Shown: in pieces, positions 1 through 61,722 of the stretch
Layout: every line of letters starts with the position of its first letter
Position numbering within the stretch: the first letter of the stretch is position 1
From: Nocardiopsis trehalosi NBRC 14201
GTDB taxonomy: Bacteria > Actinomycetota > Actinomycetes > Streptosporangiales > Streptosporangiaceae
DNA length: 61,722 nt
Direction: 5' to 3'
Assembly (NCBI RefSeq): GCF_001552555.1
Contig: NZ_BCRK01000012.1
Coordinates: 1 to 61,722, forward strand
Notes under the pieces: generated by a model
The model's database searches: none
What the model saw: the letters and a program-made list of their open reading frames with translations, nothing else
Told to the model about the DNA's origin: nothing
Program-made: the position numbers and the translations under genes

Positions 1-35
1 TGCCTCCACCGGAGGCGCCCCGCGCGCGGCCCGGG

Positions 36-2150
36 TCAGTGCGCGGTCATCAGCACCGGGCGCAGCTCGGCCGCGATGTCGGTGTCGCCGCGCCGGTTCA
101 GCCGGTCGAGCAGGGTGCGCGGGTCGGCGGTGGAGTCCTCGCCGTCCTCGCTGATCCGCCGCGCGATGATCTTCAGCGCCTCCTCGGTGGGCGCCGGCGC
201 GGTGTAGCCGATCAGGTGCAGCGCCCGGCTCGTGGGGCCGTGGTCGCTGAGGTCGGCGGCCGGCAGCCGCCGCGCGTCGAGCCGGTCGCCGTTGACCGTG
301 ATGAACACCCGGTCGCCCGGCTGCGCCGACAGCCGGCGCAGCAGCGGGCGCAGCGAGTCGAACGCCGCCTCGTCGCGCCAGACCAGCACCAGCAGGTCGG
401 CGCCCGGCGCGGTCAGGCAGAGCAGCCGGCCCGGCTGCAGCCCCAGGTGCGTGGCGTAGCCCGGCGGCACGGTCACCGGAGCCCCGTTGAGGTGGTCGCC
501 CGTGACGTCCACCCGGTGCCACCAGCGGCCGTCGGGCGCGCGGAAGCACCGCGCCGCCGACGCCACCCGCGGCGCCGGGTCGGGCCGCGGCGCGGCCGCC
601 GCGCCGGGCCGGCGGCGGATCGGCAGCCCGTTGGTGGTGGTCGACCCGGCGACCTCGGGAGCCACCCCGGAATGCCCGCCGAACCCGGCCGCCGGGGCCG
701 GCGCCTCCATCGGCACGGCGGGGTCGACCAGCACGTGGCCGTCGCGGATGCTCACACCCGGCGTGCTCAGCAGCCACGCCCGCAGCGACTGCTGGCGGAT
801 GCCGATGCGGGCCAGCCGCAGCCCGGCGTCGGTCAGGCTCGGGGCGTCGCCCAGCATCTCGCGGGTCTGCCAGCGCAGGCGCTGGGGGTCGTCGGAGACC
901 AGCCAGCCGTTGTGCATCCGGCGGTCGGTGAACAGGGTGATGACGACCCGCCACAGCGGCGTCCCCAGCGACGGCACGTCCACCGGGTGGTCGGGGTGCG
1001 CGCTGATCAGGTGGTCGATGGTGGTGACGCTGCCGAGCTGCTCGGACAGGTCGGCCAGGTGCTGGGTGATGCCCTCGCCCTCCGGCGAGGCCAGCCACCC
1101 CAGCAGCCGCTCCTCGACCGTGCGCTGGGCGTTGCGGATGGCCGCGAGGTCGACGTTGAGCTGGTCGGCGAGGAGCCGGATGCTGATGGGGTCGGCCGCG
1201 AACAGGCGCTCGGCGGCGACCATGCGCTCCAGGTCGGCCCAGCCCCGGAACAGCTCCTCCAGCAGGTCGACCAGCGGGTGCCGACCCAACTCGGGCGGCT
1301 CGGGCGCCGCGCCGGCGGGGTCGTCGCGCACGCCCTTGGGCGGGCCGAACGCGGGCCGGCGCAGTGTGCGGCCGGGCCCCAGCAGCGAGCTGCGGAACCG
1401 CCGGGCCGGCCCCTCGGGGTCGCCCGGCACCGGGGCGGCGGGCGCCTCGGCCGCCGCCTGCTGCTCCTCCTCGCGCTGCGCGCGCAGCGCCCGCAGCGTG
1501 CGGATGGCCCGCGTGGCCGGGCTCTGCGGCGCCTCCAGGGCGGGGTCGTCCAGGACGGGCGGCGGCGCGCCGTCGGCGGCGGTGTCGGCCCCGGTGGCGC
1601 TGGTCAGGTAGGCCAGCGCGTTGTGCACGTGCTCGGGGGCGGCGGCCGGCATCCAGTTGGCGATGGTGCGCACCGCCTCGACCACGAGCACCGGCGAGGG
1701 CGCCGGCGCCCGGCCGGTGTCGCCGGTGAACGGGTGCACGGCGCGCCAGGCGACCGTGCTGGCGATCTCCAGGACGCCGCAGCCCGGCGGCAGCCGCCAC
1801 GCGGCGATCGCGTCGCAGCTCGCCGACAGCAGGCGGTCCCAGTCGCCCGCGGTGGCCAGCACGGCGCCGCGCACGGGTTCGGCGATGTCGTCCAGGTCGA
1901 CCCGCACGGCGCGCAGCGCGGGCAGGAACTCGCCGAGTTCCAGGTGGCCCCACTGCTCGGCGGCGAGCCGGGCCAGGGCGTTGGCGAGCCAGGTGGGGCC
2001 GGCGAGGTCGAGGACGCGGGGGAGCGGCAGCGACCGCCACCAGCCGTCGAGGAGGCGGGCGTGGCGCAGCACCGGGCCGACGGCGGCGGGATCGCTCCAG
2101 CGCAGCGCGGGCGCGAGGTCGGTGAGGCAGATCGGGGAGACGGCGTTCAT
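36..2150 (-). CDS. Large protein of unknown function with sigma-region-4-like helix-turn-helix
   Basis: A 704-residue protein that I do not recognise as a named family. The N-terminal ~200 residues are hydrophobic and helical (start MNAVSPICLTDLAPALRW). An acidic/proline-rich linker follows at about residues 200-290. A segment near residues 315-350 (IRLLADQLNVDLAAIRNAQR) resembles the helix-turn-helix of sigma-factor region 4. The C-terminal third is beta-rich with no motif I can name. No signal peptide is seen. The frame stays open another 166 codons upstream, but that part is Arg/Pro-rich and looks non-coding, so I place the start at the ATG at 2150. A GGAGGT lies about 15 nt before it, which is further than usual, and an ATG at 2177 is possible. 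A DNA-binding or regulatory role is only a guess. Confidence 0.6.
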   Translation of the reverse strand: MNAVSPICLTDLAPALRWSDPAAVGPVLRHARLLDGWWRSLPLPRVLDLAGPTWLANALARLAAEQWGHLELGEFLPALRAVRVDLDDIAEPVRGAVLATAGDWDRLLSASCDAIAAWRLPPGCGVLEIASTVAWRAVHPFTGDTGRAPAPSPVLVVEAVRTIANWMPAAAPEHVHNALAYLTSATGADTAADGAPPPVLDDPALEAPQSPATRAIRTLRALRAQREEEQQAAAEAPAAPVPGDPEGPARRFRSSLLGPGRTLRRPAFGPPKGVRDDPAGAAPEPPELGRHPLVDLLEELFRGWADLERMVAAERLFAADPISIRLLADQLNVDLAAIRNAQRTVEERLLGWLASPEGEGITQHLADLSEQLGSVTTIDHLISAHPDHPVDVPSLGTPLWRVVITLFTDRRMHNGWLVSDDPQRLRWQTREMLGDAPSLTDAGLRLARIGIRQQSLRAWLLSTPGVSIRDGHVLVDPAVPMEAPAPAAGFGGHSGVAPEVAGSTTTNGLPIRRRPGAAAAPRPDPAPRVASAARCFRAPDGRWWHRVDVTGDHLNGAPVTVPPGYATHLGLQPGRLLCLTAPGADLLVLVWRDEAAFDSLRPLLRRLSAQPGDRVFITVNGDRLDARRLPAADLSDHGPTSRALHLIGYTAPAPTEEALKIIARRISEDGEDSTADPRTLLDRLNRRGDTDIAAELRPVLMTAH

Positions 2151-2694
2151 CTGCGGAAGACCTCGACCTCCAGGCATTCGGCTCGTGAACAGGGGCGAAC
2201 CGCACGGGCATTCGGTCAGTGCCCACCACACTACGTCCACGTCGCCGGGGCCGGGGGCAGGACGGCCGTCCCGGTCGCGACCGGTCGGCGCAGCGGTGCG
2301 CGCTTCCCCGAGATCGTACGTGCGACCGGCCACTCTGGGTAGACCCGGGTGGGCGAAATACGTGCCGGTGACCGCACCGGCGCCGGGGCCGGCGGCGGCC
2401 GGGCGCGGTGCCGCGGGGACAGCCCGCGTCCGGCCGTGACGTCGCACACACGCGCGGGGCCGGGCCCGGCCCGCCGCCGCGGCCGCGGTGACCGGGGGCG
2501 GCCGCTCCCGCACCGCCCCGTCGTCGGTGCGCGGCGGTATGCTGGGCCGCGTACGCCGTGTTCGTGCCTGTCCCCGCCGACTCCGGTCCCCGGGTGGTGC
2601 CGAAGGTGACCGCGGCTCCTGTGAGCACCCCCGCGTCCCCCGCCGCACCCCCGGTCGGCCGGGCGCCGGCGGCCGAGTTGCATGATTGGTTGAC
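2151..2694. other. Gene-free divergent intergenic region
   Basis: About 540 bases separate two divergently transcribed genes. Open frames here are Arg/Pro-rich shadows. A TATGCT hexamer at 2538-2543 could be a -10 element for the downstream SGNH hydrolase. The phrase GGGCATTCGG occurs twice, near 2170 and 2208. No RNA gene or clear operator is seen. Confidence 0.4.
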
Positions 2695-3531
2695 GTGACT
2701 GACCTGGAGATGAATCCCCCTGGAGGCGCTCAGGCGGAGAGCCCGGCGGTCATTCGCTCGTACGTCGCGATCGGTGACAGCCTGACCGAGGGCCTCGACG
2801 ACGTCGGCCCCGACGGCGAGTACCTCGGCTTCGCCGACCGGCTCGCCGCGCACCTCGGCTCCTTCGCCCCCGACTTCCGCTACGCCAACCTGGCGGTGCG
2901 CGGCCGCCGCGTCCGGCACATCTTCGGCGAGCAGCTCGACCAGACCCTCGCGGCCGCCCCCGACCTCGTCACCGTGCACGCCGGCGGCAACGACGTGCTG
3001 CGCCCCGGCACCGACCTCGACGCGCTGGCGGCCGAGGTCGAGGCCGGCATCACCCGGCTGCGCGCCGCCGGCATCCGGGTGGTCATGCTGTCCGGGCACG
3101 ACACCGGCTGGGTGCCCGTGCTGCGCATCTACCGGGGCCGCATCGCGGTGTTCAGCATGCACCTGCGCGCCATCGCCGAGCGCTCCGGCTGCGACATCGT
3201 CGACCTGTGGTCCATGGGCGCGCTCAACGACCCCCGCGCCTGGAGCGTCGACCGGCTGCACTTCAATGCCGACGGCCACCGCATCGTCGCCGCCCGCATC
3301 GCCGAGATCCTCGGCCTGCCCATGGGCCCGCGCGACGTGTGGGCGCGGCCCTGGGACACCCCGCCCGCGCGGCTGCCGCGCATCCTGCGCCGCCGCGAGA
3401 ACCGCAAGTGGGCGCGCGAGCACCTGGTGCCGTGGCTGAGCCGCCGCGCCCTGGGCCGGTCCTCGGGCGACGGCCGGCTGCCCAAGCGCCCCGACCTGCT
3501 CCCGCTGCTTCCCCCCGCCGACACCGACTGA
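2695..3531 (+). CDS. SGNH/GDSL-family hydrolase (esterase/lipase-like)
   Basis: A serine hydrolase of the SGNH fold that probably cleaves an ester bond; the substrate cannot be read from sequence. Block I is AIGDSLTEG, near residue 25, carrying the nucleophilic Ser. Block III is HAGGNDV with the oxyanion Asn. Block V is DRLHFNADGH with the catalytic Asp and His. No signal peptide is present, so it is probably cytoplasmic. The C-terminal ~70 residues after the catalytic core are basic (RRRENRKWAREH). The start is uncertain: TTG at 2686, GTG at 2695 and ATG at 2710 are all in frame and none has a strong ribosome binding site. GTG gives MTDLEMNPPGG. The gene is convergent with the EAL-CBS gene, 37 bases away. 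Confidence 0.85.
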   Translation: MTDLEMNPPGGAQAESPAVIRSYVAIGDSLTEGLDDVGPDGEYLGFADRLAAHLGSFAPDFRYANLAVRGRRVRHIFGEQLDQTLAAAPDLVTVHAGGNDVLRPGTDLDALAAEVEAGITRLRAAGIRVVMLSGHDTGWVPVLRIYRGRIAVFSMHLRAIAERSGCDIVDLWSMGALNDPRAWSVDRLHFNADGHRIVAARIAEILGLPMGPRDVWARPWDTPPARLPRILRRRENRKWAREHLVPWLSRRALGRSSGDGRLPKRPDLLPLLPPADTD

Positions 3532-3568
3532 CCCGCGCGGCCGGCCCGCGCCGCGCGCCCCGGCGGCC

Positions 3569-4732
3569 TCAGCCGCGCGCCAGGCTGCGGATGAGGTCGC
3601 CGACGTGCACGATGCCCGTGCACTGGCCGAACTCGTTGACCGTCACCAGGTCGTCGTAGACCCGTTCGCGGTCGCTGCCCGCCGCCCGCAGCGCCGGCAT
3701 GGCCCGCACCCCGCGCGGTACCGTCCGCGGCGGGTCGGCCAGCCGCCGCGCCGGCCGCTTGGCGTGCAGCGCGTGCCCGTAGGGCCCGGTGATGGCGAGC
3801 AGGAAGCGGGCCCGGTCGATCAGCGCGAGCGGCCGCTCGGCGTGGTCGATGAGCACCACGCTGTTCAGCGCGGTGTCGTTGGTGAACGCGTCGAGGACCT
3901 CCTCGGCGGTGGCCTCGGGCGGCATGGCCACCGGCGGCAGCGCGAACTCCGCCACCGCCGGGCCCTCGTCGCCGCCGGACCCGGCGGCCGAGGCCACCGC
4001 GGCGTCCGGAACGGGGCGGATGCGGTCGCCCGGCTGCCAGGTGTCGTCGGCGAACAGCGGGCCGTGGGCCAGCCGGATGCCCAGCTCCCGCAGGCGCACC
4101 ACCTGCTGTACCGACGCCACCCCCGCCGCCAGCGGGAAGGTGCCGGTGCCCCGGCCGATGCGGGCCAGCCCGTCGACCACCGCCGTGCGGCGGTCGTCGC
4201 CGGGGACGCCCGAGGTGATGTCGGGGTCGATGCGCACCAGGAACGGGTCGGCGTCCAGCAGCAGGTCCGGGGCGATCGCGGAGGTGCCGAACGCGCACCG
4301 GAACCCCAGCTCGCGCACGCGGGCGATGCCCCGCACCAGCGCCCGCCGGGGGAGCGCGCCGACGTCGGCGCCGAGCATCAGGGTGACGTCGCGGGGCCGC
4401 CGGCCCGCCCGCCGCAGCCCGTGCTCGACCATCCGGAACACGTCGGGGTCGGCGGCGGCGACGGTGGCGCCGCGCATGGGCAGGACGAGCGGCAGCAGCG
4501 ACTCCAGCTCGGTGACCCGGCGGGTCAGCCGCGCCAGCCGCTCGGCCTGCGCCGCGGGGTCGTCGGGGCCGGCCGCCGGGGTCTCGACCTCGACGGCCAG
4601 CACGGCGCCGGAGTCGAGGTCGACGACGGGCCGGTAGAGGGGGGTGTCACCGGAGCCGCCCGCCCGGACGTCGCTCCGGGCGGTGCCGTGGTCGGGGGTT
4701 ATGCCGTCGGACGCGAGGGACTGGGGAGACAC
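3569..4732 (-). CDS. Degenerate EAL-domain protein with C-terminal CBS-like pair
   Basis: The fold is that of a cyclic-di-GMP phosphodiesterase EAL domain (residues ~25-250) followed by a CBS-like region (~270-385; ALNSVVLIDHAERPLALID, CTGIVHVGDLIRSL). Catalytic signatures are lost. The EAL triad region reads VEVETPA, the usual DDFGTG segment reads CAFGTS, the KID lysine is Arg (VRIDPD) and the AEGVE glutamate is missing (AAGVAS). It therefore probably does not hydrolyse c-di-GMP, but may bind a ligand and signal through the CBS part. I chose the GTG at 4732, next to a GGAGG, because upstream codons to the ATG at 4822 look non-coding. That GGAGG almost touches the GTG, so the start is unsure. 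Confidence 0.7.
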   Translation of the reverse strand: MSPQSLASDGITPDHGTARSDVRAGGSGDTPLYRPVVDLDSGAVLAVEVETPAAGPDDPAAQAERLARLTRRVTELESLLPLVLPMRGATVAAADPDVFRMVEHGLRRAGRRPRDVTLMLGADVGALPRRALVRGIARVRELGFRCAFGTSAIAPDLLLDADPFLVRIDPDITSGVPGDDRRTAVVDGLARIGRGTGTFPLAAGVASVQQVVRLRELGIRLAHGPLFADDTWQPGDRIRPVPDAAVASAAGSGGDEGPAVAEFALPPVAMPPEATAEEVLDAFTNDTALNSVVLIDHAERPLALIDRARFLLAITGPYGHALHAKRPARRLADPPRTVPRGVRAMPALRAAGSDRERVYDDLVTVNEFGQCTGIVHVGDLIRSLARG

Positions 4733-4865
4733 CCCTCCATCTTCACCCGCGCGTCGTCGCGGTGTCAGGGGACATGGTGTCGAGTTTCCGCGAACTTCGC
4801 CACCCCGCCCGCGGCCGTTCATCGCCCGCCGTCGACCGGCCGTGGCACGATGTGCCTGGTCAGAC

Positions 4866-4905
4866 ACGTGTGGTGCGGGCGGGGGGACCAGGTCGCACCA
4901 CACGT
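4866..4905. repeat. 12-bp perfect inverted repeat upstream of the EAL gene
   Basis: The arms ACGTGTGGTGCG (4866-4877) and CGCACCACACGT (4894-4905) are perfect reverse complements with a 16-base spacer. It lies between the fabF terminator hairpin and the start of the EAL-CBS gene. It could be a regulator site for that gene or a second part of the fab terminator. Confidence 0.6.
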
Positions 4906-4923
4906 CGCCGTGCCCGGACGCCG

Positions 4924-4953
4924 ACGGCCGCGCCCCCGGGGGGACGCGGCCGT
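4924..4953 (-). terminator. Hairpin terminator of the fab operon
   Basis: ACGGCCGCG (4924-4932) pairs with CGCGGCCGT (4945-4953). The loop is itself mostly complementary (CCCCC/GGGGG). It lies 25 bases past the fabF stop. There is no T-run, as is usual for high-GC actinobacteria. Confidence 0.6.
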
Positions 4954-4977
4954 GCGGACCTGCGGAAACGCCGCCCG

Positions 4978-6216
4978 CTAGACGCGGCGGAACGCCAGCG
5001 CGATGTTGTGGCCGCCGAAGCCGAACGACTCGTTCAGCGCGGCGACGGCGTCGGCGGGCATGTCGCGCACCTTGTCGCGGACGATCTCGACCTGGACGCC
5101 GGGGTCGAGGTTCTCGATGTTGATGGTGGGCGGGATGACGCCCTCGTGCAGGGCCAGCACGGTGGCGATGGACTCGACGGCCCCCGCGCCGCCGAGCAGG
5201 TGCCCGGTCATCGACTTGGTGGAGCTGACGGCGACCCGGTCGGCCGCGTCGTCGCCCAGCGCGGTGCGGATGGCCACGGTCTCGCCGACGTCGCCCGCCG
5301 GGGTCGAGGTGGCGTGCGCGTTGACGTAGGCGATGTCGGCCGGCTTGAGGTCGGCGTCGGTGAGCGCCGCGGTGATGGCGCGCGCCTGGCCGGCGCCGGC
5401 CGGGTCGGGCTGCACGATGTCGTGGGCGTCGTTGCTGTAGCCGGCGCCGGCCGCCACCGCGTAGACGCGGGCGCCGCGGGCGCGGGCGTGCTCGGCGGAC
5501 TCCAGGACGACGATGCCGGCGCCCTCGCCCATGACGAAGCCGTCGCGGTCGACGTCCCAGGGACGGGCCGCGCGCTGCGGGTCGTCGTTGCGGGTGGACA
5601 GGGCGCGCATCGACGCGAACGAGGCGATGTTCAGCGGGTGGATGGCGGCCTCGGTGCCGCCGGCGATCACCACGTCGGCGCGGCCGTCGCGGATCATCCG
5701 GATGGCGTCGGCGATCGCCTCGGCGCTGGAGGCGCACGCGCTGACCGGGGAGTGCGCGCCGGCGCGGGCGGTGAACTCCAGGGCGACGGCGGCCGCGGGG
5801 CTGTTGGGCATCAGCATCGGCACGGTGAACGGCGAGACGCGCTGCCAGCCGCGCTCACGGAACGTGTCGTACTGCTCCAGGATGGTGAGGATGCCGCCGA
5901 TGCCGCTGGACACCACGGCGCCCAGGCGCAGCGGGTCGACCTCGGGCGTGCCGGCGTCGGCCCACGCCTCCTGCGCGGCGATCAGCGCGAACTGCTGGGT
6001 CCGGTCGAGCCGGCGCAGGCGCTGGCGCGGCAGCTTCTCCTTGGGGTCGACCGCCGCGTGGCCCGCGAAGCGCACGGGCAGCGCCTCGGCCCAGTCCTCG
6101 GTGATGGCCGTGATGCCGGACCGACCTTCGAGCAGCGCGGACCAGGTCGTGGCGACGTCACCCCCCAGCGGGGTGGTGGCGCCGAGGCCAGTGACGACGA
6201 CTTCGGTGGTACTCAT
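4978..6216 (-). CDS. fabF: 3-oxoacyl-[acyl-carrier-protein] synthase II (KAS II)
   Basis: Catalyses condensation of malonyl-ACP with a growing acyl-ACP in type II fatty-acid synthesis in the cytoplasm. At 412 residues it has full family length. The catalytic Cys is in VSACASSAEA, and the two catalytic His are in NAHATSTPAGD and STKSMTGHLLGGAG. The glycine-rich C-terminus NESFGFGGHN is intact. It is the last gene of the fabD-fabH-acpP-fabF operon, 147 bases after acpP, and is followed by a hairpin terminator. The ATG at 6216 (MSTTEVVVTGLGATTPLGG) aligns with the usual family N-terminus. Confidence 0.97.
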   Translation of the reverse strand: MSTTEVVVTGLGATTPLGGDVATTWSALLEGRSGITAITEDWAEALPVRFAGHAAVDPKEKLPRQRLRRLDRTQQFALIAAQEAWADAGTPEVDPLRLGAVVSSGIGGILTILEQYDTFRERGWQRVSPFTVPMLMPNSPAAAVALEFTARAGAHSPVSACASSAEAIADAIRMIRDGRADVVIAGGTEAAIHPLNIASFASMRALSTRNDDPQRAARPWDVDRDGFVMGEGAGIVVLESAEHARARGARVYAVAAGAGYSNDAHDIVQPDPAGAGQARAITAALTDADLKPADIAYVNAHATSTPAGDVGETVAIRTALGDDAADRVAVSSTKSMTGHLLGGAGAVESIATVLALHEGVIPPTINIENLDPGVQVEIVRDKVRDMPADAVAALNESFGFGGHNIALAFRRV

Positions 6217-6363
6217 TGGCCTGATCGCCCTTCTCGTCTCGTGGTCGGGCCCGGTGCGGGGCCGGGGGGTGGTGCGGATGGGGCCGGGAGGGTGCGGTGC
6301 GCCGGCCGCGGCCCGCCGCGCGCCGGGGCGCGCGGGGCGGCGGTCGGCGCACCGCGGCGCGCC

Positions 6364-6606
6364 CTACTTCTGGATGAAGTTGATGACGTCCTGGACCGTC
6401 TTCAGGTCCTTGAGCTGGTCGTCGGGGATCTCGACGCCGAACTTGTCCTGCGCGGCGACCGCGATCTCGACCATGGAGAGGGAGTCGATGTCGAGGTCGT
6501 CGACGAAGTTCTTGTCGGGGGTGACCTCGTTGGCCGGGACGCCCGCGATCTCGTCGATGATGTCGCCGAGGCCGGCCAGGATGTCCTGCTCAGTGTGGGT
6601 GGCCAT
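6364..6606 (-). CDS. acpP: Acyl carrier protein
   Basis: Carries acyl intermediates on a 4'-phosphopantetheine arm for FabD, FabH and FabF. The protein is 80 residues and acidic. The attachment Ser lies in the canonical LDIDSLSMVEI motif, near residue 42. The four-helix ACP pattern is complete, ending DVINFIQK. The start ATG at 6606 is preceded by AGGAGT at good spacing. It sits between fabH (82 bases) and fabF (147 bases), the order expected for actinobacterial fab operons. Confidence 0.97.
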   Translation of the reverse strand: MATHTEQDILAGLGDIIDEIAGVPANEVTPDKNFVDDLDIDSLSMVEIAVAAQDKFGVEIPDDQLKDLKTVQDVINFIQK

Positions 6607-6688
6607 GGAAAACTACTCCTGATTTCTTCTCGATGTCGTGACGCCGCGGGGCCGGGGCGCGGGCGCCCCGGACGTGGTCCGCGGTTGA

Positions 6689-7642
6689 CTAGGGGATCTG
6701 CAGCACCTGGGCCGCGTAGGTCAGCCCCGCGCCGAACCCGAGGGTCAGTACGGTGCTCCCCGAGGGCAGCTCGCCGCGGCCGACCATGCGCGACAGCGCG
6801 AGGGGGACGGAAGCGGACGAGGTGTTGCCCGCGGTGACAATATCGCGGGCGATGATCGCCTGCGGCGCCCCGAGCTTGCGGGCGATCGCCTCGATGATGC
6901 GCAGGTTGGCCTGGTGCGGGACGAACGCGGTCAGCTCGGTGGGGGCGACCCCGGCCCGCCGCAGCGCCTCCAGCGCCACGTCGGCGAGTTCGGTGGTGGT
7001 CCACCGGAACACGGCCTGGCCGTCCTGGTACAGGTACTTGTTCTCGCGGAGGAAGATCTTCTCGGCGCGCTCGCCGGAGCTGCCCCACACCACCGGGCCG
7101 ATGCCGGGGGTGTCGGCGGCCGACACCACGGCCGCGCCGGCGCCGTCGGCGAAGATCACGCAGGTGGACCGGTCGTCCCAGTCGACCCACTCCGAGAGCT
7201 TCTCCGAGCCGATCACCAGCACGTTGCGGGCCGACCCGCCCCGCACGGCGTCGGACGCCACGCCCAGGGCGTAGCAGAACCCGGCGCAGGCGGCGTTGAC
7301 GTCGAAGGCGCCCGGCGCCCGGATGCCCAGCCGCGCGGCGACGCTGGCGGCGGCGTTGGGGATCTGGTCGGTCTGGGTGCACGTGGCGACGATCACCAGG
7401 TCGATGTCGTCGGGGGAGACGCCGCCGGCGGCCAGCGCCTTGCCGCCCGCCGCGACCGCCATGCTGACCACGGTCTCCTCGGGGCCGGCGATGCGGCGCT
7501 CGCGGATGCCGACACGGGACCGGATCCACTCGTCGGAGGTATCGACCCGTTCGGCGAGGTCGTCGTTGGTGACGACGTTGCTCGGCTGGTACTCGCCGAG
7601 TGCGACGACGCGTGCGCCGCCCGCCGCGGGGGACAGGTTCAT
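6689..7642 (-). CDS. fabH: 3-oxoacyl-[acyl-carrier-protein] synthase III (KAS III)
   Basis: Starts fatty-acid synthesis by condensing a short acyl-CoA, often branched in actinobacteria, with malonyl-ACP. The 317-residue length fits the family. The catalytic triad is visible: Cys in NAACAGFCYAL, His in FVPHQANLRI and Asn in AGNTSSASVPLAL. The ATG start directly follows the fabD TGA stop with no spacer, so translation is very likely coupled to fabD. Starter preference cannot be deduced from sequence alone. Confidence 0.97.
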   Translation of the reverse strand: MNLSPAAGGARVVALGEYQPSNVVTNDDLAERVDTSDEWIRSRVGIRERRIAGPEETVVSMAVAAGGKALAAGGVSPDDIDLVIVATCTQTDQIPNAAASVAARLGIRAPGAFDVNAACAGFCYALGVASDAVRGGSARNVLVIGSEKLSEWVDWDDRSTCVIFADGAGAAVVSAADTPGIGPVVWGSSGERAEKIFLRENKYLYQDGQAVFRWTTTELADVALEALRRAGVAPTELTAFVPHQANLRIIEAIARKLGAPQAIIARDIVTAGNTSSASVPLALSRMVGRGELPSGSTVLTLGFGAGLTYAAQVLQIP

Positions 7643-8602
7643 TCAGGCACGACCTTCCGAGTCGACAGCGGTGCTGCCCGCGTGTTCCTTGATGAGCTCG
7701 CGTGCCGCGTCGAGGTCGTCGGGGGTCTTGACGGCCAGCCGCTCGACGCCGCGCAGGGACCGCTTGGCCAGCCCCACCAGGGTTCCGGCGGGGGGCAGCT
7801 CGATGAGCGCGGTCACCCCGAGGTCGGCCAGGGTCTGGGTGCAGGCGTCCCAGCGGACCGGGGAGCTGATCTGGGAGACCAGCCGGTCGAGGTACTCGCG
7901 GCCGTCCGCCACCACCGCGCCGTCGCGGTTGGACAGCAGCCGGGTCCGCGGGTCGGCGGCCTCGGTGGTGGCGGCCACCGCGCGGACGCGCTCGACGGCC
8001 GGCGCCATGTGGCGGGTGTGGAACGCCCCCGCGACCGAGAGCGGGCGCAGGCGGGCCCCGGCGGGCGGGGCCTCCGCGAACGCGGCGAGCTGCTCGGTGG
8101 TGCCGGCGGCGACGAACTGGCCGGAGCCGTTGTCGTTGGCGGCGGTCAGCCCGGCGGTCTCGATGGCGGCCAGGACGGTGTCGCGGTCGCCGCCGAGGAC
8201 CGCGGTCATGCCGGTGGCGGTGGCGGCCGACGCCTCGGCCATGCCGCGCCCGCGCTCGGCGACGAGGGCCAGCGCGGCCTCGGGGGAGAGCACCCCGGCC
8301 ACGCCCGCCGCGGTGAACTCGCCGACGCTGTGCCCGGCGACCGCGTCGGCCGAGGCGGGGGCGTCGGCCAGGTCGCCGAAGAGGGCGGTGGCGGCGGCCA
8401 GCCCGGCGCCGACGAGCAGCGGCTGGGCGACCGCGGTGTCGCGGATCTCCTCGGCGCCGGCCTCGGTGCCGACGCGCGCGAGGTCGAGCCCGGCGACCTC
8501 GGACCAGCGCGCGAACCGGTCGGCCATGCCGGGGAGTTCGAGCCATGGGGCGAGGAATCCGGGGACCTGGGCGCCTTGGCCGGGAGCAACGATTACAAGC
8601 AC
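7643..8602 (-). CDS. fabD: Malonyl-CoA:ACP transacylase
   Basis: Transfers malonyl from CoA to AcpP to supply extender units. Residues: APGQGAQVPGF at the N-terminus, catalytic Ser in GHSVGEFTAAG, and catalytic His in AGAFHTRHM. The C-terminal active-site region is QISSPVRW. The frame continues far upstream, but the protein starts at the GTG at 8602 (VLVIVAPGQGAQ), preceded by AAGGTGG at about 5 bases. The resulting 319 residues match the family. First gene of the fab operon, divergent from the FasR-type regulator. Confidence 0.95.
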   Translation of the reverse strand: MLVIVAPGQGAQVPGFLAPWLELPGMADRFARWSEVAGLDLARVGTEAGAEEIRDTAVAQPLLVGAGLAAATALFGDLADAPASADAVAGHSVGEFTAAGVAGVLSPEAALALVAERGRGMAEASAATATGMTAVLGGDRDTVLAAIETAGLTAANDNGSGQFVAAGTTEQLAAFAEAPPAGARLRPLSVAGAFHTRHMAPAVERVRAVAATTEAADPRTRLLSNRDGAVVADGREYLDRLVSQISSPVRWDACTQTLADLGVTALIELPPAGTLVGLAKRSLRGVERLAVKTPDDLDAARELIKEHAGSTAVDSEGRA

Positions 8603-8839
8603 GACATCCACCTTGCCCTGTAGAACATCACCAGCTTGATGCGGACAAGCACGAAGTTTAGAAGGCGGCGTTTGTCGGAGACCTACAAGATGGGTGGTTC
8701 TCGGCGCCGATCGGGTGGGACACGTCACGTTGCGGCCGCCGGGGGAGGGTTCGGCGACGGCGCGGTGACCGACGGTGACGTGCGGGCGGCGGGTGGCCGC
8801 GTCGTTTCCGCACGTCGCCTGATGCCACCCTAGGGAGGT
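8603..8839. promoter_or_regulatory. Divergent fabD / fasR control region
   Basis: This 237-base region separates the fab operon (leftward) from its presumed activator (rightward). The stretch nearest fabD (about 8620-8700) is clearly less GC-rich than its surroundings, as expected for a promoter. I cannot fix the -35/-10 or a FasR operator with confidence. The placement between FasR and fabD is the main evidence for regulation. Confidence 0.5.
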
Positions 8840-10087
8840 GTGAGCACACAATCGGAGGAGCCGCGCGGGGCCGCGGCCGAAGGCGCCGACCACGGCGACG
8901 CCGTGCGCGCCGAGACCGTGCAGCGGCTGGAGCGCGCCATGGGCACACTCGGCACCGCCGCCGTCGCCCGGATGGAGAGCCGGCTGTCCTGGTTCCGCCG
9001 GATGTCGGCGGCCGACCGGTCCTGGGTGGGGCTGGTGGCCCAGTCGGGCGTCGCCGCGTTCGTGGACTGGTTCCGCGACCCCGGGCGGGGCCGGCCGCCC
9101 ATCACCGTCGAGGTGTTCGGCACCGCGCCGCGCGAACTCACCCGCTCGGTCACCCTGCAGCAGACCGTCGACATGATCCGCGTCGTCATCGACGTGGTCG
9201 AGAACCAGGTCGAGGAGCTGGCCGCGCCCGGCGGGGAGCAGCAGCTGCGCGAGGCCGTGCTGCGCTACACCCGGGAGGTCGCGTTCAGCTCGGCCAAGAT
9301 CTACGCGCGCGCCGCCGAGGCGCGCGGCGCGTGGGACGCCCGGCTGGAGGCGCTCGTGGTCGACGCGCTGCTGCACGGCGACCGCGAGGAGGGCCTGGAG
9401 ACCTGGGGGTCGGCGCTGGGCTGGTCGCGCACCCCGGTCGTCGCCATCGCCGGGGGCCTGGGCGGCCAGGACCGCGACAGCGTCCTGGAGGACCTGCGGG
9501 CCGCCGCCCGCCGGGGCGGCCACGACGTCATCGCCGGGGTGCAGGGCGAGCGGGTGGTGGTGGTCCTCGGCCTGGCCGAGAACACCGCCGCCGACGACGG
9601 CGGCGCCCGCATGCGCGCCGCCGAGCCGCTGGCGGACACGTTCGGGTCCGGTCCGGTCGTCGTCGGCCCCCCGGTGGCCGACCTGCGCGCGGCCGGCGGC
9701 TCGGTGCGCGCCGCCGTCAGCGGGCTGCGCGCCGCCGTGGCCTGGCCCGACGCGCCCCGCCCGGTGGCCGCCGAGGACCTGCTGCCCGAGCGGGCCCTGG
9801 AGGGCGACCCGGCGGCCCGCCACCAGCTGGTCGAGCTGATCTACCGGCCGCTGCTGGGGGCCGGCTCCCCGCTGCTGGACACGCTGTCGGTCTACCTGGA
9901 GCACGCCTCCTCGCTGGAGTCCACCGCGCGCATGCTGTTCGTCCACCCCAACACCGTGCGGTACCGGCTGAGCCGCATCGCCGAGCTGACCGGGCACCTC
10001 CCCTCCGACGGCCGGGGCTCGTTCGTGCTGCGCGTCGCGGTGACGCTGGGGCGGCTGTCGGAGCGGGCGGGCACGGCCGGGCGGTGA
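8840..10087 (+). CDS. fasR: FasR-type transcriptional regulator of fatty-acid synthesis (PucR/CdaR C-terminal HTH)
   Basis: The 415-residue protein has an N-terminal ligand/GGDEF-like region and a C-terminal PucR-type helix-turn-helix (residues ~340-400; DTLSVYLEHASSLESTARM, HPNTVRYRLSRIAEL). In Streptomyces the homologue FasR binds the fabD promoter and activates fabDHPF. Its position divergent from fabD supports the same role here. The GTG start sits almost against a GGGAGG, closer than usual. The next in-frame ATG (MGTLGTAAVARMESRLSW, residue 34) is a possible alternative. Family assignment is strong; direct control of fab is inference from context. Confidence 0.88.
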   Translation: MSTQSEEPRGAAAEGADHGDAVRAETVQRLERAMGTLGTAAVARMESRLSWFRRMSAADRSWVGLVAQSGVAAFVDWFRDPGRGRPPITVEVFGTAPRELTRSVTLQQTVDMIRVVIDVVENQVEELAAPGGEQQLREAVLRYTREVAFSSAKIYARAAEARGAWDARLEALVVDALLHGDREEGLETWGSALGWSRTPVVAIAGGLGGQDRDSVLEDLRAAARRGGHDVIAGVQGERVVVVLGLAENTAADDGGARMRAAEPLADTFGSGPVVVGPPVADLRAAGGSVRAAVSGLRAAVAWPDAPRPVAAEDLLPERALEGDPAARHQLVELIYRPLLGAGSPLLDTLSVYLEHASSLESTARMLFVHPNTVRYRLSRIAELTGHLPSDGRGSFVLRVAVTLGRLSERAGTAGR

Positions 10088-10463
10088 CCGGTCGGCCGCG
10101 CCCCGCCCGGCCGCGCACCGCGCGGGCGATCGGGGAACTCCGGGCCGCCGCGGGGAGTTAGCGGGGAGGGGGATCGGGGAGGGTACCGGACGGGTCCGAC
10201 CGCCGTGCGGTCCCGCGCGGAGCCCGACCGTCCCGCCGGGAAACCCGCCGCCGCGGCGCGACAACCCGAGGGCGTCCCCGCGCGTCCAGCCTGTGGGGGA
10301 TCACCCGGTGTGCGAACACCGAAAAGCGGATAACGTGTGCGGTGAGCGATCCGTCACGACCCGTACGGGTGCCGAGGTCGCGCGGCCGTGCGCGGTGCCC
10401 GGAGCGGGCCGGGGATCCCGACAGCGAACCGGTCGTTCAGTGCGCGATTGTTTGGGGGGTGGC
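10088..10463 (+). other. Gene-free intergenic stretch
   Basis: About 375 bases between fasR and the membrane-protein gene. Frames crossing it lack coding character. The segment near 10310-10345 (GCGAACACCGAAAAGCGG, then TAACGTG) is the only AT-richer part and may hold the promoter of the next gene. No hairpin or RNA gene is evident. Confidence 0.4.
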
Positions 10464-11327
10464 ATGGCCGTGGTGGTCGTCGGTGCCAAGAGGTGGTTCG
10501 AGAGATTGTCGGCGGCGGTGCACCGTCCCACCGAGGCCGGGCGGCTCTGGCGCCAGGTGCTGTTCTTCCTGCCGGCCCCGCTGCCGGTGCTCGCCGTGGT
10601 GGCGCTCATCGTCGGCGGCGACTGGTCGGCGCCGGGGGTGACCATCCTGCTGTCGGGCTCGGTGGCGGTGGCGTCGCTGCTGCTGGCGGTGGTCGTCCAG
10701 CCCACGCCGCTGCCCGAGGGCCTGTCCGCCGAGGCGTCGGTGCGCCGGTCGCTGCACCGGTTCCGGCAGATCACCGCGCTGCGCATCGCGCTGGCGCTGA
10801 CCCCCGTGGCCGTCGGCGCCGGGGCCTCGATCGCCGGCGGCGGCCTGTTCCCCCTCGCCGCGGCGCTCGTCCTGGCCTGGCCGCAGCTCGTGCTCGCCTC
10901 CCCGATCTTCTTCACCATCACCCGCGCCCGCCGCGCCATGGAGGCGTGGGGCACCAAGGCGTACCTGTGGGCGGCCCTGGCCCAGCCGGCGCCCGTCACC
11001 TGGCCGGTGGTCACCGCCGCCGCGGCCCGCTACCGCGAGTGGAGCGCGGCCCGCCGGGGGACCGCCCCGGTCGCCGAGGACACCGGCGGCTCCGCCGCCG
11101 CCGACGACGAGGCCGACCCCGCCGCCGCGGCCGCGGTCGACGCCACGGGCCTGCCCGAGCGGCTGGCCGTGCCCAGCGCCGAGCCCCGCGTCGAGCCCGC
11201 CCACCTCATCCCCGGCTTCCCGCTGGCGGGCGGCGCCCGCCCGGCGCGGCCGATCCTGCGCAGCGGCGCGGCCCGGCGCAAGGCCCGCCCGGCCCGGCCG
11301 GCGCCGCGCCCCAAGGCCAAGAACTAA
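10464..11327 (+). CDS. Four-helix membrane protein of unknown function
   Basis: I do not recognise the family. The protein is 287 residues. Four probable membrane helices lie in the first half: FFLPAPLPVLAVVALIVGG, VTILLSGSVAVASLLLAVVV, then two hydrophobic segments around residues 105-128 and 129-150. After about residue 190 it becomes a disordered, acidic, Ala-rich cytoplasmic tail that ends in a very basic RRKARPARPAPRPKAKN. The start ATG at 10464 follows a GGGGGGTGG. The longer frame to 10293 has no signs of coding. Convergent with the GntR gene across a perfect palindromic terminator. Confidence 0.75.
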   Translation: MAVVVVGAKRWFERLSAAVHRPTEAGRLWRQVLFFLPAPLPVLAVVALIVGGDWSAPGVTILLSGSVAVASLLLAVVVQPTPLPEGLSAEASVRRSLHRFRQITALRIALALTPVAVGAGASIAGGGLFPLAAALVLAWPQLVLASPIFFTITRARRAMEAWGTKAYLWAALAQPAPVTWPVVTAAAARYREWSAARRGTAPVAEDTGGSAAADDEADPAAAAAVDATGLPERLAVPSAEPRVEPAHLIPGFPLAGGARPARPILRSGAARRKARPARPAPRPKAKN

Positions 11328-11360
11328 CCGGGTCGGCGCCCCGCCGCCCTCGCCGCCTTC

Positions 11361-11390
11361 CGGGCCCCGCGGTCGCGACCGCGGGGCCCG
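11361..11390. terminator. Bidirectional 30-bp palindromic terminator
   Basis: The 30 bases form a perfect palindrome with 15-base arms, starting CGGGCCCCGCGGTCG. It lies between two convergent genes, 33 bases after one stop and 29 before the other, so it can end transcription from both sides. Confidence 0.75.
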
Positions 11391-11419
11391 CGGCGTGCGC
11401 GCGTCCGGGTGGTCCGGGC

Positions 11420-12115
11420 TCAGCCGGTGCCGAGGGCGGTGAACGCGTCGAGGAGCTGGCGCTCGGCGTCGTCGAAGTAGACCGCGAGCGCGTCGGCCGC
11501 CGCGCCGTGCCGCCCGGCCGCCAGCAGCCCGGAGATCTCCCGGTTGCGGTCGAGGTAGGGGGCGTGGAAGTCGCGGGGCGCCGCCATCACGTGGAAGACC
11601 AGGCGCAGCTCGGCGAGCAGCTGGCGCATGGTCTCGTCGGCGCGCGGGCTGCCCAGCAGGGCGCCCACCGCGCGGTGGAAGTGCATGTTGGCGGTGCCGA
11701 TGCCCCACCAGTCGCCGCGCTCGCGGGCGGCCTCGCCCGAAGAGACCGCCTCCTGCACCGCCGCCACCGCGCCGGGCGGGGCGTCCGCGGCGCCCCGCAG
11801 CGCCGCCAGCTCCAGGGCGCGCCGGAACCGGAACAGGTCGGCGACGTCGTCGGCGTCCGGCTTGGCGACCGACACCCCCCGGTTGAACTCGTGCACCAGC
11901 AGCCGCTCGTGGCCGAGGAGGCGGAACGCCTCCCGCAGCGTGTTGCGGGAGACGCGGAACTTGCGGCTGATGCGCTCCTCGGACAGCCGGGTGCCGGGGG
12001 CCAGGGCGCCGTCGATGATGTGTCCGCGCAGCATGTCCGCGACCCGCTCGACCGTGCTGGAGCGCTCCAGTGCCACGTCGGGAAGCCGGTCGATCCAGTC
12101 GCCCGCTGTCGCCAC
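11420..12115 (-). CDS. GntR-family regulator, FadR/FCD subfamily
   Basis: Probable repressor of the divergent transporter-pxpABC operon. The N-terminal winged helix is at residues ~15-75 (TVERVADMLRGHIIDGALAP, RKFRVSRNTLREAFRLL). An all-helical FCD effector domain fills residues ~85-225, with likely metal-binding His/Asp positions (NMHFHRAVG, FHAPYLDRNREI). I chose the GTG at 12115, which gives 231 residues and has AGGAG 5 bases upstream. The longer frame is Pro/Arg-rich shadow. Its ligand may be 5-oxoproline or a related acid, inferred from neighbours. A palindrome in the divergent region is its likely operator. Confidence 0.88.
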   Translation of the reverse strand: MATAGDWIDRLPDVALERSSTVERVADMLRGHIIDGALAPGTRLSEERISRKFRVSRNTLREAFRLLGHERLLVHEFNRGVSVAKPDADDVADLFRFRRALELAALRGAADAPPGAVAAVQEAVSSGEAARERGDWWGIGTANMHFHRAVGALLGSPRADETMRQLLAELRLVFHVMAAPRDFHAPYLDRNREISGLLAAGRHGAAADALAVYFDDAERQLLDAFTALGTG

Positions 12116-12282
12116 ACCCACTCCTCGGTTCCGCGTCGCCGGACGGCACCCGCCCGCCCCCATTGTCCCGGATCGCGGTGCGGCGCCGGAGGTGCGGGTG
12201 GGCGCGGCCGCGCGCGGGGGCGGTGGCCGCCTCACCCCGGCGCCACGCGTTCTTTACCTCGGGAGACGTGGAGGAAATCGGG

Positions 12283-12307
12283 GGATTGAAGTATTGTTCC
12301 ACAATCC
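12283..12307 (+). promoter_or_regulatory. Candidate GntR operator upstream of the transporter-pxp operon
   Basis: The core ATTGTtccACAAT (12293-12305) is a perfect inverted repeat with a 3-base spacer, nested in the outer pair GGATTG (12283) / CAATCC (12302). It is an AT-rich island in GC-rich DNA, 58 bases before the transporter ATG. FadR-type GntR proteins bind short palindromes of this TTGT/ACAA type. Confidence 0.6.
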
Positions 12308-12362
12308 AACGACAAAGTGGTCGCGGTCACCCCCATCCCCCTCTCCACCCGCGGAGGACAGC

Positions 12363-13616
12363 ATGAGTCGGACCCCCGAGACCCCCGGCGCGCCGCCGCG
12401 CCCGCGGGCGCGGCGCGTCTTCCTGAGCAGCGGCCTGCTCGGCGCCATGTTCCTGATGGCCACCAGCGCCATCGGCCCCGGATTCATCACCCAGACCACG
12501 AACTTCACCGCGACGCTCGGCGCCACCTTCGCGTTCGCGATCCTCGCGTCGATCCTCGTCGACATCGCCGTCCAGCTGAACATCTGGCGGGTCATCGGCG
12601 TGGCCGACGCGCGCGCCCAGGACCTCGCCAACCGGGTGCTGCCCGGGGCCGGCTACGTCCTCGCCGCGCTCATCGTCTTCGGCGGGCTCGTCTTCAACGT
12701 CGGCAACATCGCCGGCACCGCCCTGGGCCTCGACGCCCTGGCCGGGGTGGACGTCAAGATCGGCGGCGCTGTCTCCGCCGTCATCGCGATCGCCCTGTTC
12801 CTCATCAAGCGGGCGGGCGCGGCCATGGACCGCATCCTCATCGTGCTGGGCCTGCTGATGATCGGCATGACCCTCTACGCGGCCGCCGTCTCCGACCCGC
12901 CCATCGGCGAGGCGCTGCGCCAGTCGGTGCTGCCCGACCGGCTCGACGGTGACGTCTTCCTCGCCACCGTCACCATCATCGGCGGCACCGTCGGCGGCTA
13001 CATCACCTACGCCGGCGCGCACCGGCTGGTCGACGCGGGCCTGGGCGGCCCCGACAGCGTCAAGCAGGTCACCCGCACCTCGGTCACCGGCATCCTCGTC
13101 ACCGGCCTCATGCGCATCCTGCTCTTCCTCGCCGTCCTCGGCGTGGTCACCGGCGGCGCCGCCATCCTCGACGCCCCCAACCCCCCGGCCGAGGCGTTCA
13201 CCCAGGCCGCCGGCGAGGTCGGGCTGCGCCTGTTCGGCGTCATCATGTGGGCCGCCGCCATCAGCTCGGTGATCGGCGCCTCCTACACCTCGGTGTCCTT
13301 CGTCGCCACCTTCCACCCCTGGCTGACCAAGTACCGCTCCTGGCTGGTCGCCGCGTTCATCGCGGTCTCCGCCGCCATCTACCTGATGCGCGGCGAGGCG
13401 CCGACGACCCTGCTCATCCTCGCCGGGGCCATCAACGGGCTCATCCTTCCCGTCGGACTGGGCATCATGCTCTGGGTGGCGGCGCGCCGCACCCGCGACC
13501 TGATGCACGGCTACCGGTACCCGCGGTGGCTGCTCGCCGTCGGCGTCGCGGCCTGGCTGCTCACCGTCTACATCGCCGCGAACTCGCTCACCGGCATCGC
13601 GGACCTCTGGCAGTGA
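12363..13616 (+). CDS. NRAMP-like transporter associated with 5-oxoproline catabolism
   Basis: A 417-residue membrane protein with about eleven hydrophobic helices of the NRAMP/APC fold. It resembles Bacillus YcsG, which lies beside the 5-oxoprolinase genes. The canonical NRAMP metal ligands are not conserved. The helix-1 DPGN motif reads IGPGFITQ, and the helix-6 MPH motif reads YAGAHRL. It is therefore unlikely to be a normal Mn/Fe importer and may carry an organic substrate such as 5-oxoproline (inference). The ATG at 12363 follows GCGGAGGACAGC. It leads the operon with pxpABC and is preceded by the GntR palindrome. Confidence 0.8.
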
Positions 13617-13665
13617 CCCCGCCGGCGGCCTCCGGGCCGCCGGCCCGACCCGCAAGGAGCCGGGC

Positions 13666-14433
13666 GTGCGCATCGACATCAACTCCGACCTCGGCGAGAG
13701 CTTCGGCCGCTGGGAACTCGGCGACGACGACGCGCTGCTGTCCATCGTGACCAGCGCCAACGTCGCCTGCGGTTTCCACGCCGGCGACCCCACCGTGCTC
13801 CGCCGCACCTGCGAACGCGCCGTCGAGCGCGGCGTCGCCATCGGCGCCCAGGTCGGCTACCGCGACCTCGCCGGGTTCGGCCGGCGCTTCATCGACGTCG
13901 CGCCCGAGGACCTCGCCAACGACGTCGTCTACCAGATCGGCGCGCTCGACGGCTTCGCCCGCATCGCCGGCGACCGCGTCCGTTACGTCAAACCGCACGG
14001 CGCCCTGTACAACGCCATCGTCCACCACGAGGAGCAGGCCGCCGCCGTGGTCGAGGCCGTCCGCGCCTACGACCCCGCCCTGCCGGTCCTGGGCCTGCCC
14101 GGGTCGGCCTGGCTCGACCTCGCCGCCAAGGCCGGGCTGCGCACCGTGCGCGAGGCGTTCGCCGACCGCGCCTACACCCCCGAGGGCACCCTGGTCTCGC
14201 GCCGCGAACCCGGGGCGGTGCTCGACCGGCCGGCCGAGATCGCCACCCGCTGCCTCGACATCGTCCAGGGCCGCCCCGTCACCGCGATCGACGGCACCCC
14301 GGTGCGCATCGAGGCCGACTCGCTGTGCGTGCACGGCGACAGCCCCGGCGCGGTGCGCATCGCCCGCGCCGTCACCGACCGCCTCGTCTCGGCGGGCGTC
14401 CGCGTCGCCCCGTTCACCGGGGACGGCGCGTGA
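13666..14433 (+). CDS. pxpA: 5-oxoprolinase subunit A (LamB/YcsF family)
   Basis: Part of the ATP-dependent prokaryotic 5-oxoprolinase PxpABC, which opens 5-oxo-L-proline to L-glutamate. The 255-residue length is typical. Signature segments are [24 protein letters not shown] and [12 protein letters not shown] start at 13666, 10 bases after GGAGC. It is separated from the upstream transporter by 49 bases and from pxpB by 82, all one strand, so the genes are probably cotranscribed. Confidence 0.95.
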
Positions 14434-14515
14434 CCCCTCCGATCGCGCCCGTAGGGCCGCGCGGGGCGCCCCCGGGCGGCCGCGCGGCCGCCGCGCGCCG
14501 CGCGGGAGGCCGGGC

Positions 14516-15121
14516 GTGAACGTCCTGCCCTGCGGCGACACCGGCGTCCTCGTCGAGGTCGCCGACCTCGACGCCGTCCTCGCCCTCCAGGCCGCGCTCG
14601 CCGACGACCCGCCCCCGGGCGTCACCGAGGCCGTCCCCGCCGCCCGCACCGTGCTGCTGCGCACCGCCCCCGGGGCCGACCCCGCGGCCGTCGCCGCCGC
14701 CGTCCGCCGCCTGCGCCCCCGGCCCGGCCGGCGGGCCGGGGGCGAGGAGATCACGCTCGACGTCCACTACGACGGCGCCGACCTCGCCGACATCGCCGCC
14801 GCCACCGGCCTCACCGAGCGCGAGGTCGTCACCGCCCACACCGGGGCGGCGTGGACGGTCGCCTTCTGCGGGTTCGCGCCCGGCTTCGGCTACCTCGTCG
14901 GCGACGACCCGCGGCTGCGGGTGCCCCGCCGCGCCGAGTCGCGCACCCGCGTCCCGGCGGGCGCGGTCGCGCTCGCCGGCGAGTTCACCGGGGTCTACCC
15001 GCGCAGCTCCCCGGGCGGCTGGCAGCTCCTCGGCCGCACCGGCGCCGACATCTGGGACCTCGACCGCGACCCGCCGGGCCTGCTGCGCCCCGGTGTGCGG
15101 GTGCGCTTCCGCGAGGTGTGA
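14516..15121 (+). CDS. pxpB: 5-oxoprolinase subunit B (KipI family)
   Basis: Forms the PxpBC carboxylase-like subcomplex of 5-oxoprolinase. At 201 residues it is complete. Family signatures are FCGFAPGFGYL, AGEFTGVYPRSSPGGW and LGRTGADIWD. The KipI homologue of Bacillus was first named as an inhibitor of sporulation kinase KinA, but the metabolic role is the better-supported one. GTG start at 14516 (VNVLPCGDTGVLVEV), 82 bases past pxpA. Confidence 0.93.
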   Translation: MNVLPCGDTGVLVEVADLDAVLALQAALADDPPPGVTEAVPAARTVLLRTAPGADPAAVAAAVRRLRPRPGRRAGGEEITLDVHYDGADLADIAAATGLTEREVVTAHTGAAWTVAFCGFAPGFGYLVGDDPRLRVPRRAESRTRVPAGAVALAGEFTGVYPRSSPGGWQLLGRTGADIWDLDRDPPGLLRPGVRVRFREV

Positions 15122-15223
15122 CCGCGCCGCGCCCCCGCCCACCGGGGGCGCGGCATCCGACCCGCGGCCGGCCCGGCGCGGCCGCCGCGGCAGAGCCGCG
15201 ACAGAGAGGGGTGGGGCGCGCCG

Positions 15224-16078
15224 ATGGCAGCCCTGGAAGTGCTGGAGACCGGACCGCTGACGACCGTGCAGGACGCGGGGCGGTTCGGGCACGCGCGGCT
15301 CGGCGTCGGCCGGTCGGGGGCCGCCGACGCCGCCTCCTACGCGCTGGCCAACCGGCTGCTCGCCAACCCGCCCGGCGCCGCCGCCCTGGAGGCCACCCTG
15401 GGCGGGCTGCGCGTGCGGGCGCGCGGCGCCCTCACCGTCGCCGTCACCGGCGCGCCCTGCCCGGTCACCGTCGACGGCAGCGGCGCCGCCTGCGACACCG
15501 TCCTGCACCTCGCCGACGGCGCCGAACTCCGGCTCGGCCCGCCGGCCCGCGGCCTGCGCAGTTACCTCGCCGTGCGCGGCGGCGTCGACGTCCCGCCGGT
15601 CCTGGGCTCCCGCAGCACCGACACCCTCGCCGGGCTCGGCCCCGACCGCCCGGTCCCCGGCACCGTCCTGCCCGTCGGCCCGCCGCCCGCCGCCTTCCCC
15701 GTCCTCGACCAGGCCCCCGTCGCGGCGCCGCCGGAGGGCGACCTGCGGCTGCGCGTCGTGCTCGGCCCCCGCGACGCCTGGTTCACCGCCGACGCCCTGC
15801 GCACCCTGCTCGGCTCCGCCTACACCGTCACCGACCGCAGCGACCGCGTCGGCGCCCGGCTGGCCGGACCCCCGCTGCCGCGCCGCACCGCCGGCGAACT
15901 CCCCAGCGAGGGCATGGTGCCCGGCGCGCTCCAGGTGCCGCCCGACGGCGAACCCGTCCTGTTCCTCGCCGACCACCCCGTCACCGGCGGCTACCCCGTC
16001 ATCGCCGTGGTCGCCGCCGCCGACGTCGCCCGCGCCGCCCAGGCCCGCCCCGGCACCCGGCTCCGCTTCCACTGCTGA
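15224..16078 (+). CDS. pxpC: 5-oxoprolinase subunit C (KipA family)
   Basis: Partner of PxpB in 5-oxoproline activation. The 284-residue protein starts MAALEVLETGPLTTVQDAGR and contains the family signature GVGRSGAADAASYALANRLL and the later GDLRLRVVLGPRD. It is the final gene of the operon, 102 bases after pxpB, with GAGAGGGG upstream of the ATG. A strong hairpin terminator follows 24 bases after the stop. Confidence 0.95.
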   Translation: MAALEVLETGPLTTVQDAGRFGHARLGVGRSGAADAASYALANRLLANPPGAAALEATLGGLRVRARGALTVAVTGAPCPVTVDGSGAACDTVLHLADGAELRLGPPARGLRSYLAVRGGVDVPPVLGSRSTDTLAGLGPDRPVPGTVLPVGPPPAAFPVLDQAPVAAPPEGDLRLRVVLGPRDAWFTADALRTLLGSAYTVTDRSDRVGARLAGPPLPRRTAGELPSEGMVPGALQVPPDGEPVLFLADHPVTGGYPVIAVVAAADVARAAQARPGTRLRFHC

Positions 16079-16102
16079 GCGCCGCCCGCCCCGGACAGCG
16101 GA

Positions 16103-16131
16103 GAGGCCCGCGGCGCGGTGCCGCGGGCCTC
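16103..16131 (+). terminator. pxp operon terminator
   Basis: GAGGCCCGCGGC (16103-16114) pairs perfectly with GCCGCGGGCCTC (16120-16131) around a 5-base loop. It lies between the convergent pxpC and cellulase genes, so it may serve both strands. Confidence 0.85.
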
Positions 16132-16156
16132 CCGAGTGGCCGGACCAGCCGCCGGG

Positions 16157-19069
16157 CTAGCCGAACAGCTCGTCGTGGGCCGCGAACGCGGTGGCGATGT
16201 CCACCTGCGACCAGAACCGGTGGTAGGTGAAGGTCGGGGCCTCGCCGCCGTCCAGGTAGGCCTGGACCTGCGGCCACGCCGGGTCGTCCTCGTAGAAGGA
16301 CCGCAGCGAGGCGAACGTCGCCCCCGGCTCGATCACGTCGCCGTTGGGCATCGTGCCGGAGAAGCCGTCCGGGATGTAGACCTCGTCGGCGAACCGGGAG
16401 TAGTCACCCCGGGTCTCCGGCGTCGCGATCCCCAGGTCGTCCTCGTGGGCGAGCAGGGTGTCGAGCAGGCCCTCGCCCATCTCCCGGGCCTCGGTGTCGC
16501 CCGACGCCGCCGCGTAGTACAGCAGCGTCTTGGCCAGGCCGGCGGCCACCCCCACGTCCTGGCCGTGCGAGACGACCTCCACGTGCAGGTCCGCGTTGCC
16601 GGTGGGCCGGCCCTCCCAGGTGTCGGGCTGGCCCTCCCACTCCATGTCCGCCGGGACCGCGAAGTCGCCGCCGGCGCCCACCTCGGTGTTGGCCATGGCC
16701 CAGGGCACCCACTTGTCGAGGATGGCCTGCGCCCGCTCGTCACCCGTCTCGTAGTAGAGCTGGGCGACACGCTCGATGTCCCACACCTGGAAGCCGAACC
16801 ACCGGTTGGACGGCGGGTCGTGCCACACGGGCTGGTGGTCGTAGAACATGCCGTAGAACTGCGAGGTGCCGGCCGGCGGGGCGGAGTAGTCGCCCGCCCA
16901 GCTGTTGGTGGCGCCGCCCGCGATGCCGCCCTCGGACGACTGCAGCCACTGCAGGAACTCCAGCTGGCGGTCCATGCTGGTGGCCCAGTCCTCGGCGCCC
17001 GTCGGCGACTCCGGCTGGAGCGCGTCGACCTCGGAGAGCGCGTAGGCGGCCAGGACGTTCTGGTAGCCCTGGTGCGAGGAGCTGCCGCCGATGCGCCACG
17101 CCCACGGGTACTGGGCGCTCTCCATCGCCCCGCCCCACGCGTAGTACCACGACATGAGGTAGTGGGCGCTGTCCTTGCCGGTGCCCGGCGCGCACGTCGC
17201 GGCGCCCACGCAGTCGCCGATCCGCTTGAAGTACTTGTCGAACATGGCGTAGCGCAGGTAGTCGCCCATCATCGCCGCCTTGTCGACCGACTCCGCGACC
17301 GCGTCGGCGTTGCCCTGCTCCTCGGCCCACTGCTGGGCGAGGTAGGCCACCTGGACGGCCCGCGCGTCGGCGTCGGGGGCGTTGGTGTAGCGCCACTGCT
17401 CGGAGTAGGCGCTGTCGTCGGTGAACAGGTCGAGGAACCCGTTGGGGCCGCCGTGGTCGAAGGTCTCGCACGACGGGTGGGGCACGGTCTCCCAGACCGA
17501 CTCCTGCGAGCCCCGCTGGAAGGTGTTGATGAACGCGGGGGCGTCGTCGGTGCCGTCGCCGCAGAACCCGAACCCGTAGGTGTTGTCCACGTCCAGCAGC
17601 CAGTGCATGCCGTAGACCTCGTCGGTGCCGTAGGTGCTGCTCAGCTCCTCGGCCAGCGGGTCGTCGCCCACGGGCACGCCGCTGTCGAGCGCCGACGGGT
17701 AGCCCTCGGGCGTGCCGTGCTCGGGGATGTAGGTGGCCGGCGCCGACGGGTCGTAGGAGCCGTTGGTGGGCTGGTCCTCGGTGCCCGGGATGATGAACTC
17801 CTCCATCGACGCCCAGGCGTCGTTGAACGGACCCCATTCGCCGGTGACCCGGCCGTAGGCGGCCTCCAGCCACAGGTAGTAGCTGTACGCCTCGGAGGTG
17901 GTGGCGTGGCCGTGGTCGGGGGCCTCCACGATCAGCGTCTCGACCGAGTGGTAGGGCACCAGCAGGCCGTCGAACTCGCGGAAGTAGCCGCTCGCCGGGT
18001 CCTTGATCTTCTCGTACTGCTCCAGGAACGCGGCCTCGTACTCGGTGGTGTCGGAGTCGACCTCGCGCGCCTCGATGACCGCCGGGTCGTGGCCGGGGGC
18101 CGACGCGGTGAACACCGCCGTGCCCGGGTCGCCGCCGTTGTCGGCGGAGGCGATCACGACGTCCTGCTCCTGGTCCCAGTCCTGCGGCGTGAACACCAGT
18201 TCGGCGCCCTCCGCGACGGACAGGTCGGCGCTGCCCTCGGTGCGCGCCACCTCGACGGTGACCGCCTCCTCGGGGGCGTTGGACAGGGCGACGCCGACCG
18301 CGGCCGTCTGGCCCTGCCGGACGTTCACCGCCCCGCTGCCGGCCACGACTGCGGGGGAGTCCAGCACCTCGACCGCGACGGGGGCCGACTCGGTCTCCGC
18401 GCCCGCGTCGTCGACGGCGGCCGCGGTCAGCTCGTGCGACCCGGCCTCGGCGTCCGCCCACTCCAGCTCGTAGGGGGCGGTGTCGTCGGTGCCGAGGACG
18501 GCGCCGTCCGCGCGGAACTCGACGCTCTCCACCTCGCCGTCGGCGTCGGAGGCGTCGGCCGCCAGGGCGATCGGGTCGCCGGCCAGGAACGTGTCGCCGT
18601 CGGCGGGCGCGGTCAGCTCCACCTCGGGTGCGGCGTTGACGTCCTCGCCGCCGCAGGACACGCCGTTGACCCGGAAGGCGGTGGGCGCGTTGTTGGCGCC
18701 GGAGACGCTCGCCTGGAAGCCGACGACAGCGGACTCGCCGGTGCCGAGGTCGGGGTTCCAGCCGGGGTGGCGCACGGTGACGTCGGCGCCGTTCTGGGAG
18801 AACTCGCCGTTCCAGCCGTTGGTGATCCGCTGGCCGTCGGCGAAGGACCAGCTCAGCGACCAGCCGTTCACCGGGTCGCCCTCGTTGGTGACGGTCACCT
18901 CGGCGGTGAATCCGCTGCCCCACTGGTTCTGGACGCGGTAGTCGACGGAGCAGGCGGCGGCGGCGTCGGCCGCCGCCGGTGCCCCGGGCAGCAGCGCGGC
19001 GGCCACGGCCGCCGCGAGGGCGCCGGGTACCAGCCGCCGGTGCCGGTGTGTTCGGGATGGGGGACGCAT
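16157..19069 (-). CDS. cel48A: Secreted GH48 exocellulase with N-terminal CBM2
   Basis: Processive cellobiohydrolase of glycoside hydrolase family 48, which attacks crystalline cellulose from reducing ends. A 970-residue preprotein. A Sec signal peptide fills residues ~1-38 (RHRRLVPGALAAAVAAALL, Ala-rich cleavage zone). CBM2 spans ~40-140 with its exposed Trp segments (NQWGSGF, NGWNGEFSQNG, HPGWNPDL). Two Ig-like linker modules span ~145-240 and ~245-335. The GH48 catalytic domain spans ~340-970, with the proposed acid Glu in HATTSEAYSYYLWLEAAYG. The closest architecture known to me is Thermobifida Cel48A. The ATG at 19069 is followed directly by the signal peptide. Three CelR boxes lie 200-310 bases upstream, so induction by cellobiose is expected. 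Confidence 0.95.
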   Translation of the reverse strand: MRPPSRTHRHRRLVPGALAAAVAAALLPGAPAAADAAAACSVDYRVQNQWGSGFTAEVTVTNEGDPVNGWSLSWSFADGQRITNGWNGEFSQNGADVTVRHPGWNPDLGTGESAVVGFQASVSGANNAPTAFRVNGVSCGGEDVNAAPEVELTAPADGDTFLAGDPIALAADASDADGEVESVEFRADGAVLGTDDTAPYELEWADAEAGSHELTAAAVDDAGAETESAPVAVEVLDSPAVVAGSGAVNVRQGQTAAVGVALSNAPEEAVTVEVARTEGSADLSVAEGAELVFTPQDWDQEQDVVIASADNGGDPGTAVFTASAPGHDPAVIEAREVDSDTTEYEAAFLEQYEKIKDPASGYFREFDGLLVPYHSVETLIVEAPDHGHATTSEAYSYYLWLEAAYGRVTGEWGPFNDAWASMEEFIIPGTEDQPTNGSYDPSAPATYIPEHGTPEGYPSALDSGVPVGDDPLAEELSSTYGTDEVYGMHWLLDVDNTYGFGFCGDGTDDAPAFINTFQRGSQESVWETVPHPSCETFDHGGPNGFLDLFTDDSAYSEQWRYTNAPDADARAVQVAYLAQQWAEEQGNADAVAESVDKAAMMGDYLRYAMFDKYFKRIGDCVGAATCAPGTGKDSAHYLMSWYYAWGGAMESAQYPWAWRIGGSSSHQGYQNVLAAYALSEVDALQPESPTGAEDWATSMDRQLEFLQWLQSSEGGIAGGATNSWAGDYSAPPAGTSQFYGMFYDHQPVWHDPPSNRWFGFQVWDIERVAQLYYETGDERAQAILDKWVPWAMANTEVGAGGDFAVPADMEWEGQPDTWEGRPTGNADLHVEVVSHGQDVGVAAGLAKTLLYYAAASGDTEAREMGEGLLDTLLAHEDDLGIATPETRGDYSRFADEVYIPDGFSGTMPNGDVIEPGATFASLRSFYEDDPAWPQVQAYLDGGEAPTFTYHRFWSQVDIATAFAAHDELFG

Positions 19070-19269
19070 CTTCCTGGCAACCTCCGTCTTCGGGGGACCA
19101 TCGGGGGATCCGGAGCGCGCTGCGCGCGCGGCGGGGGCGTGGTGAGGAACGCCGGAAAACGGGTGGAAAGGGGCGGGGCGGCGGACGGCCGCGGAGGCCG
19201 GCCGCCGGACGCGGGCGCCGGGGGCCTGGGGTGGAGTGCGCGCCGCGCGGCCGGCGGCCGGGGCGGATG

Positions 19270-19283
19270 TGGGAGCGCTCCCA
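19270..19283. promoter_or_regulatory. CelR operator 1
   Basis: TGGGAGCGCTCCCA is a perfect match to the 14-bp palindrome bound by the LacI-family cellulase repressor CelR in Thermobifida fusca. It lies 200 bases upstream of the GH48 start. The celR gene itself is not in this window. Confidence 0.92.
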
Positions 19284-19289
19284 GATATG

Positions 19290-19303
19290 TGGGAGCGCTC
19301 CCA
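19290..19303. promoter_or_regulatory. CelR operator 2
   Basis: A second perfect TGGGAGCGCTCCCA, centred exactly 20 bp from operator 1. This is about two helical turns, so two CelR dimers could bind on the same DNA face. Confidence 0.92.
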
Positions 19304-19363
19304 TGATCAGGGGGCGAGGGTCGGACGGTGACGCGGGCGGGCGCACTGTGTGATCTTCGTCAC

Positions 19364-19377
19364 CGGGAGCGCTCCCA
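19364..19377. promoter_or_regulatory. CelR operator 3 (13 of 14 match)
   Basis: CGGGAGCGCTCCCA differs from the consensus at one end base. It is 74 bp centre to centre from operator 2 and 145 bases before the DUF1445 gene. It could support looping or extend cellulose control to the rightward gene. Confidence 0.8.
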
Positions 19378-19522
19378 TGGAGAGGGTAAACCGCCCGGCG
19401 CGACATGTAAACATCCCGTCACCCCGCAGTGACGTATCCTCGCGAGAGCCGGGACCCGCCGACCGCCCGCCCCGTCGACCCGCCCCGGCGCCCCGCACCA
19501 CCGCCACCTCCGGGGGGACCGC

Positions 19523-20323
19523 ATGCACCGGCCGGCCGCGCCCACCGACCCCGCCGCCCTCGCACCCGGCGACGCCCGCGCCCTCTTCCGCGCCGGGCTC
19601 ACCGTGCCCACCTCGGGCTACGCCGCCGGATACGCGCAGGCCAACCTCATCGCGCTGCCCCGCGACCTCGCCTTCGACTTCCTGCTGTTCGCCCAGCGCA
19701 ACCCCAAGTCGTGCCCGGTCCTCGACGTCACCGAGCCCGGCGAGACCGCCGCGTCCATCTTCGACGGGGACCTGCGCACCGACCTGCCGGCCTACCGGGT
19801 CTACGTCGACGGCGTCTGCGTCGACGAACCCGCCGACGTCCGCGACGTCTGGCGCGACGACCTCGTGGCCTTCCTCATCGGCTGCAGCTTCACGTTCGAG
19901 ACCCCGCTGCTGGAGGCCGGGGTCCCCGTCCGCCACATCGAGGCCGGCACCAACGTCGCCATGTACCGCACCGACCGCCCCTGCCGGCCCGCCGGCCGGC
20001 TGTCGGGGCCGCTCGTGGTCTCCATGCGGCCCATCCCCGCCGACCGCGTCGCCGACGCCGTCCGCATCACCTCGCGCTACCCGGCCGTGCACGGCGCCCC
20101 CGTCCACGTCGGCGACCCCGCCGCCCTGGGCATCACCGACCTCGCCCGGCCCGACTTCGGCGACCCCGTCGAGGTCCGGCCCGGCGAGATCCCGGTGTTC
20201 TGGGCGTGCGGGGTCACCCCGCAGGCCGCGGTCATGGCCTCGGCCCCGGCGTTCGCCATCTCGCACGCCCCCGGCCACATGGCCGTCACCGACGCCCGCG
20301 ACACCGCCTACCAGGTGCCCTGA
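19523..20323 (+). CDS. DUF1445 (YcsI-family) putative hydro-lyase
   Basis: A 266-residue cytoplasmic protein of the DUF1445 family. Family signatures: [31 protein letters not shown], and near the C-terminus [12 protein letters not shown] and [12 protein letters not shown]. Bacillus YcsI sits among the pxp (ycsF-kipI-kipA) genes, and a mammalian D-glutamate cyclase contains a related region. It may therefore produce or use 5-oxoproline; that is inference. ATG at 19523 with a G-rich GGGGGGACC upstream. Separated from pxpC by the oppositely oriented cellulase gene. Its stop is 2 bases from the end of the phosphatase gene. Confidence 0.85.
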
Positions 20324-20325
20324 CC

Positions 20326-22059
20326 TCAGTCCGTCAACCGGTGCCGCACCAGTTCGCGCACCTGGGGTCGGGCGGTCGCGCCCGGCAGGAACTCCTCGGT
20401 GGCCCGCCGCAGCAGCGGCGAGTGCGACCACGCCACCTCCGCCGTCCGCCCGTCCAGGGTCAGCTCGGCCAGCGAGTTGTCGTACCAGGGGCCCTGGTCC
20501 AGCCGCCAGTCGATCGCGGGCGGGCGCACCCCGGCCGCGCGCGCCATCAGCGCCCCCACCACCCCGGTGATGCCGCGCGCCGCCACCCACGTGGTGCGGC
20601 GCAGGGCGGGCGGCATCCAGTTGCAGGTGGGCGAGCACGTGAGCTGCGCGATCCGGGTGGCCGACCCGCGGGCCGGGCCGCCGCGCGCACGCGCCCGCGC
20701 CAGGTAGGAGAAGTGCACGTCGCCGCCGAGGAACAGCACGCTCGCCGGGGGCGCGCCGCGCTCGCCCGCCGCCACCCGCAGGACGGCGTCGGTCACCGCG
20801 TGGAACGACCGCTGGAACGCCGCCCAGTGCTCCAGGTCGATCTCGCGGCGCAGCCACTCGCCCCGGGGGCGCAGCCGCCGGCCCCACGCGCCCGCGCACA
20901 CCGCCTCGTTCCACGCCTCCAGGTGGTGCACCCCCTTGGGCAGCAGGAACGGCAGCGTGCTCGCCAGCACCAGGTGGTCGACGTCGCCGGTGAGCTGGGC
21001 GTCGAGCCAGGCGGCGTCGTCGGGGCCCAGCATGGAGCGGGCGGTGTCGTCCTCCACGATCCGGCCGCACCGGGTGTCGATCATCAGCAGCCGCGTGGTG
21101 CCGACGTCGTAGCGGTAACTCCACCGGTAGCTGACCGGCTCGTCGTGGGCCCGCCAGGCGAAGGCGTCGACGACCGCCGCGGCGTCGCCCTCGGCCGCCG
21201 CCACCTTCGGGAACACCGGGTCGGCCGCCCGCTGCGCGGCGGACAGGTTGCCCAGGTGCTGGTACACCCAGTACGCGCCGAGACCCGAGGTGATGCGCGG
21301 CCGCCACCACGGGGTCTCGGCGATGTCGCGCCGCCAGGAGCCCGACGTGTTCCAGTCGTCGCGGATGTCGTGGTCGTCGAAGAGCATCAGGCTGGGCACG
21401 GTCGACAGCAGCCAGCGCAGGTCGGGGTCGGACCACGCCTGCCGGTACAACTCGGCGTACTCGCCGTAGAACACCACCTCGTCGTCCGGCGGGCGGGCGG
21501 TATCGGCGGGGACCGACGCGCGCTCGCGGTTGTCGGCGAGGTACTGCTTCATGCGCGGCTGGATCTCGTCGGCGTACACCTGGTCGCCGATGAGCAGCAG
21601 CAGCGACGGCTCCTCGTCGCCGGGGCGGTCGGGCGCCCCGCCGGCGTCGCGCCGCTGGTCGGCCAGGCGCAGCGCGTAGGCGCGCAGCATGTCGACCCCG
21701 TAGCGCAGCACGGCGGTGCGCGAATGGTCGGTCGAGGTGTGGCAGGAGCCGAACAGCACCCGCGCTGGGGCGCCGGGGTCGAGGGTGCGCACCAGGCTCG
21801 GCGGGTACACCGAGTCGGGCTCCGGCCAGACCGGCGCGTCGTCGAGCCGCACCTCATAGGGGAGCATCGCGCCCGGCGGCAGATCCGCCAGTTCGCACAC
21901 GGCGTAGTGGTGCCCGTGCACGGTGAACGTGTCCGCGGCGGCGGAGGACGCCCCCGCGGTGACCGTGACCCGGCACGGGGCCTCGGTCTCGACCCAGATC
22001 GTGGCGGTCGACTCGGTCACGTGCCGCAGCATCGGACCGAGCCGCAGACCAGTACCCAC
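20326..22059 (-). CDS. PhoD-like metallophosphatase
   Basis: Phosphodiesterase/alkaline phosphatase of the PhoD superfamily, 577 residues. An N-terminal beta domain (~1-90; RLGPMLRHVTESTATIWVE) precedes the metallophosphoesterase core. Metal-site motifs are LIGDQVYADE, LFDDHDIRDDWN and FLGGDVHFSYLA. No signal peptide or Tat motif is seen, unlike secreted PhoD, so a cytoplasmic role is likely. I chose the GTG at 22059, with GGGAG about 6 bases upstream; upstream codons look non-coding. Convergent with DUF1445 with a 2-base gap, so there is little room for a terminator. Confidence 0.88.
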   Translation of the reverse strand: MGTGLRLGPMLRHVTESTATIWVETEAPCRVTVTAGASSAAADTFTVHGHHYAVCELADLPPGAMLPYEVRLDDAPVWPEPDSVYPPSLVRTLDPGAPARVLFGSCHTSTDHSRTAVLRYGVDMLRAYALRLADQRRDAGGAPDRPGDEEPSLLLLIGDQVYADEIQPRMKQYLADNRERASVPADTARPPDDEVVFYGEYAELYRQAWSDPDLRWLLSTVPSLMLFDDHDIRDDWNTSGSWRRDIAETPWWRPRITSGLGAYWVYQHLGNLSAAQRAADPVFPKVAAAEGDAAAVVDAFAWRAHDEPVSYRWSYRYDVGTTRLLMIDTRCGRIVEDDTARSMLGPDDAAWLDAQLTGDVDHLVLASTLPFLLPKGVHHLEAWNEAVCAGAWGRRLRPRGEWLRREIDLEHWAAFQRSFHAVTDAVLRVAAGERGAPPASVLFLGGDVHFSYLARARARGGPARGSATRIAQLTCSPTCNWMPPALRRTTWVAARGITGVVGALMARAAGVRPPAIDWRLDQGPWYDNSLAELTLDGRTAEVAWSHSPLLRRATEEFLPGATARPQVRELVRHRLTD

Positions 22060-22163
22060 ATCCACTCCCGTCCATCGGGGCCCAGAGCGGCGGGGACGAC
22101 CCGCCCGGCCCGCACGTCGTCTGAGTATGGCGCCAACCCGGGCCCCCGTCACCCGGGGCCGGC

Positions 22164-22356
22164 GGCGGGGCCCGCCGGGGGCGGTAGGGGGGTGCCGGAC
22201 GCCCGGGAGGGGTGGAGCCCCCGTCGACCTGGGTCAGCGCCGCCACGCACGGGGCGGGGGGCGGGGCCCGCCGGGGGCGGTCGGGGGGGGCGGACGCCCG
22301 GAAGGGTTGGAACCCCCGTCGACCTGGGTAAGCGTTGCCGCATGCGGACACGACTA
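22164..22356 (+). repeat. Imperfect tandem duplication covering the yjbQ leader and start
   Basis: Copy 1 (about 22164-22252) and copy 2 (about 22260-22348) are near-identical, offset by about 96 bases, with roughly ten differences. Both begin GGCGGGGCCCGCCGGGGGCG and share CCCCCGTCGACCTGGGT. Copy 2 runs into the yjbQ ATG at 22342. In copy 1 the matching position reads GCA, so that start codon is lost. Confidence 0.75.
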
Positions 22357-22770
22357 CTCGACCTGCACACCGGCGGGTCCGAGAGCATCACCGACATCAC
22401 CCAGGCGTGCGGCGACCTCGCCGCCGAGGCCGGCGGCGACGGCCTGCTGCACGTCTTCGTCCCCCACGCCACCGCCGGGGTCGCCATCATGGAATTGGGG
22501 GCGGGCTCCGACGACGACCTGCTGGCCGCGCTGCGCGACCTACTGCCCGCCGACGACCGGTGGCGGCACCGGCACGGCTCGCCCGGCCACGGCAGGTCCC
22601 ACGTCATGCCGGCGCTGATTCCGCCCTATGCCACCGTTCCGGTCGTGGACGGGCGCCTGCAGCTGGGAACATGGCAGTCCATCGCCGTCGTGGACCTCAA
22701 CGTCGACAATCCGGATCGCCGGGTTCGGCTCTCGTTCTTGACGTCGCCGCCTGACGGAGCAGGATGGTAG
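22342..22770 (+). CDS. YjbQ/UPF0047 family protein (possible thiamin-phosphate synthase activity)
   Basis: A 142-residue single-domain protein of the YjbQ family. The conserved His-containing HVFVPHATAGVAIMEL and the C-terminal GTWQSIAVVDL segment are both present. Family members show weak thiamin-phosphate synthase activity in vitro, but the cellular role is unsettled. The ATG at 22342 lies at the end of a duplicated leader. No strong Shine-Dalgarno is visible (GGGTAAG about 10 bases upstream). Confidence 0.88.
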   Translation: MRTRLLDLHTGGSESITDITQACGDLAAEAGGDGLLHVFVPHATAGVAIMELGAGSDDDLLAALRDLLPADDRWRHRHGSPGHGRSHVMPALIPPYATVPVVDGRLQLGTWQSIAVVDLNVDNPDRRVRLSFLTSPPDGAGW

Positions 22771-22930
22771 GTGCAGGAACTGCGAGGCGGTGACGCGTTG
22801 ACGGATCAGGTACCCAGCGTGTGAACTTAGCCAGCAACAGCGGGATCGACCGAACCGGGACCGCGAACGGCCGAGCCCGGACGCAGGAGTCACGGCCGGC
22901 AGGACAGGCAAGACGTGGAGGAGGATTTTC

Positions 22931-23362
22931 GTGAGCGCGACCGCGGGCCAGGCACAAAGCGAACGTGGCCTGGCCGATCGACTCGGATTCAAACCGGGTC
23001 AGGTGGTGCAGGAGTACGGCTTCGACGACGACGTGGACGAGGGGCTGCGCGCGTCGATCGCCGAGCGCACCGGCGAAGAGCTGGTCGATGAGGACTACGG
23101 CGGTGTCGTCGACGCCGCGCTGTTGTGGTGGCGCAGCGACGAGGAGGACGACCTCACCGACGTCCTCGTCGACGTTCTGGGCGCGGTCGAGGGCGGCGGC
23201 ATCATCCTGGTGCTCACCCCCAAGGCCGGGCGCGAGGGCCACGTTTCCCCGAGCGACGTCACCGAGGCCGCGTCCACGGCGGGCCTGTCGCAGACCAGCG
23301 CCGTGAGCGCGGGGACCGACTGGTCGGGCACCCGGCTCGTCGCCCCGAAGGTGCAGCGCTGA
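22931..23362 (+). CDS. DUF3052 family protein
   Basis: A 143-residue acidic protein of an actinobacterial family of unknown function. Visible: RLGFKPGQVVQEYGFDDDVD, a short ALLWWRSDEEDDL and GIILVLTPKAGREGHV. Homologues in mycobacteria lie next to the peroxiredoxin gene ahpE, and ahpE is also the next gene here. The association therefore appears conserved, though a 925-base gap intervenes. GTG at 22931 with a clear GGAGGA 6-7 bases upstream. A TTGACG near 22799 may mark its promoter, low confidence. Confidence 0.88.
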   Translation: MSATAGQAQSERGLADRLGFKPGQVVQEYGFDDDVDEGLRASIAERTGEELVDEDYGGVVDAALLWWRSDEEDDLTDVLVDVLGAVEGGGIILVLTPKAGREGHVSPSDVTEAASTAGLSQTSAVSAGTDWSGTRLVAPKVQR

Positions 23363-24287
23363 ACCGATCCCGCGGCGCCCCGGGCGGCGCTCCCCGAGCG
23401 GACCGCCCACCGGCCGGACCGTGAGACGTGCCGCCCGCCCACCGGCGGGCGGCACCGTCCCGCCCCGACCCCACCCGGCGCCACCGGACCGCGCCGAAAC
23501 GCGCGGGAACGCGCCGGAGCGTGTCGCAACGCGCCGCCCAGCGGGAATGGCCAGCCCCGCCCGAGCGGCCCGATCACGCGCCGGAACGCGCCGCCCAGTG
23601 GGCACGGCCCCGCGCCCACACGCGCGGCCCGACCACGCGCCGCCGCCCGGCGACACGCCGCGCCCGGTCGGCCGGGGCGCCCGCACGGATCGGCGCCGCC
23701 CAGCGGTCATGGAGCCTGCGCGCGGCTGGTCCACGCGCCGCGACCCGAACGCACGCCACGTCCGGACGCTCGGGCGCCCGAATGGATGGGCGCCCGCACG
23801 AATGGAACGAAACGGGGCAGGCAGCCATCGCCCTGGCCGCGTGGCGCGCGCTTCGTCCGAGTACGAGGCATGCGGGGAAAGTGAGGCGTGCGGGGAAGCG
23901 CGACGCGCTCACCCGACGGAGGGTCCGCCGCTCCCGACGCGCGACGTACGCCACGAAGGGCGCGCCGTACGGTGGAAGCGGAAGCCACCGGCGTCGACGC
24001 CGCGCCAACGGCCATGCGACGCGTACGCCCCGTCCGGAGAGCGGACGGCCTACCAGGGGCACAGCCAGGGGACGCGGCGCGTACGCTCGGCCCTGAGGGC
24101 GCGCGCCCACCGAGGGCTGGAACCATGGGACGTGGCCCGCACGCCCTGCCCGGGAACCACCGGCGTCACAGCGGAACTCGACCGGGACGCGGCCGGAAGG
24201 CGCACGGCGCCTTCGCCCGCACCGGCATCGGCTGCGTCCCGCCTCTGCGGGCGTCCCTTTCCCCATCGGAAGAGAGAAGCAGGAAGC
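23363..24287 (+). other. 925-base gene-free gap with degenerate repeats
   Basis: No frame here has coding character. The translations are Arg/Pro/Ala-rich in all frames. The first part carries three imperfect copies of a ~55-base unit sharing the GCGCCGCCCAG core and ending near CACGCGCCG, at about 23528, 23585 and 23691. Near 23780 there is a short direct repeat of GGGCGCCCG. The last ~40 bases presumably hold the ahpE ribosome binding site. A decayed gene or long leader is possible. Confidence 0.5.
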
Positions 24288-24767
24288 ATGTCCATCGCAA
24301 CGGGGCGGCCGGCGCCCGACTTCGAACTGTCCGACCAGCACGGCCAGACGGTGCGCCTCGCCGACTTCGCGGGCCGCCGCAACGTGCTGCTGGTGTTCTA
24401 CCCGCTGGCCTTCTCCGGCGTGTGCGAGGGCGAGCTGACGGCGCTGCGCGACGGCGCGGACGACTTCCGCGCGGCCGACGTGCAGCTCCTCGCGGTCTCG
24501 GTCGACTCCATGTTCGCGCACCGGGTGTGGGCCGACCGGGAAGGGCTGGAGTTCCCGCTGCTGTCCGACTTCTGGCCGCACGGCGCCGTCGCGTCGTCCT
24601 ACGGCGTCTTCGACGAGAACCGGGGCGTGGCCCTGCGCGGGACCTTCCTCATCGACCGGGAGGGCGTCATCCGCTGGAAGGTCGTCAACCCGATCTCCGA
24701 ACCCCGCGACCCGGCGACCTACCACCAGGCCATCGCCATCCTCGGCGCCGCCGCCCCCCGCCCCTGA
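24288..24767 (+). CDS. ahpE: AhpE-like 1-Cys peroxiredoxin
   Basis: Reduces hydroperoxides and peroxynitrite in the cytoplasm. At 159 residues it is a full thioredoxin-fold peroxiredoxin. The peroxidatic Cys is Cys46 in FYPLAFSGVCEGEL, the AhpE variant of the PxxxTxxC motif. It is the only Cys in the protein, so there is no intramolecular resolving Cys. An external thiol such as mycothiol or a mycoredoxin would be needed, by analogy with mycobacterial AhpE. The ATG at 24288 has GCAGGAAGC just upstream. Paired with DUF3052 upstream. Confidence 0.9.
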   Translation: MSIATGRPAPDFELSDQHGQTVRLADFAGRRNVLLVFYPLAFSGVCEGELTALRDGADDFRAADVQLLAVSVDSMFAHRVWADREGLEFPLLSDFWPHGAVASSYGVFDENRGVALRGTFLIDREGVIRWKVVNPISEPRDPATYHQAIAILGAAAPRP

Positions 24768-24848
24768 CCCCCACGCGACGAGCGCACGAACGGCGGGACC
24801 CGGTACTATTTCCCGACGGTCCGTCCCACGGGCCGCCCCGCCACCCCG

Positions 24849-24921
24849 GGGCGCGTAGCTCAGTTGGCAGAGCCCCCGCCTTACAAGCGGGTGGTCGGAG
24901 GTTCAAGTCCTCTCGCGCCCA
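24849..24921 (+). tRNA. tRNA-Val (anticodon TAC)
   Basis: A 73-base cloverleaf. Acceptor GGGCGCG pairs with CGCGCCC, the D-arm is GCTC/GAGC, and the anticodon stem CCCGC/GCGGG encloses CTTACAA with anticodon TAC. The T-arm is GGAGG TTCAAGT CCTCT. The CCA tail is not encoded. A TACTAT hexamer at 24804-24809 is a plausible -10. A hairpin terminator follows 18 bases later. Confidence 0.97.
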
Positions 24922-24938
24922 CCCCGTAGACCATGAAA

Positions 24939-24976
24939 AAAGCCCCCTGACCTGCACCAGCAGACCAGGGGGCTTT
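24939..24976. terminator. Terminator after tRNA-Val
   Basis: AAAGCCCCCTG (24939-24949) pairs perfectly with CAGGGGGCTTT (24966-24976). The flanking A-run and T-run make it usable on both strands, ending the tRNA on one side and the leftward small genes on the other. Confidence 0.85.
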
Positions 24977-25013
24977 CGCGTGCCCGGTGGCTGACGGTGG
25001 CCGTCAGCGGCCC

Positions 25014-25175
25014 TCAGCGGGTGTCCACGGCCAATACACGTCGAAGTTCGTCGGCCCGGCCGCGACTCAGGGTCGCCTCGATGAGCCGCTTCGCACGCTC
25101 CTCCTCGCCCACGACGCGCTTGCTTCCCAGCGTGCGGGAACGCGGCAGCGTACTCAGCCGACGGTTCGAGCTCAC
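25014..25175 (-). CDS. Small 53-residue basic protein, unknown
   Basis: A short gene whose GTG overlaps the lipoprotein stop in a GTGA tetranucleotide, typical of real coupled genes. The product starts SSNRRLSTLPRSRTLGSKR and ends with a helical EEERAKRLIEATLSRGRADE segment. No family is recognised, and no membrane segment is seen. The terminator after tRNA-Val lies 38 bases beyond its stop. A remnant of a longer gene is possible. Confidence 0.45.
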   Translation of the reverse strand: MSSNRRLSTLPRSRTLGSKRVVGEEERAKRLIEATLSRGRADELRRVLAVDTR

Positions 25176-25516
25176 TCCAGGAGGACGAGTTCGGAGAACT
25201 TCCAGGTGGTGCCCCTGTCGGTTGTGGAGAGGACGCAGGTGGAGCCCTTCGGGGGCAGCCCTGCTTCGGACGAGGACTCCCAGGTGACCTGGCCGGTCAC
25301 CTCGTATTCCCACTTCCAGGGGACTGCGCGGGTCACCACGGGCTCGGGGGGTGCGTCGAACCCTGCGGTGAAGGGAGCCTGCGCCGTCTGCCGGATGCGG
25401 TCCTCGCATGCCGCGCCGGCGAGCGCGGCCGCGTTCTCCGCTCCGGTGGTCGGGCCGCCGCAGCCGGCGGCGAGGACGAGTACGGCCGTGCCCGCAGTTT
25501 GGTGGTACAGGCGCAT
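25172..25516 (-). CDS. Small putative lipoprotein
   Basis: A 114-residue exported protein. The N-terminus MRLYHQTAGTAVLVLAAGCGG is a lipoprotein signal with lipobox LAAGC, so the mature protein would be anchored by Cys19. The mature part is ~95 residues, with Trp-rich beta segments (VPWKWEYEVTG) and a Cys pair (ACEDRI, STCVLST) that may form a disulfide. No family recognised. I chose the ATG at 25516, with CGGAG upstream, because it puts the signal peptide at the start. Overlaps the 53-residue gene. Confidence 0.65.
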   Translation of the reverse strand: MRLYHQTAGTAVLVLAAGCGGPTTGAENAAALAGAACEDRIRQTAQAPFTAGFDAPPEPVVTRAVPWKWEYEVTGQVTWESSSEAGLPPKGSTCVLSTTDRGTTWKFSELVLLE

Positions 25517-25670
25517 GGGTGCTCCGAGGGGCGAGGACACGGATCTACCGCTGGATCGGGAGAAGGGGCGGTCTTCGGCCGGTTGCGGACGCGGATCGCG
25601 TGTATCGCGCGGAGCGACGGGTGACGCGGTTCGCCGGGGTGGGGGCGGGGCAGCCTCGGGCGTCGCCGCG

Positions 25671-26006
25671 TCAGGTGGAGAAGCGTCGCGCGAGGTCGCG
25701 GAGGCGTGTCGTGGCCGCGGTCGCCTGGTCGACGGTGAAGGCTGCGCCGGCCATCCGGCTGAGGCGCTCCACCTGGTCGGCGAAGCGCAGGTACTCCCGC
25801 CGCGCGTGCTCCCGGCAGGCGTGGCAGGTGACGCTCTCGGGGTGGACCGATGTCATGGCGTAGGCCACCTGGATCCCGCAGCCGGTGGTGACCACGCTCG
25901 GCGCGTCGGGTGCGTGTCCCACCGTCGACGTGATCACGTTGCGCATATCGGCGCCAGCCTCCACCACCTTCTGCTCGACGTGGATCAGCGCACCGTTCCG
26001 GTCCAT
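25671..26006 (-). CDS. Small Cys-rich hypothetical protein
   Basis: A 111-residue protein not assigned to a named family. A TGCG turn near residue 43 and the pair CHAC near residue 60, followed by REHARREY, suggest a Cys/His zinc-knuckle-like site. The C-terminal half is helical (RFADQVERLSRM, TRLRDLARRF). ATG at 26006 with GGAAGG and GTAGG upstream. Similar small Cys-pair proteins occur in actinobacterial accessory regions, but the role is unknown. Confidence 0.55.
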   Translation of the reverse strand: MDRNGALIHVEQKVVEAGADMRNVITSTVGHAPDAPSVVTTGCGIQVAYAMTSVHPESVTCHACREHARREYLRFADQVERLSRMAGAAFTVDQATAATTRLRDLARRFST

Positions 26007-26215
26007 CACACCTACGCCCTTCCGTCCGAATCGTCCCTGGAAAAGCCTACCGATCGAACACCTCGCCCGAAGTCCGGGGCGCACGCGAGCGGCGGCCGGG
26101 CGAGAGCGGCCGGAAATCGGCCGGGGCGGCCGCGCCCCCGGCGCCGCCGGGAAAGTTCGCATGGGACCACGGGAGTGATCGGTGGTACGGGATTCCACCG
26201 CCGTCGATAGGAGAA

Positions 26216-26284
26216 ATGAATCTTTTCGGCGAAATACAATCAGGCGCCCGCTGCGTCCGCGCGGGTTTCGGTCCATCGGGATGA
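26216..26284 (+). CDS. Possible 22-residue leader peptide
   Basis: A short frame, MNLFGEIQSGARCVRAGFG plus three residues, begins just after ATAGGAGAA and ends 9 bases before the next gene's GTG. It sits in an unusually AT-rich patch. It could couple translation to the downstream membrane protein. There is no other evidence that it is made. Confidence 0.25.
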   Translation: MNLFGEIQSGARCVRAGFGPSG

Positions 26285-26293
26285 GGTGGAGAT

Positions 26294-27316
26294 GTGGCCG
26301 GAGACGCCCGAGAGGGGTCGGGGGCGGAACCCGGCCGCTCCGGCGGATCCCCGCGCCGGATGGGCGCTCGCGCGGGCGTATTCCTGCGCCGAATCGCGGG
26401 GGCCGTCGCGGAGAGGTGGCGAAAGGTCTCGTGGACGTCTCTCGCGGCGATCGTCTTCTCCGTCGTGCTCGGCCCGGTGATCGCGGGGCTCGCGGTGGCA
26501 CGCCTGTCGCCGTTCGTCGCCCCACCCGCGCAGCCGGCCGCGTCGGCCCCGCAGGCGGCGCCGACCGCGTCCCCGTCTTCTCCGCCCCCTGCGTCGGAGG
26601 CACCGGGCGACCCCGGCGAGGCGCCGTTCGAGGTCACCTCGCTGCGGCCGGTCTACTCCGGCGAGGACGACGTCTGGGTCGGCCGGGACCCGGTGCGGCT
26701 GAGCGACGGGGAACTCACCGAGCTGGCCGACCTGCGCGAAACCGATCAGCAGGCGCACGATGACCGGATGGCCGACCACGGTCTGGCGGAGGCGGGCCTG
26801 ACGCGGTTCGAGGCCGTCCTCCGCGGCGCGGCCCCCGAGGGGACGCGGATCATGGGGATGCGGGCGGCCGCGGAATGCGCCGACGCCCCGGTCACCGGCA
26901 CCCTGTTCTACTCCCCTCCGGCGGGCGCCGAGGAGAAGCAGGTCGTGTACTTCGACCTCGACTCCGCCGACCCGGTCGCCCAGTCGACCCGGAACGGTTC
27001 TCCGACGGGAGAGGCGTACTTCGACTCGACCACGTACCGCCTCGCGCAGGGCGAGGAGGTCGTCTTCGAGATGCACGCGGCCCGCGTATACGGGTACTGC
27101 GACTTCCGGATCGAGGTCGACGTGCTGACCGGGGACCGCCGCTCGACCGAGGTCATCGACGACGCGGGCGCCGCGTTCTGGGTCAGCGGCATGGCGACGG
27201 ACTGGTCCGACTACGGGGCGGCCTACGTCGGTGGTATCGCCGCGCCCCCGAGGGGCGACTGGCGCCCGGCCGAACCCGGCGACTTCCCCGATCCCGCTTC
27301 CGCGACCGGTCCCTGA
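26294..27316 (+). CDS. Membrane-anchored protein of unknown function
   Basis: A 340-residue protein. A basic cytoplasmic N-terminus of about 45 residues precedes one membrane helix near residues 48-72 (TSLAAIVFSVVLGPVIAGLA), then a Pro/Ala/Ser-rich linker (~75-110) and an extracytoplasmic domain (~110-335). This domain has two Cys (AAECADAPVT, GYCDFRIEV) that may pair. It is beta-rich and acidic, and I do not recognise the family. GTG start at 26294 behind GAGGTGGAGAT. The layout suggests a surface or stress-sensing protein (inference). Confidence 0.7.
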   Translation: MAGDAREGSGAEPGRSGGSPRRMGARAGVFLRRIAGAVAERWRKVSWTSLAAIVFSVVLGPVIAGLAVARLSPFVAPPAQPAASAPQAAPTASPSSPPPASEAPGDPGEAPFEVTSLRPVYSGEDDVWVGRDPVRLSDGELTELADLRETDQQAHDDRMADHGLAEAGLTRFEAVLRGAAPEGTRIMGMRAAAECADAPVTGTLFYSPPAGAEEKQVVYFDLDSADPVAQSTRNGSPTGEAYFDSTTYRLAQGEEVVFEMHAARVYGYCDFRIEVDVLTGDRRSTEVIDDAGAAFWVSGMATDWSDYGAAYVGGIAAPPRGDWRPAEPGDFPDPASATGP

Positions 27317-28196
27317 ACTCCGCCGGGTGCGGCCGTGGCCGACGGGTATCCGGAGTGCGGCGCGGATGCAGTGTTGCGCCGGAATTTCGCATTCGGTCGG
27401 GGAGGCCCCGGTCGAAACGTGGGCGCGCGCGGCAGCGCGGTGTATTCCGGATCGCAGCCATTCCGATTTGCGGCTGGAGGGGAAATCGAGGTGAGGTCGG
27501 GAAATCGAAGACGGAGGCCGATCCGGAGGCGGATCGGGTGGGACGGGGGGTGTGGGGGTTCGGACGTGGGTGGACGGAATCGGACGGGGGCGGATGGGGG
27601 AAGCCGGGGAGGGCGTGGCCGGAGGGGTGATTCGCCGTGAGGCGCTCTTTCCTCGCAAGGAGGAGGGAATGGTGGAATCCGGGCACGGGGTCGGGAATGG
27701 CGCTGTGAATTCCGGGATGATGGGGTAGCTTTCCCGCACGCGGGTTCCACGGGAGGGCGCGCGCCGCCCACGTCCCCGCGCGTCGTGCCGGAAACGGACC
27801 GCGTACCCGCTCACATTCTCACGGAACGGTATCCGCACATGATCGATCTCCGCCCCGCAGGATTCCGGGGCCGTATCCTTTCGGCCCCGGTCGCCCCGGT
27901 CGCCCCGGCCGGCCCGGCAGCCCTGGTCATCTCCGTCGCTCCAGGCGTTCCGGACGTCCCGGCGGTCCCGGCCGTGTCGATCACGCGAGTGGCGCGGGGC
28001 GGCCCCCGCGCCCGGGTCGGAGGCACCCGCGCCTCCGCCGTCCGCGCCTCGGCCGCCCGAGCGCCGGCCGGCCACGCCCCGGCCGTCCGATTCCGTGGCC
28101 GGGGCGATGCGGTGGTGGCGGGGCCGGCCGTGGCGCCGGGGATCGGCCCCGGGCCCGCGCACCGTACCGCCCCGGTGCGCCTGGGGGAGGCGGGCG
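27317..28196 (+). other. 880-base gene-free region
   Basis: No convincing gene. The first half is G-rich on this strand with many CGGA/GGGG runs and lower GC than its neighbours. The second half contains a microrepeat of CGGTCGCCC, around 27889-27915, that gives collagen-like or Ala/Pro-rich shadow frames. The final 60 bases include a GGGGGAGG that serves the next gene. Confidence 0.4.
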
Positions 28197-28814
28197 ATGG
28201 ACGGTGACCTGCTCGGACCCACCGGCCCCACCGAGTCCCTGCGCGGCGAGACCCCGCCGACGGTGTACCGCCCCGCCCCCGATGCCTCACCGCACCGGTT
28301 GCGCAGAGGCCCGGACCAGGAGGTCTACGGGTGGGTCCGGATGGTGCCCGTCGGCGACGCGGAACCCGCGCCGTGCCCGCACGAGGAGGTGCTGCTCCAG
28401 GCCGACAACGTCCGCGCCTCCATCGGCGACGGCCTCGCCGCCCCCGCCGCGCGCGGCGACCGCCCCCGCGCCATCGAGGATCTGGAGGGGTACGAGCAGC
28501 GCCCCAACCCCCTCGACGCGCACACGCCCGCCCAGTTCGTGGAGGCCATGCAGCGGTTCCGCGTGTGGTCGGGGGAGTGGTCGCTGCGGCAGCTGGAGCG
28601 GTACTGCGGGGGAGCGGTGTCCCGCTCCACCTTCCACACCACCCTGGCGAACACCCGGGAGCTGCCGAAGTTCGTGGTCCTGTGCGCCTTCATCTCGGCC
28701 TGCGGCGGCGGCGAGGACGAGATCCAGCGGTGGGTGACCGCGTGGCGGCGGCTCCGCATGCCCGAGGAGGAGGAGCAGGCGCTCCTCCGGCTGCGGACCT
28801 GGTCGACCCTGTGA
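28197..28814 (+). CDS. Helix-turn-helix (XRE-like) protein
   Basis: A 205-residue protein. The first ~110 residues are Pro-rich and probably disordered. Residues ~110-190 form a helix-turn-helix (FVEAMQRFRVWSGEWSLRQL, SRSTFHTTLANTRELPKF) like those of many actinobacterial XRE-type regulators. The C-terminus is helical and acidic. ATG at 28197 with GGGGGAGG 5-6 bases upstream. The target is unknown. It is convergent with the nitroreductase-hemerythrin gene across a strong terminator. Confidence 0.72.
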   Translation: MDGDLLGPTGPTESLRGETPPTVYRPAPDASPHRLRRGPDQEVYGWVRMVPVGDAEPAPCPHEEVLLQADNVRASIGDGLAAPAARGDRPRAIEDLEGYEQRPNPLDAHTPAQFVEAMQRFRVWSGEWSLRQLERYCGGAVSRSTFHTTLANTRELPKFVVLCAFISACGGGEDEIQRWVTAWRRLRMPEEEEQALLRLRTWSTL

Positions 28815-28816
28815 CC

Positions 28817-28851
28817 GGCGGCGCGCCCCTGCCCCCTCGGGGCGCGCCGCC
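28817..28851. terminator. Bidirectional terminator
   Basis: GGCGGCGCGCCCC (28817-28829) pairs with GGGGCGCGCCGCC (28839-28851) around a 9-base loop. It begins just after the HTH stop and precedes the end of the convergent gene. Confidence 0.8.
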
Positions 28852-28871
28852 ACCTCGCAGAGGCGCGGCCG

Positions 28872-29783
28872 TCAGGACGCGTCGGCCGCCGGCGGGGGGA
28901 AGGGGATGGTGGCCAGGACGGGGATGAGCTGTTCCTCCTCGTAGTCGAGGTGGGCGGTCAGCTCGGTCGACAGGCGGTCGAGTTCGTCACGGAACCGCTC
29001 CGGGTCGGCGGTGCCGATGTCGGCGAGCAGTTCCACCAGTTCGCCGCGGATGCGCTCCACGGTGACGTGCTCCGCGCGCAGGCGGTCGATCGCCTCGCCC
29101 AGTTCCGGGTGCCGCCGCTCCAGGTCCGGGAAGAGGTGCCCGTCCTCCGCGGTGTGGTGGAAGTGCAGCCCTTCGCAGAACGCCAGGCAGTGCTGGCGGA
29201 TCTGCAGCCCCAGCCCGGGAGCGGGCGGGGCGCCGTCGCCGGCGGCGGCGCGCGCCGCGAAGTGGGCGTCGGCCTCCTCGCGCACGCGCGCGACCTGCCC
29301 GCGCAGCCAGGTGTGGATCTCCACCAACTTGGCGGCGAGGTCGGTGGCCGGCGGCCCGTCGGCGCCGTACGCGACCCGCTCCAGCACGACGACCGGGATC
29401 ACCCGGTCCGTGCGCTCCTGGTAGTCGGCGTAGCCCGGCTGCTGCGCGCAGACCAGCGCGAACAGCCGGTCGCGCTCCGCCCCCTCGGCGGGAACCGCCA
29501 CCGCCTGGTACTGCTCGGTCCCGGTCTCGACCGTGACCGTCGGGTGGGCGAGCAGGTTGTGGTACCAGGCGGGGTGCTGCGGCGCCCCGGCGGCGGAGGC
29601 CACCACGAGCGTCCGGTCGCCGTCGTACAACCGGACCAGGGGCGCGGTGTGCTGGGCGCCCGACCGCGCCCCGGTGGTGGTCAGCAGCACCAGGTCGGCC
29701 CCCTCGAACGGGCCGCCGACCCGCCCCTCGTTGGCGCGGAACTCGGTGATGACGTTCTGGTTGAAATCGGTGGTCGTGCTCAG
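28872..29783 (-). CDS. F420/flavin-type nitroreductase (DDN family) fused to hemerythrin
   Basis: A 303-residue two-domain protein. Residues ~1-130 match the deazaflavin-dependent nitroreductase (DDN) family (TTTGARSGAQHTAPLVRLYD, AAGAPQHPAWYHNLL). Residues ~150-295 form a hemerythrin-like diiron four-helix bundle with ligand motifs VEIHTWLRG, HHTAEDGHLFPDL, LRAEHVTVER and HLDYEEEQLIP. The likely role is redox chemistry or oxygen/peroxide sensing in the cytoplasm. No ATG, GTG or TTG is in frame near the domain start. The CTG at 29783 (giving MSTTTDFNQNV) has a perfect GGAGAG 6 bases upstream, so a CTG start is proposed. A GTG about 30 codons upstream is the alternative. Confidence 0.85.
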   Translation of the reverse strand: MSTTTDFNQNVITEFRANEGRVGGPFEGADLVLLTTTGARSGAQHTAPLVRLYDGDRTLVVASAAGAPQHPAWYHNLLAHPTVTVETGTEQYQAVAVPAEGAERDRLFALVCAQQPGYADYQERTDRVIPVVVLERVAYGADGPPATDLAAKLVEIHTWLRGQVARVREEADAHFAARAAAGDGAPPAPGLGLQIRQHCLAFCEGLHFHHTAEDGHLFPDLERRHPELGEAIDRLRAEHVTVERIRGELVELLADIGTADPERFRDELDRLSTELTAHLDYEEEQLIPVLATIPFPPPAADAS

Positions 29784-31250
29784 CGTGCTCTCCAGACATG
29801 GTGGTGCCGCGATCGGTGCGGCGGGATGGTGAGGGATGACGGGATGACGTGCCGGCGAGGCGGCGCCCACGCCGAGCGGGGCCCTCGGTGTCCGAAGGGG
29901 TTGCGGACGCGCCGCCGAACGGCGGGCGGTCACAGCGGGGACGGCGGCGGTGCGGGGCACGGCCGCGGCGAGGGACGGCGCGCGGGTGTGCGCGGCGGTC
30001 GGGTCAGTCCGAGTCGTGCGAACCCATGGGGCACCGTCCTCTGCGATCGGGTGCGGCCCGCTGCCGGAGACCGGCGCGCGTGCGGCACGCCGCTCATTGA
30101 ACCGACCAGGTACAGCGGTGTCAATCAGGAATGTCCGGATGCGGACGCAACGGGGCAAGGTGGAATAAACCCCGACCCGCTCGGTCGGCGCACCGCGGTG
30201 CGCCGGGCGCATCTCCGGCCGACCGAAACCCCGCCGTGCACGGACGATGCGGAGTCGACCGTCCGCCGACGGGCCGCAGGCGGCGCCGGGCTCCGCCACG
30301 CTCCGAGAGTGCGGGGGAGAGATCGTTCCGGTCCGTTCCGCCGCCCGATGCGGATTCGCCCGGCCGTCAGAGAGTCCGGATCTGCCGGGGGGCCGTTTTC
30401 GCACGCTCCATCGACCGACGCGGTCTCATCCGCCGCCCGCACACGGAACAGGGCCATGTCCGGATACCGACGCGCCGGGCCCGGAGCGGAACGGAACGGA
30501 ACCCGCCGGCCGGGCGGTGAACGGCGCGGTGGGCTGCGATGGCGGAAGCCGCCTGCCCACCGGCGGGCCCTTCGGTGCCGGGTTCCGCCGTGCGCGCGGG
30601 GCGGAAGGGCAAGGGCGTCTTCGCCTTCTGTGCCGCCTGACCTGGGGGTGCCCGTTGCTGGACGGGACATGGCGGGTGTTCGGGCGGACGCGCGGCGAGG
30701 TCCGGCGGGTTGCGGTATGCCCGCTCCTGCTCAGCTCGATCCCGGTCGGTGGGGTGGCGGGGGCGTGGTCGTTCGGGGTCCGGCGGTGCGTGGTCGATGG
30801 TGAGGGCGTTGCGAACCGGCGGGGCCTTTCGGTGCCGGGTTCCGCCGTGTGGGGGCGGCGGGGGAGGGGTGGCATCGTCTCGTGCGCCGTCCGAGGTGGG
30901 TCCGTCCGCTCTCGGGACGCGGCGCGGTGGGTGGGTCCGGGGGACAACGTGATGGGGGCCGGGCGGATGAGATCCGCCCGGCCTATCCGGCTCGGTCCGG
31001 CCCGGCCCGATTTCGCTCGGCTCATTCGGGCCGGTCGGGTCCGGGGCGCGGCGGTGCGGGGGCGGGGTCCGGGCGGCCGGGGCCCCGCTGTGCGTGATCG
31101 CGGTGGGAACGCGCACGTCCCGGTGGGGCTCGCCGGAGGCCGACCCTCCACCGCGTGTCCGGACGGGGGAAGGACGACCGCGTCCCCGTGTCGACCGACG
31201 CGTGTCTCGCGCGCCATCGACGCGGCGCGGCGGACGCGGCCGCCCTCCGG
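29784..31250 (-). other. 1.47-kb gene-free region with a direct repeat
   Basis: The longest gap in the window. All frames give Arg/Pro/Ser shadow proteins. A 32-33 base direct repeat (TTCGGTGCCGGGTTCCGCCG core) occurs at 30561-30592 and 30817-30849. Near 30100-30130 an AT-richer patch (CATTGAACCGACCAGG) could be a promoter. No RNA gene, integrase or transposase is seen. Decayed genes are possible. Confidence 0.5.
30561..30849 (+). repeat. Direct repeat pair, 32-33 bases
   Basis: The copies at 30561-30592 and 30817-30849 share CGGCGGG(G)CC followed by TTCGGTGCCGGGTTCCGCCG and TG, with one base insertion and one substitution. They are 256 bases apart in gene-free DNA. Confidence 0.7.
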
Positions 31251-32231
31251 TCACTCCTCCTCGGGCTCCTCCTCGCCGCCTTCGGTGAACTCGTCGACGA
31301 CCTCGGCGGCGACATAGCCCGCCGCGAGGCCGCCCGCGACGCCCATGGCGACGCCCGCGGCGCCGGACATCATGCCGCCGCCCCCGTGGTGGTCGTCGTC
31401 GTGGTGTCCGTGGTAGCCCTGGTGCCCGTACGGCTCGTAGCCGCCCGCGCCGTGGACGGAGCGGTACCGGTCGAGCGCGGCGTCGATCCACGACGCCACC
31501 CGGCCGGTCCAGTCGCCGTCCTCGGTGTGCTCGACGCGGAACAGCCCGTAGGAGTCGCCCCCGCCGCCGAACAGGCCGCCCCGGCGGTCGAACTCCAGGA
31601 TGACGTCCATGCCGTGCGGGTCGGCGACGAACGACACCTCGACCTCGCGCACCGCGTGCGCGTACTCGGGCGACGGGTGGAACTCGAACTCCTGGTACAG
31701 CGGGAACTCCTGGCGGGTCCCCCGCAGCCACCCGGTCTCGACGTCGGTGCCCTTGAGGACGAACCCCAGCCGCAGCAGCGCCTCCAGCACGGCGTCCTGC
31801 GCGGGCAGCGGGTGGACGTGGACGGGGTCGAGGTCGCCCTTGTCGGGCGCCATGCCGATGACCACGTCGGTGCGCAGCCCGAGCACCGCGCCGGGCAGCG
31901 GGCCGCGGCCGGCGTCGGTGAGCGGCGCCTGCCAGGGCACCGGGTAGCGGAACGGCAGCGAGGTGCGCTCGCCGGCGGCCAGCACCAGCGGGCCGGAGAC
32001 CGGCAGGCGGGCGAACTCGGCGCCGACGGCCTGCTCGCCCTCCGCGCCCTCCACCTCGACCCGCGACGCCAGCGCGACGGCGACCTCGTCGATGCGGGCG
32101 TCGGCGTCGCCGCCGAGGAGTTCGACGTGCCCCTCCAGCAGCGCGCCGGGCCGGGTGTCCGGCGCGACCAGGACCGTGTCGACCTTCGGTCCGCCGACGC
32201 CGAAGGCCGCGAGAAATCGTTTGAAGCCCAT
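31251..32231 (-). CDS. Spo0M-family (sporulation-control) protein
   Basis: A 326-residue protein with the arrestin-like Spo0M fold at residues ~1-255 (start MGFKRFLAAFGVGGPKVDT; GHVELLGGDADARIDEV; LPFRYPVPWQAPLTD). In Bacillus, Spo0M affects sporulation and cytoskeletal organisation; actinobacterial copies are poorly studied. The C-terminal tail is unusual: His/Gly-rich (YHGHHDDDHHGGGG), then a Gly/Ala hydrophobic stretch and an acidic end (EEEPEEE). ATG at 32231 with GGAAGGA 4-5 bases upstream. The His-rich tail may bind metal (inference). Confidence 0.85.
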   Translation of the reverse strand: MGFKRFLAAFGVGGPKVDTVLVAPDTRPGALLEGHVELLGGDADARIDEVAVALASRVEVEGAEGEQAVGAEFARLPVSGPLVLAAGERTSLPFRYPVPWQAPLTDAGRGPLPGAVLGLRTDVVIGMAPDKGDLDPVHVHPLPAQDAVLEALLRLGFVLKGTDVETGWLRGTRQEFPLYQEFEFHPSPEYAHAVREVEVSFVADPHGMDVILEFDRRGGLFGGGGDSYGLFRVEHTEDGDWTGRVASWIDAALDRYRSVHGAGGYEPYGHQGYHGHHDDDHHGGGGMMSGAAGVAMGVAGGLAAGYVAAEVVDEFTEGGEEEPEEE

Positions 32232-32601
32232 CCTGTCCTTCCCAGGGGCGGTGGATATGTGCGGCGTCAGGGCGTCCCGCCACGGCGGCGGAACGCGTGC
32301 CGCACCTGCGCAACGGAGCGCCGCCCGGCCGGGTTCCGCGCCGCCGGTTCGGGGCGCTGCGGACGGCCCTGAGGGGCGGACCGAAACCGGGGGAGGGCGC
32401 GGCGGGGCGCGTCCGACGGGTCGGGGGGCGTAGGGCCGTCCGTGTTCAGCCGGTGTGTGGGAGGCCGGGGCGGTCGTCCCGTTCCGTGTCGGCCGCGTCG
32501 CCCGCCGGGCCATTCCGCCGCGTCGCCGGCCACCGCTGCGCGTCGCCCTTTCGGCGGCGTGGGGGGCGGTGCTCCGCGACGCGGCGGGGCGGCGGGGGTG
32601 G
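32232..32601 (-). other. Gene-free stretch
   Basis: About 370 bases between the LacI-like gene and the Spo0M gene. It should hold the Spo0M promoter and the terminator of the mannosidase operon. No convincing hairpin or hexamers are seen. Confidence 0.35.
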
Positions 32602-33480
32602 TCAGGGGAGGCTGGGGACCGGGCTGGGGGCGGTGCTGCCGCGGGGGACGAAGCGGGCGGCGGGCGACCAGCGCTCGGCCACGGGGCCGCCGTCGATGAG
32701 TTCGATGAGGGACTCCGCCACCGACACCCCGTACTGGTGGACGTCGACGCTCATGGTGGTCAGCGCGGGGGACGCCAGCCGGCACAGGGTGGAGTCGTCC
32801 CAGGCGACCAGGCTGACCCGGTCGGGGACGGCCACCCCCAGGTCGGCCGCCGCGCCGAGCCCGGCCACGGCCATGACGTCGTTGTCGTAGAGGATCGCGG
32901 TGGGCGGTTCGGCCCGGCCGAGGAGTTCGGCGGTGAGCCGCGCCCCCGCCTCGTGCGAGTAGTCGCCCTCGACCACGACCGGGGCGGGCGCCCCCGCTTC
33001 GCGGCACCCGGCGACCAGCGCGGCGGTGCGGGCGCGGGTGTGCAGCAGGTCGGCGGGGCCGCTGACGCGGGCGATCCGCCGGTGCCCGAGGTCGAGCAGG
33101 TGGTCGAGCGCGTCGCGCACGGGCGCGGCGTCGTCGGTCTGCACGGCGGGCGCCGCCGGGTCGGGGGGCCAGGTCCCGACGAGCACGGACGGCAGCCCCA
33201 GGTCGCGCAGCACGGCCGGGCGGCGGTCGCCGGCGGTCAGGTTGACGACCGCGATCGCCTCGACCATGCGGCGCTCGGCCCACCGGCGGTAGGTGGCGAT
33301 CTCGGCGTCGTGGGTGGCGACGACGTGCAGCAGCATCGACATGTCGCGTTCGGCCAGGCACTCCTCGATGCCGGCGATGAACTCCATGAAGAAGGGTTCT
33401 GCGGCGAGCAGCCGGGCGGGCCGGGCGAGGACCAGCCCGACCACCCCCGAGCCCGCGGAGCCGTGTGCGGACGCGCTCAT
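32602..33480 (-). CDS. LacI-type effector-binding protein lacking the DNA-binding domain
   Basis: A 292-residue protein that is only the periplasmic-binding-protein-like sensor domain of a LacI repressor. It begins MSASAHGSAGSGVVGLVLAR, where LacI proteins normally reach residue ~60 after the HTH and hinge. Core segments are present: EPFFMEFIAGIEECL, LGHRRIARVSG, PTAILYDNDVMAVAG, VSLVAWDDS and LTTMSVDVHQYG. The ATG overlaps the beta-mannosidase stop (ATGA), so there is no space for a missing HTH upstream. Translation is coupled to the mannosidase. It may act as a cytoplasmic sugar sensor, co-regulator or decoy. Confidence 0.85.
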   Translation of the reverse strand: MSASAHGSAGSGVVGLVLARPARLLAAEPFFMEFIAGIEECLAERDMSMLLHVVATHDAEIATYRRWAERRMVEAIAVVNLTAGDRRPAVLRDLGLPSVLVGTWPPDPAAPAVQTDDAAPVRDALDHLLDLGHRRIARVSGPADLLHTRARTAALVAGCREAGAPAPVVVEGDYSHEAGARLTAELLGRAEPPTAILYDNDVMAVAGLGAAADLGVAVPDRVSLVAWDDSTLCRLASPALTTMSVDVHQYGVSVAESLIELIDGGPVAERWSPAARFVPRGSTAPSPVPSLP

Positions 33481-35951
33481 GTGCGGTCGGTCACCACCGT
33501 TGCGATCAGGTCGTTGGCGGAACGGAGCACCGGGGCGGCGGTGAGCTCCGCGGGGTCGATGTCGAGTGCGGTGCGGACGGTGAAGGCGCGGGTCTCGCCT
33601 GGGAGCAGGGTGACGAGCATGTCGTCGACCTCGGCGTCGTAGGCCACCCGGTCGGCGAGCAGGGCGACGTCGCGGGCGAAGGAGTCGGCGCGCACCTCGA
33701 CCCGGTAGCCGCCGGCCACGCGTTCGGCGGTGGCGGTGAGGGCGGGTTCGTAGGCGACGTGGCGGTCCTCGGCGAACAGGTGGACGGCGCGTGCGCCCCC
33801 GGCGGTGGCCACGAGCACCTCCCTGTTCGCATCCGCGGGCGTGAGCAGCGACGGGGCCGGTTCGAGCAGGGCGGCGGACCGCGGCGGCACGTCCAGGTCG
33901 AGTGTAGCGGCGTCCAGGACGGCGCCCGCGAGCGTGCGCCGCTCCAGGGCCGCGGTGCCGGACCAGGGTTCGGGGGAGTCGTTGACGGCGACGAGGACGG
34001 TGCGGCCGCCGCGCGGCTGGAAGGTGAGCAGGCGCGGGGCGTAGGCGCGGCGCAGCGCGTACCACAGGGGTTTGCGCCGCCCGTCGCCGTCGACGGCGGC
34101 CCAGGAGGTCACCGGCCAGCAGTCGTTGAGCTGCCACACCACCGCTCCGGCGGTCCGCGGCCACCAGGAGCGGAAGTGCTCGACGCCGAACGCCACGGCG
34201 CGGGCCTGGTTGAGCTGGGTGGCCCAGTGCCAGTCGGTGAAGGACTCCGGCACGGGCAGGTGCGGGGCGAGGCCGCGGTGGAGCTTGCCGTTGCCGTCCT
34301 CGGCCTTCTGGTGCAGCAGGAACCCGGGGGAGTCCGGGGTGAGCGGGTCGTCGTGGATCCAGTCGGTGAGGGTGGCCCAGGTGGGCGGCCCCTGGAAGCC
34401 GAACTCCGAGCAGAACCTCGGGACGTGGTCGCGGTAGGCGGTGTAGTCGAGCCGGTTCCACACCTCCCACTCGTGGCGGGTGCCGTGGTCGGCGTCGTTG
34501 GGGTGCACCTCGTCCAGCCCGAACCCGGGGCTGTAGGGGCTGCCCGCGCAGTAGAACCGGGTGGGGTCGAGTTCGGCGACGACGCGCGGCAGCAGGTCGG
34601 TGGCGTAGGAGAGCCCCCAGGTGCGGCCGGCCAGCTCCTCGCGCCACCCCCAGTCGCAGAACCCCCACAGGTTCTCGTTGCCGCCGTTCCACAGCGCCAG
34701 CGAGGCGTGCGAGGCGAGCCGGGCGACGTTCTCGCGCGCCTCGGCCTCGATCTCGCCGCGCAGCGGCTCGTCCTCGGCGTAGGCGGCGCAGGCGAACGGG
34801 AAGTCCTGCCAGACCAGGACGCCGCGCTCGTCGCACACGTCGTAGAAGTCCTCGGACTCGTAGACGCCGCCGCCCCACACCCGCAGCAGGTTCATGTTCG
34901 CGTCCACGGCCTGGCCGACGCGCCGGGCGACGCGGTCGCGGGTGACGCGGGTGAGGAAGTGGTCGTCGGGGATCCAGTTGGCGCCCTTGGCGAACACCGG
35001 GGTGCCGTTGACGACGATGGTGAACGGGGTGCCGATGTCGTCGGGGGCGGTGTCGACGGTGATCGTGCGGAACCCGATCCGGCGGGCCGCCGCGTCCAGT
35101 CCGCCGTCGGGCCCGGCGAGGGCGACGGCGAGGTCGTAGAGCGGCTGGTCGCCGTAGCCGGCCGGCCACCACAGGCGGGCGTCGGGGACCTCCACGGTGA
35201 GGACGGCGGAGGTGGCGCCCGGTGCGACCTCGGTGTGCGCCGCGTGCCCGCCGACCTCGGCGGTCAGCCGCAGGGCGGGCCCGCCGGGCGCGGCGCGCTC
35301 GATGTCGGCGTGCACCTCGACCCGGCCGGTGCCGTCGGCGCCGACGGTCACCAGTGGGCGCACCCCGGCCAGGCGGGCGGTGCGCCAGCGCTCCAGCCGG
35401 ACGGGCTTGTACACGCCCGCCGTCTGCAGGTCGGGCCCCCAGTCCCAGCCGAAGCTGCACGCCATCTTGCGGACGGCGTTGAACGGGTGGCCGTAGGCGC
35501 GCGGCCGGGCGCCGAGGGCCTGCTCGACCTCCTCCGCGTAGTCCAGGGCGGGGCGGAGGACGACGGTCAGCTCCTCGCCGCCGCCGCGCAGGGCGGGGCG
35601 GGCGTCGAACCGGTAGGAGCGGTGCATGTTGGCGGTGGTGCCGAGAAGCCGCCCGTTGAGGTGGACCGCGGCGACGGTGTCGAGCCCGTCGAAGGCGAGG
35701 TCGACGCGCTCGTCCGCCTCGGGCGGGGGAGCGTCGAAGGCGAGGGTGTAGGTCCAGGTGGCGCGGTGCGTCCAGGTGAGCCGCTCCTCGGCCCGGTCGA
35801 GGTAGGGGTCGGGGATGAGTCCGGCCCGCAGCAGGTCGAGGTGGGCGCTGCCGGGGACCTCGGCGGGCACGGGGCGCCCCGCGATGTGGGCGGGGGCGCC
35901 GTCGGCGGCGGTCGTCAGCCGCCAGCCGTCGTGCAGGGTCTGACGGATCAT
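33477..35951 (-). CDS. Beta-mannosidase, GH2
   Basis: Releases mannose from the non-reducing ends of beta-manno-oligosaccharides in the cytoplasm (no signal peptide). The 824-residue length is typical for GH2 mannosidases. An N-terminal jelly-roll (~10-180) carries HRATWTYTLAFD. It is followed by an Ig-like domain and a TIM barrel (~290-620), with acid/base Glu in LWNGGNENLWGF and nucleophile Glu in RFCSEFGFQGPP. Specificity for mannose is supported by AKGANWIPDDHF and RVWGGGVYES. ATG at 35951 with AGGAGGATC upstream. Its promoter carries the 30-bp box shared with the importer operon. First gene of the operon. Confidence 0.93.
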   Translation of the reverse strand: MIRQTLHDGWRLTTAADGAPAHIAGRPVPAEVPGSAHLDLLRAGLIPDPYLDRAEERLTWTHRATWTYTLAFDAPPPEADERVDLAFDGLDTVAAVHLNGRLLGTTANMHRSYRFDARPALRGGGEELTVVLRPALDYAEEVEQALGARPRAYGHPFNAVRKMACSFGWDWGPDLQTAGVYKPVRLERWRTARLAGVRPLVTVGADGTGRVEVHADIERAAPGGPALRLTAEVGGHAAHTEVAPGATSAVLTVEVPDARLWWPAGYGDQPLYDLAVALAGPDGGLDAAARRIGFRTITVDTAPDDIGTPFTIVVNGTPVFAKGANWIPDDHFLTRVTRDRVARRVGQAVDANMNLLRVWGGGVYESEDFYDVCDERGVLVWQDFPFACAAYAEDEPLRGEIEAEARENVARLASHASLALWNGGNENLWGFCDWGWREELAGRTWGLSYATDLLPRVVAELDPTRFYCAGSPYSPGFGLDEVHPNDADHGTRHEWEVWNRLDYTAYRDHVPRFCSEFGFQGPPTWATLTDWIHDDPLTPDSPGFLLHQKAEDGNGKLHRGLAPHLPVPESFTDWHWATQLNQARAVAFGVEHFRSWWPRTAGAVVWQLNDCWPVTSWAAVDGDGRRKPLWYALRRAYAPRLLTFQPRGGRTVLVAVNDSPEPWSGTAALERRTLAGAVLDAATLDLDVPPRSAALLEPAPSLLTPADANREVLVATAGGARAVHLFAEDRHVAYEPALTATAERVAGGYRVEVRADSFARDVALLADRVAYDAEVDDMLVTLLPGETRAFTVRTALDIDPAELTAAPVLRSANDLIATVVTDRT

Positions 35952-36036
35952 CCGATCCTCCTGGGTCGGGGGGTGCCCCGTGCGGTGCGGCGGTCGGGGC
36001 GCTGGTGTGCCGGGAACGCGAGCGGTATCGTTCAGG

Positions 36037-36066
36037 ATTCTTACGCCAGTGAACAAAGTAAGTCAA
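36037..36066 (-). promoter_or_regulatory. Promoter-operator of the mannosidase operon (shared 30-bp box)
   Basis: On the minus strand, -35 TTGACT (36066-36061) and -10 TAAGAA (36043-36038) are 17 bp apart. The spacer contains TTTGTTCA. The 30 bases match the importer promoter at 25 positions. The implied transcript start is about 80 bases before the mannosidase ATG. The right half TGAACAA is one arm of the ROK-like palindrome seen in full at the importer promoter. Confidence 0.75.
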
Positions 36067-36103
36067 CCGACGCGTACGTCCTGCACAGCGAGGAGCCCCC
36101 ACT

Positions 36104-38305
36104 GTGGCACCGGCCGTCTCCCCACCCCCGCCCGACACCGTCCACCTGCGCGCCGCCGGAACCGGGCTGGTGCTCGACCTGTCCGGCGGCACCCTGCCGC
36201 GGGTGCTCCACTGGGGGGCCGACCTCGGCCCGCTCGACCCCCGCGCGGCCGCCGACCTGCGGCTCGCCCGCAGCCCCCAGCCCATCGGGTACTCCGTCGA
36301 CGGACCGGTGGAGGTGGCGGTGCTCCCCGAGCAGTCGGCGGGCTGGCTCGGCACCCCCGGCCTGGCCGGCAACCGCGGCGGCACCGCCTTCTCCCCGGCC
36401 TTCCGCGTGACCGCGGTCGACACCGACGTCCCGGCCGACCCGGCCGCCCCCGACGGCGGCGCGGGCGGCCGGGTGGCCGTCCGCGCCGAGGACCCCGACG
36501 CGGGGCTCGCCCTGGACATCGAGGTCGAGATGTGCCCGGCCGGCCTGGTCCGCGTGCGCGCCCGCGTCACCAACCTCGGCACCACCCCGTTCACCGTCGA
36601 CGCCCTCCAGCCCACCCTGCCGGTCCCGCCCGAGGCCGTCGAACTCCTCGACTTCACCGGCCGCCACCTGCGCGAGCGCAGCCCGCAGCGCACCGCCTTC
36701 ACCCACGGGCTGCGCGTCCGCGAGAACCGCACCGGGCGCACCGGGTTCGACTCCGCGTTCCTGCTCGCCGCCGGCACCGCCGGGTTCGGCGCCCGCTCCG
36801 GCGAGGTCTGGGCGGTGCACACGGCCTGGTCCGGCAACTCCCGCACCTTCGCCGAACGCACCTACCACGCCGTGTCCCTGCTCGGCGGCGGCGAACTCCT
36901 GCTCTCCGGCGAGGTCGAACTGGGGCCCGGCGACGCCTACGCCTCCCCCTGGCTCTACGCCGCCCACGGCACCGGCCTCGACCGGGTGTCCGCCCGGTTC
37001 CACACCCACCTGCGCGCCCGCCCGCACCACCCCGCCCGCCCCCGCCCGGTCGTCGCCAACACCTGGGAGGCGGTCTACTTCGACCACGACCTCGACCGGC
37101 TGCGCGCCCTCGCCGACGCCGCCGCCGCGGTCGGCGCCGAGCGGTTCGTGCTGGACGACGGGTGGTTCGGCGGCCGCCGCGACGACCGGCGCGCCCTCGG
37201 CGACTGGTACGTCTCCGACGAGGCGTGGCCCGACGGCCTGGCCCCGCTCACCGACCACGTCACCGCGCTCGGCATGGAGTTCGGCCTGTGGGTGGAGCCG
37301 GAGATGGTCAACGAGGACTCCGAGCTGGCCCGCGCCCACCCCGAGTGGATCATGGCGCCCGCGCCCGGCCGGCTGCCCGGCCGCGCCCGCTCCCAGCAGG
37401 TCCTCGACCTCGCCGACCCCGGCGCGTTCGCCCACCTCCTGGACCGCCTCGACGCCCTCCTCACCGCGCACCCCATCGCCTACCTCAAGTGGGACCACAA
37501 CCGCGACCTGGTCGAGGCCGGGCACCGGCGCACCGGGCGGGCCGGCGTCCACGGCCAGACCCTCGCCGCCTACCGGCTGATGGACGAACTGCGCCGCCGC
37601 CACCCCGGGCTGGAGATCGAGTCGTGCTCCTCCGGCGGCGGCCGGGTCGACCTGGAGGTCCTGCAGCGCACCGACCGGGTGTGGACCTCCGACTGCATCG
37701 ACGCCCTGGAGCGCCGGCAGATCCAGCGGTGGACCTCCGCCCTCATCCCCCTGGAGCTGATGGCCGCGCACGTCGGCGCCCCGACCGCGCACACCACCGA
37801 CCGCCGCCACGAACTGGACTTCCGGGCCGGCACCGCGCTGTTCGGCCACTTCGGCATCGAATGGGACCTGACCCGCGCCACCCCCGCCGAACGCGACCGG
37901 CTCGCCGCCTGGGTGGCGCTCTACAAGGAACTGCGCGGCCTGCTGCACACCGGGACGGCCGTGCACGCCGACCACCCCGACCCCGCCTACCGGGTGCACG
38001 GGGTCGTGGCCGCCGACGGGGCCGAGGCGGTCTACGCGATCGCCGCCGTGGCGACCTCGGCGAACTACCCCACCGGCCCCGTGCGGCTGCCCGGCCTCGA
38101 CCCCGACGCCGTCTACCACGTGGTGCCCCAGCCGCCCGCCGACACCTGCGACGGCAACGCCGCCCGCTGGGGCGTCCCCCTGCCGTGGTGGACCCCCCAG
38201 GGGGTCCGCCTGCCCGGCCGGGTGCTCGCCACCGCGGGGCTCCAGGCGCCGGTGCTGTTCCCCGAACGCCTGGTCCTGCTGCGCGCGCGGCGGACCACCG
38301 GGTGA
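36104..38305 (+). CDS. Alpha-galactosidase, GH36
   Basis: Removes alpha-1,6-galactose side chains from galactomannan oligosaccharides or raffinose-type sugars. At 733 residues it has the GH36 layout: N-terminal beta-sandwich (~1-290), catalytic barrel (~300-620) and C-terminal beta domain. The nucleophile Asp lies in YLKWDHNRDLVEAG and the acid/base Asp in VWTSDCIDALERRQI. Also seen are RFVLDDGWFGGRR and FGLWVEPEMVNEDS. No signal peptide. GTG at 36104 behind GAGGAG. Divergent from the beta-mannosidase, so both probably answer to the same operator. Confidence 0.93.
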   Translation: MAPAVSPPPPDTVHLRAAGTGLVLDLSGGTLPRVLHWGADLGPLDPRAAADLRLARSPQPIGYSVDGPVEVAVLPEQSAGWLGTPGLAGNRGGTAFSPAFRVTAVDTDVPADPAAPDGGAGGRVAVRAEDPDAGLALDIEVEMCPAGLVRVRARVTNLGTTPFTVDALQPTLPVPPEAVELLDFTGRHLRERSPQRTAFTHGLRVRENRTGRTGFDSAFLLAAGTAGFGARSGEVWAVHTAWSGNSRTFAERTYHAVSLLGGGELLLSGEVELGPGDAYASPWLYAAHGTGLDRVSARFHTHLRARPHHPARPRPVVANTWEAVYFDHDLDRLRALADAAAAVGAERFVLDDGWFGGRRDDRRALGDWYVSDEAWPDGLAPLTDHVTALGMEFGLWVEPEMVNEDSELARAHPEWIMAPAPGRLPGRARSQQVLDLADPGAFAHLLDRLDALLTAHPIAYLKWDHNRDLVEAGHRRTGRAGVHGQTLAAYRLMDELRRRHPGLEIESCSSGGGRVDLEVLQRTDRVWTSDCIDALERRQIQRWTSALIPLELMAAHVGAPTAHTTDRRHELDFRAGTALFGHFGIEWDLTRATPAERDRLAAWVALYKELRGLLHTGTAVHADHPDPAYRVHGVVAADGAEAVYAIAAVATSANYPTGPVRLPGLDPDAVYHVVPQPPADTCDGNAARWGVPLPWWTPQGVRLPGRVLATAGLQAPVLFPERLVLLRARRTTG

Positions 38306-38311
38306 CGCGGG

Positions 38312-38349
38312 CGCGGCCGGGGCGCGCCGCGCGGCGCGCCCCGGCCGCG
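38312..38349. terminator. 38-bp perfect palindromic bidirectional terminator
   Basis: Two 19-base arms, the left starting CGCGGCCGGGGCGCGCC, are perfect reverse complements with no loop bases. It lies exactly in the 52-base space between convergent alpha-galactosidase and OppF-type genes. Confidence 0.8.
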
Positions 38350-38357
38350 GTCGCCGG

Positions 38358-39269
38358 TCAGCCGTCCGGGACGCCCGCCGGAGCGGGCGCGGGCGTCCCG
38401 TCGGGCCCGGTCCAGCGGCCCGCCCGGTGGTCGTAGGACAGCCCCCCGGCGTCCAGGGCGCCGCCGTCGGCGGCCGGCGCCGCCCGGGGCCGGCCGCGCG
38501 CCTCCGGGTCGGGGGCGGCCGCCGCGAGCAGCCGGGTGTAGGGGTGGCGCGGGGAGAGGATGACGTCGTCGGCGGGGCCGCGCTCCACCACCCGGCCGCC
38601 GCGCATCACCAGGACGTCGTCGGAGAAGTGCCGCGCCGTCGCCAGGTCGTGGGTGATGTAGAGGACCGCCAGGCCGTCCTCGCGCTGCAGCCGCGCCAGC
38701 AGGTTGAGCACCCCCAGCCGGATGGACACGTCCAGCATCGACACCGGCTCGTCGGCCACCACCACCCGCGCCCCCGGGGCGAGCGCGCGGGCGATCGCCA
38801 CCCGCTGCCGCTGCCCGCCCGACAGCTCGTGCGGGCGCCGCCCGGCCAGGTCGGGCGGCAGGTTCACCCGCTCCAGCAGCCGCGCCGCGGCGCCCCGGGC
38901 GTCCGCGCGGCCCGCCGCCCGGCCGTGCAGCAGCAGCGGGCGCACCAGGTGGTGCTCCACGGTGTGGAACGGGTTGAGGGACGCGAACGGGTCCTGGAAC
39001 ACCATCTGCACGTGGTCGCGGTAGGCCCGGCCGGACACCGGCCGGCCGTCGGGCCCGGTGGCGGTGACCGTCCCCGCGGTGGGCCGCTCCAGGCGGGCGA
39101 TCATCCGGGCGACGGTCGACTTGCCCGACCCCGACGCGCCCACCAGGGCGACGGTCCGCCCGGGCACCAGGGTGAACGACACGCGGTCGACCGCGCGCAG
39201 CGTGGTCCGGCGCAGCCCGGAGCGGTGCGGGAAGTCCTTCACCAGGTCGCGGACCTCAAGCGTGGTCAT
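38358..39269 (-). CDS. Opp/Dpp-type ABC transporter ATPase (OppF-like)
   Basis: The second ATPase of the oligosaccharide importer. It has 303 residues: Walker A VGASGSGKST, Q-loop MVFQDPFASLNP, ABC signature HELSGGQRQRVAIARAL, Walker B VVVADEPVSMLD and switch His YITHDLATAR. The C-terminal extension after ~240 (PRHPYTRLLAAAAP) is typical of Opp/Dpp ATPases. Last gene of the five-gene operon. Its ATG overlaps the end of the upstream ATPase by 14 bases. Confidence 0.93.
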   Translation of the reverse strand: MTTLEVRDLVKDFPHRSGLRRTTLRAVDRVSFTLVPGRTVALVGASGSGKSTVARMIARLERPTAGTVTATGPDGRPVSGRAYRDHVQMVFQDPFASLNPFHTVEHHLVRPLLLHGRAAGRADARGAAARLLERVNLPPDLAGRRPHELSGGQRQRVAIARALAPGARVVVADEPVSMLDVSIRLGVLNLLARLQREDGLAVLYITHDLATARHFSDDVLVMRGGRVVERGPADDVILSPRHPYTRLLAAAAPDPEARGRPRAAPAADGGALDAGGLSYDHRAGRWTGPDGTPAPAPAGVPDG

Positions 39270-40182
39270 CGTGGCCTCCCGGGGCGGGGTCGGCGGACGG
39301 GTCGGCGGGGGCGCCCGAGCGCACGAACGCGCCCCGGTCGCCGGTCAGGCTGGGGAAGGAGCCCAGCAGGCGGCGCGTGTAGGCGTGGGCCGGCCGCCGG
39401 TACACCTCTTCGGCGGCGGCGTACTCCACGACCTCGCCGTCGAGCATGACCGCGATGCGGTCGCTCAGCTCCAGCAGCAGCGGCAGGTCGTGGGTGATGA
39501 GGACGACGGCGTAACCCATCTCGTCGCGCAGCCGCAGCACCTCGTCGAGGATGCCGCGCTGCACGACCACGTCGAGCGCTGTGGTGGGCTCGTCCATGAG
39601 GACGACCTGCGGCTCCAGCAGCAGCGCCATCGCGATCATCACCCGCTGGCGCATCCCGCCGGAGAACTCGTGCGGGAAGCCGTCCATCCGCGCCGGGTCG
39701 ACCCCGACCAGCTCCAGCACCTCCGCGCAGCGGGCGCGGCGGGCGCGCCGCCGCATCCGCGGCTCATGGGTGGTGAGCACGTCCTCCAGCTGGGCCCGGA
39801 CGGAGATCACCGGGTTGAGGGCGTTCATCGCCCCCTGGAAGACCATGGACAGCTTGGCCCACCGGAACCGGCGCAGCTCCTCGCGGTCCAGGGCGAGCAG
39901 GTCGATGTCGGTGCCGTCGCGGTCGTGGAAGGTGACCGCGCCCGACACCACCTCGGCGGGCGGGCGGTGCAGCCGGTTGACCGCGTAGGCCAGGGTGGTC
40001 TTGCCGCACCCGGACTCCCCGGCCAGGCCGAGGATCTCGCCGCGGTGCAGGGTGAGCGACACGTCGCGGACGGCGCGCACCTCCGGTTCCACCCGGTACA
40101 CCACGTTGAGCCGGTCGACGGTGAGGACGGGGGAGCCCGCGGCCGGTCCGCCGCCGGGCCGGGGCCGGGTATCGGTGCTCAT
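39256..40182 (-). CDS. Opp/Dpp-type ABC transporter ATPase (OppD-like)
   Basis: The first ATPase of the importer, 308 residues. Walker A LAGESGCGKTT, signature HEFSGGMRQRVMIAMAL, Walker B VVLMDEPTTALD and switch His LITHDLPLLL. The C-terminal RRPAHAYTRRLLGSFP is the usual OppD tail. The ATG at 40182 overlaps the permease stop (ATGA), which selects it over longer frames. Pairs with the OppF-like protein as a heterodimer. Confidence 0.93.
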   Translation of the reverse strand: MSTDTRPRPGGGPAAGSPVLTVDRLNVVYRVEPEVRAVRDVSLTLHRGEILGLAGESGCGKTTLAYAVNRLHRPPAEVVSGAVTFHDRDGTDIDLLALDREELRRFRWAKLSMVFQGAMNALNPVISVRAQLEDVLTTHEPRMRRRARRARCAEVLELVGVDPARMDGFPHEFSGGMRQRVMIAMALLLEPQVVLMDEPTTALDVVVQRGILDEVLRLRDEMGYAVVLITHDLPLLLELSDRIAVMLDGEVVEYAAAEEVYRRPAHAYTRRLLGSFPSLTGDRGAFVRSGAPADPSADPAPGGHDDHA

Positions 40183-41156
40183 GCGGCGGCGCTCCTCGCT
40201 CGGCGGCGCGCGGCGCGGCGCGGGGCCGCGACGCGCAGCCGCGGGTCGATGATCTCGTCGATGCTGAAGTTGATGAGGGACAGGCCGCAGCCGAACAGCG
40301 CGATCAGCAGGCCCGGCGGGACGAACCACCACCACGCGCCCTGCTGCAGCGCGAACCCGTTCTGCGCGTAGAACAGCATGGTGCCGAGGGTGGCGGAGTC
40401 GGAGGCGCCCAGCCCGAGGAAGGACAGCCCGGCCTCGGTCAGGATGGCGGCGATGACGGCGTAGACGAACTGCGACGCCAGCACCGGCAGCAGGTTGGGC
40501 AGGATCTCCACGCCCACGATGCGCCACGGCCGCTCCCCGGCCACGCGCGCCGCGGCGACGTAGTCGCGGGTGCGCAGCGACAGGGTCTGGGCGCGCAGCA
40601 CGCGGGCCGACGCCGCCCACCCGGTGGCGGCGAGGACGAGGGCGATCGTCCACCAGCCCCGCTGCTCGGCGGGCACGATGGCGGACACCACGATCACCAG
40701 CGGCAGGCTCGGGATGACCAGCATGACGTTGGCGGCCAGCGACGACAGCTCGTCGACCACCCCGCCCAGGTAGCCGCCGAGGATGCCGAACAGCCCCGAC
40801 AGCAGGGTGGCGAGGACCCCCACGAGCAGGCCGATGCGGACCGACCCCCGGGTGGCGTGGGCGAGCTGGGCGAACACGTCCTGGCCGGTCTCGGTGGTAC
40901 CCAGCAGGTAGCCGCCGCCGGGCGGGGTCAGGCCGCGGTCGTCGATCGCGCTCGGGTCGCCGACCAGGAACGGGCCGATCACCCCGAACAGGGTGACGGC
41001 GGCCACCAGGAGCAGGCCGACGCCCAGGCGCGGGGTCCAGCGCGGCAGCAGCGACCGGGCGCCGCCGCGCGGGCGGCCGCCGGGGGCGGCGGCCGGGGCG
41101 TCCTCGGGGACGGGGACGTCGCCGGTCGCCTGGGTGAGCGGGCTGAGGTTGGTCAT
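40179..41156 (-). CDS. Opp/Dpp-type ABC permease (OppC/DppC-like)
   Basis: Inner-membrane permease of the importer, 325 residues, about six helices (first at RLGVGLLLVAAVTLFGVIG). The ATPase-contacting EAA loop is YVAAARVAGERPWRIVGVEI. The helix-rich end with FLGLGASDSATLGTML is typical of DppC. ATG at 41156, 14 bases after the DppB-like gene. The C-terminal Arg-rich tail (RRAARRRARSAAA) is cytoplasmic. Confidence 0.92.
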   Translation of the reverse strand: MTNLSPLTQATGDVPVPEDAPAAAPGGRPRGGARSLLPRWTPRLGVGLLLVAAVTLFGVIGPFLVGDPSAIDDRGLTPPGGGYLLGTTETGQDVFAQLAHATRGSVRIGLLVGVLATLLSGLFGILGGYLGGVVDELSSLAANVMLVIPSLPLVIVVSAIVPAEQRGWWTIALVLAATGWAASARVLRAQTLSLRTRDYVAAARVAGERPWRIVGVEILPNLLPVLASQFVYAVIAAILTEAGLSFLGLGASDSATLGTMLFYAQNGFALQQGAWWWFVPPGLLIALFGCGLSLINFSIDEIIDPRLRVAAPRRAARRRARSAAA

Positions 41157-41170
41157 GGGTGCGGCTCCTC

Positions 41171-42169
41171 TCAGTCGCGCGCCCGCGTGCGGGGGTCGAT
41201 GACGCCGTACAGCAGGTCGACGAGCAGGTTGGCGCCCAGCACCGCGACCGTGATGACCAGGAAGATCCCCTGCATCAGGGCGTAGTCGTTGTACTGGACC
41301 GCCATCAGCAGCCGGGACCCGATGCCGGGGTAGGAGAACACCTGCTCGGTGACGATGGAGCCGGAGACCACGAACCCCAGCGACACCGCGAACCCGGCGA
41401 AGGACGGCAGCACCGCGTTGCGCGCCGCGTAGCGCACCATGACGCGCGAGCCGCGCAGGCCCTTGGCCTCGGCGGTGGTGACGTGGTCGTCGGAGACCGT
41501 CGACACCATCATGTTGCGCATCCCCAGCAGCCACCCGCCGACCGAGGAGAGCACGATCGTCAGCGCCGGCAGGGTCCCGTGGTAGACCGCCGACACGATG
41601 AAGTCGGCGTTCCAGCCGGGGATGAGCGCCACGTCGTAGCCGCCCAGCAGCGGGAACCAGCGCAGGGTGGAGGCCAGCAGCGCCGCGAGCAGCAGGGCCA
41701 GCCAGAAGTAGGGCACCGCCGCCAGGGCGGTGGTGGCGGGCACGAGCGCGTCGACCCAGGTGCCGCGCCGCCAGCCGGCCAGCGCCCCCAGGCCCACGCC
41801 CAGGGCGAAGGAGATCACCGTCGACAGGCCCACCAGGACGACCGTCCACGGCAGGGACTGGGCGATGACCTCCGACACCGGTGTGGGGAACACGCTCACC
41901 GAGATCCCCAGGTCGCCGCGGGCGAGGTTGCCCAGGTAGGCGGTGTACTGGTTCCACAGCGGCTCGTCGGAGCCGGTGCCCAGCATGAGTTCGAAGGCGC
42001 GCCGGGTGGCCGGGTCGACGTTGCCGCCCCGCTGGGCCAGCCGCGCCATCAGGGTGTCCACCGGGTTGCCGGGCAGCAGCCGGGGGAGCAGGAAGTTCAG
42101 GGTCACCGCCGCCCACAGGGCGACCAGGTAGAACCCGAGCTTGCGGACGTAGTACCTCACCGCGCTCAC
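41171..42169 (-). CDS. Opp/Dpp-type ABC permease (OppB/DppB-like)
   Basis: The partner permease, 332 residues with six helices. N-terminus YYVRKLGFYLVALWAAVTLN, conserved LLPGNPVDTLMARL and EAA loop TTAEAKGLRGSRVMVRYA. The start is either the GTG at 42169, which overlaps the binding-protein stop as GTGA, or the GTG at 42160. I prefer the overlapping one. It follows the binding-protein gene directly. Confidence 0.92.
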   Translation of the reverse strand: MSAVRYYVRKLGFYLVALWAAVTLNFLLPRLLPGNPVDTLMARLAQRGGNVDPATRRAFELMLGTGSDEPLWNQYTAYLGNLARGDLGISVSVFPTPVSEVIAQSLPWTVVLVGLSTVISFALGVGLGALAGWRRGTWVDALVPATTALAAVPYFWLALLLAALLASTLRWFPLLGGYDVALIPGWNADFIVSAVYHGTLPALTIVLSSVGGWLLGMRNMMVSTVSDDHVTTAEAKGLRGSRVMVRYAARNAVLPSFAGFAVSLGFVVSGSIVTEQVFSYPGIGSRLLMAVQYNDYALMQGIFLVITVAVLGANLLVDLLYGVIDPRTRARD

Positions 42170-43857
42170 TCGCCGCCGGCGGGGGTCAGGTTGAGGTAGA
42201 TCTGCGACTGGTCGGGGCGGCCCCACACGGCCGGATAGGCGTAGGTGTCCTCCTCGGTGGGCCAGCCGGTGAACTTCTCGGTGTTGAACTCGCTGGTGGT
42301 CCCGCCGGTCAGCACCGGGATGTAGGGCATGTCCTCTTCGAGGGCGGTCTGGATGGTGTCGAAGTGCGGCTGCCGCGCCTCGGTGTCCTCCGGCGGGATG
42401 CCGCGCAGCGCCTCGATCGCGGCGTCCACCTCGGGGTCGCTGTACCGGGCGTAGTTGGGGTTGGCGGTCTCGCCGACGGGGGCGGTGGTGCCGGTGTCGA
42501 AGAAGTAGGAGTAGACGAAGAACGGCTCGGGCGAGGCCCCCTGGTGCAGCGAGTCGAAGAGCAGGTCGAACTCGCCCTGGGCGCGGGCGTCGCCCCACTC
42601 GTTGTAGGAGACCCCCTGCGCGGACAGGTCGATGCCGGCCTCGGCGAGCTGTTCCGAGAGGGTGTTGATGGCGGTCACGTAGTCGGTCCAGCCGGAGGGC
42701 ACGGTGACGGTCAGGGCCAGCCGCTCGCCGTCCTTGGCGAACACGCCGTCGTCGCCGCGCTCCCACCCGGCGCCCTCCAGTTCGCGCACCGCCGCGTCGA
42801 CGTCGGGCTCCATGGGGGCGGTGGCGTGCTCCAGCTCGTCGGAGATGATGGCGGCGTCCCGCTCGGGCAGGGCGAACCCGGGGGAGATCCCGCTCGCGGT
42901 GCCCTCGAAGGCGAGCGCGTCGAGCTGGTCGCGGTCCATGGCGTGGTAGATCGCGCGGCGGACGGCGGGGTCGGTCTGCGGGCCGTCGCAGCCGAGGTCG
43001 GTGCTGGAGCAGGTGAACAGGGCCATCTGGTTCATCGGGACGGTGATGGCGCTGTACCCCGGGTGGTTCTCCTCGAAGTTCTCCAGGTCGGGCACCGGGC
43101 CGGTGACCCAGTCGACCTGGCCGGCGCCGAGCGCGTCCACCCCGGACTGGTTGCCCGACAGGGCGATGTAGCGGATGTTCTTCAGCGCCGGCTCCCCGCC
43201 GTAGTAGTCGGGGTTGGCGGTGAGCGTGAACGCCTGCGGCTGGAAGTCCTGGAGCCGGTAGGGGCCGGTGCCGACGGGCTCGTCGACGCGGTCGGTGACG
43301 GGGTCCTCGATGCCGGACCAGATGTGCTCGGGCACGATCCAGGTCTTGCCGAGGAGCTGGGGGGCGTCCATGTAGGCCGGCTCGTCGAAGGTGACCCGCA
43401 CGGTGGTGGCGTCGACCGCCTCGGCCTCGCCCGCGTAGCCGCCCTGGTTGATCGCGGGGGTGGCGGCGACCAGGTCGAAGGTGTAGGCGACGTCCTCGGC
43501 GGTGAAGGGTTCGCCGTCGGTCCACACGGCGTCGTCGCGGACGGTGATGGTCAGCTCGGTGCCGTCGTCGTTCCAGGAGTAGTCGGTGCCGAGGCGGGGG
43601 GTGGGGTCGCCGGGCTCCACCAGGTTGTAGACGAACAGCGGCTCGAAGATCGTGCCGGGGCCCTCGTTGGTGGTGGGCGCGTAGGGGTTGAAGTTGCGCT
43701 GGTAGTCACCGTTCTGCCCGGTGTAGGCGATGAGGGTGTCGGCGGCCGAGCCGCCCCCGCCCCCGCCGCCCCCGCTGCATCCCGCCGCGGCGAGGACGAC
43801 CGCGACCGCTCCGACCAGCGCGACCCGCGCGCGTCGGTGGACTCCGTGCGACGCCAT
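42166..43857 (-). CDS. Opp/Dpp-type oligosaccharide-binding lipoprotein (family 5 SBP)
   Basis: Extracellular ligand-binding protein of the importer, 563 residues. Signal peptide with lipobox VVLAAAGCSGG, so Cys27 is lipidated, followed by a poly-Gly linker. SBP family 5 features: IFEPLFVYNLVEPGDPTPRL, YSWNDDGTELTITVRDDAVW and EPVGTGPYRLQDF. Family 5 proteins bind peptides or, in Thermotoga and some actinobacteria, manno- and cello-oligosaccharides. Mannosidase/galactosidase neighbours and the shared promoter box point to beta-manno-oligosaccharides (inference). ATG at 43857 with GAAGGAA upstream. First gene of the operon. Confidence 0.92.
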   Translation of the reverse strand: MASHGVHRRARVALVGAVAVVLAAAGCSGGGGGGGGSAADTLIAYTGQNGDYQRNFNPYAPTTNEGPGTIFEPLFVYNLVEPGDPTPRLGTDYSWNDDGTELTITVRDDAVWTDGEPFTAEDVAYTFDLVAATPAINQGGYAGEAEAVDATTVRVTFDEPAYMDAPQLLGKTWIVPEHIWSGIEDPVTDRVDEPVGTGPYRLQDFQPQAFTLTANPDYYGGEPALKNIRYIALSGNQSGVDALGAGQVDWVTGPVPDLENFEENHPGYSAITVPMNQMALFTCSSTDLGCDGPQTDPAVRRAIYHAMDRDQLDALAFEGTASGISPGFALPERDAAIISDELEHATAPMEPDVDAAVRELEGAGWERGDDGVFAKDGERLALTVTVPSGWTDYVTAINTLSEQLAEAGIDLSAQGVSYNEWGDARAQGEFDLLFDSLHQGASPEPFFVYSYFFDTGTTAPVGETANPNYARYSDPEVDAAIEALRGIPPEDTEARQPHFDTIQTALEEDMPYIPVLTGGTTSEFNTEKFTGWPTEEDTYAYPAVWGRPDQSQIYLNLTPAGGE

Positions 43858-43930
43858 CTGCGTTCCTTCCCGTGAGGAGCGGCGCCGGCACCGCCGTCGC
43901 CGGGCCCGGACGCGCCGCTCGGGTGAAGGC

Positions 43931-43960
43931 ATTGTTAAGCCGCTGAACAAAGAAAGTCAA
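43931..43960 (-). promoter_or_regulatory. Promoter-operator of the importer operon (shared 30-bp box)
   Basis: On the minus strand, -35 TTGACT (43960-43955) and -10 TAACAA (43937-43932) have 17-bp spacing. A near-perfect 19-bp palindrome, TTGTTAAGC-C-GCTGAACAA (43932-43950, one mismatch), covers spacer and -10. This is the style of ROK-family operators, and a ROK gene lies divergently 236 bases away. It matches the mannosidase promoter at 25 of 30 bases. Confidence 0.78.
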
Positions 43961-44195
43961 GATATCGTGTGACGTGGATTACCGGGCCGCGCGGTGCGGC
44001 AGGGGCGGACGGGACCGGCGCCGCGGCCGCCGGGCGCACCGCCCCCGGTGCCGCGCACCCGGGGGCGCACCGGGGCCGCCGCCCGCCGACCTCCGGTCCG
44101 GGCGGCCGGAGGGTAACCTCGTGACGTCGACCCGCCGGGCGGCCCGTCCGGGCACCGCCCGACGGGCGCGGGACGGCGAGCGGCGGAGGGGGCGC

Positions 44196-45479
44196 ATGAA
44201 CGGGGCGGGGCGGTCCATACCCCACGCGAGCAGCCGGGCGGCGGTGCTGGACGTCATCCGCGCCGCGGGCACCATCAGCCGGGTCGGCATCATCGAGGCC
44301 ACCGGGTTCACCGGGGCCACCATCTCCACCGTCGTCCGCGGGCTCATCGACGACGGCCTGGTCCTGGAGACCGGCCGCGCCGAGTCCACCGGCGGCAAGC
44401 CGCGCGTCCTCCTCCAGCTCAACCGGCCGGCCCGCTTCGCCGTCGGGGTCCACCTCGACCACTCCGGGCTGACCTACGTCCTCACCGACCTCTCCGGCGC
44501 CGTCGTCGCCCGCATGACCCGCGCCGGCGTCGGCGCCGAGGACCCGCCGCTCGTGGTCGGCCGGATGGCGCGCGAGGTCGACGCGCTCGTCGACGGCGCC
44601 GGGGTCGACCGCTCCCGCGTCCTGGGCCTCGGCCTGGTCGCCCCCGGCCCGCTCACCGCCGCCTCCGGCATGCGGCTCACCCCGCCGCCGATGCGCCACT
44701 GGGAGGACTACCCGCTGGACCGGGCGCTGCGCGAGGCCACCGGGATGCCCGTCGTCCTCGACAACGACGCCACCGCCGCCGCCCTGGGCGAGTACTGGTC
44801 CGGCTCCATCCAGGACACCTCGACGTTCGCCGCCCTCTACATGTGCACCGGCATCGGGTCGGGGCTCCTCGTCAACGGCCTCACCTACCACGGGGCCAGC
44901 GGCAACGCCGGCGAGATCGGGCACATCTGCGTCGACGCCGACGGCCCCGAGTGCTGGTGCGGGGCGCGCGGCTGCACCGAGGTCCTGGCCGGGCCCGCGT
45001 CGGTCGTGGCCGCCGCCCGCGCCGACCCCGCTCTCGCCCGCAGCGCCGGGCTGACCGGCGAACGCAAGCGCGTCCGGCCCACCGTCGCCGCCGAGTTCGC
45101 GTCGGTGGCGCGCGCCGCCCGCCGGGGCGACCCGGCCGCGCGCGCCCTGCTGGAGCGCTCCGCCCGCTACCTCGCGGTGGCCGCCCGCACCCTGGTCACC
45201 ATCATGGACCTGGAGCTGCTCGTGCTCACCGGCGCCAGCCTGGCGATCGCCGGGTCCACCTACCTGCCCGTGGTGCGCGCCGAACTCGACCGCGCGTTCT
45301 TCGCCCGCGGCACCCACGCGGTGGACGTGCGGCTGTCGAAGTCGGCCGCCACCGCCCCCGCGATCGGCGCCGCCACCATGGTCCTGCAGACCGAACTCGT
45401 CCCGCTCAACCAGGGGCTGCGGGTGCCCGCCAACCTCGCCGCCTCCGACCCCCACCCCGCCCGCGCCGGCGGCGCCTGA
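44196..45479 (+). CDS. ROK-family transcriptional regulator (likely mannan/galactomannan regulon)
   Basis: A 427-residue repressor-type ROK protein. N-terminal winged helix (~10-70; RAAVLDVIRAAGTISRVG, ATISTVVRGLIDDGLV), then the sugar-kinase-fold sensor (~80-400). Signature and zinc site: GEIGHICVDADGPECWCGAR followed by GCTEVL. VLDNDATAAALGEYW is the phosphoryl-site region. ATG at 44196 with GGCGGAGGGG upstream; the longer upstream frame is shadow. Divergent from the importer whose promoter carries a ROK-like palindrome. That it binds both shared boxes is inference. Confidence 0.9.
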   Translation: MNGAGRSIPHASSRAAVLDVIRAAGTISRVGIIEATGFTGATISTVVRGLIDDGLVLETGRAESTGGKPRVLLQLNRPARFAVGVHLDHSGLTYVLTDLSGAVVARMTRAGVGAEDPPLVVGRMAREVDALVDGAGVDRSRVLGLGLVAPGPLTAASGMRLTPPPMRHWEDYPLDRALREATGMPVVLDNDATAAALGEYWSGSIQDTSTFAALYMCTGIGSGLLVNGLTYHGASGNAGEIGHICVDADGPECWCGARGCTEVLAGPASVVAAARADPALARSAGLTGERKRVRPTVAAEFASVARAARRGDPAARALLERSARYLAVAARTLVTIMDLELLVLTGASLAIAGSTYLPVVRAELDRAFFARGTHAVDVRLSKSAATAPAIGAATMVLQTELVPLNQGLRVPANLAASDPHPARAGGA

Positions 45480-45480
45480 C

Positions 45481-45508
45481 CGGCCGCGGCCCGCGCGGGC
45501 CGCGGCCG
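45481..45508. terminator. 28-bp palindromic bidirectional terminator
   Basis: Two 14-base arms (left CGGCCGCGGCCCGC) are perfect reverse complements. It fills the 33-base space between the convergent ROK and glycoside hydrolase genes. Confidence 0.75.
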
Positions 45509-45512
45509 CCGC

Positions 45513-47441
45513 TCACGCCCCGGGCGGCCCCGCCACCGCGGTCAGCAGCGCCAGCGGGGTGGCCGTCGCCCACGCCTGCGGCGAGCAGGCGTGCGGGTAG
45601 GGCACCGGTTCGGGGTGGTCGGCGCGGTCGTAGCCGGCCAGCACCTCCGGCAGCCGGAACCCGTTGCGGGCCGCCGCCGCCACCAGGCCCTCGGTCAGCC
45701 GCCCCGCCTCGGCGGCCAGCCCGTAGCGGGCCAGCCCCAGCGCGATCACGGCGTTGTCGTGCGGCCAGATACCGCCCCGGTGGTAGCTCAACGGGTGGTA
45801 CGGCCGCTGGCCCGCGGCGAGCGTGCGCACCCCCCACCCCGAGAAGAAGTCCGGCCGCAGCAGCCGCCGGCCGATCGCCGCCCCCCACGCCGGGTCGGCC
45901 AGCCCCGAGAACAGCAGGTGCCCGGCGTTGGAGGCCAGCGCGTCGACCCGCCGCCCCGCACCGTCCAGCGCGATCGCCGGGAACCCGCCCGCCTCGGGCA
46001 TCGGGAAGTCGCGGTGCACGTCCGCCCGCAGCCGGTCGGCGACCGCGGCCAGCCGGCCCGCGTACCCGGGGTCGCCCCACACCCGCTCGGCCAGGTCGGC
46101 GGTGCGGCGCAGCGCGTCGTAGGCGTAGCCCTGCGCCTCGCACACCGCGATCGGACCCTCGGCCTGGCGGCCGTCGGCCCAGCAGACCGCCCCCGCCGAG
46201 TCCTTCCAGCACTGGTTGACCAGGCCGGCGGGGTCGGGGGTGTACACCAGGTAGCCGGACGCGACCCCGCCGTCGCCCAGCATCCAGTCGACCGCCGCGC
46301 GGGCCGCCCCCTCCAGCTCGCGGGCCGGCCCGGTGTCGCCCGCCGCCTCGGTGTAGGCGTGCAGCAGCACCAGGAACAGCGGGGTGGAGTCGACCGCGCC
46401 GTAATAGCGGCCGTACGGCACCTGGCCGAAGTGCGCCAGTTCGCCCCGCCGCACCTCGTGCACGATCTTGCCCGGCCGCTCCACCCGCGCCGGGTCGTCG
46501 GCGCGCCCCTGCACCGCCGCCAGCGCGCGCAGGCTCGCCGCCGCCGGGCCCGCCCGGTACGGCAGCGCGAACAGCGAGGTCAGCAGGGCGTCGCGGCCGA
46601 ACAGGGTGAGGAACCAGGGCACCCCCGCCCCCGGGACGAGCAGCGGCGCGCCGTCGGGGCCGGGCACGGGCACCCGCAGCGCCGCCAGGTCGGCGAGCCC
46701 CTGGTCGCAGGCGCGCAGCAGGTCGGGGTCGCCGCCCCGGTCGCGCGGGTGCGGCGCGGCGCCGGTGAACTCCGCGGCCTCGGCCGCGTCGGCCGCCGCG
46801 ACGCGCGCCGGCGGCACCGGCGCGGGGACGGGGCCGGCCGCCCCGTCCGGCCCGGTGCGCACCCGCGCGTTGAGGGTGACGGCGGCCTCGCCGTGGGCGG
46901 GCAGCCGCAGCTCCCACTCGGCGGTGCACGCGTCGGACCCGGCGCGCACGGTGTCGGGCGGCGGGTCGGCGGTGACCGTGGTCGACGCCGCCCAGGCGCC
47001 CCGCCGGTAGCCGAACACCAGCCCGCCGGGCTCGGCCGACCGCTCGTGCCGAGCGTCGGGCTTGGGGTAGCGGCGGCCGTCGGAGCGGAGCTCGAACTGG
47101 TCGGCGAAGTCGGCGTCGGCCAGGTAGCGCAGCCGCACGGTGATCGGCTCGGCCGTGTGGTTGACCACCCGCACCCGCTCCGCCAGCCCGAACGCGTCGA
47201 CCGCCTGCTCGCGCAGCACCAGGTAGGGCGGTGGGGCGTCGCGGGTGCCCGGCGGCACCAGCACCCCCGGCGCCAGCGGGGTGAGCGCCGCGCCGTCGGC
47301 CTTGAGCCGCCACAGGCTCAGGTGGCGGGCGTCGTGGGCGAACAGCCCGTCGGGCGCGGTGCCGCGGGTGCCGTGGACGTCGCCGGTGGCGTCCACGGCG
47401 GCGAACACCCCCCGCCGGACCAGCAGCCGCCGGTCGGTCAT
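45513..47441 (-). CDS. Glycogen-debranching-enzyme-like glycoside hydrolase
   Basis: A 642-residue protein. The N-terminal beta domain (~1-215) is the glycogen-debranching N-terminal type (TAPDGLFAHDARHLSLWRL, LRYLADADFADQFELR). The C-terminal (alpha/alpha)6 barrel (~240-640) has PWFLTLFGRDALLTSLFALP, GGIWPHDNAVIALGLARYG and ACSPQAWATATPLALL. Relatives are called amylo-alpha-1,6-glucosidase-like, but the substrate of these short bacterial members is often unknown. ATG at 47441 with GGGAGGTGTG; it shares one base with the upstream gene's stop (TGATG). Last gene of its operon. No signal peptide. Confidence 0.85.
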   Translation of the reverse strand: MTDRRLLVRRGVFAAVDATGDVHGTRGTAPDGLFAHDARHLSLWRLKADGAALTPLAPGVLVPPGTRDAPPPYLVLREQAVDAFGLAERVRVVNHTAEPITVRLRYLADADFADQFELRSDGRRYPKPDARHERSAEPGGLVFGYRRGAWAASTTVTADPPPDTVRAGSDACTAEWELRLPAHGEAAVTLNARVRTGPDGAAGPVPAPVPPARVAAADAAEAAEFTGAAPHPRDRGGDPDLLRACDQGLADLAALRVPVPGPDGAPLLVPGAGVPWFLTLFGRDALLTSLFALPYRAGPAAASLRALAAVQGRADDPARVERPGKIVHEVRRGELAHFGQVPYGRYYGAVDSTPLFLVLLHAYTEAAGDTGPARELEGAARAAVDWMLGDGGVASGYLVYTPDPAGLVNQCWKDSAGAVCWADGRQAEGPIAVCEAQGYAYDALRRTADLAERVWGDPGYAGRLAAVADRLRADVHRDFPMPEAGGFPAIALDGAGRRVDALASNAGHLLFSGLADPAWGAAIGRRLLRPDFFSGWGVRTLAAGQRPYHPLSYHRGGIWPHDNAVIALGLARYGLAAEAGRLTEGLVAAAARNGFRLPEVLAGYDRADHPEPVPYPHACSPQAWATATPLALLTAVAGPPGA

Positions 47442-48775
47442 CACACCTCCCGGCTCAGCAGGTCGAGGACGGTCGCCGCGGTCCAGCTGAAGTCGCGGGT
47501 GCCGCGCCCCTCGCCGCTGTAGGGGTCGACGTACTCGGCGAACCCGGTCCGCGCGGCCGCCGCCAGCATGGACGCCCGCAGCGCCGCCGCCTGCGCGGGC
47601 GCGCCGTGCCGCAGCAGGCCCAGGTGGACCAGCCACGACATGTTGAACCACCCCGGGCCGCGCCAGTAGCGGCCCGGCTCGAACGCGGGCCCGGTCAGGT
47701 CGTAACTCGGTACCAGGTGCACGCCGCCCACCCGGAACCGCTCGCCGAGCGCCGTGCGCAGCAGGTCGGCCGCCACCGGCAGCCCGGGGACGGCCAGCGG
47801 CACCAGCCCGGCCACCCCGTACTCGCGGATGGGGGCGCCGCCGATGAGGTCCCGGCACAGGAACAGGCCGGCGCCGGGGTCCCACAGGGCGCCCACCAGC
47901 GCCTCGGTGAGGGCCGCCGCGCGCTCGCGGTGCGGCGCGGGGTCGCCCCCCAGCTCGGCGGTGATGTCGGCCAGGGCGTGCTCCGACAGCACCAGCAGCG
48001 CGTTGAACGACGGGTCCTCCACGGCGAACCCGAACGGGGTGGCGCGGTCGTCGTAGCCGTGGTCGCGGTAGTCGGCGGCCAGCCGGACGTAGCGGCCGTA
48101 GTCGAGGTCGGTGGGCCGGTCGGCGACGTCGGCGTGGTCGAGGTCGCGCCGCCGGAAGCTGCCCGCAGCGGCCGGCTCCACCCGGGCCAGCGGGGCGTCC
48201 CACGCCGGGCTGTTGTCCATGCCCGACTCCCACGGGTGCACGACCGCGGCCAGCCCCCGCCCACCCAGGTCGCGGCGGTCGGCCAGGTAGCGGTGCCAGG
48301 CCGCGAGCCCCGGCCGCACCCGCTCCAGGAACCCGCGCCGCCGCGACGCCACCGGGTCGGCCCGGTGGGTCTCCCACGCCGCCAGGGCGTGCACCGGCGG
48401 CTGCACGATGCCCGACGTGGGCACACCGGGCGGCGCCGAACCCGCCGACGCCGACCGCCAGAAGTCGGGGCCGGGGAAGTACGCGCCGGGCGGCGTGGCC
48501 GGGTGGAACGCGATGTGCGGCAGCCGGCCGTCGGCCCACTGCGCGCCCAGCATCGACTCCAGCTCCCGCTGCGCCCGGTACGGCGAGATGTGCCGCAGGC
48601 CGAGCATGATGAACGCGGAGTCCCAGCTCCACTGGTGCGGGTAGAGCGTGCGCGAGGGCAGCGTGGAGCTGCCCGTCCAGTTGCCGAGCAGCACCCGGAC
48701 GGCGGCCCGGCGCAGGTCGGCGTCCGTAGCGGCGGGGGCGGCCGGGGCGTCCGCCGCCACTGGGGCGGCGGTCAC
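47441..48775 (-). CDS. MGH1/GH63-like (alpha/alpha)6 glycoside hydrolase
   Basis: A 444-residue cytoplasmic hydrolase of the MGH1-type (GH63-related) group. Barrel motifs: RTLYPHQWSWDSAFIMLGLR (acidic Asp after the Trp), HPWESGMDNSPAWD, then YDLTGPAFEPGRYWRGPGWF and YVDPYSGEGRGTRDFSWTAA. Such enzymes act on alpha-glucosides or alpha-mannosides such as mannosylglycerate; the substrate here is unknown. The GTG at 48775 overlaps the isomerase stop (GTGA). Sits between the isomerase and debranching-like genes. Confidence 0.85.
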   Translation of the reverse strand: MTAAPVAADAPAAPAATDADLRRAAVRVLLGNWTGSSTLPSRTLYPHQWSWDSAFIMLGLRHISPYRAQRELESMLGAQWADGRLPHIAFHPATPPGAYFPGPDFWRSASAGSAPPGVPTSGIVQPPVHALAAWETHRADPVASRRRGFLERVRPGLAAWHRYLADRRDLGGRGLAAVVHPWESGMDNSPAWDAPLARVEPAAAGSFRRRDLDHADVADRPTDLDYGRYVRLAADYRDHGYDDRATPFGFAVEDPSFNALLVLSEHALADITAELGGDPAPHRERAAALTEALVGALWDPGAGLFLCRDLIGGAPIREYGVAGLVPLAVPGLPVAADLLRTALGERFRVGGVHLVPSYDLTGPAFEPGRYWRGPGWFNMSWLVHLGLLRHGAPAQAAALRASMLAAAARTGFAEYVDPYSGEGRGTRDFSWTAATVLDLLSREV

Positions 48776-49584
48776 GCGGCGACCTTGCGCACGAACGGCG
48801 GCACGCCGCGCAGCGCGGAGTCGGGGTCGCCGGACAGCCGGCACTCCACGGCCGTCCACCCGCTGTAGCCGATGGCGTCGAGCGCGGCGAAGAACACCGG
48901 CCAGTCGATGTGCCCGGCCCCCGGCTGGAACCGGTTGGAGTCGCTGACCTGCACGTGGCCGATCAGCGGGCCGGCGGCCAGCACCGCCGCCGCGGGGTCG
49001 GCCTCCTCGATGTTCATGTGGTAGCTGTCGATGCCGATGCGCACCGCCGGCGACCCGGCGGCGCGGATGAGGTCGGCGGCCTGGTCGATCCGGTTGACCA
49101 TGTGGTCCTCGTAGCGGTTGAGCGGCTCCAGGAACAGGGTGGTGCCCTCGCGCTCGGCGTGGGCGCCCAGCTCGGCCAGGCCCGCCAGCAGCACCTCGCG
49201 GTCCTCGGCCTCGCTGCGCGGCGGCTCGAACGGCGGCAGCCGCCGGGAGAACATGCCGTAGGAGGCGGGCGTCTGCGCGCCCACCCCGCCGATCTCGGCG
49301 ATGACCGACAGCTGGGACTTCATCTGCTCGACGGCGTCGCGGCGCAGGTCGGGGTCGAACGCGCCGAAGAAGTGCGGCATGTCGACGCACACGGTCGGCA
49401 GCACGACCCCGTCGCGCAGGGCGCGGCGCAGCTCCGGCAGCCGGTCGCGGAGCGCGAAGGCGCTCCTGCCGCGCAGTTCGATGCCGTCGTAGCCGGCGGC
49501 GCGCGCGTACTCCCACTTGTCCTGCAGGGTGGTGCCGGGCAGCAGCTGCTCCTGGCAGGCCAGTCGCGGTGTGGTGGCGGTCAT
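48772..49584 (-). CDS. Xylose-isomerase-like TIM-barrel sugar isomerase/epimerase
   Basis: A 270-residue AP-endonuclease-2/xylose-isomerase-like TIM barrel. Metal-site residues are in order: Glu in TLFLEPLNRYEDH, Asp/His in GIDSYHMNIEE, His in LIGHVQVSDSNR, Glu near the end in WTAVECRL. The family includes hydroxypyruvate isomerase, D-tagatose 3-epimerase and 3-keto-glycoside-processing enzymes. ATG at 49584. Six bases after the dehydrogenase gene. Context favours isomerising or cleaving an oxidised sugar (inference). Confidence 0.88.
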   Translation of the reverse strand: MTATTPRLACQEQLLPGTTLQDKWEYARAAGYDGIELRGRSAFALRDRLPELRRALRDGVVLPTVCVDMPHFFGAFDPDLRRDAVEQMKSQLSVIAEIGGVGAQTPASYGMFSRRLPPFEPPRSEAEDREVLLAGLAELGAHAEREGTTLFLEPLNRYEDHMVNRIDQAADLIRAAGSPAVRIGIDSYHMNIEEADPAAAVLAAGPLIGHVQVSDSNRFQPGAGHIDWPVFFAALDAIGYSGWTAVECRLSGDPDSALRGVPPFVRKVAA

Positions 49585-49590
49585 CGGGGT

Positions 49591-50637
49591 TCAGAACTCC
49601 AAAACGATCTGCAGGGCGTCCTGCGGCCGCTCGTCGAGCAGCCGGTAGGCGGTGGTGGCGTCGGCGACCGGGATCTGGTGGCTGACGAGCGGCTTGACCT
49701 CGACCCGGCCGTCGGCGACCAGGTCGAGGAAGGTCTGCTGGAGCCGGTCGACGCTCCACCGCCCGGACAGGCGCGGCGGGACGCCGCCGATCTGCGAGGA
49801 GACCAGCTCGATGCGGTTGTGGTGGAACTCCTCGCCCAGCCGCAGGCCGTCGCCGCCGCCCTGGTAGAACCCGGCGGCGACCACGCGGCCGCCCACGGTG
49901 GTGGCGCGCACCGCCTCGTGCAGGGCGGCGTAGGCGCCGCTCAGCTCGACGGCGGTGTCGGCGCCGGTGCCCGAGGTGAGGTCGCGGACGCGTTCGGCGA
50001 CGCGTTCGGTGCGGGCGTTGAGCACGGCCGACGCGCCGAACCGCTCGGCGGCGGCCAGCCGCGCCTCCAGGGCGTCGACGGCGAGCACCCGGCCCCCGCT
50101 GAGCGCGGTGAGGCGGGTGGCGAGCAGGCCGATGACGCCCTGGCCGAACACCGCCACGGTCTCGCCGAGGTTGACCTCGGCCGCCAGCACGGCGTTGAGG
50201 GCGATGGCGCCCACCCGGGCGAACGCGCCGGCCAGCGGGTCGAGGCCGACGGGCAGCCGGTGGCCGACCATGCGCGCCGCCGGGACCACGCCCTCGCTGC
50301 GGTGGCCCCAGATGCCCCACACGAGGTCGCCGACCCGGGGCACCCCGGGCAGGTCGGCGCAGTCGGGGGCGGCCTCCACGACCTCGCCGACCTCGGAGTA
50401 GCCCCAGCCCACGACGGGGTACTCCAGCCCGGCGGTGGACTCGTCGAACAGGCGCGACGCCGGGTTCCACGCCCGGGTCAGGTAGGGGTTGGTGCCGCGG
50501 TAGGCCGTCAGCTCGGTCCCCGCGGAGATGCCGGAGAAGCGGGTGCGCACTCTGAGGTGGCCCGGTGGCAGCGGCGCCCGCTGGTAGCCGGCGACCTCGA
50601 CCTGGCGCGGTCCGGTGAACTGGACGACTGTCTCCAA
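49591..50637 (-). CDS. Medium-chain (zinc-type) dehydrogenase with altered zinc site
   Basis: A 348-residue MDR-superfamily oxidoreductase. Cofactor site VAVFGQGVIGLLATRL (GxGxxG); N-terminal GroES-like domain with GHLRVRTRFSGISAGTEL. The usual catalytic-zinc GHE motif is replaced by VVGWGYSEVGEVV, so it may use no catalytic zinc, like the BchC-type branch of the family. The only plausible start is the TTG at 50637 (METVVQFTGPRQ), with GGGAG 6 bases upstream. First gene of a four-gene operon with isomerase and two glycoside hydrolases. Confidence 0.85.
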   Translation of the reverse strand: METVVQFTGPRQVEVAGYQRAPLPPGHLRVRTRFSGISAGTELTAYRGTNPYLTRAWNPASRLFDESTAGLEYPVVGWGYSEVGEVVEAAPDCADLPGVPRVGDLVWGIWGHRSEGVVPAARMVGHRLPVGLDPLAGAFARVGAIALNAVLAAEVNLGETVAVFGQGVIGLLATRLTALSGGRVLAVDALEARLAAAERFGASAVLNARTERVAERVRDLTSGTGADTAVELSGAYAALHEAVRATTVGGRVVAAGFYQGGGDGLRLGEEFHHNRIELVSSQIGGVPPRLSGRWSVDRLQQTFLDLVADGRVEVKPLVSHQIPVADATTAYRLLDERPQDALQIVLEF

Positions 50638-50714
50638 CAGGGGCTCCCGTGGACGGGCCGCCGCCGCGGCGCCGGAGGCGGAGTGCGGCGGGCATAACAG
50701 TAAAGGTTTCGTCG

Positions 50715-50742
50715 AAGCTACCTCTATCTTAGGCCTTGTCAA
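50715..50742 (-). promoter_or_regulatory. Candidate promoter of the dehydrogenase-glycosidase operon
   Basis: On the minus strand -35 TTGACA (50742-50737) and -10 TAGCTT (50720-50715) are 16 bp apart. It lies in an AT-rich island between divergent operons and implies a ~70-base leader. It does not contain the 30-bp box of the mannan locus. Confidence 0.55.
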
Positions 50743-50863
50743 TACGCAAAAGTAGTGTTCTCATGATGCGCACCGAAGATGGAGGGGACGGATCGCGGGA
50801 CCGGCCGGACACCCGGACACCCGCGCCACCGCCCCACCGAATCCCACGTGCGAGAGGCAGACG

Positions 50864-52252
50864 ATGCGAAGGTCCCGCCGCCTGACGGCGCTCGCCGCGT
50901 CGGCCGCCGCCGGCCTGCTGCTCAGCTCCTGCGCGGCGCGGCCGGCCGAGGACGACGGCTCGACGATCACCGTGTGGAGCCTGGAGAACATCACCGAGAG
51001 GGCGGCCGCCACCCAGCGGATCGTCGACCGGTTCACCGCAGATACCGGCATCGAGGTGGAACTCGTCGGCGTGGACGAGAACCAGCTCGGCCAGCTCATC
51101 ATGTCCGCCGCGGCCGCCGGCACCCTGCCCGACGTCATCGGGGCCGTGCCGCTGTCGTCGGTGCGCCTCATGGCCGCCAACGACCTCCTCGACACCGAGG
51201 CCGCCACCCGGATCGTCGACGACCTCGACCCCGCGACCTTCGACCCCCAGGCCCTGGAGCTGACCACCGAGGGCGACCGGCGGCTCGCCGTGCCCTCCGA
51301 CGCCTGGGCGCAGCTCCTCGTCTACCGCGCCGACCTGTTCGCCGACGCCGGCCTGGCCCCGCCCGACACCTACGCCGCCATCGAGGAGGCCGCCCGCACC
51401 CTCGACGGCCCCGACATGGACGGCATCTCCCTGGCCACCGACCCCGCCGACGCGTTCACCCAGCAGAGCTTCGAATACCTCGCCCTCGCCAACGGCTGCG
51501 AACTCGTGGACGGCGCCGGCGAGGTCCTGCTCGACAGCCCCGAATGCCGGCGCGCCTTCGCGTTCTACGGCGGCCTGGTCACCGACCACTCCGCCGAGGG
51601 CACCCAGACCGTCGACTCCACCCGCGCCACCTACTTCGCCGGCCGCTCCGCCATGATCGTCTGGTCCTCCTTCCTGCTCGACGAGCTCGCCGGACTCCGC
51701 GACGACGCCCTGCCGAGCTGCCCCGAATGCCGCGACGACCCCCGCTGGCTGGCCGACAACAGCGGCGTCGTCACCGCCGTCCAGGGCCCCGACGGCGACG
51801 CCCCCGCCCAGTTCGGCGAGATCACCTCGTGGGCGGTCACCACCACCGCCCACACGGGCTCCGCGCGGACCTTCGTCGAGCACATGCTGGACGAGGGCTA
51901 CGCCGACTGGTTCGGCATGGCCCCCGAGGGCAAGTTCCCCGCCCGCTCCGGCACCCCCGACGACCCCGACCGGTTCCAGCGCGCCTGGGACGCCGCCGAC
52001 GCCGGCGTGGACACCCGCGCCCCGCTCGCCGACGTCTACCCGCCCGAGGTCCTCGACCAGCAGCGCAACGGCATCGGCAGCATGCAGCGGTGGGGGATCA
52101 CCCAGGGGCAGGGCCGGCTCGTCGGCGCCACCATGGGCGAACTCCCCGTCCCGCAGGCCGTCAGCGCCATCGCCGGCGGCCAACTCGACCCGGCCGAGGC
52201 CGCCGAGCAGGCCGACGCCGACGTCACCGCCATCCAGACGTCGCTCCAGTAG
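50864..52252 (+). CDS. Sugar ABC transporter substrate-binding lipoprotein (family 1)
   Basis: A 462-residue extracytoplasmic binding protein of the CUT1/MalE type. Signal peptide with lipobox GLLLSSCAA (lipidated Cys23). SBP features: TITVWSLENITERAA, LPDVIGAVPLSSVRLM, PSDAWAQLLVYRADLFADAG and YFAGRSAMIVWSSFLLDEL. ATG at 50864 after GAGAGGCAG. It leads a rightward operon of two permeases, a ROK regulator and a dehydrogenase. The ligand is probably an oligosaccharide handled by the divergent glycosidases. Confidence 0.92.
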   Translation: MRRSRRLTALAASAAAGLLLSSCAARPAEDDGSTITVWSLENITERAAATQRIVDRFTADTGIEVELVGVDENQLGQLIMSAAAAGTLPDVIGAVPLSSVRLMAANDLLDTEAATRIVDDLDPATFDPQALELTTEGDRRLAVPSDAWAQLLVYRADLFADAGLAPPDTYAAIEEAARTLDGPDMDGISLATDPADAFTQQSFEYLALANGCELVDGAGEVLLDSPECRRAFAFYGGLVTDHSAEGTQTVDSTRATYFAGRSAMIVWSSFLLDELAGLRDDALPSCPECRDDPRWLADNSGVVTAVQGPDGDAPAQFGEITSWAVTTTAHTGSARTFVEHMLDEGYADWFGMAPEGKFPARSGTPDDPDRFQRAWDAADAGVDTRAPLADVYPPEVLDQQRNGIGSMQRWGITQGQGRLVGATMGELPVPQAVSAIAGGQLDPAEAAEQADADVTAIQTSLQ

Positions 52253-52337
52253 CCGTCCACCCAGCCGTCCACCGCAGCCGTCCACCGCGGTGCGGGGCCG
52301 CCGCCCCGCCGCCCGACCGTCCATCCGAGGTGGCCAC

Positions 52338-53351
52338 ATGACCCGACCGTCCCCCGGGACCTCCGCCCGCCCCGCCGGCCCGCCCGGCGCCGCCCGCGGC
52401 CGGCCCGCCCGCCGCACCACCGCCGCCGCCCGGGAGAACCGGGCCGGCCTGGCGTTCGTCTCGCCGACCCTGATCGTGGTCCTCGCGGTCGTCGTGCTGC
52501 CGATCCTGTGGACGGTGCTGCTCGCCTTCCAGCGCACCCGCCTGGTCGACATCCAGACCACCGGCCTGTTCGGGAACTGGACGCTGCGCAACTTCGAGCT
52601 CGTCTTCACCTCGCCCGGCTTCTGGTCCTCGCTGTGGACCACCCTGCTGTACACGGTCGGGTCCACCGCCGGGTCGATCGCCCTCGGCCTCGTCGCCGCG
52701 CTGGCGCTGCGCCGCCCGTTCCGCGGCCGGGGCCTGCTGCGCGGGTCGATGCTGGTGCCCTACGTGGCGCCGGTCGTCGCCGTCACCTTCGTCTGGGAGG
52801 TCATGCTCAGCCCCCAGTACGGCATCGTCAACGAGTGGGGCACCGAACTCCTCGGCTGGGACGCCCCCATCGCGTTCCTCAGCCAGCGCAACGCCGACGT
52901 CAGCGTCCTCGGGGTGCAGCTGCCCGTCCCGGTCGCCCTGCTGACCGTCATCGTGTTCGAGATCTGGCGGTACTTCCCGTTCGCGTTCCTGTTCCTGCTC
53001 GCCCGGCTCCAGGCCGTGCCCAACGGGCTGGAGGAGGCCGCCACCATCGACGGCGCCGGCCTGTGGCAGACCTTCCGGCACATCCTGCTGCCCCAGCTCA
53101 TGCCGGTGATCTCGCTGCTGGCTGTGCTCCGGCTGATCATGACCTTCAACAAGTTCGACGACGTCTACCTGCTCACGGGCGGCGGCGCCGGCACCGACGT
53201 GGTCGCGGTCCGCGTGTACGAGTTCCTCACCGCGCGCTTCGACGTCGGCGCCGCCGCCGCGCAGGCGCTGGTGCTGGCCGCGGTCCTCACCGTGCTGCTC
53301 GGCGTGTACTTCGCGTTCTTCGCCCGCCGGACCCAGGAGGAGGCACAGTGA
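52338..53351 (+). CDS. Sugar ABC permease (MalF-like)
   Basis: A 337-residue permease with a disordered Pro/Ala-rich N-terminus (~1-35) and six helices. First helix FVSPTLIVVLAVVVLPILW; EAA loop EEAATIDGAGLWQTFRHILL. ATG at 52338 behind CGAGGTGG. Its stop overlaps the next gene's GTG (GTGA). Confidence 0.93.
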   Translation: MTRPSPGTSARPAGPPGAARGRPARRTTAAARENRAGLAFVSPTLIVVLAVVVLPILWTVLLAFQRTRLVDIQTTGLFGNWTLRNFELVFTSPGFWSSLWTTLLYTVGSTAGSIALGLVAALALRRPFRGRGLLRGSMLVPYVAPVVAVTFVWEVMLSPQYGIVNEWGTELLGWDAPIAFLSQRNADVSVLGVQLPVPVALLTVIVFEIWRYFPFAFLFLLARLQAVPNGLEEAATIDGAGLWQTFRHILLPQLMPVISLLAVLRLIMTFNKFDDVYLLTGGGAGTDVVAVRVYEFLTARFDVGAAAAQALVLAAVLTVLLGVYFAFFARRTQEEAQ

Positions 53352-54214
53352 CCCGCGCCGGATTCGAGAAGCGGGTGTTCGGGGCCCTGCGCTGGGTGGT
53401 GATCGCCTTCCTCGCGGTGATCACCCTCTTCCCCTTCTACTACATGGCCGTGCTGTCGGTGAAGCCGATCGACCAGCTGCTGCTCGACCCCGGGCGCATC
53501 TGGGTGTCGGCGTCGGAGTTCACCCTCGACACCTACCGCACCGTGCTGGCCTCCACCGATGACGGCGGGCAGGGGTTCCTCCGGCTGCTCGCCAACTCCG
53601 CCGTGGTGTCGCTGGGCACGGTCGCGCTCACCCTGCTGGCGTCGATCCCCGGCGCCTACGCGGTCAGCCGGCTGAGGTTCTTCGGCGGCCGCCAGGTCAG
53701 CGCCCTGTTCCTGGCCGTGTACCTGTTCCCCGCCACGCTGCTGGCCGTCCCGCTGTTCGTCATCTTCGCCCGCATCGGGCTCCAGGGCAGCCTCGTGGGA
53801 CTCGCCGTCGTCTACATCGCGCAGACCGTGCCCGTGTCGATCTACATGCTGCGCAACTACTTCGCGACCATTCCGAAGAGCATCGAGGAGGCCGCGGCGC
53901 TCGATGGCTGCTCACGGCCCGCGATCGTGCGTAAGATCGTTCTGCCGCTCGCCGCGCCGTCGCTGATGGCCACCGGACTCTACGTCTTCATGATCGCCTG
54001 GAACGAGTTCCTGTTCGCACTGCTCTTCCTGGCCGCCGACCCGAGCCTGTGGACCGTCTCGCTCGGCCTGCAGCAGCTCGCCAACGGCATCGAGGTGCCC
54101 AAGACCGTGCTCATGGCCGGATCGGTCGTGCTCACCGTCCCGGTCGTCGCGCTGTTCTACGCGGCCGAGCGCATGCTGACCGAGGGGCTCACCAGCGGGG
54201 CCGACAAGAGCTGA
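53348..54214 (+). CDS. Sugar ABC permease (MalG-like)
   Basis: A 288-residue partner permease. EAA loop EEAAALDGCSRPAIVRKIVL; helices from WVVIAFLAVITLFPFYYM onward. GTG start overlaps the MalF-like stop with GGAGGAGG upstream. No ATPase gene follows. As in other actinobacterial CUT1 systems, a shared ATPase such as MsiK elsewhere in the genome is expected (family knowledge). Confidence 0.93.
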   Translation: MTRAGFEKRVFGALRWVVIAFLAVITLFPFYYMAVLSVKPIDQLLLDPGRIWVSASEFTLDTYRTVLASTDDGGQGFLRLLANSAVVSLGTVALTLLASIPGAYAVSRLRFFGGRQVSALFLAVYLFPATLLAVPLFVIFARIGLQGSLVGLAVVYIAQTVPVSIYMLRNYFATIPKSIEEAAALDGCSRPAIVRKIVLPLAAPSLMATGLYVFMIAWNEFLFALLFLAADPSLWTVSLGLQQLANGIEVPKTVLMAGSVVLTVPVVALFYAAERMLTEGLTSGADKS

Positions 54215-54255
54215 CCGCGCCGTCGGGCGCCGCACCACACGCGAGGAGGGAGACG

Positions 54256-55428
54256 ATGGCCACCGCACCCACGAGCGCCGGGAGCATGCTGCAGCTCGTC
54301 CGCAGCGGCCAGGCGAACACGCGGCGCGAACTCCAGGCGCTCACCGGCCTGTCGCGCTCCACGGTGGCGCACCGGCTCGACCTGCTGCTCGACGTGGGCT
54401 GGCTGGAGGAGTCCGGTGTCGACTCCTCCTCCGGCGGCCGCCCGCCCACCCGGCTCCGCTTCAACGAGGGCCACGCCGTGGTCCTCGCCGCCAGCCTCGA
54501 CACCACCCGCGCCCGCGCCGCCGTCCTCGACCTCGGCGGGCGCCCCCTCGCCGAGCACAGCGGCGACCTGCACGTCTCCGACGGCCCCGAACCCGTCCTC
54601 GACACCCTCGCCGGCTGGTTCACCGACCTGCTGGAGCGGGCCGGGCGCCGCGCCGACGAGGTCTGCGGCATCGGGGTGGCCGTCCCCGGGCCGGTCGAGT
54701 TCGAGACCGGCCGCGTCGTCCGGCCGCCCATCATGCCCGGCTGGGACGGCTACCCCATCCCCGACCACCTCCGCAAGACGTTCGACGCGCCCGTGCTCGT
54801 CGACAACGACGCCAACATGATGGCCCTCGGCGAACACGCCGCGGGCCACCCCGACTGCCCCGCGTTCGTCCTGGTCAAGGTCTCCACCGGCATCGGCGCC
54901 GGCGTCATCGTCTCCGGCGGCGTCTACCGCGGCATCGACGGCGGCGCCGGCGACATCGGCCACATCCGGCTGCACGACCGCGACGACGCCCTGTGCCAGT
55001 GCGGCTCCCGCGGCTGCCTGGCCGCCGTCGCCAGCGGCCGCGCCCTCGCCGCCGAACTCACCCGCCTCGGCGTCCCCACCGACTCCGGGTCCGGGGTCCG
55101 CGACCACCTCCGCGCCGACCTCCCCGAGGCCGTCCGGCTCGCCCGCGAGGCCGGGCGCCGCGTCGGCGAGGTCCTGACCACGGTCGTGTGCGTCCTCAAC
55201 CCCGGCGTGCTCATGGTCTCCGGCGACCTCGCCGAGACCCACTTCGTGACCGGGGTGCGCGAGGTCCTGTACCAGCGCGCCCTGGCCCGGGCCACCCGCA
55301 ACCTGCAGGTGGTCACCGGGCGGCTCGGCGACCGCGCCGGGCTGCACGGCGTCGGCCGCCTCGTGGTCGACCACCTGTACGCGCCCGCCCAGGCGGACGC
55401 CCGTCTCGCGGAAGGCACCGCACCATGA
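54256..55428 (+). CDS. ROK-family transcriptional regulator 2
   Basis: A 390-residue ROK repressor. Winged helix at ~8-65 (LVRSGQANTRRELQALTGL, RSTVAHRLDLLLDVGWL), then the ROK sensor with GAGDIGHIRLHDRDD and the zinc/signature segment CQCGSRGCLAAVASG. Phosphate-site region VLVDNDANMMALGEHA. ATG at 54256 after GAGGAGGGAGACG, 41 bases behind the permease. It probably represses its own operon and perhaps the divergent glycosidase operon; no clear palindrome was found there. Confidence 0.9.
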   Translation: MATAPTSAGSMLQLVRSGQANTRRELQALTGLSRSTVAHRLDLLLDVGWLEESGVDSSSGGRPPTRLRFNEGHAVVLAASLDTTRARAAVLDLGGRPLAEHSGDLHVSDGPEPVLDTLAGWFTDLLERAGRRADEVCGIGVAVPGPVEFETGRVVRPPIMPGWDGYPIPDHLRKTFDAPVLVDNDANMMALGEHAAGHPDCPAFVLVKVSTGIGAGVIVSGGVYRGIDGGAGDIGHIRLHDRDDALCQCGSRGCLAAVASGRALAAELTRLGVPTDSGSGVRDHLRADLPEAVRLAREAGRRVGEVLTTVVCVLNPGVLMVSGDLAETHFVTGVREVLYQRALARATRNLQVVTGRLGDRAGLHGVGRLVVDHLYAPAQADARLAEGTAP

Positions 55429-56306
55429 GCACACCCGTCCGTGTCGGACTCGTCGGAGCCGGCCCCTGGGCGGCGGACATGCACGCCCCCATGCTGGCCG
55501 CCGGACCCGAGACCGAACTCAGCGCGGTATGGGCGCGGCGCCCGGAGGCCGCCGCCGCCCTGGCCGCGCGCCACGGCGCCACCGCCGCCGCCTCGCTCGA
55601 CGAGCTGTTCGACGCCTGCGAGGCCGTCGCCTTCGCCGTTCCGCCCGGCGTCCAGGCGCGGATCGCGCCGCGCGCCGCCGCCGCCGGGCGCGCCCTGCTG
55701 CTGGAGAAGCCGCTCGGATTCACCCTCGACGAGGCCCGCGCCGTGGCCGACGCCGTCGAGGAGGCCGGCGTGGTGTCGATGATGGTGCTCAGCAAGCGCT
55801 ACCACCCGGAGACCCGCGCGTTCCTGGAGCGCGCCTCCCGGATGAAGGTCACCGGCGCCCGCTCCTGCTTCCTGCACGGCGTCTTCCTCGGTGGGGACAT
55901 GGCCACGCCGTGGCGGTTGGAGTACGGCGCCCTGCTCGACCTCGGACCGCACCTGCTCGACCTGGTCGACGCGGCCGTCGGCCCCATCACCGGTATCCGC
56001 GCGACGGGCGACCCGCGCACCTGGATCGAACTCACCTGCGAGCACGAGAACGGCGCCGTCAGCCAGTCGTCGCTGTCGGGGGCGGTGCGGCTGCCCACCG
56101 GCCACACCTCCATCGAGCTGTACGGGCCCGAGGAGACCCTGGTGCTCGACGGCGACGCGATGGACCACGACCAGTGCTGGCCGGTGCTGCGCCGGGAGTT
56201 CGCCGCGGCCGTGCGCACCGGCACCCCGCCCGACCTCGACGCCCGCCGGGGCCTGCGCCTCCAGGAGCTGCTGGAACTCGCCGCCGCCGACGCCCACGCG
56301 TCCTGA
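55425..56306 (+). CDS. Gfo/Idh/MocA-family sugar oxidoreductase
   Basis: A 293-residue NAD(P)-dependent dehydrogenase. Rossmann motif VGLVGAGPWAADMH; catalytic Lys in LLLEKPLGFT; C-terminal catalytic segment LDLGPHLLDLVDAA. Family members oxidise sugar hydroxyls, for example at C2, C3 or C5. The ATG overlaps the ROK stop (ATGA). Together with the divergent isomerase and second dehydrogenase, it suggests oxidative sugar processing. Shorter than the ~340 residues of many members, with a compact C-terminal half. Confidence 0.9.
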   Translation: MSTPVRVGLVGAGPWAADMHAPMLAAGPETELSAVWARRPEAAAALAARHGATAAASLDELFDACEAVAFAVPPGVQARIAPRAAAAGRALLLEKPLGFTLDEARAVADAVEEAGVVSMMVLSKRYHPETRAFLERASRMKVTGARSCFLHGVFLGGDMATPWRLEYGALLDLGPHLLDLVDAAVGPITGIRATGDPRTWIELTCEHENGAVSQSSLSGAVRLPTGHTSIELYGPEETLVLDGDAMDHDQCWPVLRREFAAAVRTGTPPDLDARRGLRLQELLELAAADAHAS

Positions 56307-56314
56307 CCCGGCCC

Positions 56315-56345
56315 GGCCGCCGGCCCCGCCGCGGGGCCGGCGGCC
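56315..56345 (+). terminator. Terminator of the second sugar operon
   Basis: GGCCGCCGGCCCCG pairs with CGGGGCCGGCGGCC around a 3-base loop (14-bp stem), starting 8 bases after the dehydrogenase stop. Confidence 0.82.
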
Positions 56346-56439
56346 GCCGTGCGCGGACGCGCGGACAGGGCGGCCGTCCGCCCTGTTCCGTCCCCCGCCG
56401 TGACCGGCGTTACCCCGCGCCGTCCCCCCATCGTGGTGC

Positions 56440-57026
56440 GGACGTGCTAGGTTCGACGGAAGTTGCAGTCGTGGTTCCCATGGAATGCGTGCGCGCCCGC
56501 CCTCACCGGCCAGGGCGCCCCTCCTCCCGGTCCGGTGGTCCTTCCTCCGGTGGGGTGATCATCACGGCGACGCGGAACCCCGCAGATCGCGGGTTCCGGC
56601 CGGCCCCTGAGGAGACCGACATGACCACCGGAACCGCACCGCGGTCCCACCACGACCCGGGCTCCGGCCCGTCCGCCACCGGCGGCACCGGAACCCCTGC
56701 CGACGACTCCACCCCGCGCCGCCGCGTCCCGGCCGCGCACCCCGGGGCGGGGGCCGTCACCCGGCCCGACCACACCGGTCCGGCCTGACCCCCGGAGCGG
56801 CCCACGCCGCACCCCGAGCCCGCCCCGCGCGGGCGCAGCACCGCCGCCCGCGTGCGAGGCGGCGCACCACCCCGGCCGCAGCGCCCCGCACCGCGCGGGC
56901 AACGGCCCCCGTCGAAGCCCTTCGCACATCCTCGCTTCGACGTCGTCTTCTCCGGTCCGTTCCCGCGGCCCGCCGCGCGGCTCCGCCGCCGACGGCCCCG
57001 GCGCGCACCGAACAGGGAGTTCCCCA
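56440..57026 (+). promoter_or_regulatory. Long leader region of the DEAD-box helicase gene
   Basis: About 590 bases precede the helicase. A TAGGTT near 56447 could be a -10. From there the sequence (GTTGCAGTCGTGGTTCCC near 56462) is unlike coding DNA and rich in hairpins. One is GGAACCCCGC with GCGGGTTCC at about 56573-56596, just before the GAGGAG of a 55-codon frame. Cold-shock helicase genes often have long regulatory leaders. A structured RNA is possible but not proven. Confidence 0.4.
56621..56788 (+). CDS. Possible small 55-residue protein in the helicase leader
   Basis: MTTGTAPRSHHDPGSGPSAT begins 6 bases after TGAGGAGA, one of the best ribosome binding sites here, and ends at 56788. 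The product is Pro/Gly/Ser-rich with no predicted fold. It may be a leader ORF or a small disordered protein. The codons alone do not decide. Confidence 0.4.
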   Translation: MTTGTAPRSHHDPGSGPSATGGTGTPADDSTPRRRVPAAHPGAGAVTRPDHTGPA

Positions 57027-58532
57027 GTGAACCGCACCACCATGTCCGCCTCCCGCCAGCGCCCCGCCCGACAGGGCGGCCGCGGCCGGGGCGGCCCCGC
57101 CCGCCCGGCCGGGCGCCCCGCGGCCGTCCAGGGCGAGTTCGCCCTGCCGACCACCATCACCCCGCCGCTCCCGGCGGTGGAGGCCTTCGCCGACCTCGAC
57201 ATGCCGGCGGCGCTCACCGCCGAGCTGCTCCGCAACGGCGTCACCGCCCCCTTCCCGATCCAGGCGGCGACCCTGCCGAACTCGCTGGCCGGGCGCGACG
57301 TCCTCGGCCGGGGCCGCACCGGCTCCGGCAAGACCCTCGCCTTCGGGCTCTCCCTGCTCGCCCGCACCCACGGGCGGCGGGCGGAGCCGCGCCAGCCCCT
57401 GGCGCTCGTCCTGGTGCCCACGCGCGAACTGGCCCAGCAGGTCACCGCCGCGCTGACCCCCTACTCCCGCGCGGTGCGGGTGCGCCTGGCCACCGTGGTC
57501 GGCGGCATGTCGCTCACCCGCCAGGCCGCCGCGCTGCGCTCCGGCGCCGAGATCGTCGTCGCCACCCCGGGGCGCCTGCGCGACCTGGTCGAGCGCGGCG
57601 ACTGCCGCCTGGGCGAGGTCGAGGCGACCGTCCTGGACGAGGCCGACCAGATGGCCGACATGGGCTTCCTGCCCCAGGTCACCAACCTGCTGGAGCAGGT
57701 GCGGCCCGGTGGGCAGCGCCTGCTGTTCTCCGCCACCCTGGACCGCAACGTCGACCGGCTCGTGCGCCGGTTCCTGAGCGACCCGGTGGTCCACTCGGTC
57801 GACCCCTCCGCAGGGGCGGTCACCACCATGGAGCACCACGTCCTGCACGTGGACGACGCCGACCGGCACACCACCGCGACGCACATCGCGGCGCGCGAGG
57901 GCCGGGTCATCATGTTCATGGACACCAAGCGCTCCGTGGACCGGATGACCAAGACCCTGCTCGCCAACGGCGTGCACGCGGGGGCGCTGCACGGCGGCAA
58001 GTCGCAGGGGCAGCGCAACCGGACGCTCGACGGGTTCAAGAGCGGGCGCGTCACCGCCCTGGTCGCCACCAACGTGGCCGCCCGCGGCATCCACGTCGAC
58101 GGCCTGGACCTCGTCCTCAACATCGACCCGCCCGCCGACCACAAGGACTACCTGCACCGCGGCGGTCGCACCGCCCGCGCGGGGGAGTCGGGCAGCGTGG
58201 TCACGCTCGTCGCCCCCTCCCAGCGCCGGGACATGGCGCGGCTGATGACGGCGGCCGGCATCACCCCGCACACCGCGCGGGTGCGGCCCGGCGACGCCGA
58301 ACTCACCCGGGTCACCGGGGCTCGGGAGCCGTCGGGCATCCCGGTCGCCGTCGAGGCGCCCGCCGCCGCGCCGCCGCGCGGCCGGGGCGGTTCGGGCGCG
58401 CCGCGCGGCCGGAGCGGCTCCGCGCCGCGCCAGGCGCGGGACGGTTCGGTGCCGTCCGGCGAGCGCCGGGGCCACCGCGGCCGCGGCGGCCGGGGTTCCG
58501 CCCGCTCCGCCACCCGGGGCTCGGCCGTCTGA
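57027..58532 (+). CDS. DEAD-box ATP-dependent RNA helicase
   Basis: A 501-residue RNA helicase. Q-motif region FPIQAATLPNSL, Walker A GRGRTGSGKT, motif Ia PTRELAQQV, motif Ib TPGRLRDL, motif II VLDEADQMADMGF, motif III LFSATLDRN, motif V ARGIHVDGLD and motif VI HRGGRTARAG. The N-terminal ~35 residues and the C-terminal ~65 residues are Arg/Gly-rich (RGRGG-type), likely RNA-binding tails. It probably remodels structured RNA, for instance in cold stress or ribosome assembly. GTG at 57027 with GGGAG 7-8 bases upstream. Confidence 0.93.
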   Translation: MNRTTMSASRQRPARQGGRGRGGPARPAGRPAAVQGEFALPTTITPPLPAVEAFADLDMPAALTAELLRNGVTAPFPIQAATLPNSLAGRDVLGRGRTGSGKTLAFGLSLLARTHGRRAEPRQPLALVLVPTRELAQQVTAALTPYSRAVRVRLATVVGGMSLTRQAAALRSGAEIVVATPGRLRDLVERGDCRLGEVEATVLDEADQMADMGFLPQVTNLLEQVRPGGQRLLFSATLDRNVDRLVRRFLSDPVVHSVDPSAGAVTTMEHHVLHVDDADRHTTATHIAAREGRVIMFMDTKRSVDRMTKTLLANGVHAGALHGGKSQGQRNRTLDGFKSGRVTALVATNVAARGIHVDGLDLVLNIDPPADHKDYLHRGGRTARAGESGSVVTLVAPSQRRDMARLMTAAGITPHTARVRPGDAELTRVTGAREPSGIPVAVEAPAAAPPRGRGGSGAPRGRSGSAPRQARDGSVPSGERRGHRGRGGRGSARSATRGSAV

Positions 58533-58866
58533 CCCTCCCCGCCCGGCGGTCGGCCCTCGCCGCACCGCCGCACCGCCGTGCCACGTCCCGCCCCGTCGCC
58601 GGTCCCCGGCGGCGGGGCGGCGCCGTTCCCGGCGCTCCGCCGGCCCCGACCGCGGATTCCGGAGAATCCCGTGGGGCGCGCGGGAATTTCGGTGCCGCCC
58701 CCACCGTTGTGCCCGGTGCAGGACGATGCGGTACGTGTCCCCCGGGCCTCACCTATCGCCTTCGCGGAATACCGCGCCCGCGGACCCCTCGGGGTTCCGG
58801 GCGGTCTTTCGGAGCCGCGTTGTGCACCGCGCCGAGAGGCGACCGCCGCATCGGACCTGTACGCGT
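58533..58866 (+). other. Gene-free stretch before a strong terminator (possible small transcript)
   Basis: About 330 bases follow the helicase. The middle part (58660-58790) is less GC-rich than its surroundings (GGAATTTCGG, CCTATCGCCTTCGCGG). A 96-codon frame from the GTG at 58578 runs to the terminator, but its codon third positions are less GC-biased than real genes here. It may be a 3' UTR, a small RNA or a weak gene. Confidence 0.35.
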
Positions 58867-58910
58867 GACGGCCCCGGTGAGCCACGGCTCGCCGGGGCCG
58901 TCCGCCTTTT
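58867..58910 (+). terminator. Strong intrinsic terminator with T-run
   Basis: GACGGCCCCGGTGAGC pairs with GCTCGCCGGGGCCGTC (16 pairs, one G-T) around a 4-base loop, followed by CGCCTTTT. This is the most classical terminator in the window. Confidence 0.9.
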
Positions 58911-59025
58911 CCCGCCCCGTCCCGCCGGTCGGAACGCGACACCCGGCCGCCCCCGCACCTCCGCCCCCACCGCGCCGCAGAGAGCGGGGGAGCGGCGATG
59001 GCGGCGGACGGCCGCCCCGCCGCCC

Positions 59026-59295
59026 TCAGCCGCCGCGGCACGGCCGCCGCCGGAACGGGTCGGGCGACCGGCCCCGGGCGACACCGCCCACCACGGCGGC
59101 GACCTCCCGCGCGCCCTCGGCGGTGTCCGGGGCGAGGACGGCGACCGTCTCCGACACCGGCCGGTCGACCGTCAGCTCCCACTCGCCGTCGCGGTACAGG
59201 GCGACGGCCGGCCCGGCACGCCCGTCCGGCCCCCACCCCGGGCCGCCGGCCACGGGGGCGACGGCCACCCGGCCGGGCACACGGGCCGGCACCAC
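59026..59295 (-). CDS. Small conserved-looking hypothetical protein
   Basis: An 89-residue protein. Its core, VALYRDGEWELTVDRPVSET followed by VAVLAPDTAEGAREVAAVVG, has strong coding character. The N- and C-termini are Gly/Arg-rich. GTG at 59295 (or the adjacent GTG) behind GAGGAGGGTCTGGAG. It follows the LLM-hemerythrin gene in the same frame and direction, 78 bases after its stop, so the two are probably cotranscribed. No family or function is recognised. Confidence 0.6.
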   Translation of the reverse strand: MVPARVPGRVAVAPVAGGPGWGPDGRAGPAVALYRDGEWELTVDRPVSETVAVLAPDTAEGAREVAAVVGGVARGRSPDPFRRRPCRGG

Positions 59296-59373
59296 CTCCA
59301 GACCCTCCTCGGCGGACGCGGCCGGGGAGCGGTGGGGGCCGCGCCCCCGGGCGGCCGGGGGCGCGGCGGGGGG

Positions 59374-60966
59374 TCAGCGGCCGCCGAAGCCGATGCGGGC
59401 CAGCGGCTCCACCAGTTCGCGCTCCTCATAGGACAGGTGGGAGAGCAGGGTGTCGGTGAGCAGGTCGACCGCCCGCTGCACGTCCGGCAGCCGCGCAGGG
59501 TCGCCCACCAGGGCGACCAGGGCCCGGTCGACGCGCTCCAGGACCTCGGCGATGGCCTCGTGCTCCTCCTGCAGCCGGTCCACCACGGGCGCCAGCCGGG
59601 GGTCGGCCCGCCGCAGGCGCGGGAACACGGCCCGGTCCTCCAGCGTGTGGTGGGTGGTGACGACCCGGCAGTAGCTCTCGCAGTAGGTGCCCAGCGTCCA
59701 GTTGTTCTGCCGCAGCGTCATGGTGGCGATCAGGTCGCGGGCCGCCCCGGCGCCCACGGAGCCCTCCGCGACCTGCCGGACGAGGTCGCGCAACTGCTCC
59801 AGTTCGGTGCGCAGGTGGTCGTGGACGTCGACGAGGTGCCGGCCGCCCGCGCGGTCGGCGTCGGTGTAGGAGCGGTCGGGGTCGGGCGCGGGTCCGACCG
59901 GGCGGGTCGACTCGTCCCACACCGCCTCGTCGCTGAACCGCTCGGCCGGCGGCGGGGTGGCGCGCACCCCGAGCGACGCGGGCGGCCCCCCGGCGGCGTC
60001 CGCGTCCACGGCGGCCGCCGCGCCGACCGGGGGAGCGGGCGCGGCGGAGGGCGCCGCAGGGGCGCCGGAGGCGGCGGACCGCCGCTCGGACGCGACCAGC
60101 TCGCGCACGGCGGGGGCGACCTCCTCGGCGAACCGGGCCAGGTCGGCGGGCGCCGAGGCCTCGGCCATCAGCACGATGTCGCTGATGCCCTCGGTGAGCG
60201 CGAGTTCGGCCAGCTGCTCCACCCACACCTTCGGCGGGCCCTGGAGGAACCCGCCGCCGGTGCCCGTGAACGAGCCGACCACGTTGTAGACCCGGCGCAC
60301 CTCCGCCGGGTCGCGGCCGGCGGCGCGCGCCGCCTCGTCGATCACCGCGCCCATGGCGGCCAGCTCCTCCGGCGGGGCGTAGGGGGAGCTGGGCACCCAG
60401 CCGTCGGCCAGGCGGCCGGTCAGCCGGAGCATGCGCGGCTTGTAGGCGCCCAACCAGATGCCCATGTCGTGGACCGGGAACGGGCCGGGCTTGGCGCCGT
60501 CGAGCCGGTAGTGCGTGCCGCCGGTCCGGGCGCCCCGGCCCGGGGTCCACAGGGCGCGGATGACGCCGATGGCCTCCTCCAGGGCGTCGACCGCCTCCTT
60601 GGGGGTGCGGCGGGGGCCGCCGTTGGCGGCGATCGCGTCCCAGAAGGCGCCGGAGCCCAGCGCCAGTTCGGCGCGGCCCCCGCTGAGGATGTCCAGGCTC
60701 GCCGCGCTGCGGGCCAGGACGGCGGGCGGGCGCAGGGGGAGGTTGGCGACGTTGGGGAACAGCCGGACGCGCTCGGTGGCGGCCGCGATGAACGACAGCA
60801 GGGTCCAGGTGTCGAGGAACCGGGACTGGTAGGGGTGGTCCTGGACGCTCACATGGTCCAGGCCGAGCCGGTCGGCGAGCCGGGCCAGCTCCACCACGGC
60901 GTCGGCGTCGCCGGCGTCGGGGGTGAGGAAGGTTCCGAACCGCAGGTCGTGGCCGTAGTCGGGCAT
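59374..60966 (-). CDS. LLM-class (luciferase-like, F420-type) oxidoreductase fused to hemerythrin
   Basis: A 530-residue two-domain protein. Residues ~1-300 are a luciferase-like TIM-barrel oxidoreductase of the F420/flavin class (LRFGTFLTPDAGDADAVVEL, VSVQDHPYQSRFLDTWTLL, GGRAELALGSGAFWDAIAAN, GIWLGAYKPRMLRLTGRLAD). A Pro/Ala linker (~305-385) follows. Residues ~385-525 form a hemerythrin diiron domain (VDVHDHLRTELEQL, TTHHTLEDRAVFPRL, LQEEHEAIAEVL, HLSYEERELVEPL). ATG at 60966 with GGAGGACC 5-6 bases upstream. Divergent from a MarR regulator, which probably controls it. Likely redox sensing or detoxification (inference). Confidence 0.9.
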   Translation of the reverse strand: MPDYGHDLRFGTFLTPDAGDADAVVELARLADRLGLDHVSVQDHPYQSRFLDTWTLLSFIAAATERVRLFPNVANLPLRPPAVLARSAASLDILSGGRAELALGSGAFWDAIAANGGPRRTPKEAVDALEEAIGVIRALWTPGRGARTGGTHYRLDGAKPGPFPVHDMGIWLGAYKPRMLRLTGRLADGWVPSSPYAPPEELAAMGAVIDEAARAAGRDPAEVRRVYNVVGSFTGTGGGFLQGPPKVWVEQLAELALTEGISDIVLMAEASAPADLARFAEEVAPAVRELVASERRSAASGAPAAPSAAPAPPVGAAAAVDADAAGGPPASLGVRATPPPAERFSDEAVWDESTRPVGPAPDPDRSYTDADRAGGRHLVDVHDHLRTELEQLRDLVRQVAEGSVGAGAARDLIATMTLRQNNWTLGTYCESYCRVVTTHHTLEDRAVFPRLRRADPRLAPVVDRLQEEHEAIAEVLERVDRALVALVGDPARLPDVQRAVDLLTDTLLSHLSYEERELVEPLARIGFGGR

Positions 60967-61074
60967 GGCGGTCCTCCGCGCGGGGATGATGTGGAGAAGT
61001 AGATCGTCAGAATCATAGAACGTATGCGGGACCTACTGTATGCCCGGCCGCACGTACGGACGTAGTCTGGGTGC
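60967..61074. promoter_or_regulatory. Divergent promoter region of the LLM-hemerythrin and marR genes
   Basis: An AT-rich 108-base island. Leftward: -10 TATGAT (61017-61012) with a weak -35 TACAGT 17 bp away. Rightward: -10 TAGTCT (61063-61068) lies just 6 bases before the marR ATG, which fits a leaderless mRNA. Short inverted arms CATA/TATG overlap the leftward -10 and may be part of a MarR operator. Confidence 0.5.
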
Positions 61075-61710
61075 ATGCCTGCTGCGTCCCGCCCCGTCGG
61101 CACCCGCCCCGCCGACCCTCCGCCCGCCACCGGCCCGGGCGGCGCGCCCGCCCCGGGCGCCGGCCCCGGGCTGGAGAACGACCTGGGGTGGACCCTCGGG
61201 GTCGTCTTCCGTGCCTACGTGAAGCTCGCGGCCGACGCCGTCGCGGACGTCCCCGGCGGCCCCCGGGGCCGCCAGGTCCTCGCGGCCACGGCCCGCGAGG
61301 CGCCCGGAACGCAGCGGGCGCTCGCCCGCCGGCTCGGCGTCGACCGCACCGCGATGACCTACCTCATCGACGACCTGGCGGCGGCCGGGCTCGTGGAGCG
61401 CCGCCCCGACCCCGACGACCGCCGCAACCGCCGGGTCGTCGCCACCGACGACGGCCGCCGCGCCCTCGCCGCCGCCGACCGGCGGCTGACCCGGGTCGAG
61501 GAGCACCTGCTCGCCGGCCTCGCCCCCGGCGACGCCGCCGCCCTGCGCGGGCTGCTCGGCCGGCTCGCCCGGCACGTCGACGCCGCCGACCCGGTCGCCG
61601 ACGCCTGCCAGGCGGTGGGGGACATCGCGGAGCACGAGGCGGCCACCCGCCCCGGGGGACCGGGCGCACGCGCCACGGCACGCCGCGCGGACGGCGCTGA
61701 GCGCACCTAG
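61075..61710 (+). CDS. MarR-family transcriptional regulator
   Basis: A 211-residue regulator. A Pro/Gly-rich N-terminal extension (~1-35) precedes the winged helix: RQVLAATAREAPGTQRALAR, then LGVDRTAMTYLIDDLAAAGL and the wing VERRPDPDDRRNRRVVATDD. The C-terminal helices (~125-175) serve dimerisation, and a disordered tail ends the protein. No ribosome binding site precedes the ATG at 61075, and a -10-like hexamer sits 6 bases upstream, suggesting a leaderless transcript. Divergent from the LLM-hemerythrin gene, its probable target. Confidence 0.9.
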   Translation: MPAASRPVGTRPADPPPATGPGGAPAPGAGPGLENDLGWTLGVVFRAYVKLAADAVADVPGGPRGRQVLAATAREAPGTQRALARRLGVDRTAMTYLIDDLAAAGLVERRPDPDDRRNRRVVATDDGRRALAAADRRLTRVEEHLLAGLAPGDAAALRGLLGRLARHVDAADPVADACQAVGDIAEHEAATRPGGPGARATARRADGAERT

Positions 61711-61722
61711 GTCGCGTTTTTT

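Follow-up and report, generated by a model that had tools for sequence, protein, structure and literature searches.

What sugar is served by a locus that encodes an importer, a regulator, two glycosidases, two dehydrogenases, and an epimerase? We address this question for nine genes, A to I, at positions 45513–56306 of the window (the whole 61,722-nt stretch of DNA that was analysed). A domain search found all of the domains that the initial annotation had claimed, and its two divergent operons stand as well: A-B-C-D on the minus strand and E-F-G-H-I on the plus strand. The minus arm is predicted to encode an MDR dehydrogenase (A, 49591-50637, 348 amino acids with a TTG start; Pfam ADH_zinc_N), a YcjR-type TIM-barrel epimerase (B, 48772-49584, 270 amino acids; by alignment and a match to PDB 6wn6), an MGH1-like glycosidase of the glucosyl-/mannosylglycerate hydrolase type (C, 47441-48775, 444 amino acids; GH63, PF22422), and a hydrolase with GDE_N_bis and amylo-alpha-1,6-glucosidase-like domains (D, 45513-47441, 642 amino acids; PF14742). 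The plus arm is predicted to encode a CUT1-type solute-binding lipoprotein (E, 50864-52252; PF13416/PF01547), two CUT1 permeases identified by domain matches (F, 52338-53351, and G, 53348-54214, which match YcjO at 39% and YcjP at 37%, respectively), a ROK-family regulator (H, 54256-55428; PF00480 in the open reading frame that contains H), and a short Gfo/Idh/MocA oxidoreductase (I, 55425-56306, 293 amino acids; PF01408).

Four of the junctions are overlaps (GTGA at B/C and at F/G, TGATG at C/D, and ATGA at H/I), and A and B are just 6 nt apart. Tight coupling had been proposed for all of the genes, but this does not extend to E/F and G/H, which have spacers of 85 nt and 41 nt. There is no ATPase gene for the CUT1 importer within the nine-gene locus, so the importer probably depends on an ATPase that is shared and encoded elsewhere. 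A second glycoside locus adjoins this one (window positions 32602-45479) and includes a LacI-type regulator, a GH2 enzyme, a GH36 alpha-galactosidase, an oligopeptide-type ABC importer, and another ROK regulator.

Conservation of the gene set and its operator

Many genera share the gene order (Streptomyces, Streptosporangium, Micromonospora, Asanoa, and Curtobacterium are among those with the set), so the arrangement is not due to chance, and we rejected the possibility, raised with the initial annotation, that the genes are not conserved together elsewhere. In eight genomes of the same taxonomic order (loci L040-L047), the set is complete in seven, and in the eighth it is truncated where the contig ends. 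For counts, we used the 64 long loci (at least 19.5 kb) among 80 named loci that were retrieved through their similarity to A; the counts therefore refer to loci with A and not to genomes in general. In these 64 actinobacterial loci, A is present in 64, B in 62, C in 58, D in 35, H in 58, and I in 34. All nine genes are present in 31 of the 64, and most of the others have a core of A, B, C, the importer, and the ROK regulator. D and I co-occur in 34 of 35 loci and are never found together with a second MDR gene (A2). C is missing from some loci that have A and B.

Conversely, C-D and a ROK gene occur without A, B, I, or the importer in one other genus of the class, in six genomes. C and D can therefore function as a unit without oxidation, and we rejected the idea that oxidation is a general prerequisite for cleavage. 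In these stand-alone loci (L151, L152, L154, L156, L157, and L158), C-D is divergent from the ROK gene, and an operator of the type described below lies upstream of C. In G457, one of the six genomes, a separate contig carries both A and C. A different actinobacterial family (f19) has loci, L159 and L161, in which two C-type hydrolases flank an A-type MDR and a distant CUT1 permease pair. Plasmid-borne relatives of A from outside the actinobacteria were considered and set aside: the best matches, from rhizobia and haloarchaea, are just ~31-34%, and the haloarchaeal one that we inspected is in an unrelated setting.

The intergenic region between A and E contains a 27-bp palindrome, ACTTTTGCGTATTGACAAGGCCTAAGA (50727-50753, minus strand; consensus ACTTTTGCTTGTTGACAAGACATAAGT), which is a putative site for the ROK protein H. 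It overlaps the -35 element of a putative promoter for A-B-C-D (50715-50742, minus strand), which we read from the sequence as TTGACA at 50742-50737, 16 nt, and TAGCTT at 50720-50715. A position weight matrix built from 71 intergenic regions gives the operator in the window 38.8 bits (median 45; maximum for shuffled sequences, 4), and 67 of 70 related A/E intergenic regions score above 20 bits; because the matrix was built from the same sequences that it scores, these values are descriptive. The operator is single-copy in its own genome (control, 0), and a search of that whole genome found no other genes under the same operator within 3 mismatches. The conservation of this motif suggests that H binds the palindrome.

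Predicted functions of the enzymes

C resembles characterized glycosylglycerate hydrolases over its full length (38-44% identity), and its closest PDB entries are T. thermophilus MgH and M. hassiacum GgH (MhGgH). Using the catalytic and substrate-site residues of MhGgH (PMC6608630), we checked 19 positions in 69 C sequences, including the one from the window. Fifteen of the 19 positions are identical in 69/69, another three (His78, Phe89, and Trp436) are identical in 66-68, and only Gln433 differs. The residues that are kept in all 69 include the catalytic D182 and E419 as well as Y36, W40, Y88, R216, and Y375, which contact glycerate directly. This pattern argues strongly that C acts on a glycosylglycerate. 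C's characterized relatives hydrolyze ordinary glucosyl- or mannosylglycerate (PMC6608630).

A homolog of C is also found on a plasmid of Jannaschia sp. W003, in an operon (L174, 1718-9096) with a CUT1 importer, a D-lyxose/D-mannose isomerase, and a glycerate kinase. This operon looks like a mannosylglycerate utilization system. By analogy, its glycerate kinase supports glycerate as a product of C. The genome of the window has one PF02595 glycerate kinase, on contig C70.

The only solved protein that D matches is 7vma, the archaeal-type amylo-alpha-1,6-glucosidase of Thermococcus gammatolerans (profile match of 384 bits, 31% identity), and 7vma is also the top Foldseek match (E = 1.7e-36) of the predicted structure of D (pLDDT 89). 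By both the catalytic-domain profile and the predicted fold, D would belong with the amylo-alpha-1,6-glucosidases; it differs from 7vma in being bacterial and in sharing an operon with C. D is the only copy of PF14742 in the genome. C and D had been described as unrelated hydrolases. We rejected this, as the MGH1-like profile also matches D (43 bits, with a cutoff of 27) and the second-best structural match of D is a GH63 enzyme: the two appear to be distant relatives. The modeled fold hints, weakly, that D is specific for alpha-1,6-linked glucose. Mycobacterial methylglucose lipopolysaccharide has diglucosylglycerate, alpha-Glc-(1->6)-alpha-Glc-(1->2)-glycerate, at its reducing end (PMC4555173). 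Diglucosylglycerate would suit a C + D pair, and an amylo-1,6-glucosidase-like D fits it as the substrate. A literature search on 7VMA and glucosylglucosylglycerate found nothing useful.

For the redox and epimerase genes, the closest comparison is the ycj cluster of E. coli K-12, in which ycjQ is annotated as D-guloside 3-dehydrogenase, ycjR as 3-dehydro-D-guloside 4-epimerase, ycjS as D-glucoside 3-dehydrogenase, and ycjM as glucosylglycerate phosphorylase. YcjM is in the same cluster as YcjQ and YcjR (PMC11009771). When the genome of the window was searched with YcjQ, A was the best and only full-length match (121 bits versus 44 for the next; 28% identity, 349 amino acids, E = 4e-30). The absence of the GHE zinc motif from A, as initially annotated, is real. 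In an alignment to E. coli Tdh, the catalytic-zinc ligands (Cys and GHE) are absent from A and likewise from YcjQ, which explains this odd feature, and the structural-zinc lobe is also missing from A. The predicted structure of A is a confident and ordinary MDR fold (pLDDT 93). Similarly, the best match of YcjR in this genome is B (157 bits versus 58 for the next), and B and YcjR are each other's best match in both search directions. The best PDB match of B is 6wn6, "3-keto-D-glucoside 4-epimerase" (E = 4e-45), which leads by 60 bits, and residues E153, D186, H210, and E247 of B, the presumed metal ligands, are invariant in the alignment. These similarities suggest, with moderate confidence, that A and B act as YcjQ and YcjR do; at just 28% (A) and 35% (B) identity to characterized enzymes, they may differ from these in regiochemistry and direction.

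I carries the EKP and D-x3-H motifs in an alignment. It was only the ninth match when we searched its genome with YcjS (39 bits versus 74 for C53:11202), and the best matches are elsewhere in the genome, so we rejected I as the ortholog of YcjS and consider it to be another Gfo/Idh/MocA enzyme. I is a weak candidate for the second dehydrogenase of the pathway. Its best PDB match is 6a3f, which we take to be levoglucosan dehydrogenase. The best PDB match of E is YcjN (8vqk, E = 7e-26). No counterparts of YcjM, YcjT, or YcjU were found among the nine proteins, and the complete ycj pathway is not present in this locus. On another contig (G000:C53:5077-11795), the genome's second-best YcjR match and its best YcjS match lie less than 7 kb apart, which may be another keto-sugar locus.

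A linked GpgS quartet

The only GpgS above the cutoff in the same genome is on contig C4, where an A-like MDR and a Gfo/Idh gene lie opposite, and divergent from, GpgS and a GT4 transferase (G000:C4, L182:9326-13782; the likely start of GpgS is at L182:11588). The GpgS of this quartet scores 400 bits, as compared to the NCBIfam equivalog cutoff of 262, and it matches solved GpgS. It is thus like the GpgS of glucosylglycerate and methylglucose lipopolysaccharide synthesis, except that here it is paired with a GT4 and is divergent from an MDR-Gfo pair. In 27 loci from Nonomuraea, Sphaerisporangium, and their relatives (about 22 distinct genomes after removing five duplicates), the quartet of MDR2-Gfo2 and the divergent GpgS-GT4 directly adjoins H-G-F-E and the divergent A-B-C. 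A further 11 loci were retrieved through second-type MDRs or weaker matches: the quartet is complete in six; the MDR, Gfo, and GT4 are present without a match to GpgS in four; and one has neither. The quartet also recurs without A-B-C. MDR2 is just 33% identical to A, so the link is between related dehydrogenases and not orthologous ones. The recurrence of the quartet and its adjacency to A-B-C tie an MDR-Gfo pair to glucosylglycerate synthesis and to a neighboring glycosylglycerate hydrolase, and the quartet is probably a biosynthetic unit for a modified glucosylglycerate. We found no description of the quartet in the literature on GpgS and MocA, and we know of no account of GpgS-GT4 divergent from an MDR-Gfo pair. 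Neither this link nor the likely substrate class, glycosyl-D-glycerate, was part of the initial annotation.

A proposed pathway and its alternatives

We propose, with a probability of roughly 55%, that the locus, under ROK control, serves to import and break down a glycosyl-(1->2)-D-glycerate whose hexose is neither gluco nor manno and is first corrected via a 3-keto intermediate. The substrate might also be extended by an alpha-1,6-linked glucose. E-F-G would import the glycosylglycerate with an ATPase that is encoded elsewhere. A, given its similarity to YcjQ, would oxidize the hexose at C3; B would epimerize a carbon adjacent to the ketone (C4 if it acts as YcjR does, or else C2); and I might reduce the ketone, which is the weakest step. 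D, judging from its fold, would remove the outer alpha-1,6-glucose where it is present. C, as its residues support well, would hydrolyze the corrected glycosylglycerate to the hexose and D-glycerate, and the glycerate could then pass to the glycerate kinase on contig C70. H would repress both operons from the single palindromic operator, as the conserved motif suggests. Which way the redox steps run, and which hexose is involved, are weakly indicated. We favor this explanation because of the conserved residues of C, the matches of A and B to YcjQ and YcjR, the presence of YcjM in the ycj cluster, the adjacency to GpgS, the Jannaschia operon, the fit of D to diglucosylglycerate, and the operator. 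Counting against it are the poor match of I to YcjS, the low identity of A and B to characterized enzymes, the distance between MDR2 and A, the C-D-ROK units without A, B, and I, and the loci with A and B but not C. Also, a redox step would be superfluous for ordinary glucosyl- or mannosylglycerate, and we know of no glycosylglycerate with an epimerized hexose. More tentatively, it is possible that in actinobacteria GpgS-GT4 and MDR2-Gfo2 build a glucosylglycerate that is epimerized via a 3-keto intermediate, an undescribed compound, and that A-I import it, reverse the epimerization, and hydrolyze it.

The main rival is that C and D simply cleave scavenged glucosyl-, mannosyl-, or diglucosylglycerate, with A, B, and I acting later on the freed hexose or on an unrelated side substrate that enters through the same importer. 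This would account for the C-D-ROK units without redox genes and for the known substrates of C's relatives, and the Jannaschia operon pairs its importer and C homolog with only a sugar isomerase and a glycerate kinase. Yet A and B share an operon with C and are kept more often than D is (in 64 and 62 of the 64 loci, versus 58 for C and 35 for D, although these loci were chosen by A), and YcjQ and YcjR are annotated as acting on glycosides, so we consider plain scavenging to be rather unlikely. We think it improbable that cleavage is oxidative and eliminative, with A or I making a 3-keto-glycoside, B as a lyase of the levoglucosan/3-keto-glycoside type, and C and D as auxiliary enzymes. TIM-barrel proteins do serve such pathways, and the match of I to 6a3f is in keeping with one, but B's best solved relative, by 60 bits, is the epimerase YcjR, B is the only strong match of YcjR in the genome, and C seems equipped to cleave its substrate unaided. 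Least probable, and very much so, is a standard route for maltodextrin, isomaltose, or trehalose with unusual auxiliary enzymes: a CUT1 importer, a ROK regulator, an amylo-1,6-glucosidase-like D, and database records that label C homologs as "trehalase family" would all suit it, but the glycerate subsite of glucosylglycerate hydrolase is complete in C, and the genes are linked to GpgS. Overall, the initial annotation's idea of a locus for using an alpha-glycoside, in which two alpha-glycosidases accompany a keto-sugar module for redox and epimerization, is supported. The genes also stay together elsewhere, and nothing points to a standard maltodextrin or trehalose route.

Both the parts and the logic of the proposed glycosylglycerate pathway have precedents in E. 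coli ycj and in GgH. The ycjMNOPQRSTU cluster, for guloside-to-glucoside conversion, likewise combines CUT1 importer parts, a YcjQ-type MDR without zinc ligands, a YcjR-type epimerase, a Gfo/Idh/MocA dehydrogenase, and a glucosylglycerate-cleaving enzyme. In E. coli, however, there are phosphorylases (YcjM and YcjT) in place of the hydrolases C and D, and a LacI-type repressor (YcjW) in place of a ROK protein; and the actinobacterial locus is in two divergent operons, has no mutase, and has a Gfo gene that is not orthologous to ycjS. The mycobacterial GgH and the MgH of T. thermophilus and Rubrobacter (GH63) share their key residues with C, apart from Gln433 of MhGgH, whereas C is encoded alongside genes for an importer and a keto-epimerase. 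So the claim that the locus is undescribed does not hold for A, B, and, more loosely, the importer, which match the described ycjNOPQR, or for C, whose family is characterized, but it seems to hold for the combination. To our knowledge, no described system has hydrolases where E. coli has phosphorylases and also a ROK operator and a linked quartet with GpgS, and we found nothing on this combination in the literature that we searched, which covered few subscription papers.

YcjM and the family of C are not homologous but share a substrate. That two unrelated glycosylglycerate-cleaving enzymes are found with the same types of dehydrogenase and epimerase, and that GpgS is adjacent, suggests epimers of glucosylglycerate as the missing substrate. 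The ycj enzymes are annotated for gulosides, and a sugar screen of YcjN found no ligand (PMC11543891), which is the gap that such epimers could fill. Glucosylglycerate is an extracellular metabolite of Streptomyces caelestis, according to a title cited in PMC11205660. On the more tentative reading, in which the compound is both made and consumed, an epimer of glucosylglycerate would be the natural substrate of the orphan ycj pathway of E. coli. The locus may also lead to a new osmolyte or extracellular metabolite of soil bacteria that are widespread.
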